Shown here one piece after another: positions 1 to 52,079 of a stretch of 52,079 nt of DNA. Both the position numbers and the translations under genes were made by a program. The notes beneath the pieces were generated by a model. It was not told the DNA's origin. It searched no databases and saw nothing but the letters and a program-made list of their open reading frames with translations. Source of the stretch: Clostridia bacterium (GTDB lineage: Bacteria; Bacillota; Clostridia; Oscillospirales; Acutalibacteraceae); assembly GCA_017531385.1 (NCBI GenBank), contig JAFXLD010000072.1, positions 1 to 52,079 of the forward strand, read 5' to 3'. Positions within the stretch are counted from its first letter, which is position 1. Every line of letters starts with the position of its first letter.

Positions 1-201
1 AAGTTAGGAGTTAGGAGTGTCGGAAGTGCTACGCACTTGTTCCGCTACGCTCTAAAAAAAGATACTAAAAATGTTAAAAAACCACCATTTATGCTGAATC
101 TGCATTGTAATGGGGTAAGGGGCAAAGCCCCTTCATAAACTACTCACTTCTCACTACTCACTTCTCACTACAATAATTTATCGCACAGCGATAAATTATT
201 G
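1..201. repeat. Hairpin-rich composite repeat upstream of mcsA
   Basis: This non-coding stretch holds a 7-base tandem repeat (AGTTAGG twice, 2-15), the motif TGTCGGAAG (18-26) leading into a hairpin with arms AAGTGC/GCACTT (24-38), a second hairpin with arms AAGGGGC/GCCCCTT (117-133), a 14-base direct repeat ACTACTCACTTCTC twice plus a partial copy (139-171), and a perfect 14-bp palindrome with arms CAATAATTTATCGC/GCGATAAATTATTG and a 3-base loop (171-201). I see no open reading frame. TGTCGGAAG followed by a hairpin recurs between mcsB and clpC, so this is probably a copy, complete or partial, of a dispersed non-coding element. The element may extend beyond the window edge. Confidence 0.75.
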
Positions 202-229
202 TTTAAATCAAAAAAAGGAGTCAGATATT

Positions 230-721
230 ATGTTATGTCAGAATTGCGGTAAAAACGAAGCTACAACACATCTTAAAAGAATAATCAACGGTGAAACTGC
301 CGAAAATCATCTTTGTTCACATTGTGCATCTGCACTGGGCTACGGCTCAATGTTTTCGGGATTCGGTCTGAATCTCGGTGACCTGTTCAGCGGATTTTTC
401 GGAGATATGCCGATAAGTAAACTCAGCAACAGCGTTCTTCGCTGTGAAAAATGCGGCTGTTCATTTGATGATATTGCAAAAACAGGTAAAGTCGGATGTG
501 CAGATTGCTACAAAACATTTTTTGATAAGCTTCAGCCATCTCTTCACAGAATACACGGAAAAACAGAGCATCAGGGCAAATTTCCGATGGGTGCGGGTGA
601 AGAAGTAAAGTATGCTCACAGACTTTCGGAGCTTAAAGCTGAACTTAACAGAGCCATTGATGAACAGAATTTTGAAAGAGCGGCACAGCTCAGAGATGAA
701 ATTAGAGCAATGGAGGGTTAA
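230..721 (+). CDS. mcsA: McsA, zinc-finger activator of the McsB arginine kinase
   Basis: McsA-family protein of 163 residues, close to the usual length. Four CXXC-type pairs are visible (Cys3/6, Cys29/32, about Cys72/75 and Cys90/93), as expected for its two zinc modules, and the C-terminal 30 residues form a UvrB/UvrC-type (UVR) helical hairpin with the FERAAQLRDEI signature. In Firmicutes McsA binds and activates McsB and helps control the CtsR repressor and ClpC. The start has a good AAAGGAG site about 10 bases upstream. The stop is 2 bases before mcsB, so they are translated together. The usual first gene of this operon, ctsR, is not between this gene and the window start; a repeat lies there instead. 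Confidence 0.9.
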   Translation: MLCQNCGKNEATTHLKRIINGETAENHLCSHCASALGYGSMFSGFGLNLGDLFSGFFGDMPISKLSNSVLRCEKCGCSFDDIAKTGKVGCADCYKTFFDKLQPSLHRIHGKTEHQGKFPMGAGEEVKYAHRLSELKAELNRAIDEQNFERAAQLRDEIRAMEG

Positions 722-723
722 AA

Positions 724-1740
724 ATGAACAAGTGGTACAATACTAAAAGCGAACACAACGATGTTATATTGAGCACGAGAGTAAGATTTGCTCGAAATCT
801 TGAAGAATTTCCGTTCCCCTGCCGTCTTGATGCCCAGGGAAGAGAAAAGGTCTGTCAGACAGTCCGTGACGCACTGAGTGATGTGTCAGGAATAAAACTC
901 CACTACATCGAAATGGAAAATCTTTCTCAGAAACAGGCTGTAGCTCTCGCAGAAAGACATCTTATCAGTCCCGAATTTGCATCACCTCAGAAGGGCAGAG
1001 CTTTGCTTCTTTCGGATGATGAATCCGTAAGTATCATGCTTTGTGAAGAGGATCATATCCGTATTCAGGTTATCAAGGGCGGACTTGACCTTGACGGTGC
1101 TTTTGAACTTGCAAATAAAATTGACGACCTGCTCGATTCAAAATTAAAATATGCGTTTGACGAAAGAATCGGCTATCTCACACAGTGTCCCACAAACCTC
1201 GGCACAGGAATGAGAGCTTCCGTTATGATGCATCTGCCTGCGCTTTCAAAATGCAATCAGATGTCAAAACTTGCATCAACAGTAAGTAAATTAGGTCTTA
1301 CCATAAGAGGTTCATACGGTGAGGGTACAAACGTAAAAGGCGATATTTTTCAGCTGAGCAATCAGGTGACAATGGGTATATCCGAAAGAAGTGCACTTGA
1401 TAATCTGAAAGCAATCACAATGCAGATAGCAACTCAGGAACGCTCAGCCGGTGAGGAATTTGTCAAAAACGTAAATATCCTCGACAGAATCACAAGAGCT
1501 TATGGAATTCTTTCTTCCGCAAGACTTCTGAGCACTGATGAAATGCTCGATCTGTTCTCATGGGTAAGACTTGGTGCCGTTTACGGAATAATCGAAGCAG
1601 ATACAGGAAAAATAAATGAGCTTACGGAAAATATGCAAGCGGCAACTCTTGCCTGCGCAAACGGAGAAAATCTGTCAAGCGATGAGCGTGACGAAATCAG
1701 AGCTAAAACAGTTCGTGAAATACTGTTTGATAAACAATAA
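724..1740 (+). CDS. mcsB: Protein arginine kinase McsB
   Basis: 338 residues matching the phosphagen (guanido) kinase fold. It carries the nucleotide-binding segment STRVRFARN near residues 17-25 and the CPTNLGTGMRASV segment near 157-169, where the conserved Cys and Asn of the family lie. In Bacillus-type bacteria McsB phosphorylates arginines on proteins such as CtsR, marking them for ClpC-ClpP degradation. It starts 2 bases after mcsA, and clpC follows after a 135-base gap that is filled mostly by a repeat element. The assignment rests on motifs and on operon order mcsA-mcsB-clpC. Confidence 0.93.
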   Translation: MNKWYNTKSEHNDVILSTRVRFARNLEEFPFPCRLDAQGREKVCQTVRDALSDVSGIKLHYIEMENLSQKQAVALAERHLISPEFASPQKGRALLLSDDESVSIMLCEEDHIRIQVIKGGLDLDGAFELANKIDDLLDSKLKYAFDERIGYLTQCPTNLGTGMRASVMMHLPALSKCNQMSKLASTVSKLGLTIRGSYGEGTNVKGDIFQLSNQVTMGISERSALDNLKAITMQIATQERSAGEEFVKNVNILDRITRAYGILSSARLLSTDEMLDLFSWVRLGAVYGIIEADTGKINELTENMQAATLACANGENLSSDERDEIRAKTVREILFDKQ

Positions 1741-1744
1741 TAAT

Positions 1745-1847
1745 GAATAAAGAATAATGTCGGAAGGGGCAAGCCCCTTAAACCCCATTTATATAATCAA
1801 AGCCCGTAGGGCTTCCGATTTTATTATTTTTTATTTCTTCTTTATTC
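1745..1847. repeat. MITE-like element between mcsB and clpC
   Basis: The 103-base stretch is bounded by a perfect 10-bp terminal inverted repeat, GAATAAAGAA at 1745-1754 and its complement at 1838-1847. Inside are a second inverted pair, TCGGAAG near 1760 and CTTCCGA near 1812, and two small hairpins, AAGGGGC/GCCCCTT (1764-1779) and AAGCCC/GGGCTT with a GTA loop (1800-1814). It has no coding capacity and no clear target-site duplication. It resembles a non-autonomous palindromic element inserted in a conserved operon. It could also act as an RNA structure that sets the clpC level relative to mcsAB. Confidence 0.7.
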
Positions 1848-1875
1848 TTTTATAATTTGAAAGGATTGACAGACC

Positions 1876-4317
1876 ATGTACAAATTCACAGGTTTCAATG
1901 AAAAGGCAAATGTGGCATTGAACAATGCTGTCAATGCTGCAGAAGACCTCGGTCACACATATATAGGAAGCGAACATCTGCTTCTGGGTATTCTTAAAGA
2001 CACAACTTCAACTGCTTCGGCAGTTCTGAATTCAAGGGGTATTTCATATCAGAAAGTTGAAGATGCAGTAAAAGTTTCTGTGGGAATCGGTATGCCGACA
2101 GAGCTTTCACCCGATGATTTTACTCCCAGAAGTAAAAATATAATCGAAACATCAATGGTTATCGCAAGAACATCGGGCCAGCCTCTGGTCGGCACGGAGC
2201 ATCTGCTTCTTGCAACAATCAGGGAATCACAGAGCTTTGCCGCAAAAATAATCGGGAAACTCGGCGGCTCACTGTCGGATATCATGAATGACGTTGCAAG
2301 AGCATCTTCGGGTGAAACGGGCAGAAGTAACGGCACAACCTCAAGAAATAATTCGGGCGGCAAAACCGATACACTTGATAAATACGGCAGAGATCTGACT
2401 TCACTTGCAAAAGAAGGTAAGATAGATCCCGTTATCGGCAGACAGCAGGAAATTGAAAGAGTAACACAGATTCTTTCACGCAGAACAAAAAATAATCCCT
2501 GTCTTATCGGAGAACCGGGTGTGGGTAAAACTGCAATCGCAGAGGGACTTGCACTGAAAATTGCACAGAATGAAGTTCCCGAACTTCTTAAAAATAAGAG
2601 GATTGTTTCCCTTGACCTGACAAGTATGGTTGCAGGCACAAAGTACAGAGGCGATTTTGAAGACAGAATCAGAAACTGCATTGAAGAAGTCACAAAATCG
2701 GGCAATGTTATTCTTTTTATTGACGAAATCCACACTCTTGTGGGCGCAGGCTCTGCAGAGGGTGCAACAGATGCGGCAAACATTCTCAAACCCTCACTTG
2801 CAAGAGGTGACCTGCAGGTCATCGGTGCAACGACGATAGAAGAATACCGTAAAAATATAGAAAAAGATGCGGCACTTGAAAGACGTTTTCAGCCTGTAAT
2901 GGTAGGTGAACCCACAGAGGAAGAAGCTGTGGAAATTCTTAAAGGTCTGCGTGATAAATACGAAGCTCATCACAAGGTGAAAATCACCGATGAAGCAATT
3001 TTTTCAGCCGTTAAGCTTTCATCAAGATACATCGGCGACAGATTTCTGCCCGACAAGGCAATTGACCTTATTGATGAAGCATCTTCAAGAGTAAGACTCA
3101 AGGCATTCACTCCACCCGAAGAGATAAAACAGCTCGAAGATGAAATTTCGGAAATATCAAAGGAAAAAACTTCGGCTGTAAATTCACAGGAATTTGAACG
3201 TGCGGCATCACTGCGTGACAAAGAAAAAGAACTGCAGAAGCGTCTCAGCGAAGAAAAGGCAAAATGGGAAGAGAGTCAGAGCCATGCTTCGGGAGAAATC
3301 GGCACAAATGAAATTGCAGAAATCGTAGCTTCATGGACGGGAATTCCCGTAAATCAGCTCACAATTGAAGAAAGTCAGCGGCTTCTCAATCTTGAAAATG
3401 AACTTCACAATCGCATAATCGGTCAGAATGAGGCTGTAACAGCAGTAGCAAAGGCAATCAGACGTTCAAGGGTCGGACTCAAAGACCCGAAAAGACCGAT
3501 AGGCTCATTCATTTTCTTAGGTCCTACAGGTGTGGGTAAAACAGAACTTTGTAAGGCATTGGCTGAGGCGATGTTCGGTGATGAAAACGCAATCATCAGG
3601 CTTGATATGTCCGAATACATGGAAAAACATAATGTTTCAAGACTTATCGGCTCACCTCCGGGTTATGTAGGTTTTGAAGAGGGCGGTCAGCTTACCGAAA
3701 AAATCCGAAGAAAACCTTATTCTGTGGTGCTGTTTGATGAAATCGAAAAAGCACATCCCGATATATTCAACACCATGCTGCAGATACTTGATGACGGTGT
3801 TCTCACAGACTCTCAGGGCAGAAAAGTGAGCTTCAAAAACGCAGTTATCATTATGACTTCCAATGTGGGTGCAAAGCTTATCACCGACAAGCAGTCCTCT
3901 CTCGGTTTCACAACAGGCGGCAGCTCCATGTCTTTTGAAAAAATAAGGGAATCGGTTATGGGCGAACTGAAAAAAACTTTCAGACCCGAATTTATCAACC
4001 GTGTTGATGATATCATCGTTTTCTCCAGACTTTCAAAGGAAAATATCAGAGAAATTGCGGTAAAGCTTCTCGGCGAAGTGGGGAAACGCACAGCAGAAAT
4101 GGAAATAAATATTGAATTTACAGATGCAGCCGCAGATAAAATTGCCGATGTGGGCTTTGACGAAATCTACGGTGCAAGACCTTTACGACGTGCCGTAAGA
4201 TCGAATGTAGAGGATAAATTATCTGAGCTTCTTCTCGAAGGCACAGTAAATGCAGGCAAAAACTATGTCTGCGATGTGAAAGACGGCGAATTTGTCTTTA
4301 CCGAAAAAACTGCATAA
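1876..4317 (+). CDS. clpC: ClpC-type AAA+ unfoldase
   Basis: 813 residues with the full ClpC layout: Clp N-domain repeats (about 1-145), first AAA+ module with Walker A GEPGVGKTA near 212 and Walker B VILFIDEIH near 279, a middle domain with a UVR-like FERAASLRDKEKEL segment near 440, and a second AAA+ module with Walker A GPTGVGKTE near 549 and the segment GSPPGYVGFEEGGQL. ClpC unfolds substrates for the ClpP peptidase and in Firmicutes takes arginine-phosphorylated proteins tagged by McsB. The middle domain and the mcsAB neighbours separate it from ClpB and ClpA. The start follows GAAAGGATTG. A hairpin immediately after the stop probably ends the operon. Confidence 0.95.
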   Translation: MYKFTGFNEKANVALNNAVNAAEDLGHTYIGSEHLLLGILKDTTSTASAVLNSRGISYQKVEDAVKVSVGIGMPTELSPDDFTPRSKNIIETSMVIARTSGQPLVGTEHLLLATIRESQSFAAKIIGKLGGSLSDIMNDVARASSGETGRSNGTTSRNNSGGKTDTLDKYGRDLTSLAKEGKIDPVIGRQQEIERVTQILSRRTKNNPCLIGEPGVGKTAIAEGLALKIAQNEVPELLKNKRIVSLDLTSMVAGTKYRGDFEDRIRNCIEEVTKSGNVILFIDEIHTLVGAGSAEGATDAANILKPSLARGDLQVIGATTIEEYRKNIEKDAALERRFQPVMVGEPTEEEAVEILKGLRDKYEAHHKVKITDEAIFSAVKLSSRYIGDRFLPDKAIDLIDEASSRVRLKAFTPPEEIKQLEDEISEISKEKTSAVNSQEFERAASLRDKEKELQKRLSEEKAKWEESQSHASGEIGTNEIAEIVASWTGIPVNQLTIEESQRLLNLENELHNRIIGQNEAVTAVAKAIRRSRVGLKDPKRPIGSFIFLGPTGVGKTELCKALAEAMFGDENAIIRLDMSEYMEKHNVSRLIGSPPGYVGFEEGGQLTEKIRRKPYSVVLFDEIEKAHPDIFNTMLQILDDGVLTDSQGRKVSFKNAVIIMTSNVGAKLITDKQSSLGFTTGGSSMSFEKIRESVMGELKKTFRPEFINRVDDIIVFSRLSKENIREIAVKLLGEVGKRTAEMEINIEFTDAAADKIADVGFDEIYGARPLRRAVRSNVEDKLSELLLEGTVNAGKNYVCDVKDGEFVFTEKTA

Positions 4318-4320
4318 GAA

Positions 4321-4347
4321 AATAGGGATACTCAATGTATTCCTATT
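4321..4347. terminator. Hairpin after clpC (copy 1 of a repeated palindrome)
   Basis: Arms ATAGGGATAC (4322-4331) and GTATTCCTAT (4337-4346) pair around a TCAAT loop, with one G-T pair. No T-run follows directly, so termination is uncertain. The same palindrome recurs at 6109-6133 with one base changed. Confidence 0.5.
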
Positions 4348-4388
4348 ACAGTTTGTCGAAAATGCTTTTTTCGAGCTCTGATTTCCTC

Positions 4389-4417
4389 TTGTTTTTCTGT
4401 GTAATATTTGCTAAAAT
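4389..4417 (+). promoter_or_regulatory. Sigma-A promoter candidate for the beta-helix gene
   Basis: TTGTTT at 4389-4394, a 17-base spacer, and TAAAAT at 4412-4417. The predicted start lies upstream of the CGGAGG ribosome site of the gene at 4448. Confidence 0.5.
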
Positions 4418-4447
4418 AGCTTTAATAATTGTAACGGAGGTTATTTT

Positions 4448-6085
4448 ATGCAAGTTGTTATAAAGTTCTTTTTTACTTTATTCACCACTATTTCTGTTTT
4501 TATTTCGAGTTTTCTTTCCCCTGCTACCATTTACCCTGCAAGTGAAAATTTTGATTTTTCATTTCTTCAGTATCCTGATGAATCTATTATCACCCTTGAA
4601 GAAGCAGGACTTACCGAGCAGGAGCTTGTGGGTAGAGCTTCGGCTCAATTGCCCGAATATGTGCAGTCCGGCGGTTATGATGATATCAACGGCATCACCA
4701 TATCACCCTATTACACTGCAAAAATAGGTGACACTGACATCCCCGTTTACGCAAGTGTAGTCTTTATTCGTGCCGATGACACGGGAACACTTCATTCCTT
4801 CTCTGAAATTTATGTTGAGCCCGACAGTGAGTTTTCATTCAACATTGAACTGACAGGTGCTGATGTTACACTTAAAAATGCCATTGTTCTCCCTGCCTCA
4901 CACGGTGTGGAAGCACTTTGCAAAAATAACACGGTAACTGCATCAATAAACAAACCCGGAATTTATACTTTCCTTTTCAACGGAGCAGACCAGTATTACG
5001 GTTATACACTTTTCGTCCGTGAAAAAATAGACGAAGAAGCTGAAATCGCAGAATACATTGCAACCTATGGTGAAGACAATGTCATAGTTGTTGAAAAAGG
5101 TGTATATGAATATGATTATGTCAACTTTGTTGCAGAAAACAATCTTGTAATTTACCTCAGGGAAGGTGCTTACATAATTGCAAATCATCTTTATGACATA
5201 AACAGTGCCGAGGATGAAAATATATATTTTGAAGATACAGCATGGTATCACAACAGCATCGGACTTACAAGATATCCGTTCCTGAATTTCTATAATTGCA
5301 ACAACGTTACCCTTACGGGCAGAGGTGTCATAGACCTTACCCGTCTTGACAGACGTGAACGCCGTGGTGTCGTTTTCACAAACTGTAACAATGTTAATGT
5401 AAGTGATATTAAAATCATCAATTCCCCCGAATGGTCTTTTATTTCATACTGCTGTGACGGTGTCAATATTGAACAGGTTGATGTTATAGGAAACAGAGGC
5501 AACTGTGACGGTTTTGCCATCTGCAACACCCATAATGCAACAATCAACAACTGTTTCGGAAGAGTTGCCGATGACACATTTGAAGTAAAAGCACTCGGCG
5601 GCACAATGGACAGCAACAATATCATATTCACCAACTGTATCGCCTGGGGCGGTTATGCAAGATGCTTCGGCATCACGGGAGAAGTTAACAAAAAAATCTC
5701 AGATGTCACATTCCGTGACTGTGCGGTCATTTACCGTGACGGTGTCTGGAACAATGACAGAATCGGCTCACTTGTTGTGGTAGCTGAGCAGACCGAAGGC
5801 AGCATTGACGGTGTTCTTTTTGAAAATATTGAAATTTTCCGTGATGAAGGCAGAGCAATTCTTGTGAAAATTTATGATGAAGAAGCAGAAAACTTTGAAA
5901 TCAAAAACGTTGTTTTCAAAAACATCTCCTATACATCATATCTTCCCTCAAAAATTGCAGGTACAGGCAACAAAACCAATACTGTACAGGTGGATCTTGA
6001 TAACATCACCGTACTCGGAAAAAAACTTTCTTACCCTTCATTAATGTTAAATACCGGCATATACAGTGATGTAACAATCCGTTAA
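4448..6085 (+). CDS. Secreted right-handed beta-helix protein, GH28/GH49-like
   Basis: 545 residues with an N-terminal hydrophobic signal peptide (about 1-30). The centre shows the beta-helix rung pattern of polygalacturonase/dextranase-like enzymes: NCNNVTLTGRGVIDL near 283-300, NCNNVNVSDIKI near 315, a catalytic-type NCDGF near 351 and DDTFEVK near 375. The spaced Asp residues (DG, then DD) match the catalytic layout of GH28 and related families, so it probably hydrolyses a plant or microbial polysaccharide outside the cell. The substrate cannot be named. It has its own promoter and CGGAGG site and a hairpin after it, so it is monocistronic. It lacks a dockerin and any obvious anchor, so it may be released. 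Confidence 0.75.
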   Translation: MQVVIKFFFTLFTTISVFISSFLSPATIYPASENFDFSFLQYPDESIITLEEAGLTEQELVGRASAQLPEYVQSGGYDDINGITISPYYTAKIGDTDIPVYASVVFIRADDTGTLHSFSEIYVEPDSEFSFNIELTGADVTLKNAIVLPASHGVEALCKNNTVTASINKPGIYTFLFNGADQYYGYTLFVREKIDEEAEIAEYIATYGEDNVIVVEKGVYEYDYVNFVAENNLVIYLREGAYIIANHLYDINSAEDENIYFEDTAWYHNSIGLTRYPFLNFYNCNNVTLTGRGVIDLTRLDRRERRGVVFTNCNNVNVSDIKIINSPEWSFISYCCDGVNIEQVDVIGNRGNCDGFAICNTHNATINNCFGRVADDTFEVKALGGTMDSNNIIFTNCIAWGGYARCFGITGEVNKKISDVTFRDCAVIYRDGVWNNDRIGSLVVVAEQTEGSIDGVLFENIEIFRDEGRAILVKIYDEEAENFEIKNVVFKNISYTSYLPSKIAGTGNKTNTVQVDLDNITVLGKKLSYPSLMLNTGIYSDVTIR

Positions 6086-6108
6086 GAAAACAGGTTTGTT
6101 AAAATAAT

Positions 6109-6133
6109 ATAGGGATACTCAATGTATCCCTAT
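6109..6133. terminator. Bidirectional terminator (copy 2 of a repeated palindrome)
   Basis: A perfect 10-bp stem, ATAGGGATAC/GTATCCCTAT, with loop TCAAT and a T-run at 6134-6140 on the plus strand. It lies between convergent genes. The TGA stop of the minus-strand gene (6119-6121) falls in the loop. The 27 bases from ATAGGG match the palindrome at 4322 with one difference. Confidence 0.7.
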
Positions 6134-6583
6134 TATTTTTATACCCATAGCCTGTGCATAGAGTTTTTCATATTCCGAACCCTTTTCAGGGCAGATCAGA
6201 ACACTGCTTTTATTTAAAATAAATTCCGAAAAATCTGATTTTATAAAACTTTGTTCCTTGTCAAAAACTATAACATCATCGCATTTTTCAAGCACTTCAA
6301 AATACTCATCCCGGAATTTTTCACTGTATCTGTTTATGTGTTCTTCAAAGGGAATCACCCCGAGAAGTATTATTTTGTCGGGAGTGTTGCCTCTTTGTTT
6401 TTTCTTTCGCAGGATGACCTGTTTTGCACACTCAAGACAAAAGAACGTGTCTGCCGAAAAAATAAATGCGTTAAATTTGTTCAGCAGTAAATCATCAATT
6501 ATCGCAAAAATCTTTCTGTAATCCGTCTGTCCTTCTCCCAGAAAACAGACAGTCCCTCTTTTTCTTATCACACCTGAATCCAA
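6119..6583 (-). CDS. SLOG-like (DUF1273/YpsA-type) protein, divergent
   Basis: 154 residues of Rossmann-like alternation. The N-terminal TVCFLGEG segment stands where related DUF1273 proteins have CCFTGHR. It is followed by a helix, an AFIFSADTFFCLECAKQVI stretch, IILLGVIPFEEH (compare the 'aaIPc' strand of the family), EYFEVLEKCDDVIVF and a C-terminal part. I assign it to the SLOG nucleotide/ligand-binding superfamily with moderate confidence; the Gly-His-Arg signature is not kept, so the ligand may differ. It ends inside a bidirectional terminator and starts 19 bases after the mazF-type gene, so the two are probably co-transcribed. Function unknown. Confidence 0.5.
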   Translation of the reverse strand: MDSGVIRKRGTVCFLGEGQTDYRKIFAIIDDLLLNKFNAFIFSADTFFCLECAKQVILRKKKQRGNTPDKIILLGVIPFEEHINRYSEKFRDEYFEVLEKCDDVIVFDKEQSFIKSDFSEFILNKSSVLICPEKGSEYEKLYAQAMGIKIIGIH

Positions 6584-6602
6584 ATATCAGACCTGCCTGT
6601 TT

Positions 6603-6953
6603 TTAAGTAATCATAAGCCCAAAACTGACAGACAAAGCCTGATTGATTTTTGACATCTCATTTTCGTCAAGACTTCCCATTCTTTCACGAAGTCTTTGCT
6701 TGTCGAGAGTTCTCACCTGTTCAAGCAAAACAATGGAATCCTTTGCGAGTCCGCATTCATCAGCATGAACACTTATGTGTGTGGGAAGCTGTGTTTTGAA
6801 TTTTTTGCTTGTTATTGCAGCGGCAATCACGGTGGGGCTGTATTTGTTGCCTACGTCATTCTGAACTATAAGTACGGGTCTGACTCCTCCCTGTTCCGAT
6901 CCCACAACGGGACTTAAATCTGCATAATATATGTCGCCTCTTCTGACTTCCAT
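6603..6953 (-). CDS. mazF: MazF/PemK-type endoribonuclease toxin, no adjacent antitoxin
   Basis: 116 residues matching the NdoA/MazF family: RRGDIYYADLSPVVGSEQGG at the N-terminus with the conserved RGD and GSEQGG elements, RPVLIVQND, a TSKKFKTQLPTHI stretch, and LLEQVRTLDKQRL toward the C-terminus. Members are sequence-specific, ribosome-independent mRNA interferases. The start has an AGGAGC site about 9 bases upstream. Unusually, no antitoxin gene precedes it: the 180 bases upstream hold only the divergent prfA promoter. A SLOG-like gene follows after 19 bases. Either the antitoxin is elsewhere or this is a housekeeping-type MazF under other control. Confidence 0.88.
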   Translation of the reverse strand: MEVRRGDIYYADLSPVVGSEQGGVRPVLIVQNDVGNKYSPTVIAAAITSKKFKTQLPTHISVHADECGLAKDSIVLLEQVRTLDKQRLRERMGSLDENEMSKINQALSVSFGLMIT

Positions 6954-7067
6954 TTTTTATCACGCTCCTGAATTTCTGCCGGCAAGGTTAGTTTTACCTG
7001 ACTTTCAGGCTGATATGCAGATTTGTGAAAAAAGATAATAAATATTTGGTCTACCGATGAATTTAGT

Positions 7068-7096
7068 TTGACATTTATTTCATATTGTTGTATTCT
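7068..7096 (+). promoter_or_regulatory. Sigma-A promoter for the prfA operon
   Basis: Consensus TTGACA (7068-7073), a 17-base spacer and TATTCT (7091-7096), 37 bases before the prfA start. Confidence 0.6.
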
Positions 7097-7133
7097 TATA
7101 TATTAGGATAATATTATATAATGGTGAAAATAT

Positions 7134-8204
7134 ATGCTCAATAAACTTGTTACTGTTGAAAAAAGATTTGAAGAAGTGAACGCATTGCTTTGCACAAGCG
7201 ATGTGGCTTCTGATATGGAAAAATACACTTCTCTCATGAAAGAGCTGAAACAGCTTACTCCCATTGTCGAAAAATACAGGGAATATAAAAATGCAGAGGC
7301 GGCTTTCAATGAGGCTAAAGAAATGCTGTCTGCAGGCGGTCTGGATAAAGACTTCAAAGAAATGGTTGAAGAGGAATTCAAGCAGGCAAAAGAAGACATG
7401 GAAGTGTTTATTGAAGAGCTTAAAATTCTGCTTCTTCCCAAAGACCCCAATGACGACAGAAATGTTATCGTTGAAATAAGAGGCGGTGCAGGCGGTGAGG
7501 AAAGTGCACTTTTTGCATATGACCTTTACAGAATGTATTCAATGTATGCCGAAACAAAGGGCTTTAAGATTGAGGTGCTCAATCTTAACGAAACAGAGCT
7601 TGGTGGTATAAAGGAAATCAGCTTTATGATAAACGGTGAAGGAGCTTATTCACGATTTAAGTTTGAAAGCGGAGTGCACCGTGTTCAGCGTGTTCCTGAA
7701 ACGGAATCAGGCGGAAGAATCCATACCTCCACGGTAACCGTAGCCGTTCTTCCGGAAGCTGAGGCTGTTGAATTTGAACTCAACGAAGCAGACCTTATCT
7801 ATGAAACATACCGTGCAAGCGGTGCAGGCGGTCAGAAAGTCAACAAGACATCATCTGCTGTCCGAGTTATTCATGTTCCCACAGGTACAGTTGTTGAGTG
7901 TCAGGTTGAACGAAGCCAGTATCAGAACAAAGACAGGGCTACTGAACTTCTCCGTTCAAAGCTTTACAACGAAGAATGCAGAAAACAGCAGGAATCCATT
8001 GACGGTGCAAGACGCTCACAGGTAGGAACAGGTGACAGAAGCGAAAAAATAAGAACTTACAACTTCCCTCAGAGCAGAGTTACCGACCACAGAATCGGAC
8101 TTACCTTATACAGACTTGAAGCCATACTCAACGGTGACCTTGAAGAGGTCATTGATGCACTCATTACTGCTGATACGGCAGAGAAGATGAAGAATAATTC
8201 ATAA
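7134..8204 (+). CDS. prfA: Peptide chain release factor 1
   Basis: 356 residues, the normal RF1 length. The stop-codon recognition region has HRVQRVPETESGGRIHTST near 180-198, with PET at the position of the RF1 PxT tripeptide, and the peptidyl-tRNA hydrolysis motif GAGGQ lies near 231 within RASGAGGQKVNK. The PxT element distinguishes it from RF2, which has SPF. It ends translation at UAA and UAG on the ribosome. It leads an apparent operon: the next gene starts 13 bases after its stop, and the following genes overlap or nearly touch. Confidence 0.95.
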   Translation: MLNKLVTVEKRFEEVNALLCTSDVASDMEKYTSLMKELKQLTPIVEKYREYKNAEAAFNEAKEMLSAGGLDKDFKEMVEEEFKQAKEDMEVFIEELKILLLPKDPNDDRNVIVEIRGGAGGEESALFAYDLYRMYSMYAETKGFKIEVLNLNETELGGIKEISFMINGEGAYSRFKFESGVHRVQRVPETESGGRIHTSTVTVAVLPEAEAVEFELNEADLIYETYRASGAGGQKVNKTSSAVRVIHVPTGTVVECQVERSQYQNKDRATELLRSKLYNEECRKQQESIDGARRSQVGTGDRSEKIRTYNFPQSRVTDHRIGLTLYRLEAILNGDLEEVIDALITADTAEKMKNNS

Positions 8205-8217
8205 TTTCGGTGATATT

Positions 8218-9849
8218 ATGAAATCAACATTAGTTTTAAAAACCTTCGATACAAATAATGATATAAAAGATATTGAAACTGCCGCGGAAATTCTCAGAAA
8301 CGGCGGAATTGTTGCCATACCCACAGAAACGGTTTACGGACTTGCCGCAGATGCATTTGACAGCGAAGCTGTAAAGAAAATTTTTGAAGCAAAGGGCAGA
8401 CCGCAGGACAATCCGCTTATAGTTCATATTTCTGATTTTGAGCAGATTTATTCAATTGCAAGGGAAGTGCCCGAAAAAGCAAAGGCTCTTGCAGATGCTT
8501 TCTGGCCCGGACCTCTTACAATTATTCTGCCGAAAAAAGCAGAAATTCCGTCAGAAACAAGCGGCGGACTTGATACAGTTGCAGTAAGAATGCCGTCCCA
8601 TGAAATCGCAAGAAAAATAATTTCGCTTTCATGCCCTCTTGCAGCACCCTCTGCGAATATTTCAGGTTTCCCCAGTCCTACGAGCTTTGACCATGTTGAA
8701 GCTGATATGACGGGCAGAGCAGATGCGATATGCAACGGCGGTGACTGCGATGTGGGGGTTGAATCGACAGTTATAACACTTGCAACGGAAATTCCCGTGC
8801 TTCTTCGTCCCGGTGGGGTTACACTTGAACAGCTTAAAAGCATTCTTGGTGAGGTTAAGGTGGCAGATGCTGTTCTGAATCCCATGAAAAAAGACGAAAA
8901 AGCAGAATCACCCGGCATGAAATATAAGCATTATTCTCCTAAGGCTCAGATACAGATTGTCAGAGGGAATTTAAAAGAATTTGCAGACTTTGTGAATTCA
9001 TCTGACTGTGACGGTGTTCTGTGTTTTGAGGGTGAAGAAGAATATTTCCCCGAAAAGATAACAGTTACATTCGGAAAAGAAGATGACTCTCTTTCCCAGG
9101 CGCAGAGGTTGTTTGATGCACTGCGTGAACTTGATGAAAAAGGTGCAAAAAATGTTTTTTCCCGTTCACCTGCGGAAAACGGGGTGGGACTGGCAGTCTG
9201 TAACCGTCTTTACAGAGCAGCTGCTTTCAGATTCATAAATGCAGTAAAAAAGCCGATCGTGGGTCTTACGGGGCCGACGGGTGCGGGCAAGGGATATGTT
9301 TCTGAATACCTTAAAAAACTTGGTTGTTATGTTTCGGATACAGATGCAATCGCAAGGGAAATCACAATGACGGATTCTCCGTTTCTCGGAATTTTAGCCC
9401 GGGATTTCGGGCAAGATATTATAGATGAAAACGGCGAGCTTAAAAGAAAGCTCCTTGCGGAAAGAGCATTTGAGACAAAAGAGAATCAGTCTCTTCTCAA
9501 TTCACTCATGCACCCTGAAATCATCAGAATATCGGTGGAAAGATGCAATGAAGCCCTTGAAAAAGGAGCTGTGGCGGCAGTGATAGATGCACCTCTTCTG
9601 TTTGAAGCCGGAGCAGATAAGCATTGCGATACGGTGATTGCCGTTGTGGCTCCGAGAGAAATCCGTATTGAAAGAATCATGAAACGTGATAACATAACTC
9701 ATGAGCAGGCTCTCAGCCGTATCAGTGTTCAGCATGATGATGATTTTTATACATCAAAATCAGAGTTTACTGTTCGTTCTTATGAGCCATACAAGGTGGA
9801 AGATGAACTTGAAGGCTTTGTGCAGAAGTATCTCGGGCAGGTGATGTGA
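8218..9849 (+). CDS. tsaC/coaE: Fusion: Sua5/TsaC threonylcarbamoyl-AMP synthase + dephospho-CoA kinase
   Basis: 543 residues joining two enzymes. Residues about 12-210 are a YrdC/Sua5 domain (GGIVAIPTETVYGLAADAF, then KGRPQDNPLIVHI) that makes threonylcarbamoyl-AMP for the t6A modification of tRNA. Residues about 225-340 resemble the C-terminal Sua5 domain, opened by the SPGMKYKHYSPKA linker. From about 344 a complete CoaE domain begins with P-loop GLTGPTGAGKG, followed by DTDAIAREI and DAPLLFEAG; it catalyses the last step of CoA synthesis. No stop or frameshift separates the halves. The gene sits between prfA (13-base gap) and a transglycosylase gene that overlaps its stop. Confidence 0.9.
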   Translation: MKSTLVLKTFDTNNDIKDIETAAEILRNGGIVAIPTETVYGLAADAFDSEAVKKIFEAKGRPQDNPLIVHISDFEQIYSIAREVPEKAKALADAFWPGPLTIILPKKAEIPSETSGGLDTVAVRMPSHEIARKIISLSCPLAAPSANISGFPSPTSFDHVEADMTGRADAICNGGDCDVGVESTVITLATEIPVLLRPGGVTLEQLKSILGEVKVADAVLNPMKKDEKAESPGMKYKHYSPKAQIQIVRGNLKEFADFVNSSDCDGVLCFEGEEEYFPEKITVTFGKEDDSLSQAQRLFDALRELDEKGAKNVFSRSPAENGVGLAVCNRLYRAAAFRFINAVKKPIVGLTGPTGAGKGYVSEYLKKLGCYVSDTDAIAREITMTDSPFLGILARDFGQDIIDENGELKRKLLAERAFETKENQSLLNSLMHPEIIRISVERCNEALEKGAVAAVIDAPLLFEAGADKHCDTVIAVVAPREIRIERIMKRDNITHEQALSRISVQHDDDFYTSKSEFTVRSYEPYKVEDELEGFVQKYLGQVM

Positions 9850-10418
9850 TGGCTAAGAAGAAAAAAAGAGGCTCATCATTTGTAATTTTTCTGCTTGTGT
9901 GTGTTATTGCATTTTTCGGTGGCAGAATAGCATATGATGCTGTACTCGAATATCTCTATCCGAAAAAATACAGTGAATATGTGGAAAAGTATGCTGCGGA
10001 ATACGGTATCAGCGAAACATTACTCTATTCTGTTATACACACGGAAAGCGGATTTGACCCCGATTCCGTATCGGTTGCTGATGCAAGAGGTCTTACTCAG
10101 ATAACGGAAGATACCTTTGACTGGCTTGTTATGAAAACTGGTGAAGATTATACTTTTGATGATCTGTTCACTCCTGAAATTTCAATAAAATACGGAGCTT
10201 ATTTTCTTTCGGTGCTTCAGGATGAATTTGCCATAACAGAAACTGTGGTTGCGGCATATCATGCAGGCAGAGGAAATGTGTTGTCATGGCTCAGCAATCC
10301 CGAATATTCCGATGACGGAATAAACTTAAAAAAAATACCCATTTCCGACACGGCACATTACGTAAATAAAGTCATGTCGGCAATGGATAACTACTATAAA
10401 ATTTATGCGGAGGAATAA
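9849..10418 (+). CDS. Membrane-anchored lytic transglycosylase (SLT domain)
   Basis: 189 residues from the ATG at 9849, which overlaps the upstream stop as TGATG with a CAGG site about 7 bases earlier; a GTG at 9846 would add one residue. A basic start (AKKKKRG) and one membrane segment (about 10-30) anchor an extracytoplasmic SLT domain. The motif VIHTESGFDPDSVS near 60-73 holds the catalytic Glu, followed by DARGLTQIT and AAYHAGRGNVLSWL, both typical of Slt-type enzymes. It would cleave peptidoglycan glycan strands to 1,6-anhydro products at the outer face of the membrane. It is translationally coupled to the Sua5-CoaE gene and is followed by apeB after 3 bases. Confidence 0.88.
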   Translation: MAKKKKRGSSFVIFLLVCVIAFFGGRIAYDAVLEYLYPKKYSEYVEKYAAEYGISETLLYSVIHTESGFDPDSVSVADARGLTQITEDTFDWLVMKTGEDYTFDDLFTPEISIKYGAYFLSVLQDEFAITETVVAAYHAGRGNVLSWLSNPEYSDDGINLKKIPISDTAHYVNKVMSAMDNYYKIYAEE

Positions 10419-10421
10419 ATA

Positions 10422-11819
10422 ATGGAAAAAACAAAAATTGACGAAATGAAAGAAAAACTGTTTTACAGCCCGAAGCACGCTTCATGTGTGATAAATGAAG
10501 GCGAAACTGAAATCGCAGACGGTTTTTGCGAAGGCTATAAAGCTTTTCTTGATAAAGCAAAAACAGAGCGTGAAGCAGCAGCAGAAATTATTGAACTTGC
10601 CAAGGCAAACGGCTATGTGGAATTTATCCCCGGTGAGAAATACTCAGCAGGTGAAAAGATTTATTATAACAACAGAAACAAGTCAGTAATTCTGTGCGTT
10701 ATCGGTAAGAGAAGTATCATTGACGGTGTGAAAATTGCCGCTGCACACATTGATTCTCCCAGACTTGATCTGAAGCCCAATCCGCTTTATGAAGATACTG
10801 ATATCGCACTTTTCAAAACTCATTATTACGGCGGTATCAAAAAATATCAGTGGACTGCAATTCCTCTTGCACTTCACGGATCTGTGGCGCTTAAAGATGG
10901 TAGTGTTGTGAGTGTCTGTGTGGGTGAAGATGAAGATGATCCTAAGTTTGTTATAACAGACCTTCTTCCTCATCTCGGTGCAGAGCAGAACAAGAGAACT
11001 CTCAAAGACGGCATAAGAGGCGAAGAGCTTAATGTACTTGTGGGCAGCAGACCTTTCATGAACGATGAATGTGCCGAAGCTGTGAAGCTCAATATCCTCA
11101 GCATTCTTTACGATAAGTACGGCTTTACGGAAACAGATTTCCTTTCTGCTGAGTTTGAAGTCGTTCCCGCCTTCAAGGCTTGTGACATCGGCTTTGACAG
11201 AAGTATGATCGGTGCATACGGTCATGATGACAGAGTCTGTGCATATCCTGCAGTTATGGCTGCTCTTGATACGGAAAATCCCGAATATACCGTCATGTCT
11301 GTTCTTACAGATAAAGAGGAAACCGGCAGTGACGGCAATACAGGACTCAATTCTTCATATATGGAATATTTTGTTAACTATCTTGCAGCCATGGAAGGCT
11401 ATGACGGTTATGAAGTTCTCCGCAAGTCCGAATGTCTTTCAGCAGACGTTACAGCCGCATTTGATCCCACATTCTCTGATGTTCTTGAGAGAAGAAATGC
11501 TGCATACATCAACAAGGGTGTTGCAGTTATGAAGTATACAGGTTCAGGCGGTAAGGGCGGCACATCAGACGCTTCTGCAGAATATATGGGCAAAATCCGT
11601 GCAATGCTTGACAACGCAAATGCTGTATGGCAGGTTGGTGAGCTCGGTAAAGTTGATGCAGGCGGCGGCGGAACAGTTGCAAAATACGTTGCAAATCTTG
11701 ATATCGATGTTGTTGATATCGGTGTTCCCGTACTTTCAATGCATGCACCCTTTGAAACTGTTTCAAAACTCGATGTATATATGGCATACAAAGCATTTTC
11801 AGAGTTTTTCAAGCAGTAA
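10422..11819 (+). CDS. apeB: M18 family aspartyl aminopeptidase
   Basis: 465 residues, the family's normal length. Metal and catalytic elements of the M18 zinc peptidases are present in order: AAHIDSPRLDLKP near 107-119 (first His ligand), YGHDDRVCAY near 266-275 (bridging Asp), TDKEETGSDG near 296-305 (catalytic Glu pair), DVTAAFDPTF near 342, and a late SMHAPFE near 440 (second His). It is a cytosolic dodecameric exopeptidase that trims acidic N-terminal residues from peptides. It is the last gene of the prfA operon; a strong hairpin with T-run follows 10 bases after the stop. Confidence 0.93.
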   Translation: MEKTKIDEMKEKLFYSPKHASCVINEGETEIADGFCEGYKAFLDKAKTEREAAAEIIELAKANGYVEFIPGEKYSAGEKIYYNNRNKSVILCVIGKRSIIDGVKIAAAHIDSPRLDLKPNPLYEDTDIALFKTHYYGGIKKYQWTAIPLALHGSVALKDGSVVSVCVGEDEDDPKFVITDLLPHLGAEQNKRTLKDGIRGEELNVLVGSRPFMNDECAEAVKLNILSILYDKYGFTETDFLSAEFEVVPAFKACDIGFDRSMIGAYGHDDRVCAYPAVMAALDTENPEYTVMSVLTDKEETGSDGNTGLNSSYMEYFVNYLAAMEGYDGYEVLRKSECLSADVTAAFDPTFSDVLERRNAAYINKGVAVMKYTGSGGKGGTSDASAEYMGKIRAMLDNANAVWQVGELGKVDAGGGGTVAKYVANLDIDVVDIGVPVLSMHAPFETVSKLDVYMAYKAFSEFFKQ

Positions 11820-11828
11820 TTTACAGCA

Positions 11829-11860
11829 AAAAAGAGGCATCCAATCGGACGCCTCTTTTT
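11829..11860. terminator. Bidirectional terminator between apeB and the convergent transporter
   Basis: A 14-bp stem with one mismatch, arms AAAAAGAGGCATCC/GGACGCCTCTTTTT and loop AATC. It is A-rich on the left and T-rich on the right, so it can end both converging transcripts. Confidence 0.85.
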
Positions 11861-11871
11861 ATTATGATTGA

Positions 11872-13335
11872 TTAATCCCATTCACAGCCTGTAACGGTAT
11901 CCATGTCGATACCTTTTGTGTCGTGTGTTTTCTTTATAAGAGTTATAAGAGCGCCGACGAAACCGGGTACAAGCAATCCGAATGCAAGAATGCCTATTAT
12001 TGCATTACCGAAAATCATTTTCACAATAAATGAAACAATGTATGATACTGCAAAGCCTACTGCAGTTACAATAAACTGTGCAGACATTGTTGACGAACGC
12101 AGATTTGTTGGTGATGATTCGCCGATCATAATAATAATTACATCGTTTGTTGCATAATAACTGCCCACAAACATACCGCAAAGGAAACCTACAACATATG
12201 CATTCCAGCCCAGTCTTGCACCGAGAGAAAACAGAATAAATGTAATGATACAGTCTGCTGCAATCATAATGGCTGCTGTTTTTCTTCCGCCCCATTTTGC
12301 ATCGGATATAAAACCGAGTATAACCTGTGCAACGGAACATCCCACAGGAAACAGGAACAGAGCAGTAGTAACGGGACCGATACTTACAGCATCAAGAACA
12401 GCTTCACCGAGTTCGGCAAACATTCCGTTTGCAATATAATTCTGAGCATAGCCGTATGAAAGAATAACCTGATAATCAACAGAGCCGATAAAACCTACAT
12501 TTGCAATTGCTGCTGTTATATAAAGCCATTTGAGCTGTTTATGCTTCATTGCGAATTTAAGTGCATTTATAAGTCCGCCCTGAGCATTTTCGGCACTTTT
12601 TCTCTGTTTTTCAGCTGCTCTTTCTTCGTCAGTCATTCTCAGATAACGAAGTCGTGAATCGATGAACGGATCGGTTTCTCTTGCAAGAAGAAGAGCAATA
12701 AGGCTTGATGCAACGCCCACAATTGCGGGAATCATATAAACATTGCGCCATTCGGATGCATTGTGCATAAGCATTCTTCTTAAAAGAGGAACAAGCATAA
12801 CGCCCATATTTGCAAAGAACTTAATTGATGAATAAACCCGTGCCCTTGTTTTTGTTGGCGAAGATTCCATTATGTAGACAACATGCATATCGTGCGGAAT
12901 AAAGAACTGCACCATACAAGCACCGATAAAATAAAGGAAAATGTTGTTTGAAAGGAAAATTATGAGCATTGCAAAGCTCATACCAAAGGTGTTGATGATG
13001 AGGAATTTTTTTCTGCCCCAACGGTCTGCAAGAGGTCTGTAAAGCAAACCTATAACCTGAAACGGAACTACAAGAATTGACAGAATATCAAGAAAACCTA
13101 CCGAACGGTCACCATAGATCTGAAACAGATCATTGGCGATTTCTGTTTTCATAAGTGTTCCTATCTGAGATGCAATTTCATCGGTTGCATAAATCAGAGA
13201 AATCAGCAGAACAAGGTAAACAAAATACAGATTGCGTTTTGGACGTGCTTTTTCACGTTCCCATTTTTTTATTTCTTTTTGCCTTTTTTGCAGGATTTTA
13301 GCTTGTTTTTCAGGAGTAAGAGTTCTGGTTTTCAT
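11872..13335 (-). CDS. Major facilitator superfamily transporter
   Basis: 487 residues from the ATG at 13335. An in-frame ATG at 13353 exists, but the AAAGGAGAG ribosome site lies between the two, which decides for 13335. About 12 hydrophobic segments follow a basic N-terminal tail. The MFS motif A is present as RPLADRWGRKKFL between segments 2 and 3, with a second copy, GFISDAKWGGRKT, in the other half. Substrate unknown; the neighbours are sugar-type transporters and the locus is rich in glycosidases, so a sugar or small organic solute is a guess. It has its own consensus promoter and a terminator shared with apeB. Confidence 0.8.
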   Translation of the reverse strand: MKTRTLTPEKQAKILQKRQKEIKKWEREKARPKRNLYFVYLVLLISLIYATDEIASQIGTLMKTEIANDLFQIYGDRSVGFLDILSILVVPFQVIGLLYRPLADRWGRKKFLIINTFGMSFAMLIIFLSNNIFLYFIGACMVQFFIPHDMHVVYIMESSPTKTRARVYSSIKFFANMGVMLVPLLRRMLMHNASEWRNVYMIPAIVGVASSLIALLLARETDPFIDSRLRYLRMTDEERAAEKQRKSAENAQGGLINALKFAMKHKQLKWLYITAAIANVGFIGSVDYQVILSYGYAQNYIANGMFAELGEAVLDAVSIGPVTTALFLFPVGCSVAQVILGFISDAKWGGRKTAAIMIAADCIITFILFSLGARLGWNAYVVGFLCGMFVGSYYATNDVIIIMIGESSPTNLRSSTMSAQFIVTAVGFAVSYIVSFIVKMIFGNAIIGILAFGLLVPGFVGALITLIKKTHDTKGIDMDTVTGCEWD

Positions 13336-13363
13336 ACAAATCTCTCCTTTCATCTTTGTATCA

Positions 13364-13392
13364 ATTATATTTCAATATTTATGACCTGTCAA
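13364..13392 (-). promoter_or_regulatory. Consensus sigma-A promoter for the transporter at 11872-13335
   Basis: On the minus strand TTGACA (13387-13392), a 17-base spacer and TATAAT (13364-13369): both hexamers are perfect. Confidence 0.8.
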
Positions 13393-13414
13393 GCAGTCAG
13401 AATGTATGAAAAAT

Positions 13415-13438
13415 CAGGCAGAGATTTCTCCCTGCCTG
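13415..13438 (-). terminator. Terminator of the transporter gene at 13454-15346
   Basis: A 7-bp perfect stem CAGGCAG/CTGCCTG with partly paired interior; on the minus strand it is followed by ATTTTTC. It lies 16 bases after the minus-strand stop codon. Confidence 0.75.
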
Positions 13439-13453
13439 CTGTATTAGAATTTA

Positions 13454-15346
13454 TCAATCATCCTGTGCGGCGGCTTTGATTACATCTTCGGGAATTTCAG
13501 CTTCGCCGTGTTTTACGAATGCTATCATAATTATTGCGATAAAGAATACAATCGGGCTGTAATAGAACAGCGACATATACGTTCCCGCAAACATTCGGAT
13601 AAAGCCGTAAACGATGGGTGAAGCAATCTGAGCTGAGAATGTTGCTGTGTAATAATAACCTGTGAATGTGCCGACTTTTTCAATACCTCCGATTTCAAGA
13701 ACAAGAGGAAGAGTATTAACGGTGATGAACATATTTGCAGCACCGCCGAGAATAAGAACGGGATAAATGAGGATGCCGAGTATCTTTGTAACGTCCTTGA
13801 CGGAATCTGCAAGAGCCTGCATTGCAACGGAGAATGAAGTTGTTTCACTGCCGAGAACTGTGTTTGCAACATTCATAACACCCTCGTGAAGCACTGCCGC
13901 ATCTGCACCTGTGTTTTCTGCAATAAATGCATCAAGCTTTGCATATTTTTCAAGCTCTGCTTCTGCAACACCGCCGTTTTCAAGTGCATTGTTATATGAA
14001 ATATATCCGTCCATTGTAAGAACGTCGCCATCTTCAAGAGCAAGACCTGCTTCTTTAGCTTCGTCAGAAAGCTTTGCGTTGTACTCATTGATCTGATCGT
14101 TAACTGCGATGTAAGCGTTGTTGACTGTTACATAGTTGTTTATTGAAAGATCCTTGCTGCCGAGCATTGAAACGAAGATTCCGAAGAAAACAACGAATGC
14201 TGAAAGGAAAACTGCAAGACCTGCTATGATAGTCTTTTTTCTGCCGAACTTTTTGCCCATTTTACCTGCGGGAAGAGCTGCAACAGCAGAAACAACCGCA
14301 AATATAAGCATGAGAATTGTAGCTTCGGAAGTGATTTTGTGAAGAATTTCCTGCGCAAAGAGTGAGAAGAAAGTTGTGATAGCGTTTGAACCGCAGAACA
14401 GGAAGAAAAGACATGCAAGCATGAAACCGAGGCTTCTCTTTTCGCCTTTTGTAAGCTTCATAGCCTTTCTTGCTTCTTTTTCTGCCTTCTTTGCTTCTTT
14501 TTCAGCCTTTCTTCTTGCTTCGGCATCAGCATAAGCATTGGCTTCGCCCTTGAGCTTGATGCTTGTATCCTGCTCCTTGACAAAGAAGAGCAGCACCAGC
14601 ATACCGATAATCATAACGACAGAACCGATAGCAAAAACATAGGGGAATGAAAGGGATTCATTAGCTTTTATCTGAGCATTGGTTGCTCCTGTGAAAAGAG
14701 TGCAGAGTGCGATTGCAATTGTACCTGCAACCATACCTACGGCACTGCCGAGACCGCCCATAAGGTTGATGACTGCATTACCTTCACTGCGGAGTGCAGG
14801 AGGAGTAAGGTCAGGCATCAGTGCAACAACGGGAGCACGCCACAGTGACATGCTGAAAACAAACAGGATAATGCATATCATTGTAAGAGGAAGAGATGCT
14901 GTGTTGTTTGCAATAATGGGAATAAGGAAGAAAAGTACTGCTGAAATGGGAGCACAGCTTACGATAAAGGGACGGCGCTTACCGAGCTTTGAATGACATC
15001 TGTCGGAAAGTTTACCGAAAGTAGGCTGGAAAATAACGCCGAATATGTTATCAAAGGTCATGATAAAACCGATAAACAACGGTACAAGTGTAAATCCGCC
15101 GCCTGCAAGAGCAACTTCTTCACCCTGTGCTTCTGCAAGTTTTGCAAGAATGGGAAGCTTATCAACAAGATAGTTACTCCATGAAGTGACGATATCACTT
15201 GATGAAAGCAATTTGTTGAGGATTTTTGTGATATACGGGTCATAAATAGCCCATGCGATAGATGAAGCAAGAAAACCGAAACCTGTAAGAATGGTTTTCT
15301 TATAATTCAGCTTCATTTCCGGAGTTTTTGACTTGGAATCTGACAT
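13454..15346 (-). CDS. MFS transporter (GPH/SLC45-like) with a large extracytoplasmic insert
   Basis: 630 residues, about 150 longer than a usual 12-segment MFS protein. The N-terminal half has IAWAIYDPYI and FGKLSDRCHSKLGKRRPFI (motif A), typical of glycoside-pentoside-hexuronide and SLC45-like sugar carriers. A charged cytoplasmic loop rich in Lys, Ala and Glu lies near 270-300. The second motif A, GKMGKKFGRKKT, follows. Between two membrane segments, residues about 395-515 are a soluble, acidic, mostly helical insert (starting SKDLSINNYV), presumably facing outside. A consensus promoter precedes the gene and a terminator follows. Sugar transport is inference. Confidence 0.75.
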   Translation of the reverse strand: MSDSKSKTPEMKLNYKKTILTGFGFLASSIAWAIYDPYITKILNKLLSSSDIVTSWSNYLVDKLPILAKLAEAQGEEVALAGGGFTLVPLFIGFIMTFDNIFGVIFQPTFGKLSDRCHSKLGKRRPFIVSCAPISAVLFFLIPIIANNTASLPLTMICIILFVFSMSLWRAPVVALMPDLTPPALRSEGNAVINLMGGLGSAVGMVAGTIAIALCTLFTGATNAQIKANESLSFPYVFAIGSVVMIIGMLVLLFFVKEQDTSIKLKGEANAYADAEARRKAEKEAKKAEKEARKAMKLTKGEKRSLGFMLACLFFLFCGSNAITTFFSLFAQEILHKITSEATILMLIFAVVSAVAALPAGKMGKKFGRKKTIIAGLAVFLSAFVVFFGIFVSMLGSKDLSINNYVTVNNAYIAVNDQINEYNAKLSDEAKEAGLALEDGDVLTMDGYISYNNALENGGVAEAELEKYAKLDAFIAENTGADAAVLHEGVMNVANTVLGSETTSFSVAMQALADSVKDVTKILGILIYPVLILGGAANMFITVNTLPLVLEIGGIEKVGTFTGYYYTATFSAQIASPIVYGFIRMFAGTYMSLFYYSPIVFFIAIIMIAFVKHGEAEIPEDVIKAAAQDD

Positions 15347-15400
15347 AAGACATTATTCCTTTCTGATTTTTATACAGATATTTTTTCTGTATCTTTGTTA

Positions 15401-15429
15401 ATTATAGCAATGGAAACTGAATTAGTCAA
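15401..15429 (-). promoter_or_regulatory. Sigma-A promoter for the transporter at 13454-15346
   Basis: On the minus strand TTGACT (15424-15429), a 17-base spacer and TATAAT (15401-15406). Confidence 0.75.
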
Positions 15430-15482
15430 CACAAAATTTGTATATATTCCAATATAAAACAATAAAAAAACATAAAAATAAC

Positions 15483-15511
15483 TTGAAAAAAATTTTTATA
15501 TACATTATAAT
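15483..15511 (+). promoter_or_regulatory. Sigma-A promoter for the transporter at 15550
   Basis: TTGAAA (15483-15488), a 17-base spacer and TATAAT (15506-15511). It is divergent from the promoter at 15401, leaving about 50 bases of very AT-rich DNA between the two -35 hexamers. Confidence 0.7.
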
Positions 15512-15549
15512 CATAATAACACATTGTTTATCTGAAAGGCGGTGTTAAC

Positions 15550-17046
15550 TTGGAAGTATCAACAAAAGACACTAACCTTGCATTGAAAAACAGGCGTTTT
15601 GTGGGCAGAAAAGAAACGTTTGCTTATGTTCTCAATGATGCTGCGGCATCAATGAATATTGATGATTTCAAAGAGCGTTACATATACGACGTTGTTAAAA
15701 TCGACTTCGGGCTTCTTGCGCTGCAATCATCAATTTCAACCATATGGGATGCAATCAACGATACATTCATCGGTGTTATTGTTGAAAAAACAAGAACAAG
15801 ATGGGGCAAATTCAAACCATATATCATACTCGGTGAAATACCTCTTACAGTTCTGGGAATGTGGTACTGGCTTATTCCTTTTATTTTTCCCAATACTCCG
15901 GGCAACTATCTTCCCAAATTTATCTTTTTCTTTGCAATGTCACTTATCACCGAAACTGCAACAACTTTTACCGCAATTGCAAAGACAGGCTTTCTTTCAA
16001 CCATAACTCCCGAACCGATTGAACGATCGCGACTCATAGCTCTGGCAAACCTTGCAAGCCATATCTGTGAAGACGTTCCGAAACAGGTTTTCGGTATTTT
16101 CTATGACCTTGTAATCAACAAAGTACTTAAAGTTGAGCTTCCGAAGCTCTTTGCAGTTTTCGGCATCGGCTGTTCGGCACTTTCCGTTGTGTTTGTCCTT
16201 TATTACTACATGCACAGTAAGGAAAGAGTAAGACAGACTATCAGTAAGCCCACAGTCAAGCAGTCACTGAAATCAGTCATCAACAACAAGCCCATGCTTA
16301 TCTGCCTGATTTCACAGTTCCTTAACGGTTTCAGTATCGGCAAGAGCCGTACAAACTTCTATGTTGATGTTATCGGTTCAATTACATGGAAAACAATCGT
16401 AGGTATTCCGGCATTCCCCGTCAAATTCATCAGCTACAGCTTTGTTGAGCCCCTCAGAAAGAGATTTTCAACAAAGGCTCTCTGGATTTTTGAAGACGCA
16501 TGGACAGATATGCTGTGGCTTACCGTTTTCGGCATAGGTTCAATCAACAAGAATTTCATGAGAAAAGGTGTTATTCTTCCCCTCATGGGACTTGAAGAAA
16601 TTTTTGAAATGTGCGTATACGGTCTCAGACGAGTTATTCCTGCTGAAATCAGCAATGAGTCAATGGACTATTGTGAATGGAAAAACGGTTACCGTTCAGA
16701 AGCAATGACAGGCGTTACAATGTCGACAATCAGCAAAATCCAGCAGGCTGTCATGAGCTTTGTTACAAATCTGGTAATGGATAAAATCGGTTATATCCAG
16801 GGTAAGGAGGTCGGCACACAGACCGACATGACAAAGTGGTGGATTTTTGCCCTTGGTACAGGTGTTCCCATCATTACATCAAGCCTTGGTATCGTTCCGA
16901 AGTTCTTCTATCCTCTTTCTGCAAAAACAAGAGAGCAGATGTATAAAGATCTGGCTGAACGCAGAAGAGCAAAGGCTGAATTCATGCAGACTGCAACTGC
17001 AGAAGAAATTGCAGAAATGGCAGAAAATGAATTTAAAGGTAAATAA
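15550..17046 (+). CDS. GPH-family sugar:cation symporter (MelB-like)
   Basis: 498 residues starting at TTG, with an AAAGGCGG site about 7 bases upstream; no ATG lies closer to the family's usual start. The early FAYVLNDAAASMN segment and TRTRWGKFKPYI after the second membrane segments match the GPH family (compare R-x-G-x-x-x-P-x of MelB). About 12 hydrophobic segments are visible. A central SMDYCEWKNGYRSEAMTG near 375-392 is the second-half GPH motif. It probably imports a glycoside with a coupling cation. It is divergent from another MFS gene and followed by a bidirectional terminator next to the phage module. Confidence 0.82.
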   Translation: MEVSTKDTNLALKNRRFVGRKETFAYVLNDAAASMNIDDFKERYIYDVVKIDFGLLALQSSISTIWDAINDTFIGVIVEKTRTRWGKFKPYIILGEIPLTVLGMWYWLIPFIFPNTPGNYLPKFIFFFAMSLITETATTFTAIAKTGFLSTITPEPIERSRLIALANLASHICEDVPKQVFGIFYDLVINKVLKVELPKLFAVFGIGCSALSVVFVLYYYMHSKERVRQTISKPTVKQSLKSVINNKPMLICLISQFLNGFSIGKSRTNFYVDVIGSITWKTIVGIPAFPVKFISYSFVEPLRKRFSTKALWIFEDAWTDMLWLTVFGIGSINKNFMRKGVILPLMGLEEIFEMCVYGLRRVIPAEISNESMDYCEWKNGYRSEAMTGVTMSTISKIQQAVMSFVTNLVMDKIGYIQGKEVGTQTDMTKWWIFALGTGVPIITSSLGIVPKFFYPLSAKTREQMYKDLAERRRAKAEFMQTATAEEIAEMAENEFKGK

Positions 17047-17052
17047 AAATCA

Positions 17053-17077
17053 CCGCTGTGGTAAAAAACCACAGCGG
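17053..17077. terminator. Bidirectional terminator at the edge of the phage module
   Basis: Perfect 9-bp arms CCGCTGTGG/CCACAGCGG around a 7-base A-rich loop, with A-rich left and T-rich right flanks. It serves the convergent transporter (plus) and the last phage gene (minus). Confidence 0.85.
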
Positions 17078-17091
17078 CTTTTTGTTTTAAA

Positions 17092-17544
17092 TTAGAGCTT
17101 TAAAGGTGAAGTATAATTTTCTTCACTCTTCAATGTTTCATTTATTGTAAATGTCACTTTAAGATAAAGCGATTCGGTATTTCTGATATATTCAATTTCA
17201 TCGGAAAGAATACCGCTGATTGAAAGAGATGTGTTGAATAAAAGCATCTGGACAATTGAATCAAACAAACTGAAACATCCTGTACCGCCCATATTTCTCG
17301 GAACATGGATTCCGATTGAAAAATCCGATTCGGCTATACGGCTGTCTGTGATAATCGTGCCTGTTTCATCAGTTGTGTTATCAAGCACTTTTATTGATTT
17401 TGAGCCGAAAACTACAACAGGTTTTTCAAGGGGAGTTGTTTTTGAATTTACGGGGAACTGTGTACAGAAAGAGCAGTCCGAAAAATCATTGAGATCCGAA
17501 AACCATTCGCAAAGCGTATCGGGAAGTTTTGAAATCAGTGACAT
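17092..17544 (-). CDS. Phage tail-terminator-like protein (tentative)
   Basis: 150 residues, last gene of the module. It starts 2 bases after the preceding gene's stop, with AAAGGAG lying across that stop. I see no catalytic motif; it has mixed strands and helices, with LFDSIVQMLLF near 100 and EIEYIRNTESLYLKVTFTINE toward the end, which resembles the beta-strand end of tail-completion/terminator proteins placed last in head-tail connector clusters. The assignment comes mainly from position. A tail tube gene should follow, but a terminator and a host transporter gene follow instead. Confidence 0.45.
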   Translation of the reverse strand: MSLISKLPDTLCEWFSDLNDFSDCSFCTQFPVNSKTTPLEKPVVVFGSKSIKVLDNTTDETGTIITDSRIAESDFSIGIHVPRNMGGTGCFSLFDSIVQMLLFNTSLSISGILSDEIEYIRNTESLYLKVTFTINETLKSEENYTSPLKL

Positions 17545-17546
17545 AT

Positions 17547-17915
17547 CTATCTCCTTTCGGTAAAGTGATTATAATAAGGATAATTGCCGTCGGTATGCTC
17601 TTTCAGGACAGCCCAGAGATAAAAAACTTCTTCTCCGTACCATATTTTTTCCCAGCGGTCAATGTGATATTTTTTTGTACCGTCGAAAAGATAGCCCTTG
17701 TCGCCGAGTTTGTCTATCTGCATTGACGCAGGTCCGAGAAACAGATAATACCCCGAATCATTTATACCGATTTCGGTGGGAGTTCCCTCAAGATACATCT
17801 TGTTTTTATATCGAAGAGCCTGAACAAAGCATTTTTTCTTTTCAATGTGGTTGCCGTCGGCGTCAATTGCGCACATTGATCTGCCGTAACGGTTCATAAT
17901 GCGTTCAATGTTCAT
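17547..17915 (-). CDS. Phage head-closure (stopper)-like protein
   Basis: 122 residues from the ATG at 17915 (MNIERIMNRYG); a longer frame to 18041 exists but overlaps the connector gene, while 17915 leaves one base after the connector stop and has CAGGACGG upstream. Short beta-rich protein with YYLFLGPA near 64, KGYLFDGTKKYHI near 82 and a C-terminal EEVFYLWAVLKEH, the pattern of small stopper proteins of Siphovirus-type heads. Identification is by size, order and pattern only. Confidence 0.5.
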   Translation of the reverse strand: MNIERIMNRYGRSMCAIDADGNHIEKKKCFVQALRYKNKMYLEGTPTEIGINDSGYYLFLGPASMQIDKLGDKGYLFDGTKKYHIDRWEKIWYGEEVFYLWAVLKEHTDGNYPYYNHFTERR

Positions 17916-17916
17916 T

Positions 17917-18270
17917 TTACACCGTCCTGAAAAGAAACTCGCTGTCAATGAGCAGATCGGCAGCATCTGCAAGAGCCTTTTGTCTGAAATTTTCTGCAAA
18001 AGCCGAGGCTGAATTTCCGTTTCTTGAAACGGTGATGTCACCTGCTTTTACGGAACCGATATCACCGTCAATAACATTCTGAACCATCAGATAATCGCAG
18101 TATGCTACCGATGCCGCCGCTGTCAGCAGCCGGATGTCCGACGCATTGACATCCGACCGCATTCTTCCGCATATTACGGCAGCGGCCTTTTCGCAAAAAG
18201 GCATAAGTGCATCATCGGTATCGCCTGTGATTTCACATACCTTTTCAAAAACCGTCTTACCGTCAAGCAT
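17917..18270 (-). CDS. Phage head-tail connector (gp6-like)
   Basis: 117 residues, mostly helical, with an N-terminal helical pair and a segment CGRMRSDVNASDIRLLTAAAS, as in HK97 gp6/SPP1 gp15-type connectors. Its ATG overlaps the capsid stop as TGATG, so it is translationally coupled to the major capsid gene. In related phages this protein forms the ring below the portal after DNA filling. Confidence 0.6.
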   Translation of the reverse strand: MLDGKTVFEKVCEITGDTDDALMPFCEKAAAVICGRMRSDVNASDIRLLTAAASVAYCDYLMVQNVIDGDIGSVKAGDITVSRNGNSASAFAENFRQKALADAADLLIDSEFLFRTV

Positions 18271-19277
18271 CAGACAGAGAGAACCTTTGAAGCGTCGGTG
18301 AAAATCTTTGAGAAACCTGCTGTACAGGTGATTGCGGCACGTTCAAGCTGTCTGTCGATAAGCTTGTCGTATTCGGTAATGATTGAACCGGCTTCAACCA
18401 TTTCGAGAGCACAGGTCTTGTCAAGACCGATGATAGTGTTCTCGGGAACTGCCGCAGACTTGATAAGAGATGAGCCGAGAGGTGTGATCATATTTCCTGT
18501 TGCATGGAAATTAAGACCTGCCGCAGCATCTCTGAACTCAGTGAGATTCAGAAGTTTCTGTGCCATATCAGGTGAAGCAATCATAGTTGAAAGCTCATAG
18601 GGTGAGAATTTATTCCAGAAAGAAACAAGGTCTGTATATGTAAGAGTGCCCTCATTTGCAGCTTTGATGATTTCGGCTGCATTGTTGTTGCCGTCACCGT
18701 TAATAAGTACGTTGATTGCGTCACCCAGCTGACATCTTGCAATATAAAGACCTATCTGACGGAGCGTTACGGTAAACAGGTCAAGATGCTGGAATCTGAT
18801 TGCTTCATAAGAAGAAACAAGCATTCTGCCTCTCTTGTGAAGAGTGACGAGATTTTCCTGAGTTCTGATTGTTGTCTGAGGAATTGAAGCGCCTTCCGCA
18901 ACAATTTTGAGTTCTTTATCATCTTCAGAGGGAACAGAAGTGATTGAACGGTAGTCAAGACCGTTGATAACAGTTCTTGAAGCTACGATGCCTGAAAGCA
19001 CGTCAGCTTCCTCCATGCCCTGTCTTACAGCTCTTGAAACGTATTCGGGGAAAAGTGCCGCTGAATCGGTTGTCTGGAAGAATTTATCAACCGTATCCGA
19101 TCCTCTGCCGCTTACTTTTATGTCAAATCTTTTAAGCTGACGCTGGAAAGCATCAAGATTTTCGAGAGACGTTCCTCTGTAATTTTCTGTGGGGTCAAGC
19201 TCTTCAAGACAGGCTGTGAAGCCCTTTGAAGAAGTATACATACCCTTTTCAAGTTTAATGTTGTTAAAATCAGCCAT
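18270..19277 (-). CDS. Phage major capsid protein
   Basis: 335 residues. The position between decoration and connector genes fits a major capsid protein. The N-terminal part (about 1-70) may be a scaffold-like or E-loop segment; the middle has AEGASIPQTTI near 128, KRGRMLVSSYEAIRF near 148, LGDAINVLINGDGNNNAAEI near 185 and ASPDMAQKLLNL near 237, a pattern common to HK97-fold shells (spine helix followed by a P-domain Asn/Asp-rich loop). AAAGGAAG precedes the start. The frame is intact with no frameshift, which suggests recent or continuing selection. Confidence 0.8.
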   Translation of the reverse strand: MADFNNIKLEKGMYTSSKGFTACLEELDPTENYRGTSLENLDAFQRQLKRFDIKVSGRGSDTVDKFFQTTDSAALFPEYVSRAVRQGMEEADVLSGIVASRTVINGLDYRSITSVPSEDDKELKIVAEGASIPQTTIRTQENLVTLHKRGRMLVSSYEAIRFQHLDLFTVTLRQIGLYIARCQLGDAINVLINGDGNNNAAEIIKAANEGTLTYTDLVSFWNKFSPYELSTMIASPDMAQKLLNLTEFRDAAAGLNFHATGNMITPLGSSLIKSAAVPENTIIGLDKTCALEMVEAGSIITEYDKLIDRQLERAAITCTAGFSKIFTDASKVLSV

Positions 19278-19298
19278 TTTTCATCTTCCTTTCTTTAA

Positions 19299-19640
19299 TC
19301 AGAGAATAATTCCTGCTGTTTTGTTTGCAGTGTCAACATCTGTTACAAGATATTCTCTTGCACCCTCTGCAACCATAACACCACCGTTACCGTCAGAAGC
19401 AAGAGAGCAGTAACCGACAGCAGGTGCCGTGCCTGTATAAGAGAGAGTCACATAGCCGTCAAGCTGAACGCAGGCATAGTCGTTTTTTACATTAACTGCC
19501 GTACCGATAAAAGCATCGCCTGATTCACAGGGAGCAACAGTAAGATTATCCGCCATTTTTACGGCATGGGAAACACAGACAACACCGTCTGTTTTAAATG
19601 TTGCAGTATTTTCGCCGTAGCCTTTCATTGAAATGTTCAT
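19299..19640 (-). CDS. Phage head decoration/stabilisation-like protein
   Basis: 113 residues from the ATG at 19640. An ATG at 19649 is in frame, but AAAGG directly abuts it and lies 9 bases from 19640, which favours the latter. It is all-beta and rich in Gly, Val and Ala (SGDAFIGTAVNVKNDYACVQLDG, then GYCSLASDGNGGVMV), typical of trimeric capsid decoration proteins encoded just before the capsid gene. Function is inferred from position and composition. Confidence 0.55.
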   Translation of the reverse strand: MNISMKGYGENTATFKTDGVVCVSHAVKMADNLTVAPCESGDAFIGTAVNVKNDYACVQLDGYVTLSYTGTAPAVGYCSLASDGNGGVMVAEGAREYLVTDVDTANKTAGIIL

Positions 19641-19660
19641 TTTTTTCATCCTTTCAAATT

Positions 19661-20659
19661 TTAAATTCTGAACTGTGAATTATCGTTAAAGCTTTTTGTT
19701 TTATCCGAACCGAATGTCCCGGTGTACACAGCCAGCTTTTCTGCTCTGTCACCGAGTGCCTTGCGAAGCATTACAACCTCATCACCCGTAAGTTTTTTAA
19801 GAATAGTACACATCATTTCGGAGTCTGCGTCGGGGAGAGTGAATGCAGAAAGAGCAATAATTTCTTTTTCAGCTTCATTTCTGCGATTTTTGCCAAGCTC
19901 GGCATCGGATTTCATATTTTCTATATATTCGCCGAAAGCCTTTATCTGAACGGGTGTAAGAGTGACGTTCCCTTTTGCATCAAGAGCCGATTTCATAATC
20001 TCTTCGGGGATTTCCGATGTGCATACAATTGTATCAGCACCTTTCTTTTTCATCGACTTTGCAACACCTGCATTACGCTGGGCAGGAACTGCCACAAAAG
20101 ACCATTCATAGGCATCCGTAGGATTTGTAAGAATAACGTGACAGGATTTATCACCCACAGTATGACAGCAGTCACGGCTTCTTATATCGTTACCGCAGAC
20201 GGAACAGATTTTGGAATCGACAGAACAGCTTATGCTCACTTCTTTTTTGATTCCGCCGTCAATTTCATTGATAAGCTCCTGATTTTTCTCTGTACGGAGC
20301 ATATAGCACCATGCTTTAAGGCAGGTATATGCTTCGCCTGCAAGAGTAGTTTTTGATCCGTCACGGACAAGCTCAGTTTTGTAAATTCTTGCAGTCTGGT
20401 CGGAGCTTTTCATGCTGTGGTCAAAGATTCCCGTAACACCCACAAACATACTTTTGAGTGTTTCGAGAGCTTCGGTGGAAAATCTTTCATTGTCACGGTC
20501 AATTTCGTTATCGCAGAGGATAACGGAAAATGTATAGATTTTTTCTGCATCGGGAGTTTTTCTCGCAAAACGTGAAATGAGCTCAAGGGCTTCTTCGTCT
20601 GGTGTTCCCGTTACGGGACATACTTCCGATGCGTTTTTGATAATTTTCATTTCGTTCAT
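19661..20659 (-). CDS. Phage prohead protease with scaffold-like C-terminus
   Basis: 332 residues. The first 200 fit an S78-type prohead protease: FSVILCDNEIDRDNERFS near 44-61, IFDHSMKSSDQTARIY with a candidate catalytic His near 79, and KKEVSISCSVDS near 139-150 with a candidate Ser. A four-Cys stretch (CSVCGNDIRSRDCC) after it is unusual and could bind metal. From about 205 to the end the protein is charged and helical, as expected of a fused scaffolding domain that is cleaved away during maturation. AAAGGAG precedes the start. Confidence 0.65.
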   Translation of the reverse strand: MNEMKIIKNASEVCPVTGTPDEEALELISRFARKTPDAEKIYTFSVILCDNEIDRDNERFSTEALETLKSMFVGVTGIFDHSMKSSDQTARIYKTELVRDGSKTTLAGEAYTCLKAWCYMLRTEKNQELINEIDGGIKKEVSISCSVDSKICSVCGNDIRSRDCCHTVGDKSCHVILTNPTDAYEWSFVAVPAQRNAGVAKSMKKKGADTIVCTSEIPEEIMKSALDAKGNVTLTPVQIKAFGEYIENMKSDAELGKNRRNEAEKEIIALSAFTLPDADSEMMCTILKKLTGDEVVMLRKALGDRAEKLAVYTGTFGSDKTKSFNDNSQFRI

Positions 20660-21820
20660 TTATTTCTCCTTTAAAGCTGATGCTTCTGCCATATACTTTT
20701 CTGCCTGAGCATTGTAATAAAGTGCCTTTGCCTGCTCGGTTTCGTCGAGAAGTGAGATATCATCCCATTCAACATTGCAATCGCAAGAAAAACCGTTCAT
20801 GCGCAGAAACATCCTGCAGATTTTTTCAATTACGGGAGTAAGGATACGTCTGTAATGCCAGAGCTCACTTGTGAGCAGATCTGTCTGTTGCTGTGCCATT
20901 CTTTCACTTGTTGACCAGTTAAGACCGAGCATAAAAGGCGGAAGACCTGTTTTTGCAACAATCTGCTCCAAAAGCTGTCTTACGGGAATTTCGCTGTCGA
21001 GAATCTGATTATCTGCACCGATAACCCTGATGTCAACATCGCCCACGGCAATAAAATCCTTGACTTCGTTTCCTGATTTCATTGCATCGCTCCAGCCTCT
21101 TGCAATCTGCATTGCACGTTCTTTTGCATACGCCTTGTCCATTGCATCATTCTGAGGCTTGTAGGTAACTGCATAACGGAGATTCCCCACGCGTTCCCAG
21201 TTTGTGCCGATTGTTTCAAAAATCTGCAGAAGTACGGAGCTTACAAAAGGCAGACCTCTGAGAATGGAATTGCCGTGAAGATTTCCGGCTTCGGGATCAA
21301 GCACCGACAGAATAACACGCTGAGGATTTTTAACGGGAACGGTTTTTCCGCCTTCATATGTGCATATATCCACATGCAAGGGGTTGTTTTTGTTGCGTTC
21401 AAGAACAATGTTGTCAATTTCACCGTTATAAAGTGAAAAAGTGCGGTTATCCTGATTCAGAACCATTTCACCTACGGCTGTACCGTAGGTCAGAAGCTGA
21501 TCGAGAAATAAATCGACAAACGAATCCATTCCGCAGAGATTTCCGCCCACATTAACATTTTTCAGAAAATCATCAATCTGTTTCTGTGCATTTTTATCTG
21601 AACATTTTACGGAAAAACCTCCCGTAAGTCTTACGATTTTTCCGATGGCACCGTCTATCACCGGTACACTCTTTCTCAAGTTTCCGTAAAGCTGTTTTTC
21701 GGCAGAAAAGCTTACGGAATCTGTACCGAATGACGAAAAACGGTTGCTGCGAATCTGGGGAACACCTGTTACGGCAACCTCGGAGCTTTCTTTTTTCTGT
21801 TTTCTTTCAAAAAGTTTCAT
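20660..21820 (-). CDS. Phage portal protein
   Basis: 386 residues, compact for a portal but within range. Recognisable elements are the N-terminal basic tail, VPVIDGAIGKIVRLTGGF near 52, LTYGTAVGEMVL near 112, GNLHGNSILRGLPFVSSVL near 182, and GLPPFMLGLNWSTSERMAQQQTDLLTSE (two parts) near 300-325, all typical of HK97/SPP1-type portals. It forms the dodecameric channel for DNA entry. It is placed between the large terminase and the protease, as usual. AAAGGAC lies just before the ATG. Confidence 0.8.
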   Translation of the reverse strand: MKLFERKQKKESSEVAVTGVPQIRSNRFSSFGTDSVSFSAEKQLYGNLRKSVPVIDGAIGKIVRLTGGFSVKCSDKNAQKQIDDFLKNVNVGGNLCGMDSFVDLFLDQLLTYGTAVGEMVLNQDNRTFSLYNGEIDNIVLERNKNNPLHVDICTYEGGKTVPVKNPQRVILSVLDPEAGNLHGNSILRGLPFVSSVLLQIFETIGTNWERVGNLRYAVTYKPQNDAMDKAYAKERAMQIARGWSDAMKSGNEVKDFIAVGDVDIRVIGADNQILDSEIPVRQLLEQIVAKTGLPPFMLGLNWSTSERMAQQQTDLLTSELWHYRRILTPVIEKICRMFLRMNGFSCDCNVEWDDISLLDETEQAKALYYNAQAEKYMAEASALKEK

Positions 21821-21822
21821 TT

Positions 21823-23076
21823 TTATGTCCTTTCTGTAACTATGACCATGAATCCGTCGTCTGCTCTGCCGTAAAGCACCGTTGAGACGAAATATCTCAT
21901 ATCATCCATGGCATGGTCATGTTCTTTTCTCGGAGTATCTTTTGAAGAACTGCTTTCCCATCGGTACAGACCGAATTCACGGATTATATCACTGCAATGT
22001 GCACAGATTTTTATTCTGTTGCCTTTGAGTGCTTCCGAAACTCTTCTGATACCGTCATTCACATCGTTTTTTGCAGGAATGACTTTGAATCTGCCGTGTC
22101 TTCTGATACATTCCATAAAGCTTACGGCAGACGGGTCTGCAATAACAGCTTCGATTGAACGCCCCTTTGCAAGTTCTTCGAGCATACTGTAATACTCCTC
22201 GTCTGTTTTCTGATTTCCCTCACGCTTTGACGACCAGTAGCATTCATCAATTCTGTACCATATGCCGTCACAAAGTCCCCACAGTCCCAATGAAAACGGA
22301 TTCACTGTTCCGTAGTCACAGGAAATATAGAATTTTTCGCATTCGGGAACACCCTGATAAACATTGTCTTTGCCGTTAAAAAACGGATAGACAAGTCCTT
22401 CGGCTGCGACCCATTTACCCTCAACAAAGCGTTCAAAAAACGCACCTGAATAAAGTGAACGGTATCGCTCGATAATTGATTCTGATAATGACGGATTGTC
22501 TTCCATAACAAAATGGAGATAAAGGCAGTTCTTGTCGTTTGCTTTTTCAATCCACTCCTTGTTGAACCAATGAAGCGGATTTTCGGGATTGCAGTTGAAC
22601 CAGAGCTTTGACCCTGTTACGGAACATCTTGCCACAGCCTGTTCAACAAATGAACGTGGCATGAGTGCCACTTCGTCAAGAAGAACACCGCCGAGAGTAA
22701 GTCCCTGAATCAGAGAAGCCGAAGATTCATCTCTTCCGCCGAAAAGATAAAATCTGTTTTTTGTGTTTCCGAATTCAATTTCAACAAGTCCCTTTGAAAT
22801 TTTTTCACGGCATGTGAAGCCTAAGTCGGTAAGAACAGGCAGAAGCGGGGTTATTACATTGCGTCTGAGAGATGTTACGGTTTTACCGCAGAGCGCAAAT
22901 GAAGTGTCATCAAAACTACCCATAGCCCATGCTATGAAAGATATGGACATGCACATTGTTTTTCCGCTTCTTACAGCGCCGTCACAGATAATGCCGTCAA
23001 AATTTCCGGTTTCACTGTTTTTGCACCACCAGGTAAGAACTTTCAGCTGTTTGGGTGAAAATGTTTCAAATTTCAC
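21823..23076 (-). CDS. Phage terminase large subunit
   Basis: 417 residues with both terminase domains. ATPase: Walker A-type DGAVRSGKTMCMS near 32-44 and Walker B GVLLDEVALMPR near 130. Nuclease: SCDYGTVNPFSLGLWG near 251, VIADPSAVSF near 313 and DHAMDDMRYFVS near 391, whose acidic residues would bind metal. It starts at GTG, overlapping the small-subunit stop as GTGA. It would cut and pump DNA into the prohead. All key residues appear kept, so the motor could still be active. Confidence 0.9.
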   Translation of the reverse strand: MKFETFSPKQLKVLTWWCKNSETGNFDGIICDGAVRSGKTMCMSISFIAWAMGSFDDTSFALCGKTVTSLRRNVITPLLPVLTDLGFTCREKISKGLVEIEFGNTKNRFYLFGGRDESSASLIQGLTLGGVLLDEVALMPRSFVEQAVARCSVTGSKLWFNCNPENPLHWFNKEWIEKANDKNCLYLHFVMEDNPSLSESIIERYRSLYSGAFFERFVEGKWVAAEGLVYPFFNGKDNVYQGVPECEKFYISCDYGTVNPFSLGLWGLCDGIWYRIDECYWSSKREGNQKTDEEYYSMLEELAKGRSIEAVIADPSAVSFMECIRRHGRFKVIPAKNDVNDGIRRVSEALKGNRIKICAHCSDIIREFGLYRWESSSSKDTPRKEHDHAMDDMRYFVSTVLYGRADDGFMVIVTERT

Positions 23077-23549
23077 TTCACACCACCACTGAGTGATGCA
23101 GCGCTTTTTTCAAGTGCTTCGTAAAAAGGTATTGCATTGTTTTCCTGAGTTGTTTCGGAAATTTCTCCCAGTTTTTCAAGTGCTTTGATACGGTCAAAAA
23201 ACTTGATTTCAAGACCTCCGCCTTTCGGTCTTTTTATTTCTGCCACATTAAAAAGGTCAAGCTCTTCAATTTCAAGATTCTGATAATCTTCGCTCAGCAG
23301 TAGCTTCACGGCATCAGATGAAGATGCAAAAGCAATTCTGTGAAGACCTGCGCTGACTTCCTCCGAAGTGAAAGCTGTTTCTTTTTTCAGTTTTTCAACA
23401 GTTTCCCTTACAATAGGTTTTGCCAGAAGCTTTCTCGATGTTATCTCTGGACAGACTTTATATCCGGCTCTGAATGCCGCTTCTCTGGAGTTTCTGCAGG
23501 AAACATAAAGGCGACAGAAAAGCTCTTCACGACCGGTTAATTTTTTCAT
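23073..23549 (-). CDS. Phage terminase small subunit
   Basis: 158 residues from the ATG at 23549; a GTG at 23552 lies too close to the GAGGTG site. The N-terminal KLTGREELFCRLYVSCRNSREAA (two parts) and AAFRAGYKVCPEITSRKLLA pattern is the helix-turn-helix of terminase small subunits that recognise the packaging site. It overlaps the large-subunit start. A short upstream reading frame overlaps its ATG as TGATG. Confidence 0.85.
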   Translation of the reverse strand: MKKLTGREELFCRLYVSCRNSREAAFRAGYKVCPEITSRKLLAKPIVRETVEKLKKETAFTSEEVSAGLHRIAFASSSDAVKLLLSEDYQNLEIEELDLFNVAEIKRPKGGGLEIKFFDRIKALEKLGEISETTQENNAIPFYEALEKSAASLSGGVK

Positions 23550-23632
23550 CACATCACCTCTTTTGTATTTATGCCTTCCATAAATAGTCTCAACTCCCTG
23601 TTTTGACCCGCTTTTTCCGGGTCAAATTTCAA
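23549..23632 (-). CDS. Possible short leader frame or gene remnant before the small terminase
   Basis: A 27-codon frame from a TTG at 23632 (reading to LFMEGINTKEVM) ends in a TGA that overlaps the terminase ATG as TGATG. It contains the 23602-23626 palindrome. No strong ribosome site precedes the TTG, and an internal ATG at about 23581 would give ten codons. It may be a coupled leader peptide or the tail end of a lost upstream phage gene. Confidence 0.25.
   Translation of the reverse strand: MKFDPEKAGQNRELRLFMEGINTKEVM
23602..23626. promoter_or_regulatory. Palindrome upstream of the small terminase gene
   Basis: Perfect 9-bp arms TTTGACCCG/CGGGTCAAA around a 7-base loop. It may be a protein-binding operator or a packaging-site element, since small terminases often bind near their own gene. 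It lacks a T-run on the minus strand, so it is not a clear terminator. Confidence 0.35.
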
Positions 23633-23721
23633 AAAAGCCTGATTTGTTTACAAAATGTTCATAAATGAGTGCAATTTTAAAAAATCTGCACAAATATTTA
23701 AAGGAAAATAAGATAAAACTA

Positions 23722-23750
23722 TTGATTTTTTATTTACTTATTAATATAAT
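23722..23750 (+). promoter_or_regulatory. Sigma-A promoter for the YdbC-like gene
   Basis: TTGATT (23722-23727), a 17-base spacer and TATAAT (23745-23750), 34 bases before the gene. Confidence 0.7.
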
Positions 23751-23783
23751 AAATATATCTAAATATTTTCTGGAGGAATTATC

Positions 23784-24008
23784 ATGCCGGAATTCACTTA
23801 TGAAATCGTAAAAACATTCGGAGTTATCTCAGAAGGCGCAGGCGGCTGGGCAAAAGAGCTTAACCTCATCAGTTGGAACGGTAAAGAACCTAAGTACGAC
23901 ATCCGTGACTGGGGTCCCGATCATGAAAAAATGGGCAAGGGTATCACTCTTACTGCAAACGATGCAAAGGCTCTTAAGGAACTTCTTTGCGGAATCGATT
24001 TTGAATAA
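23784..24008 (+). CDS. YdbC/PC4-like single-strand nucleic-acid-binding protein
   Basis: 74 residues, full length for the YdbC family. The diagnostic GWAKELNLISWNGKEPKYDIRDWGPDHEKMGKGIT region (in parts, residues about 21-55) matches this PC4-like fold, known from a Lactococcus protein that binds single-stranded DNA. CTGGAGGAATT gives a strong ribosome site. It has its own promoter and faces away from the phage module, so it is probably a host gene. Cellular role unknown; DNA repair or transcription support is inference. Confidence 0.8.
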   Translation: MPEFTYEIVKTFGVISEGAGGWAKELNLISWNGKEPKYDIRDWGPDHEKMGKGITLTANDAKALKELLCGIDFE

Positions 24009-24048
24009 TCAGAATAAGTACATATATAAAATAAGTGCATATTTAACT

Positions 24049-24076
24049 GACACCTTTGCCTGTCGGTAAAGGTGTC
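24049..24076 (+). terminator. Hairpin after the YdbC-like gene
   Basis: Perfect 9-bp arms GACACCTTT/AAAGGTGTC around a 10-base loop, 40 bases after the stop. No strong T-run follows, so termination is only probable. Confidence 0.5.
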
Positions 24077-24131
24077 ATGAGCCGGTTTTCCGTCAGATGT
24101 TGTCAGAACGGATAATCGGTTTTATTTTTTA

Positions 24132-24159
24132 CTTTATAGGAAACTGCGTTTCCATAAAG
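24132..24159. repeat. Dispersed hairpin repeat, copy 1
   Basis: Arms CTTTATAGGAAAC and GTTTCCATAAAG (one bulged A) around TGC, followed by CAAAAAAAGATT. A near-identical unit lies at 50062-50088. Here it sits just before the GH31 ribosome site. Confidence 0.65.
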
Positions 24160-24190
24160 CAAAAAAAGATTATAATCGGAGTTGATAGAT

Positions 24191-26620
24191 ATGGAAAGAT
24201 TTGCAAAAGCATTCCGTGATGAAATCAGTGGAAAAACGCCTGACAGTCAGATCTGTTTAAAAAATAATGTAAGAATAAGCGTACTCACTTCAAGGCTTGT
24301 CAGAATTGAAACTCAGCCCGACGGTATATTCTGTGATATGCCTACACAGACGGTGCTTAACAGAAATTTTGAAACACCGTCATTTGAGGTTAAGGAAAAT
24401 AATTCAGGCATTGAAATCAGAACGGAAGATGTATCTTTTGTTTTTTCATCGGACGGAAAACCTGTTCAGGTAATTATGAAAGATATGTCTGACAAGAATT
24501 TCAGAAAAGGCAATCTCAAAGGAACAAGACGTACTCTTGACATGACTGCAGGGAAGGTCAGTCTTGAAGACGGTATATTGTCACGTAACGGTGTTGCGAT
24601 AATGGACGACTCAAAGACGCTTGTGCTTGTTGATGACGGTTCGGTCTGTTCCCGAAATGACTATCTTCACAGAAAAGACGGCGGTACGGATAAATATATT
24701 TTTGCATACGGGCATGATTACAAAGGCGCACTCCGTGATTTCTATCGTCTTACGGGAAAAACACCTTTGATTCCCCGTTTTGCTTTCGGTAACTGGTGGA
24801 GCCGTTACAAGGCATACACACAGGAAGAATACTTGACATTGATGAATCGTTTTATTGATTCCGAAATACCCGTCACCGTTGCGACTATCGATATGGACTG
24901 GCACTGGGTTGATGTTAAAGAGCGTTTCGGAAAAAATGCAACACCCGACAGGGAAATCGACGGTGCAAAAAATAAAGTCATGGCAGCTTTTCAGGCATCA
25001 GGCTGGACCGGTTACAGCTGGAATACGGAGCTTTTTCCCGATTATAAAGGCTTTTTGAAAACTCTTAAGGACAGCAACTTTAAAATTACCGTAAATCTTC
25101 ATCCGTCAGACGGTGTAAGATTTTTTGAGGATATGTATGAGGACTTTGCCGAATTTATGGGCATTGATCCTGCAACAAAAGAGACGATTCAGTTTGATAT
25201 TTCCGATAAGAAATTTACTGAAGGTTATTTCAAATATCTTCATCACGGCTATGAAAAAGACGGTGTTGACTTCTGGTGGATCGATTGGCAGCAGGGTGAA
25301 AACTCCACAGTCAAAGGGCTTGATCCTCTCTGGTGGCTCAATCATTATCACAGCATAGACAGTGGCAGAAACGGCAAAAGACCTCTTATTCTTTCACGTT
25401 ATGCAGGCCCCGGCAGCCACAGATATCCTTTAGGTTTTTCGGGCGACACTCTTGTTGTATGGCCTGCCCTTGATTTTCAGCCGTATTTCACAGCAACGGC
25501 TTCAAATGCAGGCTATTCATGGTGGAGTCATGATATCGGCGGTCATCACATGGGTAAACGTGACGATGAACTCTATATCCGCTGGCTTCAGTTCGGCACT
25601 TTCAGTCCCATCAACCGTCTGCACTCCACAAGTAATGAATTCCTCGGTAAAGAGCCCTGGAAGTTCAGCAAGGACACAGAGAGAAATGCAATTGATTATC
25701 TGCGACTCCGTCACAGGCTTATACCTTATATATATACAATGAATATGCTCACTCACCGTGACGGCAGACCTCTTATGGAACCGATGTACTACGAGAATCC
25801 CGAAAACGATGAAGCATATAATGTTCCCAATGAGTATTGGTTCGGCACGGAATTGATTGTTTCACCCATAACAACAAAAATTGACAAAAAAACACTCACT
25901 TCTTCTTCTGATGTATGGCTTCCCGATGGCAGATATACGGATATTTTCACCGGTAGAATTTATAACGGCGGTAAAAAGATAAAGATGTTCCGTGATTTGT
26001 CATCAATTCCCGTTCTTGCAAAAGAAGGTGCAATTATTCCTTTTGCAGTCAATGACAGAACAAACGATTGCGCAAATCCCGAAGATATGGAAATTCTCAT
26101 ATACAGAGGAAACGGCAAGTTCAGACTTTACGAAGATGACGGCGAAACAATGAACTATAAAAACGGTGCTTTTGCAGAAACTGAATTTGAAGTTGCCGAG
26201 AAAAACGGCGATGTAACATTTACGGTTAATCCCGCAGCGGGTGACTTGTGTGTTATTCCCGAAAAACGCAGATATACATTTTCATTCAAGGATGTAACCG
26301 ATTGTGAAAACGTCTCTGTGACAGTTAACGGCAATAATATATCATTTGAACATACCGTAAATGACGGAACGATTCGGATTGTTGCTGAAATTTCTTGTGA
26401 AGACAAATTGCAGATAACAATGAGAAACATCACGGCAAAGAAAAATCCGTCAAAGAAAGAAATGCTCACAGATCTTCTTTCAAAGGTTCAGGGCAGCAAC
26501 AATGCTAAAATGGTTCTTTATACAGCTTGTTTTGAGGACTCTTTCAGTGGAAAAATCCTTGCAAATAAAGCTGTCCGTGATTCCGTAAAAGAAATTACAG
26601 TACTTGCAGAAAATTCATAA
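24191..26620 (+). CDS. GH31 family alpha-glycosidase, cytoplasmic
   Basis: 809 residues from the ATG at 24191. A TTG at 24182 abuts GGAG, whereas the ATG lies 9 bases from it and is preferred. An N-terminal beta-sandwich (about 1-180) leads to a TIM barrel with TIDMDWHWVDV near 234, the nucleophile region DFWWIDWQQGE near 360-370, and the acid/base region GFSGDTLVVWPAL near 417, then SHDIGGHHMG and INRLHSTSNEF. The C-terminal part is beta-rich. GH31 includes alpha-glucosidases and alpha-xylosidases; the WIDWQQG variant does not let me name the substrate. No signal peptide, so it acts on imported oligosaccharides. Confidence 0.88.
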   Translation: MERFAKAFRDEISGKTPDSQICLKNNVRISVLTSRLVRIETQPDGIFCDMPTQTVLNRNFETPSFEVKENNSGIEIRTEDVSFVFSSDGKPVQVIMKDMSDKNFRKGNLKGTRRTLDMTAGKVSLEDGILSRNGVAIMDDSKTLVLVDDGSVCSRNDYLHRKDGGTDKYIFAYGHDYKGALRDFYRLTGKTPLIPRFAFGNWWSRYKAYTQEEYLTLMNRFIDSEIPVTVATIDMDWHWVDVKERFGKNATPDREIDGAKNKVMAAFQASGWTGYSWNTELFPDYKGFLKTLKDSNFKITVNLHPSDGVRFFEDMYEDFAEFMGIDPATKETIQFDISDKKFTEGYFKYLHHGYEKDGVDFWWIDWQQGENSTVKGLDPLWWLNHYHSIDSGRNGKRPLILSRYAGPGSHRYPLGFSGDTLVVWPALDFQPYFTATASNAGYSWWSHDIGGHHMGKRDDELYIRWLQFGTFSPINRLHSTSNEFLGKEPWKFSKDTERNAIDYLRLRHRLIPYIYTMNMLTHRDGRPLMEPMYYENPENDEAYNVPNEYWFGTELIVSPITTKIDKKTLTSSSDVWLPDGRYTDIFTGRIYNGGKKIKMFRDLSSIPVLAKEGAIIPFAVNDRTNDCANPEDMEILIYRGNGKFRLYEDDGETMNYKNGAFAETEFEVAEKNGDVTFTVNPAAGDLCVIPEKRRYTFSFKDVTDCENVSVTVNGNNISFEHTVNDGTIRIVAEISCEDKLQITMRNITAKKNPSKKEMLTDLLSKVQGSNNAKMVLYTACFEDSFSGKILANKAVRDSVKEITVLAENS

Positions 26621-26621
26621 C

Positions 26622-26650
26622 AAAAAAGGGCGGAATCTCCGTCCTTTTTT
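26622..26650 (+). terminator. Terminator of the GH31 gene
   Basis: Arms AAAAAAGGGCGGA/TCCGTCCTTTTTT (one G-T pair) with a 3-base loop ending in six T, directly after the stop. Confidence 0.85.
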
Positions 26651-26702
26651 CACTTTAATGCCAAAATGTATAAAAGTTTACAATTTTAAAAGTTATTTAT
26701 TG

Positions 26703-26731
26703 TTGACTTTTTGCAAAAGTTGTTCTATAAT
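26703..26731 (+). promoter_or_regulatory. Sigma-A promoter for the 2001-residue protein
   Basis: TTGACT (26703-26708), a 17-base spacer and TATAAT (26726-26731), about 50 bases before the start. Confidence 0.75.
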
Positions 26732-26782
26732 GCAACTGTATATCTTTAATAGGTATAATAAAAAGAGAAAGGATACATAATT

Positions 26783-29700
26783 ATGAAAACGAAAATGAGA
26801 CTTAAATCAAGTCTTGCATTACTTTTAACTTTAGTAATGCTGTTTTCCGTCATGTCTCCCATGACAGCTTTTGCGGCAGGCATAACTGTTGACCTTAATA
26901 ATGTCGGTTCCAACACAAAGCTTACCTCAAAAACAGATTATAATGTAGTCCCCGGCGTAACAGAATCTCACCTTGTTACACATGACAAGGATGGTTCAAA
27001 TCAGGTTCAGAGCTATGTTCTCGAAATTGATCTGAGCAATCCCAACGTAGGTATTCTTGCCAGCTATCAGAACTACATGAACAATCTTGCTCCTACTCCC
27101 ACATGGGGTATGCAGACTGTTCGTGACCAGGCTGTTGCTGCAGAAAACTACTATAAAAATGTACAGCATCAGGAACATTTTGAAATTGTCGGCGGTATCA
27201 ACTGTGACTTCTTCAATATGCAGTCGGGTGCACCTCTCGGTTCTCTTGTTATGAACGGTGTTAAATACAACGAGACAACCTCAGGCGGTAACAGCTCCTA
27301 CTTTGCAATTCTTGACGACGGCACAGCAGTTATCGGCAGCGGTGAAATCCCTGAGAATGCAAAGGAAGTTGTCGGCGGCAGCAATATGCTTGTTCAGGAT
27401 GGAATGATCAATCCTAACCTCAAGGCAAATAAAGATAAGTTCCCCAGAACATCTATCGGTATCAAGGCAGACGGTACTGTTGTTTTCGTTACAGCAGACG
27501 GTCGTCAGGCTCCCGCATCATGCGGTCAGACATTTGAAGAGAATGCACAGCAGATGCTTTCACTCGGTTGTGTAACAGCTCTCCAGGTTGACGGCGGCGG
27601 TTCAGCAACTCTCGTTTCACAGCACGAAGGTGAAACAAATCTTGCAGTAAGAAACAGCCCTTCAGACGGTACAGAAAGAACTGTTTCAACAGCATTGCTT
27701 ATTTACTCCAATGCTACTCCTGACGGAGAATTTGACCATGCAAATGTTACACCTAACAATACAATTTACACACCCGGCTCCACTGTAGATTTTGATGCAT
27801 CAGGTGTTGACGGCGCAGGTGCAGCGGTTGCTCTTCCTGAAGACGGTGCGTTCGCTCTTGCAGATGAAGCAGCAGGTACAATTGATCCTGCAACAGGCGT
27901 ATTTACAGCAGCAGAAGGCTTCACCGGCGATGTTACAGTCAACTATATGGTCGGCGAAGCAGTAAAAGGCTCAACATCAGTTTCTATTGTTGTTCCTGAT
28001 ACTCTTTTTGTTGCAAGTACAGAACAGGCAGTCGGCCCCGGTGTTGAAACTGACTTCGGTATCGTTGCAAAGTATCAGGACAGAGATGTCATTATGAAAG
28101 CAGACGATATTGAATGGACAATCGTTGATAGTTCAACAGGTGCAGAAGGTGCAGACCTTAATGGTGTTGCAGGTACTTTTGACGGTCTCTTCTTCACAGG
28201 TGCAGAAGAAAACGCTTACAATGCAAAGGTTACTGCAAAACTTCTTTGTAATGAAGAACTTGCACCCCTTGAACTTACAGTTTTCATCGGTTCAAAGCAG
28301 ATTTCCCTTTTCGACTTTGAATATGTAACAGGTGAAGAAAACAAGGATGCTCCTAACTATGTTCCCTCTTTCTCAGTTCCCGTTAACGGTGCAAACTGGC
28401 TTACAGCAAACGGATATAACGGTTACAGAGGCAGAGCATGGGAACTTCTTGAAGAAGGACATAAACTCTTTATGTGGCCCAATGCAGCAGTCAACAACGA
28501 TGGTGTTTTCACAGATATCGTTTCTGCTGAAGACGGTGAGCCTACCCGTTTCGGCGACAAGTCACTGAGAATCACATTCGACTATTCATCATATAACTAT
28601 GCTTCAAATGCAAACTTCTATCTCCGTACAACAACAGCTCCTATGGCATTTGAAGGTTCACCCACAGCAATGGGTGTATGGGTATATGCACCCGAAGGCA
28701 CAACCAACTATCATCTCTATCTCAACTGTGCAAGCGGTATGACAGTAGAAGCCATTGAAAAGGGTGAAGCTCATACTCAGCAGTCATATCAGTGTATTAC
28801 AACATCTGAAGTTTTAGGCACAGAAACAGGCGGTATCAACTGGACAGGCTGGAAGTACCTCGAATTTGACCTCACAGGTACAAAGGGTTATACAGGTACA
28901 TCAAATGTAGGCGGTTCTTATGAGCCTTACGGTCTCAACCCCGGTGCAGGTATCTTCTGGATTTCATATCAGCCCGCAAGCATGGGTACTCCCACAGCTG
29001 ATACAATCTACATTGATGATATTACTCTTATCTACGGTGCTAATACATCAGATACACATAACCCCGAAATCAACTATATCGGCGACCTTGCAGAAGAGAT
29101 AGTTGACGGCGAAACAGTTTACACATCAAATGCAAATACTTTCAAGGCATCATATGCTGATGTTCAGGATAAGTATATGACAGGCATCAATGATGAAGCT
29201 ACAAAGATGTACATTGACGGTGTTGATGTTACAGATAAGTGCTACATCGATGCAGGTAATGACGAAATCTATTTCTATGATGCAGTTCTTCCTGACGGTG
29301 AACATGTTATCGAAATCGAAGTAGCTGACGTATTCGGCAACAAGACAACTCAGATGAGATACTTCACAATCGACAGCGGTGCTGAAGATACAGAAGTTTC
29401 ATTTGTTGCGGCAAACACTCCCGTTCTCGGTGAAGATTTCATTCTTGATATCGTTACCAACAATGCGGCAGATATTGCAGCAGCTGATATCGAAATCAAG
29501 GTTCTTTCAGCTTTCACAAGCTACTGGAGAAATGTTACTGTTGAAGCAGCTCCCGGCTTTAAGCTTGACGGTGAAGCTGTTTATAACTCAATCAGAGATA
29601 CTCTCACATTCAGAGTAGTAAAAGACGAAGTTGCAACAGTTGCAGAAGGCAATGATAAGATTGCTTCCGTTATCACAAAGGTTCCCGCAGATACTCCCGA

Positions 29701-32700
29701 AAATCTTGAAGTAACTCACAGAGTTTCAAAGGGTGCTATCACTTATTTAAGCGGTGAATCAGAAGCTGTTACAGCTTTCTCAGGTAAAATCGTTTCTACC
29801 TGTGAAGCTCCTCTTGTGTTCAATGCTGACATAATGATTGTAGGTTCTGCAGGTGGCAACATCTATGTAACAGACAAGGAAGGCAAGTCTGTTGAAGGTG
29901 CAGAAGTTTCCTATGCAATCAAGGAAGGCAATGACTACGGTGCTTACACGGTTCTCGGCTCAACAGATGCAGAAGGCAAAATCTTCACAGATATCTTTGT
30001 TGATGCAGTAAAGGAATATGCTCTTACAGCAACAAAGCAGGTTGAAGTTACTCCTGCAGACCCTGAAAACGGTGTTGACGCTGTTTATAATACTTTCCGT
30101 TCATTCACATTCAAAGCCCAGAGTTACGAAGCAAAGGGTGACGCAACAGGTATTCCCACTTATGTAAAACTTAATGCAGCAAAGAATCCTGAAACAGAAC
30201 AGAGTATTTCCTGGATGTCAAATCCTCTTGCAACAGAAGATAAGGCAGTTGTATACTATACAGAAAAATCAGACTATGATACACCCGAAAAGATATCATG
30301 GACTGTTTCATACGGTACTTCATATCTTTCAGAAATGTCATCATCCGGCTCATATCTTACAAACTATGTTGTAAGACTCAACAGTGTTACTCTCACAGAG
30401 CTCAAGCCTGATACAGAATATGTTTTCTATGTCGGTGACGGCAAAACAAGAAGTGATATCAGAAGCTTCTCAACAACCAGAGCAGGAGAAAACACAAACT
30501 TCTTCATTATCGGTGACGTTCAATCCGAAGATACAACTGATGTTGAAAACATCAAGAACGCTCTTGCATCAACAAATGTTGATTACTCCTTTGGTCTTCA
30601 GACCGGTGACCTTGTTGACAACGGCGGCGCATTCAAGTATTGGGATGCAGTAGGTTCAACATTCAGCAGTGATATTCTCGGAAACACAGATATTGTTCAT
30701 GTTCTCGGTAACCATGAATACTACGGTGATCTTACAGGTATTAACTCAGCTCACTACTTCGATATTCCCGGCGACAGAACAGACAAGGCTCCCGATGCAT
30801 ACTCCGTAGAGTACGGTAATGTTTACGTTGCAGTATTCAATTATGTTGGTATGACAGGATACAAGCAGGCTGCAAAATGGCTTATTGAAGATGCAAAAGC
30901 TTCAACAGCTACATGGAAGATTCTTGTTATGCATCAGCCTCCCTTCTATACAAATCCCGGCGGTGCAACAAAGGGCCTTCGTGAATTCATTACAGAAGTA
31001 GCAGATACAGCAGATCTTGACTTTGTTCTTTCAGGTCATGACCACTCCTACGCAAGAACTCAGCCTCTTACAGCAGGTAAACCTGATGCAGAAAACGGTA
31101 CAGTTTATATCATCTGCGGTTCAACAGGTGAAAAGAGCTACGACATCGTTAACGAACCTGCACATTATTTCGCGAACCTCAATGAGGATTACGAAGCAGT
31201 TTACATGACTGTTAAGACAACAGACACAACATTTGAGATTTCAACATACAATTGTGACCGTGCAACAGGTGAATCAACACTTATTGATTCTTACACAGCC
31301 ACAAAGGAAGTAACATGTACAGAAAACGGTCATTCCTATGTAAACGACGGTGAATATCTCGTTTGCTCCGTATGCGGATACGCAATCCCCACAGCAGGCT
31401 ACACAGGACTTGTAACAGATAAAGCAACAGGCCTTATCATGCAGCTTACAGATGGTGTTGCAACTGCAAATCAGTGGGCAGACATCAACGGTGATATCTA
31501 CTACTTCAATGAAAACGGCATCCCCGTTACAAGATTTGAAGACATCGGTGATTATGAATACGAATTCGATAAAGCAGGTAAGCTTGTTGAGTTTGCAATT
31601 GTTGAAAACGGTGCTCTTGTTGCAAACAAGTGGATTGAAAAGGATGGTGGTGTTTACCATCTCGGTCCTGACGGTCTTCTTGATACAGGCGATACAAAGA
31701 TCGGCGATTACACATATCCGTTAGATGAAAACGGTAAGCTTACAAAGTATGCGTTCGTTCTTGAAGACGGTACACTTGCAACCAACAGATGGATCGGTCA
31801 GCAGTACTATCTCGGTGCTGACGGTCTTCCCTCAACAGGTAAAGTTACAATAGGCAAGTACACATATACCTTTGATGATGACGGTAATTTTGTAAAGGGT
31901 GCTCTTGCAAAAGAAGGCTTCTATACTTATTACTACATCGCAGGTGAAAAACAGCGTGGTTGGCATATGATCGACGGTTACTGGTACTATTTTGATAGAC
32001 AGACCGGTTACGGTATGGCAACACTCGAAAATGACGGTAAGATCTCAATTGATAAAGTCAAGGACGGAAAATACCCGATCGAAAGTACAGATTCACTTCT
32101 TCTCTTTGCATTCGATAATCAGGGTAGACTCGTAGAAGGTGCACTTACTGAAACTGCAAACGGTCTTGTTTACTACTGGGGCAATAATGAAAGACTTACA
32201 GGATGGCAGTACGTTTCAGGTGATATTTACTATTTCGGTAACGATTTCTATGCAGTAACAGGCGAACAGACAATTGATGAGCAAGCTTATACATTCTCTG
32301 CTGACGGTAAGCTTCAGCTCAAAGATGAAAACTTCGCGCTTAAGGGATTGTTCTACTACTTCGATGAAGACGGTAAGATTATGAAGAATCATATCGAAGA
32401 TCATCCTTATGTCAAGGTAATTGACGAAGCTGTTGAACCTCAGATCGGCGTAACAGGTCTTACAGAGGGTGAACACTGTGAAACTTGCGACAAGATCACG
32501 GTTGCTCAGGAAGAAATTCCTGCTCTTAAAGATCCCAACAAGCCCGAACCTCCCACAGACGATCCCGAACCGCCTGTAAATCCTTCTTACAGACTCGGTA
32601 ATCTTGACGGAGACGATGAAATTACAGCAGCTGATGCAAGACTTGCACTCAGAATCGCAGCAAAACTTGACCCTGTAACAGATTCAAGAATGTTTGTTAT

Positions 32701-32788
32701 TGCCGATGTAAATGTTGATGGTGTCATCACTTCAGCAGACGCAAGAAAGATTCTCAGAGTTGCAGCAAAGCTTGACAAAAGCTTCTGA
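26783..32788 (+). CDS. Secreted phosphodiester glycosidase / metallophosphatase with wall-binding-like repeats and dockerin
   Basis: 2001 residues, many domains. Signal peptide about 1-32. Residues about 60-308: NAGPA/DUF2233-type phosphodiester glycosidase (GGINCDFFNMQSGAPLGS, then ALQVDGGGSATLV near 263-275). About 325-410: Ig-like. About 505-750: jelly-roll, possible carbohydrate-binding module. About 755-1100: further beta domains. About 1110-1233: purple-acid-phosphatase N-terminal domain. About 1240-1435: metallophosphoesterase with GDVQ, TGDLVDNGG, GNHEYY, MHQPP and GHDHSY metal motifs all intact. About 1510-1875: repeated YYF/DENGKL units like cell-wall-binding repeats. Residues 1937-2001: type I dockerin, two calcium loops (NLDGDDEITAADAR and DVNVDGVITSADAR). 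It should remove a sugar from a phosphodiester and then the phosphate; the substrate is unknown. No cohesin partner in the window. Confidence 0.85.
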   Translation: MKTKMRLKSSLALLLTLVMLFSVMSPMTAFAAGITVDLNNVGSNTKLTSKTDYNVVPGVTESHLVTHDKDGSNQVQSYVLEIDLSNPNVGILASYQNYMNNLAPTPTWGMQTVRDQAVAAENYYKNVQHQEHFEIVGGINCDFFNMQSGAPLGSLVMNGVKYNETTSGGNSSYFAILDDGTAVIGSGEIPENAKEVVGGSNMLVQDGMINPNLKANKDKFPRTSIGIKADGTVVFVTADGRQAPASCGQTFEENAQQMLSLGCVTALQVDGGGSATLVSQHEGETNLAVRNSPSDGTERTVSTALLIYSNATPDGEFDHANVTPNNTIYTPGSTVDFDASGVDGAGAAVALPEDGAFALADEAAGTIDPATGVFTAAEGFTGDVTVNYMVGEAVKGSTSVSIVVPDTLFVASTEQAVGPGVETDFGIVAKYQDRDVIMKADDIEWTIVDSSTGAEGADLNGVAGTFDGLFFTGAEENAYNAKVTAKLLCNEELAPLELTVFIGSKQISLFDFEYVTGEENKDAPNYVPSFSVPVNGANWLTANGYNGYRGRAWELLEEGHKLFMWPNAAVNNDGVFTDIVSAEDGEPTRFGDKSLRITFDYSSYNYASNANFYLRTTTAPMAFEGSPTAMGVWVYAPEGTTNYHLYLNCASGMTVEAIEKGEAHTQQSYQCITTSEVLGTETGGINWTGWKYLEFDLTGTKGYTGTSNVGGSYEPYGLNPGAGIFWISYQPASMGTPTADTIYIDDITLIYGANTSDTHNPEINYIGDLAEEIVDGETVYTSNANTFKASYADVQDKYMTGINDEATKMYIDGVDVTDKCYIDAGNDEIYFYDAVLPDGEHVIEIEVADVFGNKTTQMRYFTIDSGAEDTEVSFVAANTPVLGEDFILDIVTNNAADIAAADIEIKVLSAFTSYWRNVTVEAAPGFKLDGEAVYNSIRDTLTFRVVKDEVATVAEGNDKIASVITKVPADTPENLEVTHRVSKGAITYLSGESEAVTAFSGKIVSTCEAPLVFNADIMIVGSAGGNIYVTDKEGKSVEGAEVSYAIKEGNDYGAYTVLGSTDAEGKIFTDIFVDAVKEYALTATKQVEVTPADPENGVDAVYNTFRSFTFKAQSYEAKGDATGIPTYVKLNAAKNPETEQSISWMSNPLATEDKAVVYYTEKSDYDTPEKISWTVSYGTSYLSEMSSSGSYLTNYVVRLNSVTLTELKPDTEYVFYVGDGKTRSDIRSFSTTRAGENTNFFIIGDVQSEDTTDVENIKNALASTNVDYSFGLQTGDLVDNGGAFKYWDAVGSTFSSDILGNTDIVHVLGNHEYYGDLTGINSAHYFDIPGDRTDKAPDAYSVEYGNVYVAVFNYVGMTGYKQAAKWLIEDAKASTATWKILVMHQPPFYTNPGGATKGLREFITEVADTADLDFVLSGHDHSYARTQPLTAGKPDAENGTVYIICGSTGEKSYDIVNEPAHYFANLNEDYEAVYMTVKTTDTTFEISTYNCDRATGESTLIDSYTATKEVTCTENGHSYVNDGEYLVCSVCGYAIPTAGYTGLVTDKATGLIMQLTDGVATANQWADINGDIYYFNENGIPVTRFEDIGDYEYEFDKAGKLVEFAIVENGALVANKWIEKDGGVYHLGPDGLLDTGDTKIGDYTYPLDENGKLTKYAFVLEDGTLATNRWIGQQYYLGADGLPSTGKVTIGKYTYTFDDDGNFVKGALAKEGFYTYYYIAGEKQRGWHMIDGYWYYFDRQTGYGMATLENDGKISIDKVKDGKYPIESTDSLLLFAFDNQGRLVEGALTETANGLVYYWGNNERLTGWQYVSGDIYYFGNDFYAVTGEQTIDEQAYTFSADGKLQLKDENFALKGLFYYFDEDGKIMKNHIEDHPYVKVIDEAVEPQIGVTGLTEGEHCETCDKITVAQEEIPALKDPNKPEPPTDDPEPPVNPSYRLGNLDGDDEITAADARLALRIAAKLDPVTDSRMFVIADVNVDGVITSADARKILRVAAKLDKSF

Positions 32789-32819
32789 TAAAATCTGACG
32801 CTTCGGAAAATTTAAACAA

Positions 32820-32848
32820 TTGACTTTCACCCCCTTCTCCTATATAAT
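32820..32848 (+). promoter_or_regulatory. Sigma-A promoter with its -10 in a hairpin loop
   Basis: TTGACT (32820-32825), a 17-base spacer and perfect TATAAT (32843-32848). The -10 hexamer is the loop of the hairpin at 32831-32861, and the spacer is its left arm. It would drive the first CotH gene. Confidence 0.7.
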
Positions 32849-32861
32849 GTAGGAGAGGGGG
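32831..32861 (+). terminator. Terminator of the 2001-residue gene, overlapping the next promoter
   Basis: Arms CCCCTTCTCCTA (32831-32842) and TAGGAGAGGGGG (32850-32861), one G-T pair, followed by ATGTTTTTC. Confidence 0.75.
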
Positions 32862-32908
32862 ATGTTTTTCTGCTTCTGATATTTTTCCCCGGAAAAAGGA
32901 GGATTAGT

Positions 32909-35251
32909 ATGAAGACTTCAAAGATTTTATCAATAATCATTTTGATTTTTTCTCTTGCAATGATAGGTGCTTTTTCAGCATCAGCAAAAGTTGCAGAAAA
33001 AACAACATTTGACAGTTTTTATTATATTGCCAATTCGGAAAATGAAAATACTGTGGTTTATCCGCAGAAAGCAGCCGACGGAAGTGCTTATATCTTTTTA
33101 CCCTCATCTGCTGATCTTTCAGAACTGATTCTTAATTCTGAGAGCGAATATTCATATATAACCGTATCTGCAGATAAGTCTGTAAAAACAGATTTCGGAG
33201 AAAAAATTGATATCCTTTCTCTTTTTGATGATTACAAATCAGAAAACGGCGAATATACGGTCAGAATAACATGTGTGCCCGAAGCCGGAACAGTTCTGCA
33301 GCAAAAAATAACCGTCATGAAATCCGAATCTGTAAAATCCCTGTATCTTGCCAGTGAGGATCCCGTCAAAGAGGGGAGAGAATGGGTAGATACTTCAAAG
33401 TCAAATGAGGCAAAGGGTGAAATGGTATTTCTTAATGCTGACGGAACGGTTTTTCATGAAGATGAACTTACGGAGCTTAAAGCACGAGGAAATTCTACTT
33501 TTACTGACTTTGTAAAAAAGGCATACCAGATAAAAATCGGCAAAAAAACGGCTCTTATCGGTGATGAAAAAAATGCAAATAAAAAATGGGTGCTTCTTGC
33601 AAATGCTGCCGACATTACATTGATTCACAATCAGCTTACTTTTGCACTTGCACAAGACATAGGACTTCCGTATACAGTAGAAAGTGAACCTGTGGATCTT
33701 TATTATGACGGAGAATACAGAGGAACTTATCTTCTTGCAGAAAAGGTTGAAGTTGACAAAACAAGAGTTGATATCGGGGACCTTGACGGGCTTATTGAAG
33801 ATATAAACGAAGATATTGATGCATACGAAAATCCTGTTGTGGTTACAAAAACAACTGCAAGCAAAGGTGAAATAAACGCAAAAACAGATAGTGCAGGATC
33901 ATATAAGTATGTGCAAGGTCTTATTGAGCCTGAACTCGAAAACGGGACAACACATCATGCTTATCTTCTTGAACTTGACTTTATTTACAGATATCCCAAT
34001 GAACAATCCGGATTTGTAACAAACCGGGGTCAGGCTGTAGTCACAAAAAATCCCGAATATCTGACAAAAGAAACAGGAGCTTTTATCAGTCAGTATTTCC
34101 AGGACTTTGAGGATGCGGTTTTCAGCCCTGACGGATACAACAAAGCAACGGGTAAGTATTATTATGAATACTGTGACATTGATTCTCTTGTGAACATTTA
34201 TCTCATAAATGAATTTACAAAAAACTATGACAGTTTCCGTTCATCAGCATTTTTCTATCTTCCCGAAAATGAAGATATAATGTACGCAGGCCCTGTATGG
34301 GATTTTGATATCTGTTACGGCACAGGTTACAACGGAAACAGAGAGATTTCCGCAAATCCCGAGAATTTCTTCGCTACGACAAAATATATGCTCGGTACTC
34401 TTATAACAATTGAAAGCTTCCGTGATGCAGTCAAAGCAAAGCTTGATAAATCAGACGGAGTTTTTTACAAAGCAGTTCAGAATATGCTTGGTGAAGCCGG
34501 ATATATAAAAACTTTTTCAGACGCAGTTTTCAGTTCACAGAAAATGAACTACAAACTCTGGAATATCAATGATAAAGTCATAACAACACTTCTCTGTACT
34601 GATGAAGTAACATATGAAAATTCAATCAGTTTTCTTGATTATTTCGTTTCAAACAGAATCGAATGGCTTTCTGATATCACATCCGAATGGAATGGAGAAA
34701 AGTATTCCGTCCCCACAGATGCATCATTCCCTCTGACATACAGATATCATGCCCACATCGAAAAAACTCCTGCGAAAAATGCAACCTGTACAACAGGCGG
34801 AAATACAGAGGGACTGGTATGTAACGATTGCGGAACTGTTTTTAAACAGTATAAAGAATTGGCACCGAAAGGACATTCATGGAAAGACGCAACCTGTAAC
34901 AGTCCTAAAAAATGCAGTGGTTGCGGATTGACCGAAGGTGAAGCTCTTACGCATGAGTATACTCCTGATCCGGGTGACAGCAGAAATTCCGAAACTTGCA
35001 TTGTTTACAAATGTAATCATTGTAAAAAAGTGATGCTTATCACAGTTCAGCCCAAACCAAAGTATGAAAAAGGCGATATCAACATGGACAGTAAAGTCAA
35101 TGCGGCAGATGCAAGACTTGCCCTGAGAATTTCAGCATCGCTTGAAAAGCTTACGGATGAAATTCTTGAAATCGGCGATATGACCGGTGATAACAAACTT
35201 ACAGCTGCAGATGCAAGAAAAATATTAAGAAAATCAGCAAAACTTGAATAA
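32909..35251 (+). CDS. Secreted CotH-type kinase with Cys-rich linker and dockerin
   Basis: 780 residues. Signal peptide about 1-26. An N-terminal beta domain with FLPSSADLSELIL is shared with the next gene. The CotH core (about 150-580) has ELKARGNSTF, KKAYQIKI, KWVLLANAADITLIHNQL, PVDLYYDGEYRGTYLLAEKVEV and the acidic WDFDICYG motif. CotH proteins are atypical extracellular/spore-coat protein kinases. Residues about 615-715 hold CXXC pairs (CNDCG, CSGCG, CNHCK) that may bind metal. Residues about 722-780 are a type I dockerin with two loops (DINMDSKVNAADAR, DMTGDNKLTAADAR). AAAGGAGG site. Kinase activity is inference from the family; the substrate is unknown. Confidence 0.85.
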   Translation: MKTSKILSIIILIFSLAMIGAFSASAKVAEKTTFDSFYYIANSENENTVVYPQKAADGSAYIFLPSSADLSELILNSESEYSYITVSADKSVKTDFGEKIDILSLFDDYKSENGEYTVRITCVPEAGTVLQQKITVMKSESVKSLYLASEDPVKEGREWVDTSKSNEAKGEMVFLNADGTVFHEDELTELKARGNSTFTDFVKKAYQIKIGKKTALIGDEKNANKKWVLLANAADITLIHNQLTFALAQDIGLPYTVESEPVDLYYDGEYRGTYLLAEKVEVDKTRVDIGDLDGLIEDINEDIDAYENPVVVTKTTASKGEINAKTDSAGSYKYVQGLIEPELENGTTHHAYLLELDFIYRYPNEQSGFVTNRGQAVVTKNPEYLTKETGAFISQYFQDFEDAVFSPDGYNKATGKYYYEYCDIDSLVNIYLINEFTKNYDSFRSSAFFYLPENEDIMYAGPVWDFDICYGTGYNGNREISANPENFFATTKYMLGTLITIESFRDAVKAKLDKSDGVFYKAVQNMLGEAGYIKTFSDAVFSSQKMNYKLWNINDKVITTLLCTDEVTYENSISFLDYFVSNRIEWLSDITSEWNGEKYSVPTDASFPLTYRYHAHIEKTPAKNATCTTGGNTEGLVCNDCGTVFKQYKELAPKGHSWKDATCNSPKKCSGCGLTEGEALTHEYTPDPGDSRNSETCIVYKCNHCKKVMLITVQPKPKYEKGDINMDSKVNAADARLALRISASLEKLTDEILEIGDMTGDNKLTAADARKILRKSAKLE

Positions 35252-35260
35252 TGATTTCTG

Positions 35261-35284
35261 CCCCTTGGAGAAAAATCCGAGGGG
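35261..35284 (+). terminator. Terminator after the first CotH gene
   Basis: Arms CCCCTTGGA/TCCGAGGGG with a 6-base A-rich loop and then TGTTTTTTT. Confidence 0.85.
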
Positions 35285-35297
35285 TGTTTTTTTGGTA

Positions 35298-35326
35298 TTG
35301 CAAAATTTTTTATTTTATGGTAAAAT
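35298..35326 (+). promoter_or_regulatory. Promoter candidate for the second CotH gene
   Basis: TTGCAA (35298-35303), a 17-base spacer and TAAAAT (35321-35326). Confidence 0.55.
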
Positions 35327-35359
35327 TTTATTAATTTATGAATATCGGAGGATATAAAA

Positions 35360-37231
35360 ATGAAGAAATCAACAAAAAAACTTCTACTGACCATTTTTTC
35401 TGTCATTATCCTTGTTGCATGCCTTGCAATAACTTCTTTTGCAGCAAATTCTGATGTTTCATTCAAGGCAAATGCTGATGATAACAACACAGTCATAGCA
35501 ACACAAACCGGAAGAAACGGAAAAACATATCTTTTCCTGCCTTCATCTGCCGATCTGACAAATCTTGTGCTTGATTTTGATGCAGATTCTATTGAGCTTT
35601 CTGCAGATAAGGGTACGGTAACAATCGCAAGCGGTGAAGCCTTTGATCTGACAGCAATCTGTACAGCAAAAAACGGTGAATACACAGTAACGTTTGCAGA
35701 CGGTTCAGTTCTTATTATCATGAAATCTGCAAATGTCCGTGCTCTTTTCTATGTAAGTGATGATCCTGTAAGCAAAGGTATAGCCTGGGTTGATGCTGTA
35801 AAAGGAAATGAAGCAGAAGGCAATATGTCTGTTGTAGGTCTTGATGGTGAAGTTGAACATTCTGACAAAATTACAGAAATCAAGGCAAGAGGTAATTCAA
35901 CTTTTACAAGATCAGATAAAAAAGCATACCAGTTCAAGCTTGATAAAAAGGTCGATCTTATCAATAATAACAAAGACGAAGCCAATAAAAAATGGATTCT
36001 TCTTGCTAACATGTTTGACGCAACATTGATCCATAACTCCATCACATTCCAGCTGGCAATGGATCTTGATATGCCTTATGTTCCTAATTACGAACCTGTT
36101 GATCTGTATTTTGACGGTGTATACAGAGGTGCATATCTTCTTTGCGAAAAAACAGAGGTAGGTTCTTCCAGAATTGATATTGACGATACAGATAAGGCTA
36201 TCGAAGAGCTTAATGAAGATACAGATGCGTTCGAAAACCAGGTGATTGTTACAAAGACAATTGCAAGCAAAGGCAGTGTAAAAGCTTCAGCCAACAGCAA
36301 GGGCTCATATAAATATGTGGACGGTCTGAGTGAGCCTGAACTTCCCGACGGTGCATCTCATCATGCATATCTTCTTGAATTGGAGTTCCCGCACAGATAT
36401 CCCGATGAACCTACAGGTTTTATCACAAACAGAAATCAGGGCGTTCTTACAAAGAATCCCGAAGTTCTTACTAAGGATACAGGTGCATACATAGCATCAT
36501 TCTGGCAGGAATTTGAAGATGCTGTTTACAGCTCAAACGGTTATAACGCAAAAACAGGCAAGTATTACTATGAATACTGTGATCTTGACTCATTGGTAAA
36601 ATTATATCTTATCAATGAACTTAGCAAAAATGTTGACGGATTTATGTCATCCACATATTTCTATATGCCTGCTGATGAGGATATTCTGTATGCAGGACCT
36701 GTCTGGGACTACGATCCCTGCTACGGTCCCGGCGGATTCCACGACAATATACAGGTTGCGACTGCAAATCCGGAAAATTTCTATGCTGTAAACAACTATC
36801 TTGCTGACGGGCTTATCAAAATTGAAAGCTTCAGAAACGCAGTTAAAAAGACTCTGAATAAACAGAACGGTGAATTTTATCTTGCAGTTCAGAAGATGAT
36901 CGGCGATAACGGTACTGTGTACACTATGGCTGAAAATGTAAAGAGCTCACAGTTGATGAATGAAAAGCTCTGGAATGTTTTCGACAGCAGATTTGTGTAT
37001 GTGCATAAGGGACAGAAAGTGTCATTTGAAAACGCAAATATATTCCTGAACGATTTTATTTCTGAAAGAATTGATTGGTTGTCAGACACAACATCCCAGT
37101 GGAACGGTAATAATTATTCCGTTCCGACAGACTATGATGAAGATCCCGAAGAAAACTTATCTTTCTTTGAAAGAATCATTGCATTCTTCCAGTCCATCAT
37201 TGATTGGATCATGAACCTGTTTAAATTCTGA
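35360..37231 (+). CDS. Secreted CotH-type kinase with amphipathic C-terminal tail, no dockerin
   Basis: 623 residues and a clear paralogue of the preceding gene: signal peptide (about 1-28), FLPSSADLTNLVL, EIKARGNSTF, KKAYQFKL, KWILLANMFDATLIHNSI, PVDLYFDGVYRGAYLLCEKTEV and WDYDPCYG align throughout. It stops where the other protein continues into its Cys-rich and dockerin parts. Instead, after an acidic linker (DEDPEEN), it ends in about 24 hydrophobic and aromatic residues, FFERIIAFFQSIIDWIMNLF. That tail resembles the end of the GH3 protein at 45271-47883 and may attach the protein to the cell surface. It has its own promoter and terminator. Dockerin loss or gain after duplication is inferred. 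Confidence 0.85.
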   Translation: MKKSTKKLLLTIFSVIILVACLAITSFAANSDVSFKANADDNNTVIATQTGRNGKTYLFLPSSADLTNLVLDFDADSIELSADKGTVTIASGEAFDLTAICTAKNGEYTVTFADGSVLIIMKSANVRALFYVSDDPVSKGIAWVDAVKGNEAEGNMSVVGLDGEVEHSDKITEIKARGNSTFTRSDKKAYQFKLDKKVDLINNNKDEANKKWILLANMFDATLIHNSITFQLAMDLDMPYVPNYEPVDLYFDGVYRGAYLLCEKTEVGSSRIDIDDTDKAIEELNEDTDAFENQVIVTKTIASKGSVKASANSKGSYKYVDGLSEPELPDGASHHAYLLELEFPHRYPDEPTGFITNRNQGVLTKNPEVLTKDTGAYIASFWQEFEDAVYSSNGYNAKTGKYYYEYCDLDSLVKLYLINELSKNVDGFMSSTYFYMPADEDILYAGPVWDYDPCYGPGGFHDNIQVATANPENFYAVNNYLADGLIKIESFRNAVKKTLNKQNGEFYLAVQKMIGDNGTVYTMAENVKSSQLMNEKLWNVFDSRFVYVHKGQKVSFENANIFLNDFISERIDWLSDTTSQWNGNNYSVPTDYDEDPEENLSFFERIIAFFQSIIDWIMNLFKF

Positions 37232-37239
37232 AAATAAAG

Positions 37240-37269
37240 ATGAAGCTGTGGCGTTTGCCATGGCTTCAT
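37240..37269 (+). terminator. Terminator after the second CotH gene
   Basis: Arms starting ATGAAGC and ending GCTTCAT with an inner TGGC/GCCA stem and GTTT loop, then TGTTTTA. Confidence 0.75.
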
Positions 37270-37355
37270 TGTTTTATGATGAAAGATAGGTTAAATTATA
37301 CATTAAATTCAGATAAATAACCTGAAATTTTTCTTATGTTTATAATAAAAAATTC

Positions 37356-37384
37356 TTGAAATGCTATAAAAAAAGGATTATACT
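37356..37384 (+). promoter_or_regulatory. Sigma-A promoter for the GMP synthase gene
   Basis: TTGAAA (37356-37361), a 17-base spacer and TATACT (37379-37384). An 8-bp inverted repeat (ATGCTATA/TATAGCAT) spans the -10 region and could bind a regulator. Confidence 0.65.
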
Positions 37385-37437
37385 ATATAGCATAATTTAT
37401 TGTTTATAATAACTTAAATATACAGGAGGAAAATACT

Positions 37438-38439
37438 ATGGATTCAAACAAAAGACCCGACTCAATGGTTCGTATAACCACAATGGAACTGGCTCAGCAG
37501 TTTATTGATGAACAGGTTGCGGCAGTTCGTGCACAGGTTGGTGACAAGAAGGTTCTTCTCGCTCTCTCAGGCGGTGTTGACTCATCAGTTGTTGCTGCTC
37601 TTCTTATCAAGGCTATCGGCAAACAGCTTGTGTGTGTTCACGTTAATCACGGTCTTATGCGTAAGGGTGAAAGCGAACAGGTTATTGATGTTTTCGGAAA
37701 AGCACTTGATGCAAACCTTGTTTATGTTGATGCAACAGACAGATTCCTTGACCTTCTTGCAGGTGAAAGTGACCCCGAAAAGAAGAGAAAGATCATCGGC
37801 GCAGAGTTTATCAAGGTGTTTGATGAAGAAGCTGCAAAGCTTGATGGTATTTCTTTCCTTGCACAGGGTACAATTTACCCCGATATCCTCGAAAGCATCA
37901 AGCAGGCAGAGGGCAAACAGGCAGTCAAGTCACATCATAACGTTGGCGGACTTCCCGAAGATATGGCTATGGAGCTTGTTGAGCCTATCAAACTTCTCTT
38001 CAAGGACGAAGTAAGAATTGTCGGCGATGCTCTCGGTCTTCCTCATAACATGGTTTACCGTCAGCCGTTCCCCGGTCCCGGACTTGGTGTCCGTTGCCTC
38101 GGCGCTATCACACGTGACAGACTTCATGCACTCCGAGAAGCAGATGCAATTCTCCGTGAGGAGTTTGAAATTGCAGGTCTTGCAGGCAAGGTATGGCAGT
38201 ATTTCATCGCAGTTCCCGATATGAAGAGTGTCGGCGTCAGAAATGAAAGCCGTTACGAAGGCTGGCCCGCAATCATCAGAGCTGTCAACACAACTGATGC
38301 CATGACTGCAACTATAGAAGAAATTCCTTATGCAGTCCTTCATAAGATCACAGCACGTATCACAAACGAAGTCGAAGGCATCAACCGTGTCCTCATGGAC
38401 CTTACACCCAAGCCCACAGGCACAATTGAGTGGGAATAA
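37438..38439 (+). CDS. guaA: GMP synthase ATP-pyrophosphatase subunit (no amidotransferase domain)
   Basis: 333 residues against about 510 for the usual bacterial GuaA. It begins with a short lead and then the ATP-PPase domain: P-loop LLALSGGVDSSVVAALL near 41-57 and VCVHVNHGLMRKGE near 68. The dimerisation/XMP-binding C-terminal domain follows (QPFPGPGLGVRCLG near 206, ending PKPTGTIEWE). The glutamine-hydrolysing class I GATase domain is absent, and the AGGAGG site 10 bases upstream shows this is a true start, not a fragment. It converts XMP to GMP. Nitrogen must come from a separate GATase subunit, as in archaea, or from ammonia. No GATase gene is in the window. Confidence 0.92.
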   Translation: MDSNKRPDSMVRITTMELAQQFIDEQVAAVRAQVGDKKVLLALSGGVDSSVVAALLIKAIGKQLVCVHVNHGLMRKGESEQVIDVFGKALDANLVYVDATDRFLDLLAGESDPEKKRKIIGAEFIKVFDEEAAKLDGISFLAQGTIYPDILESIKQAEGKQAVKSHHNVGGLPEDMAMELVEPIKLLFKDEVRIVGDALGLPHNMVYRQPFPGPGLGVRCLGAITRDRLHALREADAILREEFEIAGLAGKVWQYFIAVPDMKSVGVRNESRYEGWPAIIRAVNTTDAMTATIEEIPYAVLHKITARITNEVEGINRVLMDLTPKPTGTIEWE

Positions 38440-38454
38440 TAAAATATGGTTTTT

Positions 38455-38495
38455 AAGTCCCGAAAAGTCTTTTTACAGGCTGGTCGGGACTTTTT
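38455..38495. terminator. Bidirectional terminator between guaA and the ABC operon
   Basis: Arms AAGTCCCGA (38455-38463) and TCGGGACTT (38484-38492) with a 20-base loop, then TTT; upstream T-rich bases serve the minus strand less well. Confidence 0.65.
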
Positions 38496-38509
38496 ATTTC
38501 AGAAAAGGA

Positions 38510-40312
38510 TTATGAAAACTGGGATTTATAGAGTGTACTGTAAAATCCGCCGAGTTTTATGAGCTCGTCGTGAGTGCCTTGTTCGGTGATTTCGCCGTCT
38601 CTGACCACAAGAATCGTGTCGGCATTCTGTATGGTTGAAAGACGATGGGCAATAACAAAGCATGTTCGTCCTTTCATCAGGTCGTTCATTGCATCCTGAA
38701 TCTGAATTTCTGTTCTTGAATCGACATTTGAGGTTGCTTCGTCAAGAATAAGCATCGGGGCATCTGAAAGAAACGCACGGGCAATTGTTATCAGCTGACG
38801 CTGTCCCTTTGATATGTTTACTCCGTCATCGGAAAGCACTGTGTTGTAGCCGTCGGGCAGACTTTCAATGTAAGAATCTATCCTTGCTGCCCTGGCTGCG
38901 GCTTTTACCTGTTCCATTGTTGCGTTTTCTTTTCCGTAGACAATATTATCATAAACCGTGCCGTAGAATAGCCATGTATCCTGCAAAACCATAGTAAACG
39001 CAAGTCTTAAATCTGAACGTTTAATTTTAAGTGCAGGATTTGAATCGATGCGGATTTCGCCCGACTGCGGATCATAGAACCTCATAAGCAGGTTGATAAT
39101 CGTTGTCTTACCTGCTCCCGTCGGTCCTACTATTGCCACAGTCTGTCCCTTTGATGCGGTAACCGAAACATTTTTCAGAATCGTTTTTTCGGGAGTATAA
39201 CCGAATGTGATGTCGTCAAACGCTGCATATCCTTCGACTGTCTTCAATTCCTTGGCATCAGGTAAGTCAAGAGGCTCAGTCTCTTCATCCAGTATTCTGA
39301 AAACACGTTCAGCTGCAGAAAATGCGGATTGAAACTCGTGCAGAATATTTGAAAATTCATTTATGGGTCCTGCAAACTTACGGGAATACTGAACAAACTG
39401 AGCAACACCGCCGAGAGAAATAAAGAACATCGTACCTGCCGCAACTGCTCCGCTCTGAGAAAACATATAAAGAATTCCGCCAAAAATTGCCACAAACGCT
39501 ATTGAGACATTGTTAATGAGATTGATAGTCGGGAAAAGCAATGCCGCATTGTATTCAGCATTATAATAGGCGTTCATTGCATCCTCGTTACGGTCATTGA
39601 AACGCTCTGAAATAACATCCTGTCTGCCGTAGGCTTCAATTGTTCTTGCACCTGAAAGCATTTCCTCCGCATAGCCGTTAAGCTCACCGTATTTTTTTGA
39701 TCTTGCCCTGAACAAAGGTCTTACCTTTTTTGAACGGTAACGGGTAAATAAAATCGAAACGGGAACTGTGAAAACAAAAATCAGAAGCATTACCTTTGAA
39801 ATCTGCCACATAAAAATCAAAGAACCCACAACCGTGTAAATGCTCGTCATTACCTGCACCAGATCGTGCGAAAGAGTGCTGTTTATCGTATCAATATCAT
39901 ATGACAGATGGCTGATTATATCACCTGTTGAATGTGTGTCAAAGTAACTGACGGGCAGGGTATTGAGCTTTTCAAAAAGCTCTTTTCTCATTTTATATGT
40001 AATTTTCTGACTCAGGTGAATCATAACAACCGCAAGAATATAGGAAAGAACAGCAGATGCCGCATAGCAGATTATCATTTTTATAACATTATCCCATACA
40101 ACGGGATAATCCACACCCGATGCGGATTCGATTGCATCAATCGCCGCACCCGAATAACGCGGTCCGAGCAAAGAAAGCTGATTTGACAGCAGGGTGAAAA
40201 TAACGGCAGGAATAAACAGATGCCACTGGCTGAGTACATATTTACCGAGCCTTATCATAATGCCTTTGTTATCTCTTTTATGTACAGTTTTGTTTTCTTT
40301 TGGTTTATTCAA
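38510..40312 (-). CDS. Heterodimeric ABC exporter, subunit with degenerate signature (BmrD/TM288-like)
   Basis: About 600 residues, a six-helix transmembrane domain fused to a nucleotide-binding domain. I place the start at TTG 40312: GGGAGG at 40321-40326 lies 8 bases before it, and it overlaps the upstream stop; an ATG at 40258 is the alternative, and the longer frame to 40414 is too deep in the neighbour. Walker A is GPTGAGKTT, Walker B LILDEATSNVD keeps the catalytic Glu, and the signature is ISKGQ, not LSGGQ. Together with the Asp-bearing partner this gives one degenerate ATP site, as in TM287/288 and BmrCD. Probably a drug or lipid-like substrate exporter. Confidence 0.88.
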   Translation of the reverse strand: MNKPKENKTVHKRDNKGIMIRLGKYVLSQWHLFIPAVIFTLLSNQLSLLGPRYSGAAIDAIESASGVDYPVVWDNVIKMIICYAASAVLSYILAVVMIHLSQKITYKMRKELFEKLNTLPVSYFDTHSTGDIISHLSYDIDTINSTLSHDLVQVMTSIYTVVGSLIFMWQISKVMLLIFVFTVPVSILFTRYRSKKVRPLFRARSKKYGELNGYAEEMLSGARTIEAYGRQDVISERFNDRNEDAMNAYYNAEYNAALLFPTINLINNVSIAFVAIFGGILYMFSQSGAVAAGTMFFISLGGVAQFVQYSRKFAGPINEFSNILHEFQSAFSAAERVFRILDEETEPLDLPDAKELKTVEGYAAFDDITFGYTPEKTILKNVSVTASKGQTVAIVGPTGAGKTTIINLLMRFYDPQSGEIRIDSNPALKIKRSDLRLAFTMVLQDTWLFYGTVYDNIVYGKENATMEQVKAAARAARIDSYIESLPDGYNTVLSDDGVNISKGQRQLITIARAFLSDAPMLILDEATSNVDSRTEIQIQDAMNDLMKGRTCFVIAHRLSTIQNADTILVVRDGEITEQGTHDELIKLGGFYSTLYKSQFS

Positions 40313-42020
40313 CAAAGGCACCTCCCATCTGTGATTCGCTGATTTCGCGGTATTCGGCACAGTTTTTGAGCAGATGTTCGTGTTTACCCTGACCGATAAC
40401 CTGACCTTCTTCAATTACGATGATATGGTCGCAGTTTTTGACCGAGCTTACTCTCTGTGCGACAGTGATAACCGTTGAACCCGACATATCTTCGTCAAGT
40501 GCCCTTCTGAGGTTTGCATCGGTTTTGTAATCAAGTGCAGAAGATGAGTCGTCAAGAATAAGTATTTCAGGTTCCGATGCAATAGCACGTGCAATAAGAA
40601 CTCTCTGTCGCTGTCCTCCCGAAAGGTTTGTTCCCTTTGATGAAAGCATATGTGAATAGCCGTCAGCCGTAGCGGTTATAAAATCGTGTGCCTGTGCAGT
40701 TTTTGCGGCTTTAATTATGTCTTCCTTTGAAATATCTCTGCCGAAACGGATATTTTCCTCGATTGTGTCGGCATAAATGAAATCGTTCTGCAGTGCAACA
40801 CCGAACATTGCCGTAAGCTGTTCACGGCTGTAGGATTTAATATTTTTGCCGTTTATTCTGATTTCGCCCGAATCCGGTTCATAAAAACGCAGTAAAAGTT
40901 TTATAAAGGTTGATTTACCGCTGCCTGTTGCACCGATGATGCCGAGTCTTTCGCCTTTTTTCAGTGAAACCGAAATATTCTGAATATTATTCTTTTTACC
41001 TAAATATGAAAATGATACATTGTCAAACGAAATATGTATACCGTCATTTTTGCTGTTATCTTCGGCAACATTGAACTTGTCGAGGGTGTCCAGCACTTCG
41101 GCTATACGGTTTGCGGAAGCAGCACACTTTGTATACATAACAAACATTCTTGAAAGTGACATCATTGCCATGGAAATAAGGGTGAAATACTGCATAAATG
41201 CAATAACCGTTGCAGGTGATGATAACTCCTTGTCCACTCTGATTGCCGCAACGGCAACAACGGCGGCAATGCCGAGATTCATAAGAAGTGTCATTGCGGG
41301 ATTAACTATACCGAGGACTGTGCCGGCGTGCCTTTCTCTTTTGGAAAGCTCTGCATTCACTTTATCATACCTGCGGTTTTCGTGTTCATTTTTTGAAAGT
41401 GCCTTGATAACCCTGATGCCCTGCACATCCTCTCTTGCAACTCTTACCATACTGTCTACAGATTTCTGCACACGGGTATAAAGCGGTACACCCTTGCGGG
41501 AAATACCGTAAACCGTTACAAAGATTATCGGCAGAGTTGCAATCATAACAAGAGCTAATGCTCTGTCCATAATCAGTGTAAGTGAAATTCCGCCGAGAAG
41601 AAGAATTGGTGCCCTGACTCCCATTCTTTGCATCATACCGATAAAGTTATGAACATTATATGTGTCGGTTGTAATTCTCGATTCAAGAGACGGAATCGTG
41701 AACGCATCGGTATCTGACGAGGAAAGATAAAGTGTTTTTTCAAAAAGTTCCTTTCGCATCGCCTTTGAGAAGTTTGTTGTAACCCTTGCTGCCATGCGGT
41801 TTGCAATAATATTTCCGAGACATGCAACAATAGCGAAAAACACCATAACTCCGCCGTAACCGATGACTTTTCCGACATTCAGTTCAGTGATAACATCTTC
41901 GAGTATATATGTTAAAATATACGGCAGAATAAGCTCCGCCATAGTGCCCGTTACTTTTATTGTAAAACCGACAAGCATACGGAAACGGAAAGGTCTGAGA
42001 TAAGATAATATTCTTTTCAT
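40305..42020 (-). CDS. Heterodimeric ABC exporter, subunit with degenerate Walker B (BmrC/TM287-like)
   Basis: 571 residues, six membrane segments then a nucleotide-binding domain. Walker A is GATGSGKST, the signature is the canonical LSGGQRQR, but Walker B reads LILDDSSSALD, with Asp in place of the catalytic Glu. This is the signature of the degenerate half of heterodimeric exporters and pairs with the overlapping downstream gene. The gene starts 6 bases after the marR stop, so marR and both ABC genes are one operon. The transported compound is unknown; MarR control suggests a toxic small molecule. Confidence 0.9.
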   Translation of the reverse strand: MKRILSYLRPFRFRMLVGFTIKVTGTMAELILPYILTYILEDVITELNVGKVIGYGGVMVFFAIVACLGNIIANRMAARVTTNFSKAMRKELFEKTLYLSSSDTDAFTIPSLESRITTDTYNVHNFIGMMQRMGVRAPILLLGGISLTLIMDRALALVMIATLPIIFVTVYGISRKGVPLYTRVQKSVDSMVRVAREDVQGIRVIKALSKNEHENRRYDKVNAELSKRERHAGTVLGIVNPAMTLLMNLGIAAVVAVAAIRVDKELSSPATVIAFMQYFTLISMAMMSLSRMFVMYTKCAASANRIAEVLDTLDKFNVAEDNSKNDGIHISFDNVSFSYLGKKNNIQNISVSLKKGERLGIIGATGSGKSTFIKLLLRFYEPDSGEIRINGKNIKSYSREQLTAMFGVALQNDFIYADTIEENIRFGRDISKEDIIKAAKTAQAHDFITATADGYSHMLSSKGTNLSGGQRQRVLIARAIASEPEILILDDSSSALDYKTDANLRRALDEDMSGSTVITVAQRVSSVKNCDHIIVIEEGQVIGQGKHEHLLKNCAEYREISESQMGGAFVE

Positions 42021-42026
42021 TTTTTC

Positions 42027-42455
42027 TTACAACTCCCGGATTATTTGCTTTGCTTTTTCTTCCATCCGATTTAAAACCGAGTGGAAAATCTCAAGTTCCG
42101 TTTCGGATAATCCTTTTGTTATATAGTTGTTCCACTCATCTGAAACTGCTTTCACACCGGGCAGAATGTCGAGCATCTTTTCTGTCGGATAAACAAGAAA
42201 CTGACGTTTGTCTTCGGGGTTTGCTGTCCTTGTTATATATCCGTAGCTTTCAAGGTGGTTGAGCGTTCTTGCAACTGTGCTTTTATTAAGGCAGATTTCA
42301 CGGGTGATATCTTCCTGAGAATATCCCGGATTTTTTGATATAATCAGTATGAACGCATGGTGATTTGCACATATTCCGTCAGCGATAAACTTTGCGTTTC
42401 TGTATGTAGCCTGACAGCGGCTTATACTGTTTAACTTTTTCATGATTTTCGGCAT
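42027..42455 (-). CDS. MarR family repressor of the ABC exporter operon
   Basis: 142 residues with the MarR winged helix: NPGYSQEDITREICLNKSTVARTLNHLE (in two parts, about 50-78) as helix-turn-helix, SYGYITRTANPEDKRQFLVYPT as the wing, and a long C-terminal dimer helix. GGAGGT lies 7 bases before the ATG. It leads the operon with the two ABC genes. Its own promoter carries two tandem 14-bp palindromes directly after the -10, so it very likely represses itself and the exporter, released by a ligand or exported drug. Confidence 0.9.
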   Translation of the reverse strand: MPKIMKKLNSISRCQATYRNAKFIADGICANHHAFILIISKNPGYSQEDITREICLNKSTVARTLNHLESYGYITRTANPEDKRQFLVYPTEKMLDILPGVKAVSDEWNNYITKGLSETELEIFHSVLNRMEEKAKQIIREL

Positions 42456-42471
42456 AGTGACCTCCGCATTA

Positions 42472-42500
42472 GTTGCATATGCAACAGTTGTGTATGCAAC
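42472..42500 (-). promoter_or_regulatory. Tandem palindromic operator for the MarR protein
   Basis: Perfect palindrome GTTGCATATGCAAC (42472-42485) and a second copy GTTGTGTATGCAAC with one change (42487-42500), one base apart. They lie between the -10 and the start codon, covering the likely transcription start, which suits repression by one or two MarR dimers. Confidence 0.85.
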
Positions 42501-42501
42501 A

Positions 42502-42530
42502 ATTATACCGCTGCAGTTTCACGGTGTCAA
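42502..42530 (-). promoter_or_regulatory. Consensus sigma-A promoter of the marR-ABC operon
   Basis: On the minus strand TTGACA (42525-42530), exactly 17 bases, TATAAT (42502-42507). Such a strong promoter fits a tightly repressed operon. Confidence 0.85.
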
Positions 42531-42611
42531 TAAAAAAATCAATTACAACAATTTTTAAAATTTTCACCTGAGCTTGTTTTGTAATATAGAAAATTGTTTA
42601 CAGATTTGATG

Positions 42612-42640
42612 TTGATTTTTCGGTATATATTGTTTATAAT
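42612..42640 (+). promoter_or_regulatory. Sigma-A promoter of the EIIC-like/GH130 operon
   Basis: TTGATT (42612-42617), a 17-base spacer and TATAAT (42635-42640), 43 bases before the first gene. Confidence 0.7.
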
Positions 42641-42682
42641 CAAAATGTATGTATAGCTTTTGGCAAGAAAGGAAAATTAATT

Positions 42683-44158
42683 ATGAAAAAGCTTTATCTT
42701 GACACAAAAGAAAAAATATACCGTGCCACTTCGATTATGTTTATCGTTCAGCTTTTCGGAGCTCTTGGTGCAGGTTTTTTCTTTGTTATTCAGAACATCT
42801 TTCAGACTTATCACATTTTAGGTGCAACAGGTGCTACAAATGAACCTACTCTCTGGTTCATTCTTTTCTGGGCAACAGACTTTTTCTTCGTTGCTCTGGC
42901 GGTTGTTCTGTCCTATCTGATAGCAGGACTGCCGGGAATTGCACCGTCACTTGCTCTTGCTGTTTATTTCTGTCACTTTACGGCTCCCTCGGAAAGTGCG
43001 GAAATGATGTACAATTGTTTCTTTGCAACTCCTGCAAACTATTCCGAAGCAACATCAATAGGCTACATGGGTTATCTTATAATGACAGTTATGCTGTCAC
43101 TGCTCATAAAGTTACTTTTTGCCGGTTGGTCAGAAGCTAAAAAGCCCATCGGCAGAGGTTTTGATTCACTTCTTGCAAAGCTCAGAAAGAAAATCAAGCT
43201 CATCCCCGACACACTTAAAGGTATTGATATTATCGACGGTGTTGATCTTATCGTTCTTGTGCTGATTATCCCCGTTGCTTGCTGTGCTTTAACATTTATT
43301 GCTATAAAATACGGTATAGAAATTCCGTTTGCTGCATTGTCTGATAGTCTGAAAAATGTGCTCACAGACCTTGCAAACAGCAATGTTATTGTTGCTGCCC
43401 TTGTTATGGGACTTATGGTCGGTTTTGACCTTATCGGACCTGTATCTCTTGCTGCATTTTCAGTTGCAACAACAGCTTACCTCACAACAGGCAATGCGCA
43501 GCTTATAACGATTTATTCCGTTTGCTTCATTACCGTTGGCTGGACTGCATTTTTCGGTATTCTGTGCTGCAAGCTTTTCAAAAAAGGCGGAAAACCTGAT
43601 ACGGACGATTTTAACCTTGCAACAACAGGTCCTATTAACGCATTCTTTGAAAATATCAAGCTCACGGTTGCTCCTTCAATGCCTCTTGCAATGAGAAGTC
43701 CGTTTACCATGATTCCCGGATTTATGGCAGGTTCTGCTTTCGGTGGTGTTGTAACTGCACTTTTCGGCATTGTCAATACAGCATATACCGACGGTTCGTT
43801 CCCCAGATACGGCACAGGCAATTTTACATACGGTGCTGTTGATTATACCTATGCCGAGCTTTTTGAAAAAGGCGAAATCTACATGAGCTTCACTCTGCCT
43901 CTTCGTTCGGGTGATTTCCTCACCTGCCGTCTGCCGCTGTTTTTCATAATTCTTATCAGTGCTTTTGTTGGCGGACTTGTGATTATGGCATTAAGAGAGG
44001 GCGAATACAGATTCCTTTCAAAAAGAGGCTGTTATTTTGAACCGAAAAGCGATCTTGTTATCGAAATCCGTGAACACGGCAAAAAATTGGCTGCTGCACT
44101 CAAAGGCAAAAAAGCAGACGAAGCAGCAGAAGAAAATAAAGAAACAATCGGAGGTTAA
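42683..44158 (+). CDS. PTS fructose-type EIIC-like permease without EIIA/EIIB
   Basis: 491 residues with about 9-10 hydrophobic segments. Two segments recall the fructose/mannitol-type EIIC fold: VMGLMVGFDLIGPVSLAAF near 242-260 (compare the D-x-G-G-P-x-N-K-A motif) and LTVAPSMPLAMRSPFTMIPGFMAGSAFGG (parts, near 330-357). The match is diverged, with no EIIA or EIIB domain in the protein or beside it, so phosphorylating transport is doubtful; it may work as a facilitator or use shared EIIB. It stops 3 bases before a GH130 phosphorylase gene, so a beta-mannosyl disaccharide or oligosaccharide is the likely cargo. Confidence 0.65.
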   Translation: MKKLYLDTKEKIYRATSIMFIVQLFGALGAGFFFVIQNIFQTYHILGATGATNEPTLWFILFWATDFFFVALAVVLSYLIAGLPGIAPSLALAVYFCHFTAPSESAEMMYNCFFATPANYSEATSIGYMGYLIMTVMLSLLIKLLFAGWSEAKKPIGRGFDSLLAKLRKKIKLIPDTLKGIDIIDGVDLIVLVLIIPVACCALTFIAIKYGIEIPFAALSDSLKNVLTDLANSNVIVAALVMGLMVGFDLIGPVSLAAFSVATTAYLTTGNAQLITIYSVCFITVGWTAFFGILCCKLFKKGGKPDTDDFNLATTGPINAFFENIKLTVAPSMPLAMRSPFTMIPGFMAGSAFGGVVTALFGIVNTAYTDGSFPRYGTGNFTYGAVDYTYAELFEKGEIYMSFTLPLRSGDFLTCRLPLFFIILISAFVGGLVIMALREGEYRFLSKRGCYFEPKSDLVIEIREHGKKLAAALKGKKADEAAEENKETIGG

Positions 44159-44161
44159 ATT

Positions 44162-45112
44162 ATGGCTAAAATTATCGGTGCAAATATACCCAATATCCCT
44201 TGGCAGGATAAGCCGGAAGGATATAAATACCCTGTATGGAGATATGACGGCAACCCCGTAATCACAAGGGATAATCTTTACGGTGCAAACAGCATTTTTA
44301 ATTCTGCAGTTGTGCCTTTCAAAGACGGTTTCGCAGGTGTTTTCAGAGTTGACGACATCAGCAGAGATCATACTATTGTTGTGGGCTACAGTAAAGATGC
44401 AATCAACTGGGAGCTTGAAGAGAAAGTTATTTTTAGAGGTTATGACCCCAGACTTTGCGAAATTGACGGCAAATACTATCTTTCATGGGTAAATCTTACT
44501 CCTCACGGTACAACTATCGGTATCGCTTATACAGAGGATTTCAAGGAATGGACACAGCTCGAGGATGCTTGTTATCCCGTTGCAAGAAACGGCGTGCTCT
44601 TCCCGAGAAAAGTCAATGATGAATTTCTGCTTCTTATCCGTCCTTGTGACAGAGGCCATACTCCTTACGGTGATATTTTCCTCAGCCATAGTAAAGACCT
44701 TACATACTGGGGTAAACACAGATTTGTTATGTCACCCGTAAAGAACTGGGAAATGACAAAGGTCGGCGCAGGTCCCACACCCATTGAAACAGACGAAGGC
44801 TGGCTTATGTTCTATCACGGTGTTCTCACAAGCTGTAACGGCTTTACATATGCAATGGGTGCAGCAATCCTTGATATTGATGAGCCATGGAAAGTCAAGC
44901 ACAGAGCAGACTGTTTCCTGCTTGCTCCTCATGAAAATTACGAGCTTGTCGGCGACGTGCCCAATGTTGTATTCCCCTGTGCAGCTCTTACAGATGCAGA
45001 AAGCGGAAAAATCGCAATTTACTACGGCGGTGCGGATACTGTTGTTGCCCTTGCATTCACAACTGTTGATGAAACAATAAAGTTTATCAAAGAACATGAT
45101 CTTAATAAATAA
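44162..45112 (+). CDS. GH130 beta-mannoside phosphorylase
   Basis: 316 residues, the length of the compact GH130 group (mannooligosaccharide or mannosyl-glucose phosphorylases). Five-bladed propeller features are visible: NPVITRDNLYGANSIFNSAV near 30-50, RGYDPRLCEIDGKYYLSWV near 93-111 with the conserved catalytic-type Asp-Pro-Arg, LFPRKVNDEFLLLIRP near 143, and GAGPTPIETDEGWLMFYHG near 202. It has no signal peptide. It cleaves beta-1,4- or beta-1,2-mannosidic bonds with phosphate, yielding mannose 1-phosphate. CGGAGG lies in the end of the preceding permease gene, 6 bases upstream. Exact linkage cannot be told by eye. Confidence 0.88.
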   Translation: MAKIIGANIPNIPWQDKPEGYKYPVWRYDGNPVITRDNLYGANSIFNSAVVPFKDGFAGVFRVDDISRDHTIVVGYSKDAINWELEEKVIFRGYDPRLCEIDGKYYLSWVNLTPHGTTIGIAYTEDFKEWTQLEDACYPVARNGVLFPRKVNDEFLLLIRPCDRGHTPYGDIFLSHSKDLTYWGKHRFVMSPVKNWEMTKVGAGPTPIETDEGWLMFYHGVLTSCNGFTYAMGAAILDIDEPWKVKHRADCFLLAPHENYELVGDVPNVVFPCAALTDAESGKIAIYYGGADTVVALAFTTVDETIKFIKEHDLNK

Positions 45113-45124
45113 TTGAATTATGAG

Positions 45125-45153
45125 AGTCGGAAGTGTATTATTCATTTCCGGCT
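45125..45153 (+). terminator. Terminator of the EIIC-like/GH130 operon
   Basis: Arms AGTCGGAAGTG/CATTTCCGGCT with two G-T pairs and a 7-base loop, then six T. Confidence 0.8.
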
Positions 45154-45190
45154 TTTTTCTTACGGTTTTGTAAATATTGTTGTAATTATA

Positions 45191-45219
45191 TTGATTTTAT
45201 GGAAATATTTTATTATAAT
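45191..45219 (+). promoter_or_regulatory. Sigma-A promoter of the GH3 gene
   Basis: TTGATT (45191-45196), a 17-base spacer and TATAAT (45214-45219). Confidence 0.7.
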
Positions 45220-45270
45220 GAAACCAAGAATTTTCATTCTTTGTAAAATACATCCAAGGGAGATGTTGAA

Positions 45271-47883
45271 ATGAAGAAATTCAACAAAATTACGGCTATC
45301 ATACTTGTTTTTGCTGTTCTTATGTCTTGTCTGGCAATTCCTGCATTTGCCGTCAGCGGAAATATCCCTGCTGACGTTATTGCAATGTCAAGTCAGGTTG
45401 CTGTTGAAATTGAGCAGGAGGGTATAGTTCTTCTTAAGAATGAAGATAATTCTCTTCCTCTTGCAGGTAAAAAGGTGAATATTTTCGGTACAGCATCTGT
45501 TGTGCCTCTTCTGGGTGGTGCAGGTTCAGGTGCTATCACTACTCACGATCCCGTATACTTCTATGAAGCTCTTGATGAAGCGGGAATAGAGTATAACACA
45601 GAGCTTATGGAGCTTTATGAAAAGCATTGCGGTTCAAATGAAATTCCCAAAACAGGCAGCACAGTTCTTAACAATCTTCTTCAGCTTGTGCTTGCAAAAA
45701 GCTCACTTAAAGAAATGAACCCCGATAAGCTTACTGATTCCGTAATGGAAAATGCAAAAGCTTTTTCTGATACTGCAATCATCGTTATCGGCAGAACGAG
45801 TGCGGAAAACTCCGACCTTTCTCCCGAAACACTCAGACTCAGTGATAACGAAAGAGCAATGGTTGAAAAGGTTGCTGCTGCATTTTCAGATGTTATTGTG
45901 CTTTTCAACACAGGTAACGTTATGGAAATGGGCTTCCTTGATGAATACGAAAGCATAAAGGCTGCTGCAATCATCTGGATCACAGGTGAATTCGGTATGA
46001 GAGCTGTCGGTCAGATGCTCGCCGGTGAAGTCAATCCTTCGGGCAGACTTGCCGATACAGTCGCTTACAGCATTTATGACCATCCCTCAACACAGAACTT
46101 CGGTACATATAAATATAACGGCGGCGAGTACTATGTTGAGTATCAGGAAGGCATTTATGTAGGCTACCGTTATTTTGAAACTTTCGCAAAGGATAAAGTT
46201 CAGTATCCTTTCGGTCACGGTCTTTCATATACAACATTTGAAAAAGAAATCGTATCTTACAGCACAGATAATGGTAAAATCACTGTTGATGTAAAGGTCA
46301 CAAACACAGGTGATGTCAGCGGTAAGGATGTTGTGCAGATCTATTACAGTGCACCTTACAGCGGTAAAATTGAAAAGAGTGCAATCTGCCTTGGCGGATA
46401 CGAGAAGTCAAAGCTGTTGGCTCCCGGTGAAAGTGAAACTCTCAGAGTTGAATTTGATATAAATGACATGGCTTCTTATGACAGATTTGTCAATCAGGCT
46501 TGGGTGCTTGAAAAAGGCGATTATCAGATCATTCTGGGTGAAAATGTCCGTGAACATATTGATTCATTTACATACACACTCGAAGAAGAAGTTGTTATAA
46601 AGAATGATGAAGTATCGGGCACAGAGATAGAGAATTTGTTTGATGATGCTTATTCGGGATTCACAGTTCTTTCAAGATCAGATGCCGTGGGTACATATCC
46701 TGCAGCAAGAAGCCTTGATAAAACAGATGCAATAAAAAATGCAGATAAATATCCTGCTGCAACAAAAGAGGGCGCAGCTCCGAAAATGGGTGTGACATAT
46801 GACACCGGTGTTATCACTCTTAAGGATGTTTATGAAAATGAAGAGCTTATGGATAAATTCCTTGATCAGCTCACTCTTGATGAAATGACACATCTTGTCA
46901 CCCACAGCGGTTATCAGACTTATGGTATCGAAAGACTCGGAATCCCCAAGACCTGGGATAATGACGGTCCTTCCAGCATAAAGGGTGCTCACGGTATTAC
47001 TTATACCGACTGCGGTACTGCTTATCCTTGTGCAACAGCAATTGCCTGTACATGGAATAAAGACCTTGCAAATAAAATGGGTGACAGCGTAGGTATTGAA
47101 GCCAGAAGTATCGGTACTGACATCTGGTATGCTCCCGGTGTGAATATTCACAGAAATCCCATGGGTGGCAGAAACTTTGAATATTTCTCTGAAGATCCCG
47201 TTCTCTCAGGCACAATGGGTGCTGAAGTTATAGACGGTGCATGGGGACAGGGACTTGTTACAACCATCAAGCATTTTGCCATGAACGATCAGGAATCGCA
47301 TCGTGCAGGTATTTTTACCTGGGCAGATGAACAGGCAATGCGTGAAATCTATCTTAAGGCTTTTGAAATTCCCGTTAAAGAATCAGCTTGCTACGGTATT
47401 ATGTCGGCTTACAACAGAATCGGTACCGACTGGTGCGGTGCAAGTTCAGAGCTTCTCAATGACCTTCTTCGTAAAGAGTGGGGATATGATGGTTATGTTG
47501 TTTCCGACTATTCAAATAACTTTATCGGCAACGGCTATATGAGCCCCGTCCTTGCTGTTTACAACGGTAACGATACAATGCTCACAGGCGTATGGTTCCT
47601 TAATATGCCGTCACATCTTGCAGCAGTAAAAATGCAGTATTACATTGATCCCATAGGCTTCGGCACAGCAATGCGTGAAGCTTGTAAGAATGTTCTCAAT
47701 GCAAAGATGAAGACAAAAGCTTTCCTTGAACCGGGATATTTCGTGGATAATGAAGATCTTACAATCAAAGAAGAGGATTGGGAGTTCACAGAGCCTCGCA
47801 TCCTTTCAAACCTCGAGTTCCAGTTCACTAATCTTGTAAATAGAATTGTAATGATATTCAGAAGACTTATTGACTTTGAATAA
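45271..47883 (+). CDS. Secreted GH3 beta-glycosidase with permuted domain order
   Basis: 870 residues. Signal peptide about 1-28. The GH3 C-terminal-type domain comes first (about 35-320, EGIVLLKNEDNSLPLAG), then a fibronectin III-like domain (about 325-440), a linker, and only then the GH3 N-terminal catalytic TIM domain (about 530-800): NDGPSSIKG, TTIKHFAMNDQESHR, MSAYNRIG and the nucleophile region GYVVSDYSNN near 742-751. This reversed order is known from some ruminococcal and clostridial beta-glucosidases. The last 22 residues, ending NRIVMIFRRLIDFE, form an amphipathic tail like that of the second CotH protein. It would release glucose or similar sugars from beta-glycosides at the cell surface. 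Confidence 0.88.
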   Translation: MKKFNKITAIILVFAVLMSCLAIPAFAVSGNIPADVIAMSSQVAVEIEQEGIVLLKNEDNSLPLAGKKVNIFGTASVVPLLGGAGSGAITTHDPVYFYEALDEAGIEYNTELMELYEKHCGSNEIPKTGSTVLNNLLQLVLAKSSLKEMNPDKLTDSVMENAKAFSDTAIIVIGRTSAENSDLSPETLRLSDNERAMVEKVAAAFSDVIVLFNTGNVMEMGFLDEYESIKAAAIIWITGEFGMRAVGQMLAGEVNPSGRLADTVAYSIYDHPSTQNFGTYKYNGGEYYVEYQEGIYVGYRYFETFAKDKVQYPFGHGLSYTTFEKEIVSYSTDNGKITVDVKVTNTGDVSGKDVVQIYYSAPYSGKIEKSAICLGGYEKSKLLAPGESETLRVEFDINDMASYDRFVNQAWVLEKGDYQIILGENVREHIDSFTYTLEEEVVIKNDEVSGTEIENLFDDAYSGFTVLSRSDAVGTYPAARSLDKTDAIKNADKYPAATKEGAAPKMGVTYDTGVITLKDVYENEELMDKFLDQLTLDEMTHLVTHSGYQTYGIERLGIPKTWDNDGPSSIKGAHGITYTDCGTAYPCATAIACTWNKDLANKMGDSVGIEARSIGTDIWYAPGVNIHRNPMGGRNFEYFSEDPVLSGTMGAEVIDGAWGQGLVTTIKHFAMNDQESHRAGIFTWADEQAMREIYLKAFEIPVKESACYGIMSAYNRIGTDWCGASSELLNDLLRKEWGYDGYVVSDYSNNFIGNGYMSPVLAVYNGNDTMLTGVWFLNMPSHLAAVKMQYYIDPIGFGTAMREACKNVLNAKMKTKAFLEPGYFVDNEDLTIKEEDWEFTEPRILSNLEFQFTNLVNRIVMIFRRLIDFE

Positions 47884-47899
47884 ATCAGAATAATTACAG

Positions 47900-47923
47900 A
47901 CGGCAGGGAGAAATCCTTGCCGT
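47900..47923 (+). terminator. Terminator of the GH3 gene
   Basis: Arms ACGGCAGGGA/TCCTTGCCGT with a GAAA tetraloop, then five more T. Confidence 0.85.
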
Positions 47924-47945
47924 TTTTTCTGTGCTGTGTTATAAT
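47917..47945 (+). promoter_or_regulatory. Promoter of the phosphatase gene, -35 inside the preceding terminator
   Basis: TTGCCG (47917-47922), a 17-base spacer and TATAAT (47940-47945). The -35 is part of the terminator's right arm. Confidence 0.6.
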
Positions 47946-47971
47946 GATAAAAAACAAACGGAAGTGTAAAA

Positions 47972-48436
47972 ATGATAAAAATAATGTTTGTCTGTCACGG
48001 AAATATCTGCCGTTCACCTATGGCTGAATTTATCTTTAAAGACATGATTAAGAAACAGGGCAGGGAAGATGAATTTTTCGTTGCATCAAGTGCCACAAGT
48101 ACGGAAGAAATATGGGGTAATGTCGGCAATCCCGTTTATCCTCCTGCAAAGGCAGAACTTAAAAAACACGGCATATCATGCGACGGAAAAAGAGCCGTTC
48201 AGCTTAAAAAGAGTGACTATGAAAAATACGATTTGTTTATAGCAATGGACAGCAACAATATCCGTAACATCGGCAGAATATTCGGCAGTGATCCTGACGG
48301 AAAAGTTCAAAAAATGATGGATTTTACAAACAGAAAAGGTGATGTAGCTGACCCATGGTATTCAGGAAGATTTGATGTTGCATACAAGGATATTTATGAC
48401 GGATGTGCGGGACTGCTTGATACTTTTACACTATAA
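47972..48436 (+). CDS. Low-molecular-weight protein tyrosine phosphatase
   Basis: 154 residues, the standard length. The catalytic P-loop VCHGNICRSPMAE has Cys8 and Arg14 of the CX5R motif, and the general-acid loop DPWYSG lies near 126-131. It is cytoplasmic. It dephosphorylates tyrosine (in some Firmicutes arginine) residues; the residue after the first CHGN is Ile, not Thr, and Ile is more common in tyrosine than in arginine phosphatases, so YwlE-type arginine activity is less likely. It is a single gene with its own promoter and terminator. Confidence 0.9.
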   Translation: MIKIMFVCHGNICRSPMAEFIFKDMIKKQGREDEFFVASSATSTEEIWGNVGNPVYPPAKAELKKHGISCDGKRAVQLKKSDYEKYDLFIAMDSNNIRNIGRIFGSDPDGKVQKMMDFTNRKGDVADPWYSGRFDVAYKDIYDGCAGLLDTFTL

Positions 48437-48444
48437 TTTTCAGA

Positions 48445-48469
48445 CACCTGTAGCTTAAATCTACAGGTG
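48445..48469 (+). terminator. Hairpin terminator after the phosphatase gene
   Basis: Perfect 9-bp arms CACCTGTAG/CTACAGGTG with a 7-base loop, followed by CAAATTTTC. Confidence 0.7.
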
Positions 48470-48573
48470 CAAATTTTCTGTTGAATTTTTATTTGCGATT
48501 TTCCTAAAAATTATTCAAATGATTGCAATTTTCTGTATTTTTCTATAAAATTACAGAGATTTATTTAATTTTA

Positions 48574-48602
48574 TTGCAATTTTTAGCTTGCGGATATAAA
48601 AT
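48574..48602 (+). promoter_or_regulatory. Promoter candidate for gdhA
   Basis: TTGCAA (48574-48579), a 17-base spacer and TAAAAT (48597-48602); about 60 bases of leader precede the start. Confidence 0.5.
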
Positions 48603-48665
48603 ATAGTATATTTTTTTATATTTAATTTGCAGAATTTTCAATCTGCAAAAGGAGTGCTAATAAAA

Positions 48666-50009
48666 ATGAGTTATGTTCAGAGAGTAATTGACAGCGTTGC
48701 AAAAAAGCACGCAAATGAGCCCGAGTTTGTTCAGACAGTAACAGAAGTTCTTGCTTCTCTTACACCTGTTATTGAACAGCATCCCGAGTACGAAAAGGCA
48801 GGTCTTCTTGAAAGAATGGTTGAACCCGAAAGACAGATCGCTTTCAGAGTTACATGGGTTGACGATGAGGGCAAAGTTCAGGTTAACACAGGCTACCGTG
48901 TTCAGTTTAACGGAGCAATCGGACCTTTCAAGGGCGGTCTTCGTTTTCATCCTTCCGTATATGTCGGTATAATGAAATTCCTTGCTTTTGAGCAGACTTT
49001 CAAAAACAGCCTTACAGGTCTTCCCATCGGCGGTGCTAAGGGTGGTTCTGACTTCGATCCCAGAGGCAAGAGTGATGCAGAGATTCTTCGTTTCTGTCAG
49101 GCATTCATGACAGAGCTTTACAGACATATCGGTCCCAACCTTGACGTTCCCGCAGGAGACATCGGTGTAGGCGGCAGAGAAATCGGCTATCTTTTCGGTC
49201 AATTCAGACGTATCAAGGGTACATTCGAGAACGGCGTTCTCACAGGTAAGGGACTTTCATACGGCGGTTCACTTATCAGACCTGAAGCAACAGGTTTCGG
49301 TGCTGTTTACTATGCAGTAGAAGTTCTTAAGCACTTCGGTGAAGATGTTAAGGGTAAGACTTTCGCAGTTTCAGGCTTCGGTAACGTTGCATGGGGTACT
49401 GCAAAGAAAGTTGCAGAGCTCGGCGGTAAGGTCGTAACAATTTCAGGTCCTGACGGATATGTATATGATCCCGACGGTATCGTAACAGAAGAAAAGATAA
49501 ACTACCTTCTTGAGATGCGTGCATCAGGTCGTGACAAGGTTCAGGATTATGCAGACAAGTTCGGTGTTGAGTTCTTCCCCGGACAGAAGCCCTGGGGTGT
49601 TAAGGTTGACGTTGCAATGCCTTGTGCTACTCAGAACGAAATCGGCATGAAGGAAGCTGAGCAGCTTGTAAACAACGGTGTTCAGTACTACATAGAAGTT
49701 GCAAATATGCCCACAACAAATGAAGCTCTTGCATACCTTATGGAGAATTGCAAAGTTGTTGCTCCTTCAAAGGCTGTTAATGCCGGCGGTGTTGCAGTTT
49801 CTGCTCTTGAAATGAGCCAGAACTCATCAAGATACAGCTGGACAAGCGAAGAAGTTGACGAAAAGCTCAAGCACATCATGAAGGATATTCACGATTCTTC
49901 TGCAGCTGCTGCTGAAGAATACGGTCTTGGTTATGATCTTGTTGCAGGTGCAAACATTGCAGGTTTTGCAAAGGTTGCAGACGCAATGATGTCACAGGGT
50001 ATTTTCTGA
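48666..50009 (+). CDS. gdhA: NADP-type glutamate dehydrogenase
   Basis: 447 residues from the ATG at 48666 (MSYVQRVIDSV), which follows AAAGGAG by about 12 bases; an in-frame ATG 13 codons earlier has no ribosome site. It has the hexameric GDH features: GPFKGGLRFHPSV near 86-98, LPIGGAKGGSDFDPRG near 118-133 with the catalytic Lys, PAGDIGVGGREIGY near 161, and the Rossmann segment FAVSGFGNVAWG near 233. The length and these segments fit the NADP-dependent assimilatory class. It fixes ammonia onto 2-oxoglutarate in the cytoplasm, the main nitrogen entry for gut anaerobes. A strong terminator follows. Confidence 0.95.
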   Translation: MSYVQRVIDSVAKKHANEPEFVQTVTEVLASLTPVIEQHPEYEKAGLLERMVEPERQIAFRVTWVDDEGKVQVNTGYRVQFNGAIGPFKGGLRFHPSVYVGIMKFLAFEQTFKNSLTGLPIGGAKGGSDFDPRGKSDAEILRFCQAFMTELYRHIGPNLDVPAGDIGVGGREIGYLFGQFRRIKGTFENGVLTGKGLSYGGSLIRPEATGFGAVYYAVEVLKHFGEDVKGKTFAVSGFGNVAWGTAKKVAELGGKVVTISGPDGYVYDPDGIVTEEKINYLLEMRASGRDKVQDYADKFGVEFFPGQKPWGVKVDVAMPCATQNEIGMKEAEQLVNNGVQYYIEVANMPTTNEALAYLMENCKVVAPSKAVNAGGVAVSALEMSQNSSRYSWTSEEVDEKLKHIMKDIHDSSAAAAEEYGLGYDLVAGANIAGFAKVADAMMSQGIF

Positions 50010-50028
50010 TAATAAAATTTAATATAAC

Positions 50029-50058
50029 AAAAGGCACTCTCAGATAAGGGTGCCTTTT
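50029..50058 (+). terminator. Terminator of gdhA
   Basis: Arms AAAAGGCAC/GTGCCTTTT with additional inner pairs, then TTG; 20 bases after the stop. Confidence 0.85.
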
Positions 50059-50061
50059 TTG

Positions 50062-50088
50062 CTTATAGGAAACTTCATTTCCATAAAG
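50062..50088. repeat. Dispersed hairpin repeat, copy 2
   Basis: Arms CTTATAGGAAAC and TTTCCATAAAG around a short TTCA loop, followed by CAAAAAAGATT; nearly the same as 24132-24159. The next 100 bases (to about 50190) hold a further GC-richer inverted repeat, CTCCGA/TCGGAG near 50108-50136, and no gene. Confidence 0.65.
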
Positions 50089-50232
50089 CAAAAAAGATTG
50101 TTTTTCCCTCCGAACGCCCGCTGCGAGTGCTCGGAGATGGACTAATCAAAAACGGTCGCTGCGATACGGAGAATGCCGTCTTCTTGTTTAATATTACAAA
50201 AATAATATATAAGTATCGTTAAAAAATGAGAC

Positions 50233-50261
50233 TTGCAATTTAATTTTTAATATATTATACT
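50233..50261 (+). promoter_or_regulatory. Sigma-A promoter of the AT-rich membrane gene pair
   Basis: TTGCAA (50233-50238), a 17-base spacer and TATACT (50256-50261), 22 bases before the start. Confidence 0.6.
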
Positions 50262-50283
50262 AAAAAAAGAGGTAGGTGATTTT

Positions 50284-50733
50284 GTGAATAAGCAACAAAA
50301 GCGTTTAATAAAACAAAAACAAGATATGATAGAGAATAAGAAAAAAAATATTATGTTATATCTGTTTTCTTTTGTGTTTTTAGCGATTAGTTTTGTTTTT
50401 TTCGGATTTGCTTTTTATTTTGAAAGTGAAATAGTACTCTATGGTTTGACTTTGTTGTTTTTTATATTGTTTTGCGTTTTCTTCTATGTGTTCAACAAAA
50501 AAATAACTTGTAAGGATGGATACAATTTTATGCAAGCGTATTTTTTTTATAAAAAGTGTGAAAAAAATGGTTTGTCAACCAAACCGAATAAAATTGATAA
50601 TAAACAAGTTGATTTTATCAGGGAATTGGCATTAGATAATGACTATGCTAAAGATTTTGATGCCGAAAAATGCAAACAATTGTATAAAACCGGTTACGAA
50701 GTTTCAATATTACTTAATCAAAAAAAGGAGTAG
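50284..50733 (+). CDS. Small membrane protein of unknown function
   Basis: 149 residues starting at GTG, with GAGGTAGG 7-14 bases upstream. A basic N-terminus (NKQQKRLIKQKQDM) leads to two adjacent hydrophobic segments (about 20-45 and 50-72), then a charged cytoplasmic-type domain of about 75 residues. I do not recognise a family. The gene is visibly richer in A, T and TTT/TTA/AAA codons than its neighbours, which may point to recent arrival. It is followed 6 bases after its stop by the Lgt-like gene, so the pair is one operon. Confidence 0.65.
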   Translation: MNKQQKRLIKQKQDMIENKKKNIMLYLFSFVFLAISFVFFGFAFYFESEIVLYGLTLLFFILFCVFFYVFNKKITCKDGYNFMQAYFFYKKCEKNGLSTKPNKIDNKQVDFIRELALDNDYAKDFDAEKCKQLYKTGYEVSILLNQKKE

Positions 50734-50739
50734 ATAATA

Positions 50740-51489
50740 ATGTATGATTTAATTCAGGCTCTTGCTATTGTTGTGTATTTAGTTTTTATTACTTTTTACG
50801 GTAAAAATTTTAAAGTTTCAAAGCTTAAGTCATTTTTGCTTGGTGTTGCCGGCATGATTATATATCTCGTGCTTGTCAAATTCCTGGCTTGGGCAGAAAC
50901 AGGATTTAAATCATTTGGTGCAGAAAACGGTATAAGAGTCTATGTTTTATTGCCGATTTTCATGTATGGTTTGGCTAAAATTTCAAAAGTTGATCCTCTC
51001 AAACTTTTCGATATGGAAGCAGCTGCTTGTGTACTTATGTACGGTGTGAGCCACTTGGCATGTATTTTTGCAGGTTGTTGTCAAGGCTTCCAGTATTATG
51101 AGGGAACAAAAATGTATAATATCGCTTATGCATTAACAGGAACAAATATGCTTCCCGTTCAGTTGGGTGAATCGATTTGTGCATTGCTTGTCTTTGCATT
51201 AGTCTTTGCAATCGGACATATCAAAAAATATGAAACTCACGGTTATCTTCTGTGTATCTGGTACATAGTATTCGGTGCAGAACGTTTCTTGTGGGAGTTC
51301 TTACGTGACAACTATAAGGTTATTAAAATTGCAGAAATGCAGCAGGCAGATGGTTATATAGGTATTTCAAACCTTGCTATATGGTCAGCTCTTATGTTCC
51401 TTGTGGGTATAATTTTGCTCATCGTTTTCCGTAATATCGAGAAAAAGAACAAAGCAAAAACAGAAGATAAAAAAGCTGTCACTGCTTAA
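50740..51489 (+). CDS. Prolipoprotein diacylglyceryl transferase-like (Lgt) membrane protein
   Basis: 249 residues with about seven hydrophobic segments. HLACIFAGCCQG near 107-118 aligns with the G-R-x-G-C-F-x-A-G-C-C-x-G segment of Lgt-type proteins, and GAERFLWEFLRDN near 185-197 matches the second Lgt signature. In the first, the conserved Arg position reads Ser or His, so normal lipoprotein diacylglyceryl transfer is uncertain. AAAGGAG precedes the ATG. It pairs with the unknown membrane gene upstream. It is either a divergent second Lgt or an Lgt-fold enzyme with another role. Confidence 0.7.
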   Translation: MYDLIQALAIVVYLVFITFYGKNFKVSKLKSFLLGVAGMIIYLVLVKFLAWAETGFKSFGAENGIRVYVLLPIFMYGLAKISKVDPLKLFDMEAAACVLMYGVSHLACIFAGCCQGFQYYEGTKMYNIAYALTGTNMLPVQLGESICALLVFALVFAIGHIKKYETHGYLLCIWYIVFGAERFLWEFLRDNYKVIKIAEMQQADGYIGISNLAIWSALMFLVGIILLIVFRNIEKKNKAKTEDKKAVTA

Positions 51490-51579
51490 ATGATGCATGG
51501 TTGTATATTACATAAGTTGATTTCTTGATTCAGAACAATATATATCAGAAAAAGTATTATTGAATATTAAATTAAATGA

Positions 51580-51610
51580 GAATGAGTCCGGTGTTGTACC
51601 GAACTCATTC
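51580..51610. terminator. Bidirectional terminator between the Lgt-like gene and the small minus-strand gene
   Basis: Arms GAATGAGTCCGG/CCGAACTCATTC with one mismatch and a TGTTGTA loop, followed by CTTTTATCTTTTTT. Confidence 0.85.
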
Positions 51611-51635
51611 CTTTTATCTTTTTTGGTATCTCTTT

Positions 51636-51893
51636 TTATAAATCCTGTTTGTCAGCTTCGGATAAATCGTTTTCGGAATTATCTCTGCCAAGGTCTGTGT
51701 CTGTTAATACATAAGCATTGGAAATCGGTTTTTCATGAAATACTTTAAGACTCGGAGCCTTTGTACCTGCAATAATTGGATTTGCCTTTTCCTTTCCGTG
51801 TTTAGCTTTGCCCTGAATTTCAGGCACTGCAGTCTGTTCGTTTCTTGGCTTTGTATGTGTAACTTCGGGACGCTTCATACCCTGTTTTGCCAT
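51636..51893 (-). CDS. Small hydrophilic protein of unknown function
   Basis: 85 residues beginning MAKQGMKRPEVTHTKPRNE, rich in Lys, Pro, Glu and Asn, with VPEIQGKAKHGKEKANPIIAG in the middle and an acidic tail. It has no membrane segment and no Cys. A strong GAGGTG site lies 8 bases before the ATG, and a terminator follows it, which supports a real gene. I recall similar short 'KANPIIAGT' proteins in related gut Clostridia but cannot name a function. It may be intrinsically disordered. Confidence 0.65.
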   Translation of the reverse strand: MAKQGMKRPEVTHTKPRNEQTAVPEIQGKAKHGKEKANPIIAGTKAPSLKVFHEKPISNAYVLTDTDLGRDNSENDLSEADKQDL

Positions 51894-51944
51894 AAAAAAT
51901 CACCTCGGTATAGTGTCTGTTGTTTTTGCTGATTTATCAGATAA

Positions 51945-52074
51945 ACAATAATTTAGCAACGGAGTTGCTAAATTATTGTAATGAAATACGCACTTACAGT
52001 GCGTATGAAATATTGCAATGCAATATGAAATATACCCTGTCGGGCATATGAAATATTTGCGGTGGCAAATATTT
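51945..52074. repeat. Tandem array of five short hairpins with constant GAA linkers
   Basis: Five consecutive palindromes: 51945-51979 (16-bp arms, loop GGA), 51986-52006 (arms ATACGCACT/AGTGCGTAT, loop TAC), 52010-52026 (arms ATATTGC/GCAATAT, loop AAT), 52030-52049 (arms ATATACCC/GGGCATAT, one mismatch, loop TGTC) and 52051-52074 (arms AAATATTTGC/GCAAATATTT, loop GGTG). Hairpins two to five are separated by GAA. Each stem differs in sequence but starts and ends with AT. It lies just upstream of the small minus-strand gene and may continue beyond the window. Confidence 0.8.
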
Positions 52075-52079
52075 AGGAA

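Follow-up and report, generated by a model that had tools for sequence, protein, structure and literature searches.

A nine-gene phage head and packaging operon of gut Acutalibacteraceae that looks like an inherited particle-making system

RcGTA and the other GTAs of Alphaproteobacteria are vertically inherited, evolve under purifying selection and comprise structural genes only; they are tailed, and gene transfer has been shown for them. Capsid-forming PICIs carry their own head and packaging genes and no tail genes. To our knowledge, few GTAs are known outside Alphaproteobacteria. A 2026 paper reports GTA-like DNA packaging in gut Oscillospirales (PMC12946183). According to the accessible part of its text, PBSX of Bacillus subtilis is a defective, GTA-like phage that packages 13.4-kb dispersed host DNA, and FpGTA of Faecalibacterium is most likely podovirus-like, forms particles with no identifiable tails and has a head operon separate from its baseplate and lysis genes; in that part, an operon is named for Faecalibacterium only, and not for Gemmiger, Ruminococcus callidus or Onthomonas (PMC12946183).

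Here, we describe nine adjacent intact ORFs on the minus strand of a gut bacterium (Clostridia, Acutalibacteraceae), at positions 17092-23552 of the window, that is, of the whole stretch of 52,079 nucleotides that was analysed (Table 1). From its genes, the operon looks less like a dying virus than like a system by which the bacterium makes particles, because relatives across the family appear to share it by inheritance. It encodes the small (TerS) and large (TerL) terminase subunits, a portal, a protease/scaffold-like protein, a decoration-like protein, an HK97-type capsid and three neck-type proteins, in an arrangement that is operon-like since adjoining genes overlap or are separated by no more than 21 bp. 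Both the ORFs and the profile matches confirm the first-pass annotation, which had recognised nine contiguous open head and packaging genes in this interval. In particular, TerL matches PF03237 (E=5e-14) and the PBSX-family model TIGR01547 (E=1e-56, 192.9 bits against a cut-off of 105), and the Walker A (G33, R36, S37, G38, K39), Walker B (D134, E135) and nuclease (D254, D314, D387, D391, D392) residues are invariant in a 12-sequence alignment, so that the terminase motifs are indeed kept, as had been claimed. The sole strong match of the 332-aa protease/scaffold-like protein is a PHROG of unknown function (phrog_16951); it does not itself match the XkdF serine protease family PF14550, which the proteases of two of five relatives match just below the cut-off (E=1e-4 and 5e-4), and H81 and S142 are kept in at least 93% of 169 sequences. 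The capsid falls just below the cut-off of TIGR01554 (E=6e-6). Profile searches with genes 8 and 9 matched no named family. For gene 8, a start at 17945 is more likely than the longest-ORF start at 18041. The AlphaFold model of gene 9 is of moderate confidence (pLDDT 79.6), and in many sister lineages the homologues of this gene are fused to a fibre-like C-terminal domain, the window copy being unfused. PDB profile searches with neck protein 9, the capsid and the portal found no significant relative; the best phage match of neck protein 9 was 'Terminator protein gp14' (E=0.58, not significant).

Table 1. Features of the head operon and its borders, with coordinates in the window; dN/dS is for the pair of the window and its nearest congener (G008).
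Feature	Coordinates	Strand	Evidence or remark	dN/dS
TerS, terminase small subunit	23073..23552	-	PF03592 E=8e-17	0.11
TerL, terminase large subunit, PBSX family	21823..23076	-	TIGR01547, PF03237	0.056
Portal protein	20660..21820	-	phrog_30703 E=1.5e-133	0.095
Head maturation protease/scaffold, XkdF-like, assigned through relatives	19661..20659	-	phrog_16951 E=2.5e-90	0.083
Head decoration-like protein, 116 aa	19299..19649	-	phrog_4588 (virion structural) E=2e-23	0.23
Major capsid protein, HK97 type	18270..19277	-	PF25209 E=7e-17; phrog_3922 E=2e-102	0.11
Head-tail adaptor (neck), 117 aa	17917..18270	-	phrog_541 E=1.7e-4	0.17
Gene 8, head-closure/stopper-like neck protein	17547..17945	-	position and family conservation only	0.12
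Gene 9, tail-terminator-like neck protein, 150 aa	17092..17544	-	assigned by position	0.12
Intrinsic-terminator-like hairpin, operon end	17052..17078	both	11 pairs, 7 GC, T-rich tail; consensus match only
PC4-type gene, divergent neighbour, probably host	23784..24008	+	PF02229 E=2e-11
Direct repeat TATGAAC-N4-TGTAAACA, 11-bp period	23645..23663	-	possible regulator box, starting point of TerS about 90 bp downstream

The module ends, as the first reading had it, at a terminator-like hairpin, which adjoins an MFS transporter gene; an Rfam search returned nothing credible. That reading had also found the operon to be free of tail, integrase and lysis genes, and this stood. In fact, no integrase, recombinase, tail or phage replication family was found in the 29 other window proteins scanned (an 85-aa ORF being excluded), nine tail profiles (SHE to FIB) have no match within the 52-kb window, no regulator, integrase or lysis gene was recognised beside the operon in the window, and no lysis gene is linked to it. 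As in a GTA, phage-derived head and packaging genes thus stand without replication or integration genes of their own among those 29 proteins; the tail for adsorption of the described tailed GTAs was not found in the 52-kb window, and Baseplate_J was detected in only one of 11 genus genomes.

The capsid gene is present, without internal stops, in all 11 genomes of the genus, in 28 of 49 other sampled genomes of the family and in three of 38 genomes from other families of the order; the order-wide sample has it in 71 of 394 genomes, and it is almost always single copy. All nine genes are open in 8 of the 11 genus genomes, and in seven of these eight, the window included, the same PC4 gene adjoins the module. 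Furthermore, at least 555 of at least 599 candidate stretches in GTDB genomes belong to this operon family, and IMG/VR holds 350 relatives, the best 80 of which are mostly 4-14 kb long.

Between the window and G008, dN/dS is 0.056-0.234 over all nine genes, which indicates purifying selection; TerL is the most constrained, and for the same pair rpoB gives 0.045, GH31 0.078, MFS 0.063 and PC4 0.014. Some ratios are higher in more distant congener pairs, with a maximum of 0.59 (gene 8) that is still below 1, pairs with saturated dS giving no ratio. The distances of the module also follow those of rpoB (frame chosen by homology) across 32 family members (Spearman 0.80, 0/2000 permutations) and with one genome per genus (0.76, 0/2000); the value for the full set of 43 genomes is 0.57, 19 of 40 splits are common to module and rpoB, and within the genus the correlation is not significant (rho 0.25, 427/2000 permutations, n=8). 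Judged from these comparisons, the operon is vertically inherited under purifying selection, the distance correlation being not significant inside the genus alone. We regard it as likely that it is a domesticated, PBSX-type, GTA-like system that is vertically inherited and of which this genus keeps the head and packaging genes only. Among the three options of the first-pass annotation, the domesticated particle that packages DNA fits best. A freshly stripped prophage is opposed by the presence in 11/11 genus genomes, the purifying selection and the family-wide match between module and host distances. That the operon is a degenerating prophage remnant, as its lack of tail, integrase, replication and lysis genes might suggest, is hardly credible against nine genes open in most of the genus, dN/dS of 0.06-0.23 to the nearest congener and retention across a family; the open frames, which had earlier been held to argue against simple decay, together with dN/dS lead us to reject decay.

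The remaining option, a mobile satellite, deserves a separate comparison. A capsid-forming (cfPICI-like) satellite would borrow the tail of a helper, and the operon, with head and packaging genes and no tail genes, is like the head half of such elements. However, neither an integrase, among the 29 window proteins scanned, nor a satellite regulator was recognised, a simple scan saw no convincing att-like direct repeat around the module in the largest 20 of 58 repeat families, the neighbour gene is constant, and the module occurs in one copy per genome and co-diverges with its hosts across the family, all of which makes this reading very unlikely.

In many relatives the same head block is followed by tail genes (sheath, tube, LysM, hub, gp25-like, J, gp48-like and fibre-like) in what we take to be the PBSX order, and no tape measure was recognised in these relatives. 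After deduplication, there were 169 loci at which TerL, portal and capsid share a strand. A state in the tree was assigned to 122 of them (39 head-only, 53 baseplate, 30 baseplate with sheath). The 47 others comprised 32 with less than 2.5 kb of downstream sequence and 15 with part of a baseplate only; six of these 47 appear in the tree with no state, and 41 were omitted. On the resulting 128-row tree, built with FastTree only and subject to long-branch and composition warnings, the head-only state needs seven changes, against a shuffled mean of 33.2, a count of changes and not of losses as such. The tree places the difference between the tailed loci of other genera and head-only loci deep, with several changes. 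Given the seven changes needed, repeated loss of tails with retention of intact heads is probable. Within the genus, the tailed close relatives, with this copy alone truncated, that had been named as evidence against an isolated module were not found: Baseplate_J occurs at four sites of one genome, on contigs other than that of the module.

It could also be that the system is split, with the operon supplying the heads and either a resident phage or another locus, so far unrecognised, supplying the tails, so that the particle is tailed. In one strain, the published FpGTA has a second operon at a distance of about 125 kb (PMC12946183). Here, the neck proteins, to which a tail would normally attach, are conserved, and the window's genome has a separate prophage-like region (contig C26) with another HK97-type capsid and, by eye, integrase, portal, 785-aa tape-measure-like and amidase genes, which could lend tails. 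The baseplate profile linked to the head in relatives, however, has no match in 10 of the 11 genus genomes, and we hold a split system to be rather unlikely.

The direct repeat upstream of TerS has 12 exact matches in the 11 genus genomes, against none for the reversed-pattern control; eight sit just upstream of TerS, and in G002 the box directly precedes the protease gene. A LexA-like pattern had no match in eight genus loci, and the genus shows no conservation of the leader hairpins that precede TerS. Three extra matches of the repeat occur in the genus; one of them (in G009) is upstream of genes that by eye are spoIIAA-spoIIAB-sigF, a placement that may be due to chance. This match would suit a head operon kept for a purpose other than transfer, as an intracellular or released container, e.g., in stress or sporulation. 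So would the locus of the two most divergent congeners (G002 and G010, capsid 59-61% identical), in which protease, decoration, capsid and neck genes are present and TerS, TerL and portal are absent; packaging may therefore not be the sole selected function. For the window's lineage, the strong constraint on TerL and its conserved catalytic residues argue instead for DNA packaging, and a container appears improbable.

Under the favoured reading of a domesticated, GTA-like system, the product predicted from the genes is probably a tail-less, DNA-filled head. Through the upstream box, a regulator would turn the operon on in some cells; portal, protease and capsid would form a procapsid, and the terminase would load it with cellular DNA. 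As the module has no linked replication gene, this cargo would probably be random host DNA for the most part, as it is in PBSX. Adaptor, stopper and terminator would seal the filled head, and the tail-less heads would be set free when a lysin from another locus lyses the cell. Lacking a tail, they would have to deliver DNA by a different route, such as its release at the surface of the recipient and uptake by competence proteins. More tentatively, it is possible that across the family these inherited systems have tail-less DNA-filled heads as their functional product, that tails were lost several times independently, with the neck-fused fibre-like domain as a replacement in many lineages, and that DNA is handed over at the surface without injection.

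Compared with PBSX, the likeness lies in a TerL above the PBSX-family cut-off, in the tail gene order of the full relatives and perhaps in the protease, since those of two relatives resemble XkdF just under the cut-off; unlike PBSX, the window operon has no contractile tail and lysis genes, sheath, tube and baseplate being found in relatives. With RcGTA it shares, as far as genes can tell, vertical inheritance, purifying selection and a purely structural content; alphaproteobacterial GTAs differ in their tails, their gene families and their shown gene transfer. With FpGTA it has in common that the packaging operon is chromosomal, lacks replication genes and belongs to gut Oscillospirales; the FpGTA head genes likewise stand apart from those for baseplate and lysis, and the particles, too, had no tails that could be identified (PMC12946183). 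Identity with FpGTA is not supported, the comparison being made only through a tentatively Faecalibacterium-like genus (g165), and the operon seems distinct from that podovirus-like system. This genus has a phage head cluster with a P22-like portal and a Prp protease (L316) and a phrog_1357 capsid (L316, L317), the window TerL has no match in its four genomes, and it is not among the 71 capsid-positive genomes. Its best matches to a MAM protein query (50-53% identity, three genomes) are only suggestive of Faecalibacterium. A 16S primer search for Faecalibacterium gave 0/197 genomes; a probable reason is that 16S is missing from the metagenome-assembled genomes of that family, the gene being found in 0/11 of those tested.

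Present in 71 of the 394 genomes that were sampled across the order, this operon family is a candidate source of the packaging that the 2026 paper reports for gut Oscillospirales (PMC12946183). If tails have repeatedly been lost while the head was kept, what a minimal gene-transfer particle is would become a directly testable question, and many short predicted 'proviruses', like the relatives in IMG/VR, would be host operons.

The operon comprises nine adjoining open genes, coding for the small and large terminase subunits (TerS and TerL), a portal, a protease/scaffold-like protein, a decoration-like protein, an HK97-type capsid and three neck-type proteins (adaptor, stopper and terminator), the last of which is short in the window (150 aa, without fusion). 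The first-pass annotation had described an open head and packaging block with neither tail nor integrase, ending at a terminator beside transporters, and both points hold: integrase and tail proteins are absent among the 29 other window proteins scanned, and a terminator-like hairpin closes the operon on the flank of the MFS transporters. A PC4-type gene and a GH31 glycosidase lie on the other side; the neighbours are host genes and the G+C content of the module (0.38–0.45 in 1-kb bins) is similar to that of its flanks. The window is a complete contig of a 2.47 Mb genome assembled in 107 contigs and 83% complete.

Coordinates of the operon and of other features (window positions unless a locus of a relative is named)
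Feature	Position	Strand	Remarks
Head and packaging operon	17092-23552	minus	
Direct repeat (box)	23645-23663		about 90 bp upstream of TerS
PemK/MazF-like toxin gene	6603-6953	minus	toxin-antitoxin family; PF02452, E=5e-36
2001-aa protein, then two adjacent CotH-type kinase genes	26783-37231		protein: phosphodiester glycosidase, metallophosphatase, choline-binding repeats and, by eye, a dockerin-like end
Protease-to-neck genes, congener G002	L055:3769-4733		
Protease-to-neck genes, congener G010	L377:15130-18715		
Extra box match, congener G009	L375:8049		upstream of a spoIIAA-spoIIAB-sigF-like operon (by eye)

In a sample of 98 genomes, a capsid without internal stops was found in all 11 genomes of the genus, once in each; of the remaining family members 28 of 49 had it, as did 3 of 38 genomes from other families of the order. 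The family and order are probably Acutalibacteraceae and Oscillospirales. In an order-wide sample, 71 of 394 genomes carry the capsid (69 with a single match, two with two). Among the matches listed in a separate search, the named relatives are gut Clostridia (Clostridia bacterium, Oscillospiraceae bacterium, Ruminococcus sp., Candidatus Gallacutalibacter and Candidatus Fimenecus). The comparison of the block and its flanks in related genomes, proposed in the first-pass annotation, identified eight genomes of the genus with all nine genes, that of the window included, in seven of which the PC4 gene adjoins the module (the exception is G003); the shorter blocks of G002 and G010 and the cut contig of G009 gave no PC4 match.

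The dN/dS ratios, suggested at the same time for capsid and terminase, lie below 1: against the nearest congener, G008, they are 0.11 for TerS, 0.056 for TerL, 0.095 for the portal, 0.083 for the protease, 0.23 for the decoration protein, 0.11 for the capsid, 0.17 for the adaptor and 0.12 for both stopper and terminator, with reference values of 0.045 (rpoB), 0.078 (GH31), 0.063 (MFS) and 0.014 (PC4). Averaged over every congener pair that could be used, the ratio per gene ranges from 0.06 for TerL (one pair) to 0.44 for gene 8 (four pairs), and the highest single-pair value is 0.59, again for gene 8. Path distances of the module follow those of rpoB across the family (Spearman 0.80, n=32 genomes), with one genome per genus (0.76, n=25) and in all 43 genomes (0.57), each with 0 of 2000 permutations, and 19 of 40 splits are common to the two trees; inside the genus the correlation is not significant (0.25, 427 of 2000 permutations, n=8). 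Ordinary decay of the operon is very unlikely. Among the options left by the first-pass annotation, the stripped prophage is disfavoured and the domesticated DNA-packaging particle is retained, as a probably host-inherited head-and-packaging operon.

Profiles derived from the loci themselves served to map the operon in the window and at 228 loci. In many relatives the neck genes are followed by tube, LysM, hub, spike-like, gp25-like, baseplate J, gp48-like and fibre-like genes, and in some also by a contractile sheath (tube, spike and fibre were assigned by position, the others through Pfam and PHROGs); no tape-measure gene was recognised in the mapped relatives. The tube-LysM gap is 0.5–1.8 kb in 34 of 36 sheath-type loci and at most 351 nt in 51 loci without sheath. 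By eye, the frames in the gap of the sheath-type loci resemble a tail-assembly chaperone pair; those of L213, L171 and L205 overlap, as if the pair were made by frameshifting. An IMG/VR relative (L251) also carries a holin-sized gene and one for a CHAP endolysin. Complete relatives have their genes in the PBSX order; TerL belongs to the PBSX family, and in two relatives the protease is similar to XkdF. A phage-like head region in another genome (L271), with a related protease and weak capsid and decoration matches, may represent a free phage related to the domesticated family.

After deduplication, 39 loci are head-only, 53 have a baseplate without sheath and 30 have both, besides 32 with too little flank and 15 partial ones. 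On a tree of TerL, portal and capsid (FastTree, 128 rows) the head-only label requires seven changes (shuffled mean 33.2), at least five of these being forced by starred branches, a count that by itself carries no direction; since distant members share the same tail-gene order, tail loss is the simplest one. The genus of the window sits inside one head-only clade, and the linked baseplate J protein had no match in 10 of its 11 genomes, the remaining one (G001) having four copies on contigs other than that of the module. In the 98-genome sample, 17 genomes have baseplate matches with E below 1e-50, and all of them are capsid-positive. The last neck gene is long (272–390 codons between stops) in 24 of the 39 head-only loci, and the C-terminal domain of the long proteins read resembles the fibre-like protein of tailed relatives. 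Such fusions of about 270–310 aa lie at the operon 3' end in L042, L043, L098, L102, L126, L128 and L169; the L102 protein was modelled as two folded parts joined by a low-confidence linker.

The two congeners that diverge most, G002 and G010, speak against this reading: they keep the protease-to-neck genes and have no TerS, TerL or portal at the locus, nor within about 60 kb around it in G010; the G009 locus is interrupted by a contig end. In addition, a separate prophage-like region of the window's own genome (contig C26; L380, L381) has another HK97 capsid and could in principle supply tails to the operon's heads; an integrase, a 785-aa tape-measure-like gene and an amidase were seen there by eye. 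Confidence in the host-inherited operon is slightly reduced, and that in two rival readings slightly raised, because the scan for att sites was a simple one and the congeners that lack packaging genes count for more.

The FpGTA of Faecalibacterium is described as most likely podovirus-like, its baseplate, fibre and lysis genes forming a second operon (PMC12946183). A genus of another family, g165, chosen by its MAM marker and only tentatively Faecalibacterium, carries a head cluster of podovirus type and, in four genomes, gave no match to the operon's TerL, which suggests a lineage separate from FpGTA; its packaging clusters (L315–L319), with a P22-like portal, Prp protease and phrog_1357 capsid in the scanned proteins, are possibly the published FpGTA. 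No description of the operon family was found in the titles or abstract openings of papers listed by full-text searches of open-access PMC literature.

The box upstream of TerS (TRTGAAY-N4-TGTRAACA) has 12 exact matches in 10 of the 11 genus genomes, and its reversed pattern none in the 11. Eight matches are directly upstream of TerS, one directly upstream of the protease gene (G002) and three elsewhere, and weaker forms are present in sister head-only genera. The extra match in G009 could reflect chance or a link to sporulation. Regulators of the OmpR/PhoB family typically have sites made of seven-base repeats with an 11-bp period, and our guess for the candidate regulator is therefore a member of that family.

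The operon is probably a PBSX-like system in a form limited to head and packaging and inherited with the host, and the most economical prediction is that it would produce tail-less, DNA-filled heads.
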